Origin: Lineus longissimus
Taxonomy: Eukaryota > Nemertea > Pilidiophora > Heteronemertea > Lineidae
DNA length: 64,000 nucleotides
Reading direction: 5' to 3'
NCBI RefSeq assembly: GCF_910592395.1
Contig: NC_088310.1
Span: 2,859,501-2,923,500 of the forward strand
Under the pieces are notes generated by a model. That model saw nothing but the letters and a program-made list of their open reading frames with translations. It was not told the DNA's origin and searched no databases. Every line of letters begins with the position of its first letter. The first letter of the stretch is position 1. Below are positions 1-64,000 of this stretch, piece after piece. Position numbers and translations under genes: made by a program.

Positions 1-193
1 ATGTACATGTACACCTCCAAAAACTTGGTTGATATTTACACGTAGTGCTAAAATGCACTAAAATAGTAAACTTAGATTGGCCTGTATTAGAATAGCTGGC
101 TTTAAATTAGCTTGTGGTGCTCATTTGCATTTTTTGCCACTTCAACTTCGTGCTTAAATACTTACTCACTGAAATGTAAAATTGTCCCTCTAG

Positions 194-3100
194 GTCGCTC
201 TAACATGGTGTGGCCAGGTTTGAATGCACCAGTAATGAAAGGCAGAGAGATGGTAAAGCAGAAGCAGTTACCCACCAATCCAGATTTTGAGAGTGATTTG
301 GTGAAGTTCCGGGAGAAGATGCAGACGAGAAGAAAATTCTCTGTACCTACGCTGCAGAGAGGATATGCCGGTTCAAGATGGCCCGGAATGAGTATTGGAG
401 CTCCAGACCCTGTAGGAGATTGTAAGTTATGTTGTCATTCCTTCAAAAGAGTTTCCCATTGTGAATCACCAGTACATAAATAATTTTTGTATGTGGTTTT
501 CTGTGGCACATGTTGTGTTCACTGAGGCCATACAAATTTAATACTTTGGATCATGGCCCTCTTGCATTATGTTTACCCGATTTGGGGAAACAACACCCAC
601 CATCTAGCGCAAGTGTCACCTGTTTACCCAAATAAATATGAACTCTATCAGGTGCAGGAATTTAGTAGCAAGTGTTAGTTTTGTGATAAGAAAATAATGT
701 GCGTGATATTTGTATCATTTCCTACTCTTTTTAGATACATTTGAGGGCTTTGATACCAGAGTATTGGAGGTAAGTTAAAGCAACTCACTTTTAGCTATTT
801 ACATGACTGTACCTATATGGTAGTGAAGACTTGAAGTCTGACGTCTGAAGTTTTGATTCTAGATTAATGGATTGAAATTGGCACACATAAAGGAGTTTCT
901 CAATATAATACAGGACCAACTGCTTTTAAGCAAAATTCATGACACTTACAAACACTACAATGAATCATATCAACATATCAACTTCATAAAAGCGGCATTA
1001 GCTTTGGAACATTTGTGTAAATTGGGACCATTTATATGATACAATTTCCTTTTCAGTTTAAAATGGTGTCCAACATGACTGGTACACTGGGACGTAAATC
1101 CCGGTTCAGTGCATTTGTTGTGACTGGCAACAAAAATGGCCTAGCTGGTAGGTTGTTCGAATAGTAAATTGTAATCAAAATCACTTGCAGATTGAAAAAA
1201 ATTATTCCTGTCTTTCATAAATTAGGGTTACTCCAAGGTCGCAACTTCAAATCAGATGGGATTTCTATGCATGTTGGGGCACCCATAAAATACGATTATG
1301 ACAAAAAAATGTCTTCATCTTTTATAGGATATGGTCTGGCCAGATCTCCTAATGGACAAGCTGCTCTACGAAAGGTAAAAATGGTCGTGAACTGGACCTA
1401 CATTAGACAGGTCCAATATGTGTCTCGAATTTTGTTGTAATTTGAATGTTTTCTTTTAGTTTTGAATGATGGTAAAATGAGAAAGGTAAGGGTCAATAGG
1501 CCTTCATAGCAAACTCATTCATTCACTGCGGCAACATGATGTATCCGCGTCAACTGTGAAAGGTCATGTCTCCATTCTCTACAGTCTGTGCTCAGTACAT
1601 CTCTCCCTACACCTGCTGACGTGACATCTTGCATCACCAGTCCATCCATCTCGTCCTTCATCTTCCTACGCTGTGCTAGAAACTTACGTTAGGCAGTTGC
1701 CGTTTAAGAGTAAACATGGTTGTTCCCTACAAGTTTCTTACGTCATTTTTTTCCCTTGCAGGCAAAGAATAAAGCGGCTCAGCGACTGCAATACATTGAA
1801 CTCTACAATGGACACACAGGTTAGTAACTATTTGTAAAGAGCGCCTTGGCACTATGGTGACATCTTCAAGGTACTACATGTCACTTTGCAGTTTCAAAAT
1901 CAACGTGACGGAAGTATCTACCAGTATACTTACGGTGTTTCGATAAAATTGGTTGTTTCGTGATTAGATTTCGATTGGAGAGAGTTTGAAGCTTATTTAA
2001 AAACTTGATATTACCCATTTTGGTGTGATGGATGACATATTTGATTTTCTTTGCAGTGTTCCACAACATGTATACCAAATTCTTTTTCACCGCGATCTTC
2101 ATCAACAAAAAGCAGCAAGGTGAGTTTTTTGTGTTAATGAGGAACTAGCATTGTTATTGATTCCCCTTGGTGGTAGTCTCTAGTAACTGCATTGTATTAA
2201 AGTCACCTGAAAACCACCTGGTGGACACCCTAGCTGCTTCCTGTTGTCTTCTTCTTCTTCTTGTTCGCTCTGGACAGTCAAGTCCGATCTTCTGATGTAT
2301 TCTATGGTGTTTCGCAGCTGTTGGAGGTCTCCATAGAGCTGGTCTTGTAGGCTGGTACCTTCTGGCCAGATGTCTTTTCTCAGAGCTGCCAATCTCGCAC
2401 ATCTTGTCAGGATGTGTGCCACGGTCATCGGTTCCGTGGCACATGGGCTGCTTCCTGTTGTCTTATATAGGGCTGGCTTCCATATCTCGTCGGATTATTC
2501 TTTCTATAATTTGGCTTTCAGGATACGGCATCAAGTCTCATCGAGTTCTGAAGACCATTTGCGATGTGATGGGTATCAAAGATTTGCATTGTAAAGTTGA
2601 GGGATCGACGAAGAATGTGCAGAATATGACAAAAGCATTCTTCAATGCACTAGCTACTCAGGCAAGTCTCTGATTGGGTCATGTATTTCCAGTATAACCA
2701 TTGTTATAGTCCATTACATGGGAAAATAGCACTCAGACTTGGTGACTTCATACAGAAAAAGGCAGCAGTTAACAGTCTTGCTAGTACATGTATTTCCAGT
2801 ATAACCATTGTTATAGTCCATTACATGGGAAAATAGCACTCAGACTTGGTGACTTCATACAGAAAAAGGCAGCAGTTAACAGTCTTGCTAGTACATGTAT
2901 TTCCAGTATAACCATTGTTATAGTCCATTACATGGGAAAATAGCACTCCAACTTGGTGACTTCATACAGAAAAAGGCAGCAGTTAACAGTCTTGCTAGTA
3001 CATGTATTTCCAGTATAACCATTGTTATAGTCCATTACATGGGAAAATAGCACTCCGACTTGGTGACTTCATACAGAAAAAGGCAGCAGTTAACAGTCTT

Positions 3101-3771
3101 GCTAGTACATGTATTTCCAGTATATAAACCATTGTTATAGTCCATTACATGGGAAAATAGCACTCCGATTTGGTGACTTCATACAGAAAAAGGCAGCAGT
3201 TAACAGTCTTGCTAGTACATGTATTTCCAGTATATAAACCATTGTTATAGTCCATTACATGGGAAAATAGCACTCCGATTTGGTGACTTCATACAGAAAA
3301 AGGCAGCAGTTGTCTTGCTAGTACATGTATTTCCAGTATAACCCATATCAAAATGGGTTTTTCATTAGGCTCTTTGAAGGACCTACATTTTGTATTTGAT
3401 ATAAATTTGACTCCCCCTCCCCACATAATGGCATGACTCGCCTTGAAGTATCATAGTTTGTCTTGCAGGAAACACATAAAGAACTTGCCGAGAGACAGCA
3501 ACTCCACGTTGTGGAACTTAGGAATGAAATGGACAACCTACCGGTTGTGCTTGCATCGCCTTCGTCAGGAAAGACACGGTCGATTGGCCGAGATGAGGAT
3601 CTGGACTTTAATAGACTTTATTACGGAGGAAAAGTGCCTTATATAAAGCCAAAGCCTCGGCCGTTTTATGAAAAGTTGAGGTCATGGCGAAATTGGAAAA
3701 AGAAGGAATTGTGGAAATCACGTAACCAGGCCAAATGTCAAATAGTTCGCCTTGCTGGGTCTGAAGTGTAA
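194..3771 (+). CDS. MRPS5: Mitochondrial ribosomal protein S5 (uS5m), 3' portion, eight exons
   Basis: Encodes the C-terminal part of mitochondrial ribosomal protein uS5m, a component of the small mitoribosomal subunit. Exons by splice consensus and phase: 194-421, 735-769, 1057-1147, 1328-1374, 1762-1819, 2057-2119, 2522-2661, 3469-3771 (stop TAA at 3769-3771). The joined frame stays open throughout. The S5 RNA-binding domain is recognisable from GRKSRFSAFVVTGNKNG, running across the splice into GYGLARSPNGQAALRK and then the KNKAAQRL helix. The second S5 lobe contains YGIKSHRVLKTICDVMGIKD. The tail is basic (RSWRNWKKKELWKSRNQAK), as in animal MRPS5. The first visible exon starts in phase 2, so 5' exons lie to the left of the window. 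One intron (2662-3468) has a GC donor, CAG|GCAAGT. Family recognition is strong; exact exon borders rest on consensus only. Confidence 0.93.
2251..2446 (-). mobile_element. 5'-truncated non-LTR retrotransposon, reverse transcriptase C-terminal fragment
   Basis: Lies in an MRPS5 intron on the opposite strand. The minus strand reads a typical LINE-type ORF2 tail: a Cys-containing segment, then AHILTRCARLAALRKDIWP, then LYGDLQQLRNTIEYIRRSDL, ending in a Glu-rich (GAA/AAG)n tract. This post-RT pattern (H-I-L-x-x-C, WP, LYGD) is common in animal non-LTR elements. The fragment is flanked by a perfect 18-bp direct repeat, GCTGCTTCCTGTTGTCTT, at 2233-2250 and 2447-2464. That fits a target-site duplication from target-primed reverse transcription. 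Only about 196 bp of element remains, so it is inactive. The clade was not determined. Confidence 0.75.
2680..3344. repeat. 107-bp tandem repeat array, about six copies, in MRPS5 intron
   Basis: Copies beginning with CATGTATTTCCAG start at 2680, 2787, 2894, 3001, 3108, 3218 and 3324 (last partial). Periods are 107, 107, 107, 107, 110 and 106. The copies are nearly identical; the later ones carry a 3-bp insertion (TATATAAACC for TATAACC) and the last has lost a few bases. The array fills most of the GC-AG intron, and I see no coding in it. Confidence 0.95.
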
Positions 3772-4399
3772 AGAGTATGCAACTGATAGTGGTAATTTGT
3801 TGACTGGACAATACCCTGTGTGCTCAAATAAGCCAGCCATTGACAACTTTATCTAGGCTGTTACGCTAGAAGATTGTATGGGGGGTCTCGGATTCAGGAT
3901 CAGACCATCCGATGAAGTTCATATAGTAAACATCTTTCAATGAGTCGATTGCCATGGGTGATGGGACCTCCGGCCTGTGGAAGATGTAGAATGGTTTGTT
4001 GTGATTGTTGTAGATCTGCACACCAGAGATGTTAATTGGCCACTAAAAGAATGTAGCCAAAAATGGCTTTGTTTTGTATCACAGTGAGACAAATGAGCTG
4101 AGATTAACGATATTTGATTTGCATTTCGTTTTGGTTGTTCTTCTGTCCTTCAATTGCTTGATTCTACCCATATGGAGGCTGTGCAATGACATCGTTCAGG
4201 CATCGATTTTGGATGTCAGTGCGTGTCCTTGACATTGCAGATGTCGCCTATAAAGTCTGCCATGTGAGGATGATGACATGCCATGGTTGTCACTGCCACT
4301 GACAAAATGCATCGTGGGATTGTGATGGCCTCCATTCGTGTTGCTCGCACGGAACTCTTGATTATCTCGACGGTGATGTTTCTGCAAGTATATGAGAAT

Positions 4400-4880
4400 T
4401 TGATAACCAGCTGGAAGATTTTTGAGAAAATTTGTAGAACGGACACTTAGGTATTGATAACCAACTGAAGGGTCAATGACTGGTTGGAAGACCTGGGTAG
4501 ATATTCCAGCTGGAAGAGGAGTGATGTCTCTAGTTACTGATTTTTTTACTCATCCAGCTGGTTAACATTACACATCTCTAAGCTGATCATATGTTTGTCT
4601 GGTCATTTACGTGTCTGGTTGTCAAAGCTGGCTTGTGTGGTGCCGAGTAGGATATGACAGGGACACCAAGGTCGTTGTGAGCAGTTTTTTTAACGGTGTG
4701 ACTCTTCCAGCTGGTTATGAATGATGTTTTCCCTCTTCTGTTTTGACGATGGTGCTGAAAACCGATTGTCTTTGTGAAGTTTCTGCGTCTTAACTGAAGT
4801 TTCAGTATTCTCCACTGTACCTTGACTTTTCCTGCTGGTTATTAGTCAATGACTCTGCCAGCTGGTTATCTATCAACCGG
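4400..4880. repeat. Degenerate array of CAGCTG-containing motifs
   Basis: A short motif close to CCAGCTGGTTATCAA recurs near 4410, 4510, 4555, 4707 and 4858, with decayed forms (CAACTG, CTGCTGG) near 4460 and 4832. Spacing is irregular. It resembles an eroded minisatellite rather than a gene. The perfect palindrome CAGCTG is also an E-box, but no regulatory role is shown. Confidence 0.5.
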
Positions 4881-4946
4881 ACCGGCGGACAAATAAAGCT
4901 GTTCTTCTCACAATTTAGACTCCGGATGGTCTTTCCAAAACATCAG

Positions 4947-5175
4947 GCTGGATGTGACAATGTCCAAAGTTAGTACCGTTATCTTTTAAATATTACTGCT
5001 GGATGTGGCACTGTTCACAGTTAGTACCAGAGTCTTTCCAATATTGGGCTGGATGTGACACTATTCACTGTTAGTACCAATGTCTTTCCAATATCGGGCC
5101 GGTTGTAGACGCTAACTGTGGACACTGGATGTGACATTGTCCACAGTTAGTACCAATGTTTTTCCAATATATAAC
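4947..5175. repeat. Short imperfect tandem repeat, about 50-bp unit
   Basis: Copies start with (G/A)CTGGATGTG at 4947, 4998, 5048 and 5124, each followed by a segment close to GTTAGTACCAATGTCTTTCC. Units are about 50 bp, and the last is separated by an inserted stretch. I see no coding potential. Confidence 0.7.
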
Positions 5176-6011
5176 TGGAGCAGTATTTCCTGTCGTGTCA
5201 TTTGTTCAGAAACAGGAAAAACAACAATGACTTGTTTTTCTGTGTTCCCCTGCTGCTAGGTCACTGGTGTCTCTGCCAGGTTGTATGGAAACACTGGACT
5301 ATAAACAACGTTACACCGTTTCAACGAAAATAGTCATATTTTGTTTGCTTCCAGATTCGCCCGCCAGGGCGTGTCCCGCCGTGTCGTTTGAACTCGCAAG
5401 GCAAACAATGCGCTGTTCTTCCCAGGTATCCGAAAAGACTAGGCTCCCGGAGTCGTCTATTTCGCCATCCTGATCATCTTATGGCAAAGGGGGAAGCTGG
5501 TCCACCGCGTCTAGAGTGTACATGTATCAAATACTCCCCTGGTCTGCTTTGACGTTAAACTGACCGCGGTCGTGTTGTCCCTGTCAGCTAAACCCTACAA
5601 TCACCACCTCAACTGATGACATTTAACATGTGTCATCTTTGACGTCTGTTACATAAAACTTGCTCATATACCGTCCATTAATGTTCTGTCGGCAAATTAA
5701 TAAGGGACCGGGAGGAAATTGCCCGGTGATAGGTTATGAAACAAAATACTAATTTTAGCGGGTACTTAGGAAAATAAGGAGTCACCGGATAGCGACGGAG
5801 CTTGCCGTTGTCGACTCAAAGTCCTAATTGTTTGCGACCTATCGTAAAGAGAATTCGTCCTTGTAGGACTCGTCTCTATTGTGGTTCGTAACATACTATA
5901 AAACAACTTTAAAGATAGTTTGTCGTCTAAATCCAGGATGTTCATAAATTTTACTTTAAAGTCAGTTATGTCCTTTTAAAAACCCATTACTTCAAACACA
6001 ACATTTAGTCG

Positions 6012-6039
6012 CGTGTGTGTGTGTGTGGGGGGGGGGGGG
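6012..6039. repeat. (GT)n tract running into a 13-G homopolymer
   Basis: A GT dinucleotide run is followed directly by 13 consecutive G at 6027-6039. It is one of five long G/C homopolymers in the window. Confidence 0.9.
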
Positions 6040-8486
6040 TATACCTCAAGTCTCGGGAAGGATGACTTCATTGAAGTTCTATTATGCAATTGTGACAAAG
6101 TAAATACATGTGACGTATGTGGAAGATGGATGCGCCCTGAGAAACGCTTAACCCCTTCCTTCCGTCCGTATCACCCGCCTGGCTGGTTATTCATTCAGGA
6201 GCCGACCCTGGTGTCTATTTATTGCGCAATACTCGCTCAATATCGAGACAAAGTGCACTCGACAGAAAATATGCGCTTGTTTTATACATAGGGTTGAGAG
6301 TGGGGAGCGACTTTTTACTCATTTGGCACCAGCTGACTCATGAATCATACAGCACGTCCAGACCTGTATCAGAAAAAAAGGACTTAGCAGCACTATCGAT
6401 CCCGACACCTGGTGTACGCCTGGGGCGACTCTGGAAGTCACAACTGGTCCCATTTTCAAAGCACCATCCCTGAAATGTACCCTCGACTTGTTCAAGGTTG
6501 CTCATTTGAAATTCGCCTGAGCACGAACCGAACAGCCAGTGGAACTGTGACAGTTAGCAAAAGGAAGATGCCATCCTGCTCAAAGACAGTCTATGTAACT
6601 AGCTATACTTCAGAATTGGTTGTGGAAGGACGTGAATGAGCCTTCTCACAGTGAGACGATATTGGCGGGTGACAACCGGAAAATGTCTAGATTTTCAATG
6701 AATTCTACATGATTTTCTTCCAATGTGTTCTCTTAAGTTTAACACTTTAGCTTATCATAATGATTATCATAGTTGTTAGAAAATGCATGCCATATTTGGT
6801 ACAAAAGGTGCCAGTGAATGGTTCTGTACTAAATATCCACATATTTTTACAGCAAAGTGTTTTTGAAGTTTTATAATGTTGACAAATACATTCATATGAC
6901 GCTATATTTCGCGTTCTTGAGGGTGTCCGGTGTCCAATACTTCAATTTTGTAGATTTAGATGCCAACCATGTGTACATTCTCATCAAAACTGTTTTAATT
7001 TTGCCTCTAGATGAGTGTTGAACAAATGAATTCTGTCCTGGGATGTGATTTTTCGGCATTCCACAAAGATTCCGTCAGATAAAAAGAAGATAAATTGGAA
7101 TTCTGTTTAAAGAGACGAGACTTTAACGGCATCTTGGCCCCTTATTTCAATAATCGATAACCTCACTTGAACAGAAGCTGACATCAAAGCACCAAAGACG
7201 CAATTTCCCAGAGTCTAAGGTCATTATCACGCAAAACAGAATAAAAATCATGAGAAATTACGTCCGCATTTTGCTTCTCATAACGGCGTTTTCACAACTT
7301 GCTCAACAACCATTGCATTTGTAACGTATTGCTTCGCCAAGTTGCATTGCCTTATACCCAAGTGGTAACGCAATTTTCTGTTTATTTTCAATTGTCCAGA
7401 TCAATATCTTTCTGATGAATGCTTTCTTGCTGCAAACCAAAGACGCGCCGAAGCTAGAAATGGATTTAAATTCTGGCTATTTTTATTGTCAATGCTAGTT
7501 AATTGCACCAATGACAGCATGGCGACGGCATATTTCGGCTTCATGCGGACATCATTCCTACTACTGGCAAAATAGAACTTGATACAAATAAGTAAACAGG
7601 GACAACCTGTTGAAGAATTTCATAGTAAAAGCATATTGTCTCAACTCATGACACAAAATTTGAATTTGCCACCAATCACAACTTTTTGACAATGCGGCAC
7701 CTATCGCGCGATCAAGAAACTACATATAGGTCATCCAGAGCGGTCGATATCAGTCATGCTTTACAAATATATAGATAATGAAATTTAAAAAAATCAAACT
7801 GCTTTGTCATATCTGACATACATAAACTGCGCAATATGTGCCAGTGGTTACTTACAAACCACAATGCCGTTTTGTAAAGAAATCATATTTTAATTTGCGT
7901 TTTAACTCTCAGCAAGAGCCCGTGACATAGTATTTGTCACTGACTCTTGATCTCAGCTACACATGTTCCGATCAGTGTAGGTTTTCCTTGTTGAAATATC
8001 AATTATCTTATCCCAATGAGTCCAATCCCACATTTGAAGGGGCTGTCTGGAGCTCGTTAAAGGGACATAGCGATCTCCAAGCGTGTCCAGCTGATATCTC
8101 TTGGAGTATGAATCACGGACATTGCAACGTATAAGGCCAGGTTGACATCATTCTGAACTTCCAGATTTAGTGGTCCGTGCTAGGGCACGATATTTGCCAC
8201 TCACGGCGCATGTCTTACAAGGGTTTTAAAACCTCATTGACATTTCTTTATTACCCTAATGAGCAATATTTGATTAATCAAGATAGTTAAGGCATGAATT
8301 TTGTGGCACAAATCAAGCAACAGCCACATCAAGATGTAATAGCGATAGCGAGTTGATTTTGTGCCAAACAAGATCTAATGATGTGAACTTCAGTGGCATC
8401 AAAATTTGGCTTCTGTCCTATCAGGGTTAGCGTTTTGGTCAGGAAATGAGGACTCACATAAAATAGCGAGTGTGATAAAGTAAATA

Positions 8487-8575
8487 CAGTAGAACCCAGG
8501 TAATACAACCACTCATGGGACCGATGTTGAATGGTCGCGTTAGTGAAGTTGAAAATCCGGGGACAAAATGCATGA
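8487..8575. mobile_element. Possible pogo/Tigger-like DNA transposon terminal fragment
   Basis: The stretch beginning CAGTAGAACCCAGGTAATAC and continuing through GGGACCG and TGGTCGCGTTAGTGAAGTTG resembles the terminal inverted repeat of pogo/Tigger-type DNA transposons. These often start CAGT and carry paired inverted half-motifs around a GGGACC core. The similarity is from memory and short, and no transposase is present. It could be chance. Confidence 0.3.
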
Positions 8576-8943
8576 TTAAGTTTTCCCGCCAAAATTGTTG
8601 AACTTATTCATAAAATTCTGAAAAATTTTCAAAGTCAATAAATTTTGGGGGCTGATGATGTTGCTTCATTTTGAGCAGGAGAAAAAAAGTGAACAAAATA
8701 TTTGGACTACCTTTACAAAAGTTTTCATATGGATTCTCATGATAGCCACTGTTCGTGGTTTGAGCAAACACCCTCCCACAAGCTACCCTACCTGTATCAC
8801 CTGCCAGTTCTCATGGCGTCACGGGGAATCATTATACCCTGATCATGTGATCCTCGAGCTCCTCCCTCTGAAGGCTCTTTGGCGAACACTAAAAATAGAA
8901 TCTATGAGAATCTGCCCGCATTGTCTTGGTTACGTTGTTTTAA

Positions 8944-8951
8944 TGACGTCA
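8944..8951. promoter_or_regulatory. Full palindromic CRE upstream of the NPAS4-like gene
   Basis: A perfect TGACGTCA lies 24 bp upstream of a TATA box and about 95 bp before the start codon. This is the classical position for a CREB/ATF site in a core promoter. Mammalian NPAS4 is an activity-dependent immediate-early gene, so a proximal CRE fits. Occupancy is inferred, not shown. Confidence 0.65.
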
Positions 8952-8974
8952 CTTGGTCTCCTTACTTTCATGGA

Positions 8975-8982
8975 TATAAAAG
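8975..8982 (+). promoter_or_regulatory. TATA box of the NPAS4-like gene
   Basis: TATAAAAG lies 72 bp upstream of the ATG at 9047. It predicts a transcription start near 9005 and a short 5' UTR of about 40 nt. Together with the CRE it forms a compact TATA-type inducible-gene promoter. Confidence 0.6.
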
Positions 8983-9046
8983 CATGGTCAGAAAGTTCTC
9001 ATCAAATGATTGTTTGTCCGCTTCCTTACGATATCATTAATTGACA

Positions 9047-12000
9047 ATGGCCGAGACATGGTACCATGGACAAGGGAATTACCAAGGGGGTTGCAACATG
9101 GCACACGGCGGGTCCGACGATCGGTGAGTAACATTTTATCTCTCTAATTGCATGCCAACCGAAAAATGCACCCTAATTATTGATTAGAGGTGACAGATAT
9201 AAATACCCCAAAGAGCCCGGGACATTTTTGTGGCAAATTTTTGGACAAAACAGATTTCAGTTAATTGATATGGATCGATGGCTGTTTGCTTGATGCAGTG
9301 TTTGGGGTAACCGTCCGGATGCAGTTTACTGACCTCGTCCCTCCCTGTGATTTTGCTTCCGCATCATATATTCCAGATAAAAAAGTACAGTATTTTTTTA
9401 GAAAAGAATGTTTGTTCCGGTCAACGTTTATGAGTGTTTCCGTTTATAAGTGTTTCCCGTAATTGTTTTGGCAAATGCAGAAAGATAAAAGTCAACACGC
9501 TATTTCTGTGTTCCCCAGATTGAAATGTCGTGATCTCTTCTCTTGCTGTTTTTCGCGTGGAAATACTGAAAGAGGACTTGCAAATTCACGCATGAGTGGT
9601 TTGCAGTGTTGTGTTGAACAAGTAAATCACTCCTTTTTACACTATATAGTGGCACAGTTGCAGATGCACTCATCTAAAATAAACATTGAAAACAATGCTC
9701 CTTCAACGTACATGTACTTAGAGAAGTATGTTTTTATCATGTAAAAATATAGCCAATTTGAAAAAAATTACATGTATGTGTTTAGAGCGATGTTCACTCA
9801 AGAATATGACTCAACAAAATCAAGGAATCGGTGTAGTAATATAGTCACTTGGTGTGAATCGGACATCACATCAACGAGCCAGTCAATGCAAATATGTAGT
9901 GACAAATTGTTACAGCAATTTGTCACTATTTTTTTAAGGTTGTGCAATTTTCTGGATTCGCGGCACTATTTGGATGTTGTATAATACATCTGATATCTAT
10001 GTGACAACGTTCTAATGTACATTTTATGGTTTATCTTTGTATTTTAGTTACCACATTCCACACGTATCCCCTATCCCAACACCGCGGCAGCAAGACCCAC
10101 GGGAGCACTACGGGAATGTGTACGCCGATATCAGCCACCAAGGAGTACAGACCTACGGGTCCGAGCAGATCGTCCCAGCAGCGGGGTCCTGTTGGGCCCA
10201 GCCGGCACAGGATGACGAACAATCTTTAGATGGACGCGAATCAACCAGGTAAATTTGCTATTAGTTCACCTGGCCGAGCTTGGTGCATATTAGTTGACAA
10301 AATCAATGAAATTTGGTGCTGAGAGATACCAGAGAGGCAAAGTTATGATAGTTTTTCCCCTTTAAAGAGAACGCCCACGGACCTAAATTATTTCAAATCT
10401 GTCTTTACGACTGGGGAACTCCCAAGGTTCATTAGGTGCAATTACGTCACTGACACCAGAGGGGGTATGACGCCTCTGCGATTCTGGTAAGTTTCAGCCA
10501 AGAAATTAAAAAGAAATAGTATTTTTTAAGTTTGTTGCACGAAATCGCTCGTTTGCTGCTGCTTTTCAACACGACCAATAGCAATTCTTTGAAATTGTCC
10601 ACATATATGTCTCATCCCAACTCACAAGGCTCCGAGATAGCACCTTCCGTTCTTCTGATCTGTAGGTATAGGGATTTCAGACTTTCAAAATTAGATGTTT
10701 TTGCCTTTACCTTGACCTAGCTTGTCTCCGAGACATTTTTCGGCGTAACATTTTGGGCCGAGAGAAAACAAAGCAACACTGAGGTTGTTCGTGAAGACTT
10801 TTGCGGAGATGGTACGATTTCCCACAAAATGGCCACAGCTTTTGGCTGTCTTCTTTTTTTTCGCGGACGTTCGTTACCTTTGGCTGTCGGTCACGGTGTA
10901 AAACCTACTGAGATAACCGTTAGGGTGATTAATTTGGTGGCCGGGTTGTGGACCTTTTTCCAAAATGGTTTAACTGCAATTAGAGGGAAACTAAATTTCT
11001 CTACATTTTTTTTTTACTGATAATGTGAGTCCACTTAGAACTTACCTTGCCCGTATACATGTATCTCATCAATTCTAAATGCTGTACAATATTTAAAGGG
11101 ACGCCATAAGAGTCGGGATGCTGAGAACTTTGCAGAGGACCAACAATAATAATGATCAACGCCTTGCATCAATGCAGAAAGCTCTGAGTTAACAACAACT
11201 CCCACGTCTCCCCAGGGCGTAGGCTTTACATTTTTCGGGGATTTTCGGCACCCACCCCCAACGCCATAACCCGCCTCCCCAAATAAAATTCCCCAAGACA
11301 CGTTAGACAAACAACAATGCCGCCCAGCGCAGTGAAGAATCGCAGATGATTCGAAAATCGTCGCGTGCCAGATTATAATTATGGAATATCAAACTATCAA
11401 ACTATACTGGACAATATTGTAAAGAAAATATCATGGCCAATCAGAGCGTCTTAAGAGTTTGGGGCCGGGCGGCGATGTGCCAGTTGTCTATCTAGTTCGC
11501 TGGGCTCATCATCAAATGGAAAACATTTCATGACAATAACCAACCTATTGTCTGCCATCAGCCTGTAAATCTAGGTCAATCCTGGAATTTAAATGTGAAA
11601 TCCCCAGGAAGGCACGAGGCGGGCGTCAAGTTGCATTGGCTCGATATATTTGATTGAGCGGTCACGTGATATGGATTGATGGGGCCTAGCTTGTTGATAT
11701 TTCCCTGGGTAGTTGGCTATCGACAATCGGCGGTCAGCATCGTTAATTGAAGGTTGTTTCGTAGATTTTTCAACTCGATTTATGCAACCAAAGGAGGCTC
11801 TTCTTCTTTAGAGGGGCCTATATAGTGCTCTTAAAAGCGCTATGGTTTATAGCAAGATGAGCCCAAGGACAGTAAATGGAAGTAGAGGGTGAGTTCGTTT
11901 TAACTTTCAAAGTTTTGAGCATATTTCTTTGAATTTGTTTTTCTTGGTTCGTGCATGTGGCTCCTATCGGAAGCAGGTATTGCGGCAAGCTTCCCGGTCG

Positions 12001-15000
12001 TGCGTGAGTTTCGAACGCGCCGTCTCGAAAAGAACAGAAACCGGTCTCCATCAAGCTTCTCACCCTTATCCCTTTGCAATTGTTCGTTGATGCTGTCATT
12101 GCAATTTTTGCCCGGTGTACTGTTTTAGACTATTTCCGTTTCTGAGCATTTCCCGGCATTATTCCTTATTGACACACGTCAATGGGAATTCGGAATTGGC
12201 AAGGGCGATGGGCGCTGGTAGTGGAAGATCTTCCAAAAACGATCGGAACTGCATCGTGCAGATTCGAGGGTCGGCCAGTGCGAACTCAGTACTCTCAACC
12301 GCTCAACCTCCATATAAAGTGCATGGCGCAAGTGTATACGTATCTGCGGTTGCAATGAATCCGACGCTCAGCGCGCGTTTGCGGCGGGATTTTGCCACGC
12401 GGCCACGCATCACTACCTCGCCAACTTCAACTATATTCGCGCAACTTCACATTCCAGAAAAAACTGGCGACTTGGTGTTATTGAAACGCACTATGCGAGG
12501 TTACCATCGAATTATCTTTGGCAAGGGGTGTTTTCTTATCAAAACGATTCAATTGCCGCGTATGAATTATAGGCGACATCGCAATGCACAATTGAGCGCA
12601 ATGAAATTTGGATTGCACGCGACAGACCTTATTGGCCCTCTGAAGTTTAAATTGATTGTGTCAGATTGTATATATGCAAAAACTTGATACAAGTGTCTAA
12701 ACCTATTTTGAATGAAAATTGCGACACCCTCGCCCACTCAGTCTCCGATCCGCCACGCTGTATGATCGGGGCGGACCGGCCAGGCCGACATGCGAAACAA
12801 AAGCTGTCATCCTCATCTCGGTAAAACAAAAGAGAAAGCAGCGTTGCTAAACAGAGTAATCAGGCAAAGAGCAAGAAACTTGATGCCCGGCTGACATCAT
12901 TATCTTAGTCTCAAACAAATGAAGCAGGAAAACGCAGAATTTCTTAGAAAGGGGTTACAGTCTCAGGTGGCCTTTTCCGGTTGTTTGTTGCATTACTATC
13001 CGAAGAAAACCGGAGAAAAGCTGCTTTCTCGACCTATTTTCTGCATTCGATATTAGTCATCTTATGCACCCTAAATTAGATGGCACTCCCAAAGTTAACA
13101 TTATAGGCATTGTATCTGTAAAGCTCGAAAAAAAAAGAAAAATTCAGAAGCAGGAAATGAAATGGCCTTCAGGATAACCAAGATCTGGACACCGTGCATA
13201 ATTATGTATCATATATCTATAAGATTTGTCACAACCGATGTAGGTCATAGTGCCTCGCATTGATGGATCATATTTTTTGACATCGTAATTATTAAGCAAT
13301 CTATGCGCCACGAGGTTCTAATAACCAGAAGTCGCCTCTATTAAATAAAACTCAGTGTCTTATGATGAGGATGAGCCGCCTAATTACACCATTATTAAAG
13401 GATGGGGCCGTGACCCAATTTTTAGTAGGCCTAGAAAGCTGGAACTCCGGTGTCCCAATGACACTGTGTACGCATCCCGGCGATTTCACCCGAAATCCAC
13501 CCCATTTTCCATCTTTGTATGTTTTAAAATGACAATGGCGGGAAAAAACGGGATCTATGTGGAACGTGGTTGGTGTGAGGTGATGGGGGGGGGGGGGGGG
13601 GCATCCTGGACTAACATACCATACCAGTCGCTACAATGAACAACTCGAATTCTTAGTTCCAGCCTCAACCAAAATTTTCATGAGTGATACACTTATAGGT
13701 TCAATCAAGTATAGATTATTTTCAATCATGAGTTCAATTGTTGCAATTTATTTGAGGTTTAAAATATCGACTGTACTAAAATCTACTCTCTTCACAAACA
13801 ATATAATAATAAAAAAACTACTTGACAGCACTAGGCTGCCCAGACCTAAGATGCTTCCTTCCGTTACAGATACTATATGGTGGGATTCCAAATCTTCTGT
13901 GTTCCCACGTATTTATAGTGAAACTTGTTTTTGAACGCAACTGATTCCCATCAATACAGTTTTAGTTGAAACCGAAATTCCTGAATGGCAATCACGGGTT
14001 ATTGGTCACAAGCTAGTCTGAGCGCTTGAGACGCTCCGTCACAATACCAATTAATAATATCCGTTCTATTTTTTTAATTGGATCTTAAGTGTTCTGTTTT
14101 TAAGAAGCTATACCGGACATGGAGGTGAGAGTGACAAGCATTTTCATCGTTTTGATACATTCTCTTCACTGGTAGGCCTACAGACTTTTACGCGTTTACG
14201 CTTCAGGTCCGCCTGTCGCGTGACTGATATTTGGACAGACCTGAGGTGATGGCCGTGCACAAGACCATCTCCCTGCACACGCGTAAAAAAGATATTCCTT
14301 AAACAAACGAGCTCAAAAGCCACTTCAAGGCAGGTTTTGAATCAAAGTCACTTTATATCATCAAAGCTTTACGATTAATGTATGTATCCGTCCATTACAT
14401 TTACAATGCGCCGCACTAGCGGGACATCACAAATATCTTCATCATAGTAGTACCCTACATTATACAGTACCCTACATTGTACCCTACATTGTACACCGAG
14501 TAGTGTTAAGAAGGGATTCTCTCAAAAATATCTGATTTTACGATCTGGCCGGGTAGCAACTGTGTTGTCCACTCGTGTTACGACAGACCGACCGCGCCCC
14601 GCCCTGGCACGCGACAATCGGTCATGTTGGCGCGGTCGCTGTGCCCCGGGAGCGGAAGCCAATTGTATCACTTTTTTGCCGTTCACGCTGACGAATAAAG
14701 GGGATGATGCCCACTATTCAAACGGGTCGTGTCTACTTGTTTAACCTGTAATCCATGAACTGAAAAGTGAAACTGTAATTGTGGTTTTGAGACATATTCG
14801 TCTTTCCAGGCTCTTGATGCTAGGCAGATTTCGCAATATATACGAACGACGAAGTTCTGAGTACGTAGAGGTCTGTAGAATCATCTTTTTGTTCGAGGAA
14901 TCGGGGTCATTTTTAAAAATCGTCGATATATGGTACTTAATTATATATATATACATCGTACAATGTGGTTTGTAAAGTTTGCGAAATCTGCCTTGTTCCC

Positions 15001-18000
15001 AAATTCGTGTCAACAGGCGGAAATGTAACAATAGTCAAAAACATTCCGGTGTGTTTAACATGACACGTGGCCTACTCTACATGATCTTATGCAGCAGACG
15101 ATCTTTTTGAGATTCTGAAAAACCTCTAAGAGTTTTGATTTCACTGAAAAACATTATTTTTTGTTTTTGTGTTGGTTTTTCAACAGCTCAAACCCCTAAT
15201 ATCTAAGAGTGCACCTTGTACATGTAAGTGGTGCCAAAATGCAACATTAAAATAAACAACAAAGAATCATATTTTCAGCTCCCAGGCCAACAAATTTTCT
15301 GTTAAAATAGTCTTCCCAGAACCACTTAACTAATTATAGCAATGATTGTCTGATAGGCCAGTGCCAGAAACTGGGGACATCCACATTTTCGCCGAAATGG
15401 TGCCAAGAAGTTAGAGTTCTCCTAGTTCTCCTGGGAATTGTTGTGTTTCTTAATTAATTTCGCGTGTAAACCGAGTGTTTCCGATAAAAACTGAAGTTAC
15501 CAGCAGTTGACACGTTTTGAAATTCATCGGAATACGCCAGGCGTGTGCCGTCTAACCGCACACGGGTGGCCTGACCCCGTTAATGGGTTGACACTAAAAA
15601 CCATGCAAAGCAATTTTTTTCACTCTGAGATATAAAAGTTTTTCAGCTTTTGAAGGTTTTTCGGCTTGACACAAATATAGCATCCCGTCGAGGTTTATTC
15701 AGCGAAGTGTACAACCCTTAGAGGAGATCTCGAAATCCATTTGGGGCTTTTCATTTTACCACAAAACCTCTACCGGCGGCATATTGGGGTTGGCCGAAAA
15801 ACCTATAATTGTCTTTCCGAAGCTCAAAAACCTTTATTTCTAAGAGTGTAATATCATAAATTTTCTTTATGTGATATCAGCGCATAAATTAACGCATTCA
15901 TGGTGTGTAGAATAAAAAAATAGATATCTGCAAGAACCACTCGTTCTTTTTATCTGAACTTTTATGTCTTTGACTTTTATCATCATTTTGTGCTCATCGG
16001 ATTTTAAGTTTTCACCTGACTTCATAGTCAACAAGAGTTGTATTTTTATTTTATCATTTGGTATTTCTTTGGATGTTGAGTAAACAATCATATTCTATTT
16101 ACTTCCTCATAGCGGGCTTATCTCCTGATCACGTGGGGAAGAGATTGGGAGATCATGACCAGAATCTTGACCAAATTTACCAGAGTATATTGTCATCTGA
16201 ACCAGGAAATAAGAGATAGACTGCAGGTGCGACAGAATAGAGTACAAAGAGAATCCTCTCTTTCCTTTTCGACTGAAATGTAACTGTTTTAAAGGGAAAA
16301 TATTGGCAGGCGCCTGTTGGGCAATTTACATTTCGAAATATGACCGATATGTGCTGCCTGACACGACTGAGCCGGGTGAAATTATTCATGAAAAAATTGA
16401 GTCTGGCTCTGGTTTGTGAGAAAAGCATGCAAGCGAACGTGAATATGCACTTAGCGCCGATGTACTGGGAGACACCTATCAGCCTCGCGGCGAATCTAAA
16501 TCTTTCCCAGCATTTTCTTGGAATACAAGCTTGACTAAAACTTTCAATGTTAAACGTATTCGATTAAAAGTATAACCGAATTAAGAAGAGACAATAAAGA
16601 AATAAGTGATATATCATGATCATGAAATATGTGACCTTATGAAGAGATGCGGATGTGACGTTTTAAAAAAAATGGTCTCAGCCACCGTACATATTACATT
16701 AACACAGTTTATTGCAGAAAACAAAGAATCGAAAGCTAAAGAAGAAAAGAAATGTACCCTTTAAAAAAAAGGTGTTTGTGGGTTTTTTCTAAACTGTATG
16801 TTTCTCGTCACACAAGTAAGCAGCTCGTAGAGGTTTTTCAGGGATAAGAAAAACCCGTTGATAGTTTTCAAAAGCTCAAAACCTTGAAGAATGTGGGTTT
16901 TGTAAAGAGTTCAATTTCCCTTCACTTTTTTCTTTCTCCTCAGGTCAACTCCCGCCCCGTCAAAAGAGAGACGGCTGAAAATCAATGGCAACATAAAAAC
17001 AATATGCAAACTTTTGCCAATCAAGGACACGACGAAAACGAGACTGTCTCAGCACAACACCATGTCATACAGTATTGTTTACATCCGAAAGGACAAGGTC
17101 TTCGGGAAAGGTAATTGCATGCGACTATGTTGTGTAATTCATGTTGTGTTATTTTCAGATCTACCCCTGCCCCTTCGAAAAAACGGAGGACGGACATCAA
17201 CGCGAATATTGAGCGGTTGGGTCAACTTTTGATCAAGGGCAAGCTGACGCAGCACAGTATAATGTGTCTTAGTATCATTATCATTAGAAAACACCAAATG
17301 ATTCAAAAAGGTAAAATAATCCTTTAAAGATTGGTCGTATAGTGGTGATAACTCTTATACTGAATGAAGGATATTGAACAAACACTCTCAAAAACAGAGA
17401 AAGGACAAACACCTAAAGGTGCTTGAGTTTGTGAAAAACTACGAAGGATTACAAATATGCATTCACGACATGCAAAATACAACGAATATGCATTAACGAA
17501 TGTGAAATGCGATCATTCGAAATATCGTGATGCATTCATGACTATGTACAGAAGCTGATTACAGTTACATTAGAAGGAACGCACCTCTACGACTGTGAAC
17601 ACAGCTACGATGCACGAATGCCGTAACTTGCATCTGACCATGTACCAGTCAGGTTAATTGAAATAACCTTTTTTCCAGGTTTGCCAAGTTTTGGTCCAGC
17701 TTCACCAGTCGATGGAGTCAATCTGTCCGAGTTTGCAGGAGAGGGTGGCGATGTCACTGGGGTAATTGTTTTTACAATAAGAGCAAATAAATTCAGCACT
17801 TCCAGTCGGAACGAAATCTTGATCTTTTTCTCATCACCTCATCCCCTCACTTATCTCCTCACTAGTTTTCGTGAACACCCATACCGATTTTGTATTCTGC
17901 TGCATTATTGCTTTGAAATCTAAGATTATGGTGAAACTTTATCGTCATTCCATGCATCCTTGTAACAAGTGGTTTTCAATATACTCCGCCTCTTCGTACA

Positions 18001-21000
18001 TGTACATGTACATGTATTTCAAATAGTGACGAAGAGTGAAAAAAACCCTGAATCTCATGATGCAATCTTATGGCAAGAGCTCCTTTTAGAATGTTAACTG
18101 CATACAATATACACTGTGTAATATGGAAAGGGTTAAAAACATCTCTTATACGATTCATATTACAGGCGTTGACAGGGTTTATGATTGTCACGACCAAGGA
18201 TGGTAAACTGATATATCTCTCGGAGAACGTTACGCAATATCTCGGACACTCTATGGTAAGCGAAATATCTTATAATCACCATAAGACATAGGCTAACAGT
18301 CGCGGACAACGTGTCGAAAACTTATCTTTTTTCGAGAAGTTAGTCAATATCAGTAATTTGAATGTTGTTGACGTCATAACAGCAAAGGTGCGCTGACCAA
18401 AAATTCCGGTTGACGTAAATGATAGCGAAGGTTCGCTGCCGCGATCTTTGAATTAATTAGGCTTGCCAGTTCATTTTCCACTAGCTTCAGTGTGGTCTTT
18501 GCACATTTTCTCGAAATGGAACACTATTTCAGGTCGATATGTTGACCCAGGGAGACAGCATCTTTGATATCATTGACAAGAAGTATCACAACGAATTCGA
18601 GGAGAAGTTGCGAGACGCCAGTGAAACCATGGATCCCCACGCAAAGCCCAGAAGTGATGATATAATTCTTTTCTGCCAGATGAAAGTCCGCAGTCAAAAG
18701 CGCCAGACGAGCAGCGGGGACCAAAAGGTAAATCAATATATAACGTGAAATTTTCAATTTTGCATTTTATGATTTCGTCAAAAATGCATTTTCACCACAC
18801 CAAGGTTTTTGCATTTTATCAAGATAAACCTTGGCAGGTTCAGGATGCAAAAATGAGGAGGTATTGCAAAATTACGTTTAACATTCAGTCACTGACTCGC
18901 TTTTGTTAAATGATGTGATGAAAAAACCGGACACCAAATGGTGATGTGCATTTACACCTTTCTTGCACTTCCTGTGATATCTTTTCCTGCAACCTTCCTC
19001 AGGCTCTCGAGAATCGACAAGAAGTTGAGTTCAAAATTTCGGATTTCATGAAATCCCGTATATTCACATCACATCAAATTTGCGACAAATGCCTTAGTTG
19101 AAGACCCTCTTATCGTACAAATTAAATATTCCAACAGGTTAATTTTAGTTGAATGGCAACCCCATGCCCGTGTTCAAAGGAAGTCATTGCGATATTTTAG
19201 AAATAACCGCAAGAAAGTACAAAAAGTTACATATTTTATTGGAGAGTCACGTAAATTTCAAATTATCCAATCCTTCCGTGATGACGTCAATATCAAGTCT
19301 TCAGGATGGGGTTATCTTTATACTAAGATTTATTTGGCCTTCAAATGATAGAGATTTGGTATCATCCAGAAATGGATAAGATTGTGTGTTCTATATATAA
19401 ACTACATATGTAGATGTCATACTTTAAATCAATTGGCGAGGTGATTTCTTTGGTTATTTGTGTTCGCTGAGAGTACCCCCATTCTAATTCTAGGCAACGG
19501 TAGAGTCCCAAATAAGGCATAAAAACGCTAAAATCCAAATACATGTGTTTTGATGTTGCCAGAAGTGCACATGTGTACCATAATAGTATGGATTGGCCAA
19601 TACTTCTGCATGTATAATTGCAACTCGCCCTTTTGTGGTTGCCCGTAGGTTAAAATAAAAACTGACATGAAATAAAAACATCCACGCTCGTTCAAGTTTG
19701 AAGTCAGCTTTTTAACATCCTTTCTCCACTTTTTGCTCTTTCCCGTGATTGGGTGAGACAATGCAGGATGTGGCAACTACCGGGATGCTAATCCGACGCC
19801 TATCTCAGGTGTCCCCAATACCATTAGCACCACGCTCACCAATGCATCAGTTTCCCAATCTTATATCAAGCTTCCTTCTTTCTTTTGTTTCTCTTATGAA
19901 TTGGCAACCGAGGCAAAATAGAAATCGGATCTCGCGAATGACATCCGCCGAATAGATGCCGTCCAGAGATATGTCACTTTGAAACAGCCAAGGGCTGACT
20001 TCATAACGTATGTTTGACGTCTCCGACCGCCACCCAGTGAAGGTCGCCTTGAGCAAGGCACTATACAGGGGCTTCTTTCAAATAATAATATTCCCAAGTG
20101 ATACTCCTTGTCAATACGTTTCTTTGCCCCTGACCTCGCCAATACACAGTCAAAGCCCGCTTGAGCCTAGACCTAAATGCCCATTGCTCTACACTCTTAT
20201 CAAGGGTTATCAGGATAAGTCTTAATAACATCGACCCCCTGTAACAGCTACCACGGGGGTCACTAGGCCAAAAAGAATGTAGTGGTCACTCCATCTTGGC
20301 CTGAGGTCCATATAAAACTATATGCGTATACTGCTGCCGAACGCTCAGTTCAAAGGTCATCAATAAAATGAAAAGGTAAATGCCATCTTTGGTATAACGA
20401 CAGAAGTACATGTGTGTGCAATACGGTCAACCGAATCATACCCAGTTTCAAATTTAGTATTCCTGCGGCGAAGTTGGCTTCTTCAAATGTTCATGATCAA
20501 TAGACGTACAGTATATTGACTTGTAGAGAAGTTTTCTGTCACCATCATAATTTTTTCGGCGGTTTGGCTAATTATTTTCTTTTCGCCTCTTGAATGAATT
20601 ACTTTGTGAGAAATTGAGGAAGTACGCAATACTTTCAATCACAGAGAAAGACGGAAGTCCAAATGGACAAGCTAGATATTGTCCTCTAACTTACTTTTTT
20701 TCTCAGCGTGTGCGACGACTCACATTGAAAGAAACGGTTTCTTAATAATTGAAATCGCTGCCAAATGAAGTTTCAACCCCCCCCCCCCCATTCAAGGGTT
20801 AAAACTCGTCACTGAAAGTATTTTTTATGGTGTGTTTTCCTTTCTTGTCGCTCTGCTCTTTGACACCTAGTCATGCGGTGTCGGGGAAGTGATCAGCGTA
20901 ATGTGAACCATTCGGAAATGACTTGACAATGAGGAGTGTCGCTTACTGAATGCATCTGATCCGCCTATACTGCTAATCAGATGAGAAGAGGTTAGAATTA

Positions 21001-24000
21001 GATGAGGGGATAGCTAATTCGCTTTGCTGAGGGTTACTTAAAGATGAAAGAGGTTTCTTTAGTCGCTGCGGTGGGGAATTGACGTCACTTGAATGCGCAT
21101 CAGCGTCCCGGGTGCGGCGAAGTTTGATACATGTATGAAGTTAGCATCTTTTTTCGGAGTTGGGTGCTTTGATACATATTCTTAACATAGAACATTCAAA
21201 ACGTATGTGGGCGACGATACGTAGTTCGATTCTTTTTTGTCGCAATATATTTGCTAATGACGACGAGCGACCATTATACATTCCCAGGTTAATCTTTTTG
21301 CCCAATAAAAACAGACCATAATTATGTTTCCCCGGCAATTTCTGTTGGTTCGAATCATTTTTTTGCTATACATTTTTCTTTCTTTTCTTTGATTTCAGCT
21401 GATGCACATCAAGGGCCACCTCTCCTGGCTACCCAACAATCACAATGAACCAATATTCCTCGGCATCTGCAACCCCCTAATAACACCAGACTTTAAGGAC
21501 AGTATGGTGCAGACGTCCACAATGTCATTCCGAACCGTTCACCAACCCGACATGAGATTTAAAGAAATATGGGAGGGCGTGTAAGTTGTCATTTTACTGT
21601 CTAATTCTGTCCCATTCATCATAAGATGATCACCTGTGCACATGGTGGCCAACGGATTTTTTAATTTAAATCTTCATTTTGCAGAGGAGAGTTCCATTTT
21701 GGTTGGACGAACAAGGAAATCGTTGGTCATTCCTGGTATGAAAAGATTCACCCGGATGATGATATGCGGGCCAGAGAAAAACACAAACAATGTACGGTTC
21801 GTTCAGAAGTACAGTGGTCTAGTACAGTGGTCTACCTCTCTATTAGGGACAGTGATTTTGGTCCAAAATATGTAGTTTCTGTACAATATTTGACCTCTGT
21901 GTAATCAGGATGCCTTTCTATCAACGACAGCAATTGTCAGTCCCACGGGTGTCCTTAATAGGGAGGTTCTACATGTGCTGCGCTAATCAGTTGATAAGAA
22001 TGTCATGTGAAAGTCATGTGAATTCAGCAAGTCTGAACGGATTTGTGATGAGCTACATGTACAATGTACATGTATAAACATATAGCTTTTATACTTTTTC
22101 TCTTATTTGACGCAGCAATAAAGTATAAGGGCCAACTCGTACTGCTGCATCCAGAAAGCAACTAAAACCACATTTAGTCAGTTACTGCTGCATCTCAGCA
22201 ATTGCAGCTCAAAAGTACGGAGAAGCTATGCTTTTGAGCTTTGACAACAAATACATGTATTGGCCTTTGAAAACACGAGCACTTTTTTCAAGAATGTGTT
22301 TTGGACTTTTTTTCAGTCATGAACAACTTTCTGTAGAGACACATTCTCATTTATAATTCACTTTGAATGTAATATAAAAGTATCGAAAATTCTTTTAAGA
22401 TCTTATTACATGCATATTGTTAGCCATTTGAGGGAGAGAACGAGTCTCTTCGAGCGCGTTGGTTCCCTCCGGTGCCTCCGGTTTCCTTCCGATATAGTAC
22501 TAATCGCTCAATATTGCCCTATAGTGGCCATTCTCAACTCAATCTCTTATCAATCTTTTTATGTTAATTTCAGTATTTTCACACGGACACGCACCAGAGT
22601 TAGGGTGTATGCTGACAATTCGTATGATGACGAAGTACGGGCATTACATCTGGCTGAACTTGATTATGCATGTGGATCATCCCTATGCAAATAGTGACGA
22701 ATCAGCTGTGATTGTCATCAACCAAGTCATAAGGTAGGAATATTTACCTTCTACAGCTTAAGAGACCATCAAACGAGTGATTTTTATCACGGCGACATGT
22801 AACAAGTATCGCTGTGATGACGGAGCGATTATTATGTAATTATGCAGTTTGAATTAATGAAATTTGCTAATATTAGTCCATGTTGATGTGTCAGAGTTGG
22901 CCAATAATTCTCTAGGACATTATTCGGTTGCGCACGCAACTGCCCGTTATTGCCTCTGGGAACGGCCAATGACACAATCATTCATTGATGTCACTGACCG
23001 TGATATATTTGATGAACAGCTACATTGTGCTATGACGTCACTTCAGTTAAAAACGTCTCTGAAAGACATCGAAACAATATTTGTCATTTTCTGAAGGTCA
23101 CTGCCAGAGTCATTTTCATGCCCCTTATTATTCCTTGAACCTCTTATCACAGGAATGGTGATGTCGTTGCTTAGTTCATGTAGGAGACTGAAGGTCAACT
23201 TCAGAAATATCAAATTGAATTAATATTATGAATCTCGCATTTGAATTGAAAAATAATTCAAACTACACTATATACATTGAAACAATCTCAACGAAAAACA
23301 CGCGAGTACAATAGTCTGAAGTCCGCTATACTGAACAATAAGCATTTCGGGGCGTGGGTCTCGAGAGACAGTTTTGATGTATCTGTGGAAGCCACGCAAG
23401 TTTGACTGTGATTGGCACAATCTGGTTTTCTCGGGGATGATTGTGGTGAACTAAGGCAATCATCATAGAGTGTTGACACTGGGGTGATAAAGACCTAATT
23501 GGGGATGGTATTGTACATGATTAGTCTTGGCATTACGTTTGGCTTCCATTGTGACAGTTCCTTTAGCAGTGGGTTAGTGGCAGGGATCTTGTCGAATATC
23601 AATAGGTAAGCTACATGAATGCGAAGCGTTTCCGTAAAGACTTGGCAAAGAATAAAACAATAATTTGGTGGTGGAAAAAGAAAGGAACACAACCAAAAAA
23701 TTTTACTCCAAATTATTCTTCTCGGGGTGCTGAAATTTGTCGTTACAATTCTTTGGTAGACATGGCTATTATGTAAAGAACAAAACAACAACAAAAAATC
23801 TTTCCAGTCAAAGTTTTCTTTGTGGTTTTGTGGTCCTGAGACCACGCTGTTTCAAATGAGCTTCGGAGTACCTTGGATTTCGCCTCGAATCCAATATGGC
23901 CGCCAAAATCTAAAATAGCTGCCAAACCGCATCAAATTGAGATTCTGAAGGCTCCTTTTGCCTCAAACATTCCTTTTTTTCTGCCTTTGTCAATGATGAT

Positions 24001-27000
24001 GCTACGCGTTGGTTATAAAACTTCGTCGTGCAAAGTTCACGTGTACGACTCGATGTAGACGAAAGGAAAGAAGTCACCAGACAGGCAAGGCGGGAGCGCG
24101 GACGAGACAAGACCACAATTGATTTTTTAAGCCTTTTAGCAGTTAAATTGTCAATGTTTGACCGCGACGCATCAAAGAACGCGTGGTGTTGTGAATCTGA
24201 AATTTAGATTATGTTATTCCGGACAGTCGGGCAAGTAAATGGTGAAAAATAAAATGGTGATTGACCACGGAAATTTTTTTTTAATCGACAAATTAGACAG
24301 ACTTTGATATTTCCACTCTTTTCAGCCAACTGGCAGAAAAAACTCAAAACACGCCCCCTTTTACCCAATTAGCAAAATTCGAAATTAATTTTTTCATCAA
24401 ATAATTTCTTTATATCTGTAGACTTGCCACAACAAATATTTTTTCAATACCTCTCCAAATATGTACTTGAGAGTAAAAAACATGCACTCGTCTAATAGAT
24501 AGGCCTGGACCCTCCAACCTATGAATATTCATTAGTGGTCTTGTCTCAATGAAGGTACATTTCAGGGGTTAACATTTTGCGATTTTTTTCAAACTAATGT
24601 ACATGACATCCCACAACTCTCCAACAAAGGAAAGTCATATCTGGACATTTTTGGAGAAATGAGAGACATTTCAAAGAGTGGTACAACTGTGCCAAAGCGA
24701 CGAAAGAGGACAAAATCGACAAAAAGTCATGATTTTGCACCCAACAGCACCAAATTCAAAGACCTGCCCTGGCCAGAATAAGCAAGCTATGGAGCTGAAA
24801 CTTTAGGATGTGATTTAGGAATATCTTTGCTGCTTAGGGAACAACTTTCAGAATCAAGGCCTAAGTAGTTTCAAAGAAATTACAAAATGAATGGCAACAC
24901 AACAAGACTTGTAAAAATGAAACCGAACTTAGACCGGGGTTAGGTTGACTCTTATTTGGGTCAAATTAAGTTTTTTTCTCATTATTTTAGCTTGTTTTGA
25001 CCTTAAATCATCAGCAATACAATATTCTAAATGAATTAGAGTGATTTGAGCACATTCAAATTTTTCACTATATTGACCCAAAATGTAGTGTAAATAGAGA
25101 CAAGACCACAATTGATTTTTTAAGCCTTTTAGCAGTTAAATTGTCAATGTTTGACCGCGACGCATCAAAGAACGCGTGGTGTTGTGAATCTGAAATTTAG
25201 ATTATGTTATTCCGGACAGTCGGGCAAGTAAATGGTGAAAAATAAAATGGTGATTGACCACGGAAATTTTTTTTTAATCGACAAATTAGACAGACTTTGA
25301 TATTTCCACTCTTTTCAGCCAACTGGCAGAAAAAACTCAAAACACGCCCCCTTTTACCCAATTAGCAAAATTCGAAATTAATTTTTTCATCAAATAATTT
25401 CTTTATATCTGTAGACTTGCCACAACAAATATTTTTTCAATACCTCTCCAAATATGTACTTGAGAGTAAAAAACATGCACTCGTCTAATAGATAGGCCTG
25501 GACCCTCCAACCTATGAATATTCATTAGTGGTCTTGTCTCGGACTTCCCCATCCAGAAGACTTCCCCAGAAGACTTCCCCAGAAGACTTCCCCCGTTGTG
25601 TTGACAAAAGGATTTCATTAATTCCGGGTTAATTTAAATTAATACCAAGTTATCACTGAATTAGACCAAATACTTCACAAAGACGCAAGAATGTCTTATC
25701 CATTTGCGAAAATAGCACCACAAACAATGAAATGTGTCAAAGTCAGATTATGCCGCGATCTCATAATTTCATTCCAATTATCACTGACGCAATTATCTTA
25801 TTTTTAATATAGCTATCAAATAAAGTAACATTTACTATCAAATATGTTTGATTCCTTGTCTGTTTAGGTATCACCTTTATTGTCAGCCACACTTCAAATG
25901 ACCTTGTCTATCTTTAATATTAATCTTGATACATGTCTACCCTTAATCAAACAATTTATTTGTATATATATCCAAAATCTGATGCATATCACCAGCAAAT
26001 ATACTCGACATTCTCGTTTGACTCGTGAATGGCACAGCGTATTCTTGGATCCTGAAAACATTGTTATGGAACAGCATATATTTTTCACAATCAATCTTGG
26101 CACCAATACACGACCCGTTGCGAGAACTGCAGTTTCTTGACGCGACCTCTACAAAGTAACAGTCGACAGTTTATGCGGTTAATGTTTCATAAAAATTGTT
26201 TTTCAAAGTAATCACCAAAAAGCATGAGGTTTTGAACAGAGAAATATACTTCGCACATTAACTGCATGCCTTTTAAAAAGAATTATCCACGCATATAAAG
26301 TTTGCCTGCGGATGTAAAGTTCTCTATAACATGGTATCACCCATAAGTATCAGTTGTAAATCTAATTTTATTAATGAAATTTCCCTGATCCATGCCACGA
26401 AGGGTTTCGCGCTGTTAGCGAGTATCAAACACCTAATAGCCCGCGCTATCTCTCCCGCGACATCAAACGGTTATGGACTTATTCCGCCGAGATATACGCC
26501 TCGCGGTGAGATCTTTTCTCCCAATGTCGAGATAACAATCGCAAGAAGATGAATTCGCCGCGCTAAGACTTTTACGAAATACCAGGAGCCCCTTATGCGC
26601 GGTCTTATTGCCTTAAATTTATCTCGGGATTGGTGTCTTGTATGGTCTCTCGCGGCGGATCCGCCCCTGTAACCATCTTAGAGATATCACTGGGTGCTAG
26701 CCAGGTTTCCCCGACCCGCTACCGTTTATATACTTGGGGATGTTGTCAGTTGTTCGGGTGGCGTAATTGCAGTTTCGAATATCAGGATTTCGGTGTGAAA
26801 GGATCTAGAACCCACGAGAGAAAGTCCGGGGAAGAAGGTATAGTATAATGCTGTCGAGGCCATTGGTCTCCACAGCGATGCATCTCTAATCCGTCAGAGA
26901 GAGCGAGAGCAACTCAATTACGTCTATTTGCCTTGTCGTTTTAGGCCTTGCGTGGGGGTCGATGCTATCGAGATTCGCCCTAATGTCTCCGCCCCATACA

Positions 27001-30000
27001 GCAGGTCTGTCATGACTGCAGGCACCTCCGGCATGTGAGCATCTTCTTTGCTACATTAAATTGGTCATGGGTGAACACTAAAGATTTCGGAGATACTGGT
27101 TTTAACCACTATTTCCGTATAAAGTATAATTAGGCCTATTTACGTTATCTTTAGTGTTCATTTTAAAACGCATCTAGGTCGGAGGAAAAGTATCAGCCAA
27201 TTAATAATGGACAATTAATTGACAATGAAATTCATTTTCAAATGATCTGCAGCTGAGCAAAAGTCTCGACCACAAAATGGTTGTCCCTCGATCCAGGTAA
27301 ACTAAATGTTGTTTTTTTTCTCTTTCGATTTTGATATAATGTTCTTTCTCTTTCGATTTAGATGTTAAACATCTATTAACAAAGGATTTCCTGCACTTGT
27401 TTGCCCTATTGGAAGTCATGTCTTTCCCACGTGGTTTTCACAGACCAAGCATCTTCCTCGTGATACTGCTTAGCCAGTATAGTGTAAAGTGTTATTTCAT
27501 CTTTGATATTTTTGTTGTTGATAGATAGCTCTATTGACAAAGATTTCAAGTACATGTCAAGAAGCCTTGAACCCATTTGTGTATGAACATTTTATCCTCA
27601 AAATGGCTGAGTTGGTGCCGAGCAATTCCCGACAGAGACAAGCGAGTGAATGTGACCGAAATGGTCAGCGTCAGTGCAGGGCGCAGTCTCGTCTTTGTGC
27701 AATTGAAATTTCTAATCAAAACGAAGCATTTACGAGGGTCACAGCTGAAAATGGAGTAAAATCGTCATGCAAACAGAGACTCCACAGTTCAGATCTCGAG
27801 TGAAGTACATGTACCAAGTTTGCCATGAGCAATAAGCCAGTGCGAAGTATTGAACTTGGCTGTCCTAATGCATCTTCTATTCGCCTTTATTGTGGTTTTT
27901 GTCCAAGTGGAAAATATGGCACCTGACCACACACACATATGTATACCGAGTTGATTATTTTCTCTGAGTCGTGCCGTTGTCCCGTCAGAATCCCATCATT
28001 AGTGCATCCTGTTGCAAATTAAAGTGACATTTCTAAATAGATACTTAGTATGCATATATCGTCGGCATTATCAATAACCCTGATTTATGATTTTAGCCAC
28101 TGAATGATCAAACATGGGTGTTTGTCCGGGCCGGAAACATGTGGTGTCAATCTATTCACAAAGTACCTGTTTAAAACATCTTCTTCTCCGCACGAACCTA
28201 TCGGCGTTGAAGACAATGACAGCCCAGTCTCAAATTAAAGTGAACTTATCCCTGCATTCTGGTTGTGACTTTGTCCCCATAAGACAATTTGGGACTAATT
28301 GAAAATTAAACAGCATGGAATCGTAGCTCTTTCCGTCTATACACAACGATGTCGAGGGTTTGTTTTGTCATTTCATCACTGCCGTTCCGCCATTGTGCTC
28401 AGCTTGCATACAGGAAGTAGTTTCATAAATTTTGACAGCCAGAAAACACGGCATTATGGATTAGTCGCCGGATTCATGGGGTCGTCCGTGGCTCACACGG
28501 GTCTGGAATTCCTCTGCATGATCTGAGAAACATGATCCCAAAAACATGAAATAGTTTTGTTGATATGACGGCATTGTGTCTGGTATGAAAAGATGTGCAA
28601 CAGGTGCAAGCGCAACAAAAGAATTCGTCTCCAAAGATGAAGATGAGACACTTCTTCCTTTTAGCCGCTTGAGTTCTCAATAGACCGTAAATACGCCAAT
28701 ATGGGAAATATCACTCGGCACTTTTGTGGTCATGTCGCCGATGAGTCCGCGTGATCATCTCAGAATGGAATCGGTGAACCTCAACGCGATATGCATTATT
28801 TCTTTAATATTTCTATCTTAGTTTGAAATTTTATCCATTTATTAGTCAATGTTCACGGAATGTATCGAGCATGACCACAAAATATGACTTTTTAATGTTT
28901 TTTTTCCTGCTCACGATATTTCGTTTTTTGAAAACAAGCCTTTTGTGTGAATCTCCCCCGTGTTAATACTATTGGCCGTGGAGGCGCTTCAGGTCAACGG
29001 CGCCAAAATTCCCCACAGCGGAATACCTATACACCGAAGTAAGCCGGCCACGCGACATCGTAACAAACCCAAACCGCACCGCTTCTGATAAAAGAAGTTT
29101 GTTAAGAAGCACCGGACTGAAGAGTCGATTTTCAATAGAAATTCAACCTGTTGTGAAATTTCCGGAATAGAGAACCTTCTTGCGCTCAGGCAATCCCCAT
29201 TGCTTCCCAAGCCGTACTACACAGGGGACTTTGACAGTTACGCGAACTGGCGCTGGAAAATTGGCTAAACAATTCTGACGTGTGTCAGTGTAATGTTTTC
29301 TAACTCCTGTTGAACTTTCATTGTTTTAATCTAATTTCAAATAAATAAGCTAGTGTGTTTATATTTTCATTAACCCGCATAATGGTGACTAACCAAATTC
29401 AGTCAAGGGGAATGCTGATCATTAACCCTCTGGACTCCTGAAACAAAGAATTCGAGGTTCAGAAAAAGATCGATCGATAGACAAACAAACTTTAGAGGTT
29501 GCTGAGATGCGCTGAAAACCGTTTTTATTTCGCAAAAAAACCTGAGGGTGCATATTTTTGTTTGCCGAAAAACATCTTGTAAGTTTCTTAAAAGGCTCAA
29601 AGTTCACACGTTTGAGTCGGTTGACTATAGTCCATCACTAGATACTAGTTTCTCATTTTGGAGGTTTCCTTTGCTTGCACTTGGATATACGATCATATGC
29701 ATCAGATGCATTCTGTCAATATCATCGGTTACTGTCCTAAAGACACCCAGACGAAGATTAAGACCTTGTGTTTATATTATTTTTATTATGCTAACAAATG
29801 CAAAGACTTCAAATGAACCCTCTACGAGAGAGGAGTGGCACTTTTACACCCAACTGCGAACATATCAATATATCAGCCAGCGGCCCCGGCTTGGTGTCGC
29901 CGCGTGGGATGCGTCCAGTGAAACTGTTTGCAAATGCCAAGGAGGCCACGATCTGACATTCATAACCAGCGTGATAGTAGTGTGATGAGGCTATCCTATG

Positions 30001-33000
30001 CTTGAATATTATCGCTCCTTTGGAGAACGGATATTGAGACTAAAATAAATTATATGCAGTTTCTTCTCATGCCTCCATGAAAGGAGTCAAAGGATTGTTA
30101 AATAGGCCTATTTCTAGGAAACCCCACTTAATAAAAAAATCACGCAAGACCTTTGAGGGCCCGATATCTTGTCTGCCGTACGCCACACACGAGCTTCCAA
30201 TTGACTCCATTCGAACGAAAATTAGCATTTGGCATCGAGCGAAATTGGCTTGTTAAGTTCGTTCTGTTATCAGTCATTCTCCACAGAATTTGTTTTATTT
30301 TGATTCCACAATTTGCTGTGTTTACAAATTAATTCCGCAGATTAGGTCAGCAGACGCTCCGTGAAAAAAAACGCATCCGGGCATTGGGAAACCAGTAATT
30401 TAGACAATTCTAACATTTTCACTTCACTGCTTTTAATCATACGAAAATAAGCATACACTATAAGCGCCATCTTCTATCTATTCAATGAACTGCATCGCGA
30501 CATCGTAGAGGAAGGAACTCGTGAAGCGCCTACTGATGGTGCGGTTTTTAAACGTCCTTACTTCAGCAGCAACTCAAAACCAAAAGTTCAATCTTCTTTA
30601 TATTTGTCGTGAACAAAAGGTGCCAATTCGAACACAAGACTGAAACACAGCCATCTAGCTCTACGAATTTATCTTATGAATTCTTAACGTCCAATTTTTT
30701 TATCTGTTTGCAGTGAAAAAGAAGCCAGTTCATACATGTCCACGAACAGAGCCACTGATGACACTAGTTTTATACATATACTTCTGCTAAAGTCACACGT
30801 TAACCGATTAATCCTAATTCTTCAAAAAATCTTTATCTTTGCAGTGATAAAGAAGCGCCTCTCTACCGCGAACAAAGCCACCGATACAGCCCAAACATTG
30901 TACCCAGCCCTGAGCAGCTGCCTGATGCCACTGTTGACCATGTTGACGGCCATACCATCCGTCCTATCATAAACGACTGGCCTGACAGTTATTACTCACG
31001 TGGCGATGTCGCCGGGTACCACCCCACACCACACCAGGAGCAGTACTACAGTCGATCGTACGGACCGTATCCTGACTACCAGGGGTATCAGGAGAACGGG
31101 GAGGAGAGCTACGTTCACCCTCATCCAGATGTCCCAACAGTTGTCAACGCATTCACGGTCAGGACGAGCGGAGACCCTCCAAAGAACGCCTTTATGTCTT
31201 CATCCCCAGTCCTTCCCGGAGAGCAGCAAACCAGGTTACCGGACACGACCCAACTGCCCAGTAAGGTCCGCGTCGAAATAAGGGCCGAGGACAGTCATAT
31301 CACCCCGCTGACGCCAGATCGAGAACCCCAAGACGAAATCGACGGTGTCCTGCCATCTAGAAGGTTCGAGTTGGGCCCACCAGCTGGACTCCCGACTCCT
31401 GATGCTTCGCCGCTCGCTTCGCCCGTAACACCGAGGATCAAACAAGAAAAAGGCGAGGAGTACCTGGCTGAGCTCACAGTTGATGATGTCAAGAGAAACC
31501 TCGAAGACGAATTGAACAGTATAGAATTGAACCAGAATAACACAATCTGGTCTGGGAAGAGAAAAATGCAAACATACTCACCTTCAAACGAGATGGCGTA
31601 TCAAATGTCGCCACCTAAACTACCAAGAAAAAAAAGCTCGTCTGATTTGCAAGTCCCCGCAGTATTTTCAGATTCGGACTGGCTAAAGTATCGGCAGTAT
31701 TTAAGAACTGGGCAACGTTGTATGTCGACTGGGACAAACGATCTAGAAATGAAACAAAAGATGCGGCGAACCTGCGGACGAACACGGAGTTGTGAAGCGA
31801 GATCTCCGACCTGGCACCCTCGATTACCTCACGTGTTGACGAAACTAGAGCGGGGTTCATGTAGCACATCCGTGTCGCCTCAGAGAGCCGCAACCGGCGC
31901 CGACCACGAACGAAGTGCTGTTCTGGATAACTCGTCCAATAGTAGTTCAACGCTGCATCATTCGCGGATACGAACGCCTTCAAAGCGCTCTTATACCGAG
32001 GAGACAAACCTGATGTCGCCACTCTCCCAAAAGAACCAACTTTCTCAGGTTGGCTACGCAGATACCAAAAGAAACACTTTCCAAGCGAAACGAGTTTGCA
32101 GACCAGTTGATCCTCTGCCGATCGGTTTGCCTACAGACTTTTCATCTTTGTCACCCGAGAGTCATGAGGACTCATGTCCTACACGATCCGTGGGAGTGAA
32201 ACGTAACTCACTGACAAACCTCACCCACTCGGCTAGCTTCGACGGGGCATCCTTTTATGATTCGCGAACTGGAACTGGAAAGCAGGTCTTGCCCAGTTTC
32301 AGTTGTAGCTTCCCGCCAAAGAAATCCTCGCCGATGTCACCGACAGAGCTGCCAAAACAGAGGTACCTCTCTGTCGGAACAGCCTTGCAAGACCTTTCAG
32401 AAATGAAAGTGAGGCAATACAACATGGAGCCACGTCGCTCATCGGAAAACGAGATACAACGATTGACGTCGTTTCAAAATAACGAATGGTACCCCTGTGA
32501 TGCGAAAGACACTGCCAACTATCCTGCATCTGATATAAACATCTGCAGCGGTGGACAAACCTTTAATTACACGTATGCACCGGAAAAGCAGTGGTCAGAA
32601 ACGCACCATTGCTATCCGACAGGTCAAAATGATGAATTTTCTCTTCTTAATTCGTTCACACAATACTCCTGCAGTCCTCAGATTTCGCAACTCAATCAAT
32701 CCTGCTCGGGTCGGACGACGGGGACGGGGACGGTCTCTTCGTTTCCTTGCACGCCAGCAGGCAACCAAGGTTCTTGGGGTTACCAAGGGGACAACAGTAC
32801 TACGGCACCAACAAGCACCAGCGAAGCATCCCAATTTCCAACGGCATTTTCATCAGGTCAGCAGATGGACTACAGTCAGCAGCCGCCACTGCCGTCAACC
32901 CTCTCAGTGGACCGCCATCCAGGCCCTCCCCGAAGACACAGCTTCTACTTGGACCCTGAGATGTCACAATCATCACCAATGAATGCCAGTGTCTTTGAAG

Positions 33001-33086
33001 ATGATCTCACAGAAGACACACAGTCGAGCTATCCGACAAGTCCAGAGTCCATTCTAGAACTGACCGACTACCCATGGTCTAACTAA
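9047..33086 (+). CDS. NPAS4/dysfusion-like bHLH-PAS transcription factor, ten coding exon positions
   Basis: A neuronal-type bHLH-PAS transcription factor; family members act in the nucleus as heterodimers with ARNT-class partners. Exons: 9047-9123, 10048-10248, then 16944-17110 or 17159-17310, 17679-17761, 18166-18255, 18533-18727, 21399-21580, 21685-21791, 22574-22733, 30845-33086. All phases agree. The predicted length is 1167 aa (first bHLH exon) or 1162 aa (second). Order: a novel N-terminus of about 93 residues; bHLH 94-148 with the NPAS4-type S-K-x-R-R-x-x-I-N signature; PAS-A about 177-271 (ALTGFMIVTTKDGKLIYLSE, YLGHSM, GDSIFDIID); PAS-B about 325-410 (GHSWYEKIHPDD, YGHYIWLNLIMHV); and a long Ser/Pro/Gln-rich C-terminal region, probably for activation. 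Vertebrate NPAS4 is about 800 aa and starts almost at the bHLH, so both ends here are longer. A poly(A) signal lies at 34151. Confidence 0.9.
13585..13601. repeat. 17-G homopolymer
   Basis: Seventeen consecutive G on the plus strand inside the large intron of the NPAS4-like gene. It can form a G-quadruplex and is error-prone in sequencing. Confidence 0.9.
15110..15850. repeat. Possible dispersed-repeat fragments
   Basis: Two stretches ending AGCTCAAA[C/A][A/C]CC...TCTAAGAGTG (about 15175-15205 and 15818-15850) and several AAAAACCTCT/AAAAACCTAT motifs suggest two diverged copies of an old short repeat. A weaker relative lies near 16865. No termini or coding are visible. Confidence 0.3.
16944..17110 (+). 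other. bHLH exon A of the NPAS4-like gene (canonical-length loop)
   Basis: Acceptor CTCAG|G and donor AAAG|GTAATT. Length is 167 nt, entering after two bases of an Arg codon and leaving after one base of a Gly codon. It encodes STPAPSKERRLKINGNI, helix 1 KTICKLLP, a loop, then RLSQHNTMSYSIVYIRK, matching NPAS4/dysfusion bHLH domains in length and in the conserved LLP and RLS...YxRK positions. It alternates with exon B. Confidence 0.88.
17159..17310 (+). other. bHLH exon B of the NPAS4-like gene (tandem duplicate, shortened loop)
   Basis: Acceptor TTTCAG|A and donor AAAAAG|GTAAAA. Length is 152 nt with the same entry and exit phases as exon A, 48 bp downstream of it. It encodes STPAPSKKRRTDINANI, helix 1 ERLGQLL, a loop five residues shorter than in A, then KLTQHSIMCLSIIIIRK. 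About half the aligned residues are identical to A. In the shared STPAPSK segment five of seven codons differ, all synonymously, which suggests that both copies have been under protein-level selection. It is most simply read as a mutually exclusive alternative exon; a decaying duplicate is the alternative. Confidence 0.85.
18369..18376. promoter_or_regulatory. Intronic full CRE in the NPAS4-like gene
   Basis: A perfect TGACGTCA between the two PAS-A exons. Further perfect copies within this gene lie at 19282-19289, 21080-21087 and 23033-23040. The motif matches the promoter CRE; function is inferred only. Confidence 0.35.
20777..20789. repeat. 13-C homopolymer
   Basis: Thirteen consecutive C in the intron 18728-21398 of the NPAS4-like gene. 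The rest of that intron holds no exon I can support, apart from two perfect CRE motifs (19282 and 21080). Confidence 0.9.
24104..25540. mobile_element. LTR-like non-coding element with two identical 444-bp end repeats
   Basis: Two direct repeats, 24104-24547 and 25097-25540, appear identical over 444 bp and bracket a 549-bp unique centre. Each repeat begins GAGACAAGACCAC and ends with its exact inverse GTGGTCTTGTCTC. The unit as a whole is flanked by GGAC on both sides (24100-24103 and 25541-25544), whereas the inner junctions carry unrelated bases (AATG, AATA). The composite therefore inserted as one piece with a 4-bp target duplication (or CGGAC, 5 bp, if the last C is flank). The centre has no long ORF, no clear primer-binding site and no purine tract. 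The architecture resembles a miniature LTR (TRIM-type) element, but the ends are not TG...CA. It sits in the last intron of the NPAS4-like gene. Identity of the ends implies recent insertion. Confidence 0.7.
25541..25594. repeat. 13-bp tandem repeat (AGAAGACTTCCCC) x3
   Basis: Three consecutive copies start at 25555, 25568 and 25581, directly beside the right end of the LTR-like element. They follow a related GGACTTCCCC at 25541. Confidence 0.85.
30690..30870 (+). repeat. Diverged tandem duplication of the last-exon splice acceptor
   Basis: A pyrimidine tract plus TTTGCAG|TGAAAAAGAAGC at 30714 recurs 131 bp later as TTTGCAG|TGATAAAGAAGC at 30845. Similarity continues into ...CGAACAGAGCCAC/CGAACAAAGCCAC. 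The downstream acceptor keeps the long frame. Use of the upstream one shifts the frame by 131 nt and ends at a stop at 30970-30972. No donor of suitable phase makes the upstream copy a cassette exon. Confidence 0.6.
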
Positions 33087-34150
33087 GCTTACCTGTTTAC
33101 ATTGAGTGATAAACAAGGCTTCATTAAATGGGTGTTATTGGGTGGACATGGTAAGGATATTTTGCCTTAACAACTCATGTACACCAAAATGTATTTCGTG
33201 TAAGCATTTTATGGTCCACAGAAAATGCCTGTCGTCTTGTTGTTTTGGGTAAAGCGAGATCTCATCTACACAGTGTCTGAACAGACATATCCTGATCTCT
33301 GATGGGTTATTTGGCTAGAAGCATTCTCGGGGAAGCATTTCACTGCCAGAAAGAAACCGAGGACAAGATGGACCTGTCTACTTAACGATGTTTGACCGTG
33401 ATTTATCACAAATTGATGTTGATGTTGGTATCTAAAGACCCAGGTGGTTGATCACAACTTTGTACTTAAATATGCTACCTTGTTGGCATCTAATGACCCA
33501 GGTTTGTACTTAAATTTTATCACTTGTTAATATTCAAAATACCCAGGTGGATTATTACAACTTTGTACTTGAATTTGATCAAGTGGCTGATCATAAATTT
33601 AACATTTCAAAATGTAAATATGTTATCGAAGTACCTTGAATCACGAATATGTTGTGCATGCCAGGGACAAAATCACATACTAAGCATGTGTACATGTTAG
33701 GTTTTAATGCGCATATTATTTTAAAACAGTACAGGAGCGTGAACTTATCCAAGGAATTTACTTGTGGGTCACTCTGTAAATAGAATATAGACAGGTACTA
33801 GGCATTTGAGTAGGCATTCAGTCTAGCTTTGGAGGATGTGATTTTTAGCAACTCAGTTTAATTGTACATTCTCGGATTCTGTGAATATACTCAATTATCA
33901 CATGTAAAGTATCTATAGTACATGTATGGTTATTCAAACAAGTAATGTCATTAACTTAGAAATAGAGATCGTGAGAGATCGCAATGGTAAATGCGAACGA
34001 GAAACCAGCCCATACATAGCCGGGCGATTTTTATTGCTCTCCGATAGCTCATTTTGGCTTAGTCCACATTCTCATTTCCAAGGGCATCATGCATTATATT
34101 GTTGTACATAGTTTCAGTTTATATGAAATCCAAGAAATTGTTATGTGCTC

Positions 34151-34156
34151 AATAAA
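34151..34156 (+). terminator. Poly(A) signal of the NPAS4-like gene
   Basis: AATAAA in the context CTCAATAAAGTTAG, about 1.07 kb after the stop codon. It is a plausible 3' UTR end, since the satellite begins about 430 bp further on. Confidence 0.55.
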
Positions 34157-34589
34157 GTTAGATTTTACAGTAAATAAATCTTTTACTTGCTTTTTAGTAG
34201 ACTATTGATATGGAAGAAACCACTAGTCCCTGCTGGTGAATTAGTCCTAGTTTATTGTTCACAGAGATTGCTTATAGACACCATGACTAAAGGGTAACGC
34301 AATGGCTAACGGGGACTACATCTGCTTGGACACCGGCGTAACAGTTTTAAAGTCCCCCCAAAAGAGTCTCCCTACAACATTTTGTGATGAGGGGTTAATG
34401 CGTGGTGAAATAGAGAGCTAGGACTCTCAATGTACCGGAGATTAAAAGCCCTAGTCCACGAGATTTTTGCATGCTCGTGTCCTTGGTATGTCATAAAAAG
34501 CTCTCAAAGCAACGCGCGTCGAAATTTGCATGGTGCTGCCATCTGGGGTAAATTAAGTAAAGCTCAAGACTTGTCTTCCAGGGCTTGTC

Positions 34590-36627
34590 TTGGGGAGCCA
34601 ACACGTTTAATGGACAACGTCACAATCAGACTGCCCATAGTCGAATAAATACTATGAACTGGTTGGGAAACAAGACGTTTCATAAACAACGTCACTATTA
34701 GACCAGACAGGAGTAGATACTGAGGACGGCTTAGGAGCCAAGATGTACGTCGAACCATGTCAATATGAGACTAAGTGGAGCATGGAGGTGTAAATACTGC
34801 GGACAGAGTAGGAATCAAGATGAAACGGTCTGATTGTGAAGTAGTCAATGGTACGTCTTCGCTCCCAAACTGTCCTCAGTATTCGCTGCGTGATTGGTTG
34901 ACAGTGACATTGTCGATGAAAGGTCATGGTTCCAAAACTGCTCCCGCCCGCGGTGGTTGCTGCATTATGGTCAGACGGCTGCATTGTCAACGGAATGTCT
35001 CGACTCCCCAACTGTATCATCAGTATATATCTACTCCACTCTGGTCTGGTGGTCTGACATTTTTCATGAAACCGCTTGGCTCAAAAACTGTCCTAATGTC
35101 TGGTGGTGAAACTGTCCATACGTATTAGCATGCACCCAAACTGTCCACTATGGTAGCATTGGCAATGTTTAATCTGATTACGCTTTCAGATTCTCCTCAG
35201 ATTAGATAGTGTCTGGTCCAATATGGTCTGACAGTGTCACTGTCCAAGTAACATCTCTGATCACCAACTGTCTTTTTTCGTTTAGCACTGTCGTCTGACA
35301 TGATATCGCTCCGAGCGACTCCTTTCACTCGTGTGCCGAATGAGAAGAGGTATTTGGTATCATCGAGTACGTCTTCTGCAAAGGCAGACAACTGAGGGGA
35401 TGGAGACGAACTCGGGCAGTAGGTCGGCGGGGAAAAGGAAAAGTGGCATTGCTATCATGTTTCGGCACTCATTGTGGTGTCATTGTCCAGTGCTGTCCTC
35501 TTTACTCGGTCCATTCTGAACTGATTGTGAACTTGTCCATTGAACACCTGGACTCCAAAACTGCCCCAACTATAGCCCCACACTGGTCTAGTAGAGCCAT
35601 TGTCCATTGAACATGTCCTCAGTGTACTGTCGTCTGATATGACAGCACTCCGAGCGACTCCTCCCCACTCAATATAGAAGATGTATTTCACATTTCGAGT
35701 ACTTGAGTCTTTGGACATCTCAGTCCTCAGTAATCGCTCAGCTCCGGTCCGACAGAGAAATGCCTTGTCCATGGTAAATCATCGCTCCTAAACTGTCCTC
35801 ATGCAGTAATCGTCCCAATCTGGTTTGACAATAACATTGTCCACATTCAACAAGCAATGTTACAATCAGATCAGAGTGGAGTGCTTCATGAGACAGTTGG
35901 GGAACCAAGACATACCATTGACAATGTCACAATCTGACCGTTTCATCGCTCCACTCTGGTCTTATGGTGACATTGTCTTCTGTCTCCGATTGTCCTCAAT
36001 ATTCGTCATTGTCCATGAAGATGTTGGTTCCAAAACTGTCCTCCGAGAGACAGAAGACAGTTTGTAAGTCAAGACGTTCCATGGACATTCTCTCAATCAG
36101 ACCAGAGTGAAGTGAAAATCAAGGACAATTGGGTAGCCAAGATGTACCATGGACAACGTCACAATCAGACCTGAGAGGAGTGAATACTGAGGACAGTTTG
36201 GGAGCCAATACTTTCAATGGACAGAGTCACAATCTGACCATAGTTGAGTGAATACTGAGGACACTTTGGGAGCCAAGTCGTTCAATGGACAAAGTCACAA
36301 TCTGACCAGGGTTGGGTGAATGCCGACGACAGTTTGGTAGCCACAGTGTTTAATGGACAGAGTCACAATCACACCAAAGTAGAGTGAATACTGAGGACAG
36401 CTTGGGAGCCAAAACTTTTAATGGACAGAGTCACAATCTGACCATAGTTGAGTGAATACTGAGGACACTTTGGGAGCCAATTCGTTCAATGGACAAGAGT
36501 CACAATCTGACCAGGGTTGGGTGAATGCTGAGGACAGTTGGGTAGCCAAGATGTTCAACAGACAGAGTCACAATCAAACCAAAGTAGAGTGAATACCGAG
36601 GACAGCTTGGGAGCCAAGACTATGAAC
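34590..36627. repeat. 68-bp satellite array with internal inversions
   Basis: Units close to GAATACTGAGGACAGTTTGG - GAGCCAAGACGTTCAATGG - ACAGAGTCACAATCTGACC. In the right part they start at 36182, 36250, 36318, 36386, 36454, 36523 and 36591 (period 68, once 69). A three-unit higher-order pattern (about 204 bp) is visible, comparing 36197-36400 with 36401-36605. From about 34827 to 35855 the units run in the opposite orientation and are more diverged. A second flipped piece lies at about 35945-36048. Single-frame ORFs here are chance. The array sits between two convergent genes. Confidence 0.9.
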
Positions 36628-37125
36628 AGGATTTAGTTTAAAATAATGCTAGTGAAGGAGGTTTCTGCATAAACTTTGCCAATGAATGAAATTTTCGTGA
36701 GGTTGCCTTTAAATGTGTCACAATCAGACCATATATGATGAAATGTTGTACTTGATATATAACAATGTAGATGGACAATTAAGCTCTTCCACATGATCCA
36801 CAAGAATACACAAATACAAATTAACCCTTTAATGACAGAAATCATATGATAACATGAATTGAAATTGAATAAACATGTAGTGAAGAATCAATGAAGACCA
36901 CTCTTTACTCATTCTTGATGTAGGTGATGCCCTACATGTATGCCAAGGAGCAATGACCAATCCCTGTCTCAGGCACCTTGGCCGACATGGATATTGGACA
37001 ACCATGACAAATGTTGCTGCACTAAACATTGCTTGTCTGCGGTGGGCTTTAGTGAGGACTTCTTTTTACTGGCAGTGATTTTGCTGGGGATGACCATACA
37101 TCGGTCATGACCCTTGTCAAAATGT

Positions 37126-38940
<1,815 letters not shown>

Positions 38941-39616
38941 TTCAACGATTAACAGTCCTTAAACAGTTGTTTTTATTCGATATTTCAAAGAAAAACGTGC
39001 AGATTTTTCATTTCGTGGAGGCTGCCATGTTGGATTTGGTTTTAAGTATTTCCAAATGGTGGCGCGCTTTGTAAGTCAACAATAGCACGTGCTAACAGAG
39101 GCCGACGTCTGACGTTGAGCGTTACGTCGACGCATAAAAGAACAACCCGAACAAATTCAACCCTTTCTCGATTTCTTTCCTCCCGTCCCACGAAACCGTT
39201 GGAAAAGGTAATTTTGATTATTGTCTTCGCAAGCCTTGCTCTGAAATGTTCGAATGAATGGGGGCGGCCCGGGAGCAACACGTGGGGAGCATGGGCGGTT
39301 GCTGCGGTACTGACCAGGACCCTCGCACTCGCAGACGCAGTCACAACCGCTGTCTGTCTTTGGCCGTGTCAGTGTCAGGGTTATCCAGTCTTCGGCACAT
39401 GCTTTTGCAAAACTGAATAAAAGTCAGTTAAACAGTGATAATGATCATCCACGCGGACGACGCATTTGACCGGCGCACTTTATTCAGTTAAAGTCGATAT
39501 TTAGGTTCCTGATAGTGATACCGTCCGGAGAGTTGAAACTGTGGAAGCATAGGCCTACGTTGGGGAAAAAGTCTGGAAAATAGTTCGTTAATTTTGAAAT
39601 ACTTTTTTCCAAAAAG
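38941..39616. promoter_or_regulatory. Divergent promoter region of TRMT61A and creatine kinase
   Basis: The two start codons are 676 bp apart and point away from each other. Near the TRMT61A side there is GCCATGTT (YY1-like) at about 39025. On the creatine kinase side there is CATAAAAG at 39133-39140, a weak TATA-like element. A donor-like AAAG|GTAATT at about 39207 hints at a non-coding first exon of the kinase gene, but an acceptor could not be fixed. Confidence 0.45.
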
Positions 39617-41588
39617 ATGGCCAACAAACTACAGAAGAATTACCCCACAGAGGCGGACTTTCCCGACCTGACGAAGCATAACAACTGGATGGCCCAATGC
39701 CTGACGCCAGAGATCTACGCCAAACTCCGGGACAAAACCACACCAAGTGGGTTCTCGATCGACGCGGCTATTCAGACTGGTGTTGATAACCCAGGTAAAA
39801 TTTATAGTATGAGCCAGGTTGTTCAGAGAAAACTGGGCGTCATCTCCATTGTGGTGATTATAGTTTAGACTTCGATGCCGTCCATTTCGTCATCCTGATC
39901 GTCCTTCCTGTACCGGGCAACACGACGAGGCCGTCCACTGCGTCCGGCGTGTATGTTTAGGTTTACGAGTGAACAACCGGCCCGGTCCGGTGTAGGTTGA
40001 AAAATATGTCCTGGGATAGAATGCCCTGGGAACAAAGGATGATTATGTTATGCACAACCTCTGAGGTTAGGCCTTGGTTAGGATGAATGACGTTGTTACA
40101 ATTAATCACCACCTAATTTTTGCCCCAGGCCACCCCTTCATTTATACCGTGGGATGTGTTGCTGGTGACGAAGAAACGTACGAAGTATTCGCTGATCTGT
40201 TCGACCCCGTCATCGATGGCCGTCACGGTGGCTACGCGAAGGACGCCAAACACAAGACCGATCTTAACCCCGCCAACCTGAAGGGAGGTGATGACCTGGA
40301 CCCGGCCTACGTCTTGAGCAGCCGTGTCCGCACTGGTCGTAGCATCAAAGGAATCTGCTTACCGCCCTGGTGCTCCCGCTCCGAGAGACGCAAGGTGGAG
40401 AAGATTGTTACTGACGCTCTCAACCAGCTTGATGGAGAATTCAGCGGTACCTACTTCCCACTGTCCACCATGTCCGAGGCAGACCAGGACAAGCTGATCG
40501 AAGATCATTTCCTCTTTGACAAACCAGTGTCCCCACTCCTAACGTGCGCTGGGATGGCAAGGGACTGGCCCGACGGGCGAGGAATCTGGTAGGTAGCATT
40601 CACTGGTGGACAACCACCCGTAGAACGAGAGACAACAGTACATGAACTTGCGCGCAATGCCTTCTGTTAGAGCTACCTCTGCTGGAAACTGATAGCAGTA
40701 CCAAACGTTCTCATCGCTTGTAATGACAATGTGGTCATGTTTTCAGGCACAACAAGGACAAGAACTTCCTCGTCTGGGTAAACGAGGAGGACCACACCCG
40801 TGTCATTTCCATGGAAAAGAGTGGAAACATGAAGAAGGTCTTCACGAGGTTCTGCGACGGTTTGAACAAGGTCAGTGGTCACTTCGAATGGGTTATTTTC
40901 TAATACGGGCATTTTGACGACGGATATCATGCGTTGTCTCAGTCTGTTGATAAAGACAATGAAACAGGGTGTCAATGTAAAGTATATATGCCTAAAAACA
41001 ATATACGAAGGAATCAACTTGACTTGATGACGTCAGCCGAAGAAAAACATCATCTCGTTCTCAGATCAAAAGCGGGCTGAACCTCTCTACGACGACGCGG
41101 CCGCGTCAAGAGAAAATACAAGCGCTGCAGTCGAGGCTCCTTGAAAGGCTACTTATTGAAGCTGTTGAAGCTGCTCAATCCTTACACTATGCTCTAACTT
41201 TCACGCTTAGGTCGAAGAGTGCATGAAGAAGAAAGGAGCAGAGTACATGTGGAACGAGCATCTCGGTTATGTGCTGACGTGCCCGAGCAACCTGGGCACT
41301 GGTCTCCGCGCCGGCGTGCACGTACGGATCCCCAAGGTCAGCGCAGACGAGAAGCGCTTCGACGACATCTTGGACAAGCTTCGTCTCCAGAAGCGTGGCA
41401 CCGGTGGCGTTGACACCGCCGCACAGGGAGGCATCTTCGATCTCTCAAACGCAGATCGTCTTGGTTTCTCGGAGGTTGAATTGGTCCAGTTCGTAGTGGA
41501 CGGGGTCAAGCTCCTTGTCGAGATGGAAAAGCGTCTTGAGGCGGGCAAGCCCATCGATGACCTCATCCCAAAAGAGAAGAAGAAATAG
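39617..41588 (+). CDS. Creatine kinase, cytosolic type, four coding exons
   Basis: Reversible phosphoryl transfer between ATP and creatine, acting as a cytosolic energy buffer. Exons: 39617-39794, 40129-40588, 40747-40870, 41211-41588. Phases agree and give 379 aa, the normal length of cytosolic CK. Visible family features: [18 protein letters not shown]; the [20 protein letters not shown] substrate-loop region; [15 protein letters not shown] followed by [19 protein letters not shown] with the catalytic Glu (about 226/227, equivalent to Glu231/232); the reactive Cys278 in [14 protein letters not shown] (equivalent to Cys283); and the mobile loop [17 protein letters not shown]. The CPSN segment and the lack of extra N-terminal sequence indicate CK rather than arginine kinase and cytosolic rather than mitochondrial. 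Which vertebrate paralogue it is closest to is not decidable here. A poly(A) signal follows at 41687. Confidence 0.95.
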
Positions 41589-41686
41589 GCATCGTGGTCA
41601 CGCTGCTTCTAATCTGTATCATAACCATAAGTTCATAGCCAGATTCGTTTACTGTACACACACCCCTAGAATGGGTTCCACAATTC

Positions 41687-41692
41687 AATAAA
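41687..41692 (+). terminator. Poly(A) signal of creatine kinase
   Basis: AATAAA about 100 bp after the stop codon, in the context ATTCAATAAAGG, followed by a T/GT-rich stretch. It is a good match to a short 3' UTR. Confidence 0.75.
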
Positions 41693-41699
41693 GGAAAAT

Positions 41700-44699
41700 T
41701 TTACAATTCTGTACTTTTTTCTGTTCATTTTGTTGAGTCATCGATTGCGTCCAGCGCTGACGTTAGCCTGCTCTGCGCCACGTGTGGTCAAAACGTCGTT
41801 GGAAACGTTTCCCAGTTCAATGCCGTTATCGAAGATGGCGCTTCGGTTCTGATGTGAAAATACGTCCCCAATTGAGTCCTTGCGAGGATTCTTCTGGACA
41901 AGGAGCTGCGATACTTATACCTTGCTCGATGCAACGGAGGTTTACCAAACAGATAGTGGTTTTTGGTAAGGGAAACACCTGGCCGTATACTAAGCGTGTG
42001 TTACTAGTCTTTGTCAATCGTCTGCCATCATCGAACTCAAGGCTATACTAGTAGAAGGACACAGGAGCAAGAGAGTCACATCTGATAGACAGTTCTCCCT
42101 ATCCAAATTATGACATTTTCCGCGAGTCAAAACATACCAGAGCTGTCATTTAGCCCAAGCTTGGTATCGATTCCTTCAGACAGGCTTCGATGGGGCCTAT
42201 TGTAAGCCCTGGCACAACCTCGGGAACTTCCCCGGCAGTCTTTGATTTCTATGCACCTTCGTCCCACATCGGCAGAACGACTTTTTATCTATTGTAACAC
42301 CGTACCCGATACACCGGATGGACAAGATTTCGATAGAAGCGTTTGGACTAGACGTAAACGTTATATTACTGCTGACGGACGCTGGGCTCAAGTTTCCAGT
42401 CGTGGGTTCGACAGAACATGGTAGGAGTCAGAGCGCTGGTAAGAGCAAGATGTTACTATCCATCTTAACCCCCCCCCCCCCCCCCCCGACAATTAGTCCA
42501 ATCTCACAGTCACTAGTATTAGTGAAAGGGACCAAAGTGATCTCGGAGCCATCTGTGTCAAGATTTGATCGAGTCCTGTGATCATTGATGACCGGCGTAA
42601 CAGTGTAAAATATCCCATCTGGAAAGTGTCATTTCCTGTTGTATGGTAACGGATTAAGGTATGTTTCTGCCGTCAATACCTCAGAGATCCTTCGACATTT
42701 ATATTTTCACACCGGCATCTTAAGTCAGTCAAAGCCGCCAAAAGAAGCAATAAAGAATTCAAAATAAGTGGAAATATTATCAAAAACGAATTTATTAATA
42801 CTCCTAGGTGGTCGAGTCTCCGTTATTGACAACTCGGTGCAATACACGTCACTCGACGGTGCAGCATTAAATTATTCGTGAAACAAATCAAATGCATTTT
42901 ACAAAATGGAAAATATACTTTACATTCGCGCCGAACGGCCATAGTTAGATATCATACACACTGGGGTGAATAAGGCAGGGGGTTTGTTTACAGGTATACA
43001 ATGTTAGAGGATCTACTGCTAAATTTACGAGACAAAGTGACCCGGCGCCATCTTGTGAAAAATAACTCTCAAAAAGGAGGACAGAACTTTCGTCTCAGGG
43101 CAGCTAGGATATTACATTCTTCAACAGGAGCTTTTCGAGAGTGTACGTCAAGCATAATATACACAAAGAATGCTTTTTTCTTTAAATGACCAGTGACAGC
43201 TAAGAGTTTGGAAAAAATTGACCATCATTCTATTCGAACGCTAGAATATTAGTGAACCAAACACGTCGCACAATACAGCTAAGAAGTACAGTTAGATTTT
43301 AAAGGCTCTGGGTCTGACTAGAAGAACCAAGGAGAACATACGAAGGGGAACTTCAATAGGAAGGTTTTGATCCTATACAGTTTCATCGCTTCTAGTGATA
43401 GCAACCTTACTATTACATGTACTTGCATTTGGCAACCATTTGGAAGTTTTTTTCCAGTTTTTTCAACGTGGTTCGCATGGAGTTCCCATATGAACAACAA
43501 ATAAATCTTCCTTGAATTGGTTCATAAAGCTAACCTTATTCCTAAAAATCCTATTCGGTTCTATAGTCTATTCTATGGCCGTTTTCCTCCAGTAAAATAT
43601 ACTTCTAACCTGATGAACGGAGATGGTGTCATGGCGTAACACACATCAGGGAAATGATCACATGATCAAGCCTGATGACGTCATACTCGCCCTGGGAACT
43701 TTCCTCCTCACCTACGTCCACTCGGTTCTTCATGACTTGTTTAAATCATAATATAGCATCACTTAGACAACACACACGGCTGTACAATCGCTTCCCTGAT
43801 TTTCAACATACATACACATAGATCCTTCAAAATAATTTATAATTAAATCAATGTACAAAATTAATTAATAGCCATGGAGCTAATCCGTCGATAAATTCAT
43901 GTATTCAATTTTCCTCCCAGTAATCAAAACTATGAAAAAAACAACCACATCAAGGTTTGCCAAAATCCAGGGTTTGTTTGCAAACGACTACAAACTTCTC
44001 AATAAATCAGTATCTGCACGTTCGCTTAATTATTGTTGATGAAATGCCAGGAACTCTACAAATGCGTACATCTATTTCCCAAAACGTCGAAGATTGGTAT
44101 GGTAATGATTTTCCAAATGATGCATTCTAATTGATGATTGTCTTAAAAACGTTCATATCAAATCCAGAAATTCAAACCTGGCAAATACAATACACCGATA
44201 TGCCCGAACTAACTCCACAACCAAACATAGGTTTAACAACGTACCCATTCCAGCTTTATCTCTCTCATAACATTAAATTTGTGGATTCGATATTAAAGCC
44301 TGTTAGAAACATGGCAATTCAGTTCATGATTTAGGAAACTAATCGGTTCAGCACGAGCCTCCCAACACCATCTTGAGGGCCGGAGAAGCGAACATTAACC
44401 CCTGATTTCTTCAGGATGGCCAAACGCACAAAACTTTTTTTAATTAACTAATTTGTGACAACGTGACCCGATCAAAAAGGAATGCAGTGTAAATGATAAA
44501 CAAGGAATAGTAACAGGTGACTGATAAAGAAAGGAGTCCCTTACAGAATGGCTCTTGTGATTGATGGTTTCTTTGCACCCGCCAGACGGCGCAGGTCCTT
44601 TTTGATCCATAGCCGCCTGGCGGAGACAAAGTCAACTTGTTACTGAACGGATTTGCTCCTGGAATGCCAATAAAATATAGTCTTTTTTATATTTCCTTT
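41700..44699. other. Intergenic region between creatine kinase and the Otx gene
   Basis: Convergent 3' flanks. It contains a 19-C homopolymer (42469-42487), a perfect CRE-like TGACGTCA (43676-43683) and a minus-strand AATAAA (42791-42796) that could end a long Otx 3' UTR. No gene is supported. Confidence 0.5.
42469..42487. repeat. 19-C homopolymer
   Basis: Nineteen consecutive C, the longest G/C homopolymer in the window. Confidence 0.9.
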
Positions 44700-52905
<8,206 letters not shown>

Positions 52906-52995
52906 TGTGATAGTGATAGTCCGAAGGGAATAAGTCCAGTGAAAATGTTGTCACGTATAGAAATTTTGACGCACACGAGTCCTGGCAAGTCCAAT

Positions 52996-55900
52996 CTGTA
53001 AAGGGAACGTAAAACAACTAAAGAACGAGTTAGATAAACAAAGTTACGCAACTTACACGGATATGTTATTTGGGAGAAATGTGAACACAGTTCCCCTGTT
53101 CAACCAACCCTTGTGTTCAGCCAAAAACTACAATGCGCTCGTATTTTTCAATCCTTTGAGAAACTTAAGTCACTGATGATTAATCAATCTATGTTGAACT
53201 TGAACAGGGCAACAATGAGGCATTGTTTTTCCTGAACACTGAATATATTATTGACTAATAACTGAGTCAGTTGCAGGGTGGTCCGTTAATTTTCAAAAAA
53301 GTTTGGTGAGGTGACGCGGGCAGTATATATGGTTGAGGCAATGAAAGTTTCAAATCGGTACGTGACTGTAACATTCAGAGGTTTGTTAGAATCGCTTACA
53401 GTGGAACTCAACCAGTTTGAAGGGATATAATTTCAAATTTTGTTAAGACAGGTCAGATGGGTTTCGGCGATACCGGAATGACAAATTCATTGCAAACAAG
53501 AACAAATAGAGTATATTCTAACTTAAGAATTATGAAATAAAGATGTGTGGATAATGTCATTGCATTGATATATGATATCTTCAGATGACAATCATTGACT
53601 ACGAAAGAAAGTGTTTAAAGTTTGAGACGGAATCAATAACTGGAAAGAAAAATATATTTCTCCACCATCCCAATGTAGAAACAAAACGATATACGTTAGT
53701 TACTCTATCTATATCATCACAGCATTGATAAATAAAAAAAGTTAAACCCGACAAGCACACGAGATTTAGCAATATACGTACCAGATTATGCGATTAAAGG
53801 ACGAAATGATAAGTTACTAGAATCCAAGATCACACACACAGCTAACTGCTAAACCAAAGACCTGTGAGATAGTCTGGACTTGGCTGTCATCCGCTGGAGA
53901 ACTTAGTCTAAATCCAAGCAAATCGGTTTTTCTGGGATAAACGTTGTGACTTGGGCCACTGCGTGGTGAACACTAAAGCAAAAATTGAGTGAATTCACTA
54001 AACTTAGGAAAGCTCCTTGTTTATTTAACTGGCTAAACGGTGTGCATGACAGCTTAAAGCTAACTGGATGGGCGTGCGGGAGGGCGGGGTTTGCCTTAAT
54101 TACCTATTCACCGCGCTCATAAGCCGACGTGATTTGCGCAGAGCGCCGGCCAATCAGAAGGCGTGTTCGTCTATCGTCTGCTGATTGTGAGTTAGCGCCG
54201 TGTGGATTTGTGAGCACGCGTCGTCAGGGTTAGCCCGGTCGGAACACTAGCATGTTCAGTGCTGCCTGATATTGCGGAGTTCGACAACATGAACAGACAT
54301 GGTTATTGGCAATATCCCCCCCCCCCCACTCGAAGAAATTTTACTGTTGGTTTAAATTATTCTTTCAGTTAATAGTTATCAGTATACTCCTCTTATAACA
54401 GGGACTATCAATTTTTTTTCAGTTTTTAATACGAGAAAGCCGTTTTCAAAAGAGACACATCTAGTTCTTTTTTAATGTGAAGAAGGGAAGGAGACTTGGT
54501 GTTTTACGATTCACGAACATTTGATAAATGTCAAAAGCTATCAAGATATACTGAAATTTATAATTTTGATGACTATGCAATAATAAGCAATATTGACGAC
54601 TCGGCTAATGAGGATGGAAGTTCGTTCATTTACTTATATTCAAGGGGAAGGTTTGCAAGACTGAGAATTCATGAATCAGTACGTTAGTCAGCATCTGGCT
54701 ATGATTCAACACCACTTTTAGACCCGTTACGAAGAATTCAATGAGTGAACCCTAGGAATTACATTTTACTATAAACTTTTGGGTGTTCTGGTATTTGTTG
54801 TTGTTGTCATATTAAATATATAATTCCTTTATTGATAGGTACATGTATCGCTTAAAAAGTCAAGAATTTCAATTGTCAATGACGTGAAAACCACGCTAAA
54901 GGCGTACACGCTATAGAAACTACGTGGTACTATTTCTTAACGCTGGAGGGCAGCACCTTCGGCGCTAATGCGAACTTCGCAGTTCGACCACTGATTGTGT
55001 ACATTGCAATAAAAGGGGAGAGAAAATGCACAATGTTATGTGTGCATGATAATTAGAGTCAATTTGCAGAACATTATGGGTGAGAACGTGATCAGACCCG
55101 CTAATTTCAGAAACGAGCTTATAAACAAAGTGTTAGGATTTGGGTGGAGGCTTTTGGATGTCAACTTGCTGCCATGACGTGCATGATGACTGCCGAGTCC
55201 AGAAACCGTCTGACAAAATAAAAACATCACCAGACGACTTGATTATTCAGATTTCGATATTGTGATTGTAGCTTTCGACAGCGATATTAAACAGATTATG
55301 TAGGCTATCAGTATCGCATAACTTTTCACAAGAGTAAAACACTTCACATGTTCACACATGGGCGTAATTCTCAATAAAATGCGTATCTGGTCGTTTTGGA
55401 TCAAAATGGCGTCAACATTTTCTCTTATTCAGCTCAAAAAATGCAACATGAGACCAAAGTTCTGTTGCGTTGTTCTACCGGGAATCAGTCTTGGTTGGTC
55501 GCAACGTTAACTTAAAGGACAGCAGGTGGAACTACTGAATTAGACAATACCAAAAGAAAAAACCATATTGGATAGAAAACTTGACTTACCGATGACTTTG
55601 ATGAAGCCAATGCAGATGTAACAGACACGGATGAATTAACTATTATAGTGGTATGATACGGACAGAGCAAAGTCTGATGCAAGTATGATGCTCACATCAA
55701 AATATATCCATCTTTATAGAGATATTGTTAGAGTTTTGGTACAAACTTATTTGCTGATATATATCAGTTTTATTAAAATCGTTCAAACTTTATTCGAGTT
55801 AGGAGTACTTTTTAACTCGGCGCAGTTGGAGAAAATCTTTGGGAGGAGAGTTTTGTTAAACTGTCTGTTATTACAATAGGATGGGGAGTAGAGGCCCGAG

Positions 55901-58900
55901 GATGATCTCACGAGATCCACACGCAAGGCTGAGCACTGCTTTCCAACAACTGAAGAAAAAGCGACCGCCTAGCCAGCGGGCTGAAGAATCACCAAGCGCG
56001 ACAATCGTAGTTTGGCGGTATCCCGCTGGTGTGTACCAAACCTCCTTTCAAAACCAGGGTATCGCGATTTCGCAGATTTAAGAACAGGTTCATTTGTGGA
56101 GTGCGGCAGGTGCCCATCAAAGGACAGTGCGACAAACTTTACAATTAGGTAATCGACCCTTAAATTAGCCCAATATTCATCAGTGGAAACTTTTACTCTG
56201 AATAGAAAACTGTTAGGGAAAACAGTATCAATAGACCGCGTCGAGAACCAGTTATGTTGCATGGGCAGGCAGAGATGAGTCCTTTCTCTTAATTAACAAG
56301 GGGTCTTAATTAGTATTGTTGTGGACACGGTCGTTGAGGACTCTTTCACATACCTTTGACGTTACCATGCGACCCAAGAGTTTACTCGAACCGGAAAACG
56401 GTAAACAATCACAACAATTGTCTAATTAGTGGACTTAACTAATTAGGGCCGTGTCGGGGTTTTCGTAGCATAAACAATTGTCTCCGAGGTTCACATACAG
56501 GAAGAAATCGTTAAGACAGATAACAATGATTTTAAGAAGATTTCAAGAGATGACAATTATGTGTTTTAAAGAAGATTTTGTTAAATACAAAATAAGAATT
56601 CTCCGCAGGGAGGGAACTTATGAATTGTGAAGTTGTATCACCAGGGCCAACACCATTGCGCCGGACACCCTACGCTCTTTTTACCAATCGAGAGACTGAA
56701 AAACAACCAGTGGCCCATCACAGCTCACTTTTTTAACTATACCCTCTCATTGCTGCACTGCGTAGATTGATTACAATTTCTTTATCATAAATAAGTCAAA
56801 AGTTTATTAGCACCAGAATTTTTCAAATGAATTATTTGAAAGACTCTGTTAGCACTGTCAGTGACTGGTCTCTTGGAACGTCTCAGTAAAATGCAAGTTT
56901 TCTGGAGAATATTTATCATGTTTGTGGCATGGCAAACCACATGTACAGTTGTAGATATAGAATATGAAACTGAAGGTGTACTTTCAAACTTTGAAACTAG
57001 AGAGATCATGTAAATCAAATTTATTTGTTGCTGCATGGGGTTTGCTCACAAGTAAAATCAGATAAACACTGCTAACAATATTGTCGGGAAAATCGTTGTC
57101 TCTTTCATAACCAATTAACTAATAAAACTACTCAGTTTAGGACCATTAAAGCGTGTGACAAAGTTTGGCAAAATTATAGTGGTCGAATAAAAAAAGTTTG
57201 CCAAAAGTTGAGTGGATTTGAATAAAGTGATCACAGGGTATTTTGAGCTCATCCAATTTAGTGATTAGCTTGTCCCAGCAGGCTCGCAGTATCCTGCTAC
57301 TCATGGGGGTGTTGCTACCACACCCAGCCACGGGGATTCCACTCCAGTGGTCCTGTACTGGTTATGAGTGTTTGATGGTTCCTTCCTATAATAGCTTATG
57401 CTTCGCGATAAAGAAATATATTTGAAAAATGCTCATAACAACCAGGAACACATGAGAAAAAATACATTTTGCATTCGCCCTGTGTTACTTAGCGAAAAGT
57501 GCCTCTAAAGGTTGTCTAGAAGCACATAACGACCAAAAGGGAGGAACGTTCTTCTCTAAAAGGACATCCAATGCGACTCAGTTTCTTGCCTTATTTTGCT
57601 CGTGCCACTATTTTTCCTTAGCTCATTATCCCTATAAATCTCTGATAAAAGGTTTAGGTGATATTTCAAACATTAAAGTACCACAAATCGGATTCATTAG
57701 AAAGTAGAAACGCCAATAAGCTCAACTGGGTGGTTGACTATACACAGTGCATTAGTGTGTGCTTCTGTACATCGAGCTAGTGTTCGACTAAGTCACCCGC
57801 CACTTGACAAAATTTACTGTTTTGAAAACAATGGCCATGTTGTCTTGGAACCAAAGTGTGAATTTCTAACAAAACTGTTGGGCAATGCTGGGTCTGTTTC
57901 ACCGGAATGCATGGCTAGTGCTGTCCAAACCACCACATGCGAGGTTTTTGCAATGGTTCCATAAACACTGAATTTGGTTTTTATAAGAATTTCACCAAAA
58001 TGAACTCACTGTGCTTGTTCGGAACTGTTAATAGAACTACTCAAAAACATGCAACTTGTGTGTTGTCATTAACAGGAGTGAGAAATTCATAATGACGCAT
58101 GCCCTTATTATTTTGCGTGTATCATAAATTCTAATAATCACAAAATAACTGGACCATTGGCCAACACATTCTGATGCCATTGAGTTGTAAGTTTAAGGCT
58201 ACTTAATCATAACTTCAAGGTGGAAAGATGCCAACAGGTCGAAACCTCTCGGCAATGTGTCCAATTGGTCGGGGTCTGTTGTAAAAACTTCCGAATTTCA
58301 CTTGGTTCAATTCAGAGAAGGTGATAACTGCGACTCTTGACACGTCCATGCGTCCATGCACGACATGATGACACAGCGGTCCCCATCACTTGGTCATTCA
58401 CGCTCCGAGAATATTTTGTGACATTTTGCGAAGTTGTTGTTAGTTAGTTTAGCCAGAAGTGCGTAACTTGCGGAAAGCTGCCTTCTCCTGCTTGCCATGT
58501 TGGCGGACCCCGATTCATATGATACGTCACTGCAATGACGAATGACCACGAGTTTGAAAACAACATGGGAACAACTCGCGCACAGAGTACAGTCATCTTC
58601 AGAAAGCATGAGAACCGTAACTCGTCACTGAAATGGCGAATGGCACCGGGGTCCCTCAGTCACGATCAGCTTGAGAAAGCATGCGGAATATCATTCGTCA
58701 TTGCAATGACAAAATACACCCTCAATCCGCACTGGCATATTACTACAGATTGAGGCAACATGAGACACTTCGACAGTTAGCTGGCATGATGTTGTCAGGC
58801 AAAACGATCTCTCACTTGGTTTCGATGATCTTGACAAAGCTTCAACTTTATTTTACCATTTATTTCCATTTATTACCAGATTCTTTGACACTTCGTTCGT

Positions 58901-61900
58901 CCGTCTCATCCCAAGCCACCAATTGACACTGCGTGTTGGCAGAGTTCAGGTACGGGGATATCAACCCGGTTTCAGTTACATAATTATGGCAAGAATTGAA
59001 GAAGATATTGACTTATCAGTGAAAATGCCCTGATAATTGTGACAATGTCATTACTTAGCGCCAAATTATTTTTTCAGACGACGCTCAGGCCGGAAGCTAC
59101 ATTTGCAACACGCGTAGCACCCAATTACAAAATTTGTGGAAAAGCGAAACGAGTTCGGCGCACTCAAGACTCAGCCTCATCTCCATGAAAACTTTTTCAG
59201 CTTGTAATGCAATACGTGTGCTGCATAGCATAGTGGGATGCGACCGGGGAGGAACTTAGTACGGTATGAGGTTGTCTCGCGCTCAGGTGTCTCGTCACTC
59301 CGAGAATTGTCCGGGGACGCCATTGAGGCTACGGCTGCAAGGCCGCGTCCTCTTCCAACCATCCCGCGAAATTCCTCAAGGAATCCCCAGCCAACGGCGC
59401 GAATAATGCGTGAAAGGCATTCGACGATAGAAGCAGATGATGAAAGGAACCGGTGAATAATTGATGGTTGGATAATTTGATGCGTTTTGTTTGTGTAAAA
59501 TTCGCCGGTTGTCTTTTTGTTCGCAAATTTCACGGTCCGCGCTAATTGCTCGTATCCACATTGGCGACATCGTCAACAGTGGAGAAAATGGCCGCCACTT
59601 GGGACTCTTCCGGCGACCTTTCGTGAAATATGACCTACCGTGCGCACCGCTTTCACTCGTGTGCAAGCAGCCCAACACTAATTAATCATCACCAAATTGG
59701 TACAACTTGTGATGCATTTTCGAAGTATAGTGACTGGAACAGCACACCCGAAACTTCAGGACTTCCGTTCGTGAGGTCGAGATTGCGTTCACACCGATAG
59801 ATACACATGTATTTGTGGATACATGTATGTTGAATGCCTGATGGGCAATCGTCATAAACAGCTAGAGCAGTCATTTTGATTCCGTGCCCCGTTTTTATCA
59901 ATTAATACCCTGCAATCCCCACTGAACGCGCTGAGCGTTGAAATGGTGCGCGTTGCTGTCGTGCCGCGGGCTACGGGAACGATGACTTAGCGAATTGTTT
60001 AATTTGTGAAAGCTGCATGAAATGCACGAGATGCAACCCAAACTAATTAATTAGTATAGTTGATTCAGAAAGCAATCATGGCGGTGTCGAGGGTTCTTAA
60101 CAAATTACTCCATAATGGTTACCAATGTGTAGTAACATGGGAGTACGGCGCAGTGATTTACTAATGTGCATCAACTCAAATTAATTATGTCAAATTTGGT
60201 CTCTTGCGGTGTAGGCGACACAGGAGAAAAGAACATGCAGGGTGTCGATCTGGTTGTAAGGGGAGTTGTCGCGAACAGTCTGAAGGACCATTTGGCATAT
60301 TAACTCCGCCAAAATAGCCTTCTATTATTTCTTGTCCATAGGTTATCAGGACACATAACGGTGGAGGTTTGCTGACAAGTCACGCGACCCCTGTCACTGG
60401 GATGACAACCTTACCAACGCCTGTCGCACTCCGTTGCGATATTACATGGAATTTTAGTCTAATGTGTCGGTGAGATTGCCATTTATAGATTAATGAATTT
60501 TGCCCTTGATTTGATTGAGTATCGACCAGATTTCACGATAAACCCAAGTATCAGTGTTGAATGGTGACACATGTGGACACATGCAGGCGGGCATGTATGT
60601 AAGGTGCATGCATAGACAGCAGAGGATAAAATTGGGTCAAAAGAGGGCGGTCCGTACATGTGATGCAAGAACTTCTGGATTTATACCAACAATGCACGTG
60701 TAGAACATGGATAGGTTCTGGATGTGCACTGACTGAGTTATCATTCGAAAAATTAAATCTGAATACAAATTGGGCAGAAGTTAAAACCAATACCCGCTGA
60801 GAGGGCGCAACACGCACACCGGGTGAGTTGACGGGGTAAACATAGCCCTAAAGCATCGCCAGATAGCTAAATGTTCGTTTCTCTTTTGTTGTGACGGGTC
60901 CAACGTCAGACAATGTCCCATCCGCATTGTCTGAAAACGCTGACAGCAACGACGCCGCCAGATTCGCACCTGTCTTACGTTGGAATACGACAAGGGAAAT
61001 GGATGCTCCAGTATATTTGGCCGTAAATGACAGATTAATGCAACACTGGCACAGCAAACATTGGGCTAATTAATTATTGAACCATGATAGGTGGAAGATT
61101 GAATTTTAACATTAATCCACGGTATTTTTGGTTTACTCGCCGACGTGTGTTCAAATAGCGAGCGGTGTGGTTAGAAAACAACGTTTAGAGAACGGTGTTT
61201 GAACCATCGGTTTGGATTTCTTGTGCAATATTGGTTTCCCGGCACTGCAGGATATATTGCAATGTCTCGGTTCCTCAGAAAGGCAAAGGAACTTGATTGG
61301 CGAACATTTAGAGGTCGTATTTAAAAAAAAATCTTTAGGTGCAGGTGATTCAACGGCCTCTATCGAGACATGCAGATGCGTCAGACGGTACACCTCAAAA
61401 ATAAAAACAAACGAACGGCACAACTTTTCAGTCCACAGCGAGTCCTAAGTTCCAAATTTGAACAAAGCTATATATGCTGTTGATGCTGCATATACATGTA
61501 TTTGAACAACCGACTTCATTTATGACTCCAAAGTTCAACACCAAAAACTTCAGCGGCGACGTACATTACGGGTATCTTTTGAACAAACACACACGCAGTC
61601 CACCACAATTCTTTTATCTTCTCGTAATACTTTTTAGACACCCACGTTAGATGCAGCCACTGCATAAAAGAAGATTTAGTCAGATGCAGTGCCGGTTATT
61701 TTTCCACGGTCAGCATATCCGTGTACCGATCTGATGCCTGTCCGGGATCAAAACAAAAATGCCTTCTTCAGAAAAACAAGCGGCTATCGGAAATACTCAC
61801 AGAATATTGATATCACCCTGATGTTTCTACCATTGTTTTTGCCGTAACGATGGCAACAGTTATATTTTCATCAAGTATTGGCTTTGGCGGAACCAATACC

Positions 61901-64000
61901 TATTACGGCAAAGTATGCAAGAAGACCATTATGGCTTGACCATACATGTACCTGTATACTCTATCGGTACATTATCTCCAGCTTGGTGGCTTGGCCGTCT
62001 ACTGCAGTGCACGAACACCAAATAAACGCTGTTCAAGCTTTTTCGAGGGATGCAATATAGGAAACGGCAAGAGTGCACACTGCTGGTAATGGTGGGTGAG
62101 TCTATTCCACCACAAATTGATATGAGTCCACGCAAAATGGCGGTCAACGAACAAAACCCTTGTTAGATCAATCAGATCCTCACTTTAGCTATGACAGTGT
62201 GTTTTCTACGAAACAACAAATTCCCATAAATTCAAATATTCTCTGCTTCGAATTTTCATCACATGCAGACGACTTTTCACGGACCGTTGACTGACCCTCT
62301 ACCATCAGCAGGCTTATAGTAAGCTATGATTTATGGGGGATTTCACGAGTGTCCGGGTATAACCACCAAACCAGAAGTTGACCAAAGAACACCCCAGGAA
62401 GCAGCCTCACCCGGGCTGGACAAGTTCACCACCTTTTCATTAGGGTCGCTTCCTCTTGCTACGCGACCATCAATGCCAAGTTCGTTGGCTGATTTTACTC
62501 CCTTTTGCGAGGCTGTTTTCATTCCGAACTGTCCAAACATTTGTCATTGTTGCACAGGACATACCGCAGCTCCCCTGCCTCACTACCCCCTGCTCCATTG
62601 TCCATGTGGCGAGAAGCATTATTTAAGGGTCATCCGTTTTGACAATTATAACCAAACGAATCGGGAAACAAGAGCAAGGACCAGGGAAGTTCAGATTCAG
62701 GAATAGCACCTCGCATAGCCAGCGGTTGTGTCTTGTCTGCATACGGTGTTTGCCCCCTTCTGAACAGCATGTGCCGTACAATACCTTCATTCGATGTTCT
62801 CGGCACCAATGCCTTCCATGTCCCGATGTGATTGCTTATTGGTTTTCGACATGTATTGTTCTCCAAAGTTTGACCTATACTGTATATTCTTTACGTGACC
62901 TTCAAATGTCACACTGATGTAGCAGAGACTTGTCCAGATGCAAAAAATTACTTTCCCCTGAAAAAGGGTCGTTCGCCACTTTTGTGCTGCCCTTGCCTTC
63001 GCCTATGATACCAGATTTCCTTTCAAAGTCTTCCGATGACGTATTAATACTCGAACCCTCCTTTTCCAATAACGGAGAACAAGAACTTGCGGGTATATAG
63101 TCAACAACAGTGAATACATCTGCTTCTTTCACCACACAACACACCGAAATCTAGATTTTTCAGCAATAACTGCAGCTCTAAACACTCCTGCAGCTCAATA
63201 CAGAAGAAATTACACTCGTTTAATAGATTATACATGATACGTTCGAAAAATCGAAATTTCTCAACGCGGTTTCGAATAGGTTAGAAGCTCGAGGGAAATC
63301 AACAAGGGTTTTTCAGTTATCTCGGCTCGGTGGCTCTGTCCGGCGGGCAGGAGCAGGTGGAACAGAAGAGTCCGCTTACAGCCAACATCAAAAGCCGTTC
63401 TTTCGTGTTATTTCTACAACGGAACCTAGGGCACTTTTGCGCTGCGCCGATCGGGGAGTTGGTCTCAAGTAACACGACACCCAATTCGCATCCTTCATGG
63501 GAGGATATAAAAGTCTATGCCCAGTCTTCTTGGCACTCCGAGGAAGATTGAAAGAAATGAGGATACGAGATGGGGAGAATTTCAATTTTCATTAATGACT
63601 CTGTCGTTTGATTGGGTTGCTCTGTCGTCTGCGCGATGCTTTGGTCACGTGACGCGACTTGAGGTGATACCTCTCAGATTTCAAACTCCCCGTATAACGT
63701 TGCGTATGATTGGCGTTGCGTTTGACAAGAAGTGATGGTTGTGAGATCGTGTGTGGCTTGTGCACCAGTTGGTTTGTTAAGAAAATTAATACATCAAAAA
63801 AGACGTTGCGGAATCAGGAAATGCGTCTTCAGAAAGTAACAGAGGTGCCTCGAATACGAAATATCTAGTTTCAAAATGGTCACGATAATGTATGAGCCAA
63901 AGTTTTATGCTCGAGTTGTGGCCATAGTTGATCTTCAACAACGACACGCGCTGGAAAAATCACTGCTGTTTTAGTTTAAATCACCTCCCAGTGCTTTACT
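52996..64000. other. Otx upstream flank, no supported gene
   Basis: Eleven kilobases without an open frame that resembles a known protein. Contents: a 12-C run (54316-54327); a CpG-richer stretch around 54070-54260 that could be a promoter of the Otx gene; an inverted repeat at 58526-58546/58690-58710; and short unrelated ORFs, of which 59177-59533 (-) and 62343-62540 (-) are the most codon-like but unrecognised. The window ends inside this region. Confidence 0.45.
58526..58710. repeat. Inverted repeat with a third degenerate direct copy
   Basis: TGCAATGACGAATGA (58531-58545) has its exact reverse complement at 58691-58705. The match extends to about 21 bp with mismatches. A related direct copy (CGTCACTGAAATGGCGAATG) starts near 58623. 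It may be the remains of a small palindromic element. Confidence 0.5.

What the first reader, a model, noticed from the sequence alone, without database searches (positions are those of the whole stretch)
16944..17310. Two tandem, apparently mutually exclusive exons encode alternative bHLH domains of an NPAS4-like factor
Exon A (16944-17110) and exon B (17159-17310) both start with an AG acceptor completing an Arg codon, both encode STPAPSK-[E/K]-RR-x-x-IN-x-NI and a helix-loop-helix ending IRK, and both end AAA G|GT. Either fits between exon 10048-10248 and exon 17679-17761 in frame. A joined to B shifts frame and stops at 17230-17232. Skipping both also shifts frame and stops in the PAS-A exon. 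In the shared STPAPSK, five of seven codons differ synonymously, a sign of selection on both copies. Alternative DNA-binding/dimerisation domains chosen by splicing in a bHLH-PAS gene are, to my knowledge, not described for NPAS4 or dysfusion.
Basis: partly seen in the sequence, partly recalled or inferred. Interest (0 to 1): 0.92.

Follow-up and report, generated by a model that had tools for sequence, protein, structure and literature searches.

The report
Alternative bHLH exons in worm NPAS4
A ribbon-worm gene for an NPAS4-type transcription factor carries two side-by-side versions of the exon for its DNA-binding domain, only one of which fits into a full-length protein at a time, and the gene of its likely partner protein (ARNT) carries the same kind of pair; whether the animal really uses both still has to be seen in its RNA.

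Summary
Exon A (16944-17110) and exon B (17159-17310) each encode an NPAS4-type bHLH domain. Either one gives a single open frame across a ten-exon GT-AG model (9047-33086); joining both, or skipping both, gives premature stops. They are the only two matches above the Pfam bHLH_NPAS4 cut-off in a six-frame search of the 391-Mb genome, whose contig sizes match Lineus longissimus (Nemertea). Third codon positions are saturated while residues are constrained, with no stops: this rejects a B that drifted neutrally since duplication. A and B keep different NPAS4 residues, five each. The 48-nt gap is shorter than every other intron examined, so A-to-B splicing should be sterically blocked. Mutually exclusive bHLH exons are therefore a known kind (TCF3); a bHLH-PAS case, let alone in both partners, did not turn up in my searches of an open-licence library. 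No RNA and no relatives could be examined, so the splicing itself is inferred.

The parts
9047..9123 (+). likely first coding exon, MAETWYHGQGNYQGGCNMAHGGSDD(R), donor tcg|gtgagt; in-frame upstream stop at 9038
   Evidence: one of three phase-compatible ATG exons found by scan upstream of 10048, chosen as the nearest; least certain exon of the model
10048..10248 (+). exon upstream of the alternative pair, ends AACCAG|gtaaat, leaves AG of the Arg codon
   Evidence: open frame and splice sites
16944..17110 (+). exon A, bHLH domain variant 1 (STPAPSKERRLKINGNIKTICKLLPIKDTTKTRLSQHNTMSYSIVYIRKDKVFGK)
   Evidence: PF23183 50.1 bits
17111..17158 (+). 48-nt gap between A and B, shorter than the other introns examined
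17159..17310 (+). exon B, bHLH domain variant 2 with a 5-residue shorter loop (STPAPSKKRRTDINANIERLGQLLIKGKLTQHSIMCLSIIIIRKHQMIQK)
   Evidence: PF23183 34.3 bits; AF2 helix-loop-helix
17679..17761 (+). first common exon after the pair (GLPSFGPASPVDGVNLSEFAGEGGDVTG)
18166..18255 (+). PAS-A exon
18533..18727 (+). PAS-A exon
21399..21580 (+). exon spanning the end of PAS-A and the start of PAS-B
21685..21791 (+). PAS-B exon
22574..22733 (+). PAS-B exon
30845..33086 (+). long last exon, C-terminal region, stop at 33084-33086; no Pfam family

Best explanation
The locus is an NPAS4/dysfusion-type gene of a nemertean, the only one of its kind seen in the genome. Its bHLH exon was duplicated in tandem long ago, and the two copies (A and B) are used as mutually exclusive alternatives: each mature mRNA carries one, giving two factors with the same PAS and C-terminal parts but different DNA-binding/dimerisation domains. 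Shown here: gene anatomy, frame logic, single locus above the family cut-off, long-term sequence constraint on both copies. Inferred: that both are spliced into mRNA; that exclusivity is enforced by the 48-nt gap (donor to branch point under 50 nt) plus loss of frame on double or zero inclusion; and that the two isoforms differ in partner or DNA-site preference.
For: One open frame with A or with B; premature stops with both or neither. Both above the PF23183 cut-off, the only two such matches in the genome. A versus B over 50 aligned codons: 26 residues identical, differences by codon position 21/12/32, Fisher p=0.0004, 15 of the 26 shared residues in different codons. With A constrained and B neutral, at most 2 of 1500 simulated pairs reached the observed combination at each of 8 branch lengths; both copies at omega about 0.1-0.2 come close to the data. 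A and B each match the solved NPAS4 sequence at 22 of 50 columns, 5 matches private to A and 5 to B. The gap of 48 nt compares with 104 nt or more for the 9 other introns of the model and 120 nt or more for 33 introns estimated in TCP1-family genes. AF2 models B as helix 7-25, loop, helix 31-49, mean pLDDT 82. An ARNT gene and an E-protein gene of the same genome have tandem bHLH exons with the same border phases and the same excess of third-position change.
Against: No transcript evidence. No orthologous locus could be compared (protein database switched off; no animal genomes in the other collections). B has a loop 5 residues shorter than A and NPAS4, which could alter or abolish dimerisation. 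Neither exon reaches the cut-off of the general HLH model. A partial duplicate of the start of the last exon of the same gene (30699-30763) looks like a relict, so this gene does keep dead duplicates. The AF2 models rest on two sequences, with pTM 0.36 and 0.34, and Foldseek found no match for the B model. RNA folding around the pair is unremarkable (z -1.19, 10 of 100 shuffles fold as well).
Confidence: 0.8

Rival explanations
1. B is a relict: a former alternative exon that is now rarely or never spliced, not yet decayed.
For: Short loop in B; lower PF23183 score (34.3 versus 50.1); weaker polypyrimidine tract than A (12 versus 16 of 17 pyrimidines); relict-like duplicate of the last exon start in the same gene.
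Against: No stop, no frameshift, intact splice sites; neutral drift since duplication rejected; B keeps 5 NPAS4 residues that A lost; B's acceptor has as many pyrimidines as, or more than, 6 of the 8 other acceptors listed besides A. Recent loss of use cannot be excluded by these data.
Confidence: 0.12
2. The B isoform is made but does not bind DNA as a normal heterodimer; it acts as a dominant-negative or partner-titrating form because of its shortened loop. (A sub-case of the best explanation, so the odds overlap.)
For: 5-residue loop deletion relative to A and NPAS4.
Against: The SK-RR--IN basic residues are kept in both copies; AF2 still gives two helices with a short loop.
Confidence: 0.2
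3. A and B are both included, or B is used as part of a larger retained exon.
For: The 48-nt gap is open in the A frame.
Against: B is out of frame in A+B and in A+gap+B, with a stop at 17230-17232.
Confidence: 0.02
4. Assembly or haplotype artefact.
For: None seen.
Against: 65 of 150 aligned exon sites differ and the upstream flanks are no more alike than shuffles, so these are not allelic copies; if the species match is right, the assembly was built from long reads with 0.4% duplicated BUSCO genes (PMC8593623).
Confidence: 0.01

Closest known systems
TCF3 (E2A) exons 18a/18b, giving E12 and E47
   Same: Two neighbouring exons, one per mRNA, giving two isoforms (PMC12585103, passages); that they encode the bHLH domain is recalled
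   Different: TCF3 is a class A E-protein, not bHLH-PAS; in this genome an E-protein gene on C14 has a pair of its own
NPAS4 (vertebrates) / dysfusion (insects)
   Same: bHLH, PAS-A, PAS-B order and sequence, NPAS4-type bHLH
   Different: No alternative bHLH exon turned up for these genes in the listings and passages seen
HIF3A/IPAS and ARNT exon variants (recalled)
   Same: bHLH-PAS genes diversified by splicing
   Different: As recalled, those variants change or drop a segment rather than choose between two homologous bHLH exons; not tested
Mutually exclusive exon clusters in general (human catalogue, PMC5740500, passages read)
   Different: Human catalogue; the word bHLH does not occur in its text

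Membership tests
NPAS4/dysfusion family of bHLH-PAS factors | NPAS4-type bHLH | tested here: met
   PF23183 A 50.1, B 34.3 bits, cut-off 27
NPAS4/dysfusion family of bHLH-PAS factors | PAS-A and PAS-B following the bHLH, closest to NPAS4 among solved structures | tested here: met
   isoform A: 7xi3_B NPAS4 146.7 bits over query 5-342, best non-NPAS4 chain HIF1A 80.9; PAS_11, PAS_3, PAS, PAS_9 above cut-off
NPAS4/dysfusion family of bHLH-PAS factors | placement in the family by a tree with many animals | not testable with these tools
   animal protein database switched off
Mutually exclusive exons | adjacent homologous exons of the same phases, each in frame with both neighbours | tested here: met
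Mutually exclusive exons | joint inclusion and joint skipping lose the frame | tested here: met
   premature stops for both
Mutually exclusive exons | a mechanism that stops the two exons being joined | tested here: inconclusive
   48-nt gap against 104 nt or more in this gene and 120 nt or more in 33 other introns; not shown in cells
Mutually exclusive exons | both exons seen in transcripts, never together | not testable with these tools
   no RNA data available
Mutually exclusive exons | both copies kept by selection | tested here: met
   codon positions 21/12/32 of 50, simulation; rests on the pair within one genome, so recent loss is not excluded

The most novel reading that the evidence does not exclude
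A splicing-based dimer code: in this ribbon worm both members of a bHLH-PAS heterodimer (NPAS4 and its general partner ARNT), and separately an E-protein, choose between two bHLH exons, so two genes yield up to four NPAS4-ARNT heterodimers with different DNA-binding halves, switched by cell type or activity through coordinated splicing.
Probability: 0.3. Interest if true: 0.82.

Novelty: new variant of a known kind. Interest (0 to 1): 0.66.

Why it matters
Diversity of bHLH-PAS factors is usually put down to gene copies, partner choice and PAS domains (general knowledge). A splice switch that swaps the DNA-contacting and dimerising half itself, in NPAS4 and again in the hub partner ARNT, would let one factor read different sites without a second gene. 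It makes a direct test possible: do the isoforms of the two partners match up, and do they bind different sequences? The recurrence in three bHLH genes of one genome also asks why bHLH exons are prone to this.

Tried and rejected
Third copy of the bHLH exon in the window: tblastn of A and B against the window gave only each other at E below 0.001; the next best, 50452-50562 (E 0.006 with B), holds a stop and lies outside the gene. A second NPAS4 gene: no other match above cut-off (best of the 5 others 24.0 bits against 27). RNA secondary structure as a selector: fold of 16860-17400 little better than shuffles (z -1.19). Structure search with the B model: no PDB match at E up to 10, uninformative for a 50-residue two-helix model; the A model was not searched. 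The close HLH pair on C12 (15342336/15345298) is two halves of one HES-type domain, not a duplicate. Reading the ARNT pair as one double-bHLH protein by retention of its 124-nt intron: the frame stays open, so this is not excluded for ARNT. Pairwise dN/dS: of four methods one gave no value for dN or dS (YN00), one failed (LWL85), one gave dN but no dS (NG86), and one gave dS 9.5 (ML), so only 'saturated' can be said of dS.

Intron survey: of 47 adjacent pairs among the 58 matches, 33 could be used; 14 were dropped because their profile ranges overlap or leave a gap of more than 12 positions (smallest rough estimate among the dropped 210 nt). One match (C2:20460349) contains about 219 extra nt, that is, an intron read through.

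PMC8593623 was read as section 0, part 1 of 2; PMC4066832, PMC7570057, PMC12585103, PMC3137626, PMC5740500 and PMC12774657 only as passages; all other papers only as listings. Open-licence papers only.

Full report
WHAT IS THERE. The window (64 kb) lies at C3:2859501-2923500 of a 391,118,348-base genome in 30 contigs. Nine contig lengths were returned (C1 29.44, C2 29.19, C4 25.59, C5 23.93, C9 20.54, C12 17.97, C14 16.76, C16 16.53, C19 15.89 Mb). [quoted passage not shown] That paper gives 32 scaffolds, not 30, so this may be another version. The species is inferred with high confidence, not proven; C3 itself was not measured.

GENE MODEL. Exons 9047-9123 (predicted), 10048-10248, A 16944-17110 or B 17159-17310, 17679-17761, 18166-18255, 18533-18727, 21399-21580, 21685-21791, 22574-22733 and 30845-33086 have GT-AG borders. 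From exon 10048 on they read 1141 residues with A and 1136 with B, with one terminal stop. With both A and B, or neither, the frame is lost. Pfam finds the NPAS4 bHLH (PF23183) and PAS domains. The three best solved chains for isoform A are NPAS4 (7xi3, 7xi4, 7xhv), and the same entries hold ARNT2 or ARNT as partner chain. So it is an NPAS4/dysfusion-type gene; a tree of the family could not be made.

THE PAIR. A and B are 2 of 7 genome matches to PF23183 and the only ones above its cut-off. Over 50 aligned codons 26 residues are identical, with 21/12/32 differences at codon positions 1/2/3; nonsynonymous distance is 0.35-0.41 and synonymous distance is saturated or undefined. Of the 26 identical residues 15 use different codons. 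In simulations with A constrained and B neutral on equal branches, 'no stop, at least 26 identical residues, at least 32 third-position differences' was reached in at most 2 of 1500 runs at each of eight branch lengths, although indels were not modelled. Two constrained copies (omega about 0.1-0.2) give values near those seen. Against the solved NPAS4 sequence (mouse by recall) each copy matches 22 of 50 columns; 5 matches are private to A, 5 to B, and 9 columns carry a residue shared by A and B but not by NPAS4. If those nine are derived, the duplication (or a later conversion) came after them; the saturated third positions make it old. Flanking introns hardly align: the 48 nt upstream are no better than shuffles, the downstream stretch is weakly alike (3.2% of shuffles as good).

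HOW IT MOST LIKELY WORKS. A donor-to-branch-point distance under 50 bp is counted as steric interference in the human catalogue of mutually exclusive exons (PMC5740500, passages); here the whole A-B gap is 48 nt. The 9 other introns of the model are 104 nt or longer, and 33 introns estimated in TCP1-family genes of this genome are 120 nt or longer (estimates from alignment ends, good to a few codons). So A should not readily be spliced to B, and if it were, the frame would break. Which exon is chosen would then depend on competition between the A acceptor (16 of 17 pyrimidines) and the B acceptor (12 of 17) and on unknown regulators. RNA folding gives no sign of a selector structure. B lacks five loop residues; AF2 nevertheless gives two helices with a five-residue loop (mean pLDDT 82, pTM 0.36, two-sequence alignment; A 72 and 0.34). 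This is weak evidence that B can still be a helix-loop-helix.

THE SAME IN TWO OTHER bHLH GENES. Following close pairs among the HLH hits of the genome showed an ARNT/tango gene on C2 with two tandem bHLH exons, 1176563-1176720 and 1176845-1177002 (158 nt each, 124 nt apart), followed by ARNT-like PAS exons. The first is 87% and the second 58% identical to human ARNT over the matched stretch (human sequence typed from recall); the second, joined to the next exon, has ARNT as best solved match. Each joins in frame to the exon at 1178904; both together break the frame; retention of the 124-nt intron keeps it open, so a double-bHLH protein is possible there. The ARNT exon upstream of the pair was not located. 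An E-protein gene on C14 (minus strand) has two bHLH exons, 16213818-16213673 and 16213218-16213070, 454 nt apart, between RRQANNARER and ERNLNPKAACLKRREEEK exons. All four domains score 48-56 bits for HLH when joined to their neighbours. Codon differences are 15/10/33 of 52 (ARNT, p=3e-6) and 10/9/27 of 48 (E-protein, p=2e-5). In all three genes the exon's first base completes an Arg codon and its last base starts the next codon, so lengths are 2 mod 3. NPAS4 is a partner of ARNT/ARNT2 and dysfusion of tango (PMC4066832, passages).

HOW COMMON. In the bHLH loci that I held, 3 of 23 have two tandem bHLH exons (my count: NPAS4, ARNT, E-protein; flanks 1.5-5 kb only, and the ARNT and E-protein loci had been fetched because they showed close pairs, so this is no unbiased rate). 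Three other bHLH-PAS-like loci held with 1.5-kb flanks (L011-L013, types judged by eye) have one bHLH each. In the listing of 74 HLH matches (by eye) two further same-strand neighbours within 5 kb cover overlapping model positions: C5 9273149/9277547, in long separate frames, and C20 10429804/10431101. I could not fetch them.

WHAT IS KNOWN. TCF3 exons 18a and 18b give E12 and E47 (PMC12585103, passages); that they are the bHLH exons is recalled. The E-protein pair here is the invertebrate counterpart or a parallel; which of the two was not tested. For bHLH-PAS genes, searches joining mutually exclusive exons with bHLH-PAS, ARNT, NPAS4, dysfusion and tango showed no such case, mostly from listings; of 36 papers only 20 were listed. 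The amphioxus survey of bHLH-PAS genes does not use the words alternative or splice. Subscription journals are not in that library.

AGAINST. No transcripts, no relatives. Recent disuse of B, or a dominant-negative role through its short loop, remain open. The same gene carries a partial duplicate of its last exon start (30699-30763 against 30832-30888, local score 54 against a shuffle maximum of 30 and an intron-window maximum of 32) that has no good donor and looks like a relict.

VERDICT. Observation confirmed; interpretation well supported at DNA level; kind known, setting (bHLH-PAS, and both partners of one heterodimer) apparently new.

Noticed in passing
L019/L020 = G000:C2:1176563-1176720 and 1176845-1177002: ARNT/tango gene with two tandem bHLH exons of 158 nt each and matching borders, with a 124-nt gap that also stays open in frame; ARNT is the NPAS4 partner family.
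   Followed up: yes
L023 (also L016) = G000:C14:16213818-16213673 and 16213218-16213070 (minus strand): E-protein gene with two tandem bHLH exons, an invertebrate counterpart or parallel of E12/E47.
   Followed up: partly
30699-30763 versus 30832-30888: Tandem partial duplicate of the acceptor and start of the last exon of the same NPAS4 gene; the upstream copy has no good donor and looks like a relict.
   Followed up: partly
24104-24547 and 25097-25540: 444-nt direct repeat, 100% identical, inside the long intron of the gene.
   Followed up: no
2680-3343 and 36050-36621: Tandem repeat arrays (units of about 107 and 68 nt by self-comparison).
   Followed up: no
37745-38062 (-), 40071-40589 (+), 44703-45509 (-): Neighbouring genes: tRNA methyltransferase GCD14 type (PF08704) and a guanidino kinase (PF00217/PF02807) by Pfam, and an Otx-like homeobox tail (by eye; no Pfam hit).
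   Followed up: partly
G000:C5:9273149/9277547 and G000:C20:10429804/10431101: Further close same-strand HLH matches, possible gene clusters or split domains; not fetched.
   Followed up: no
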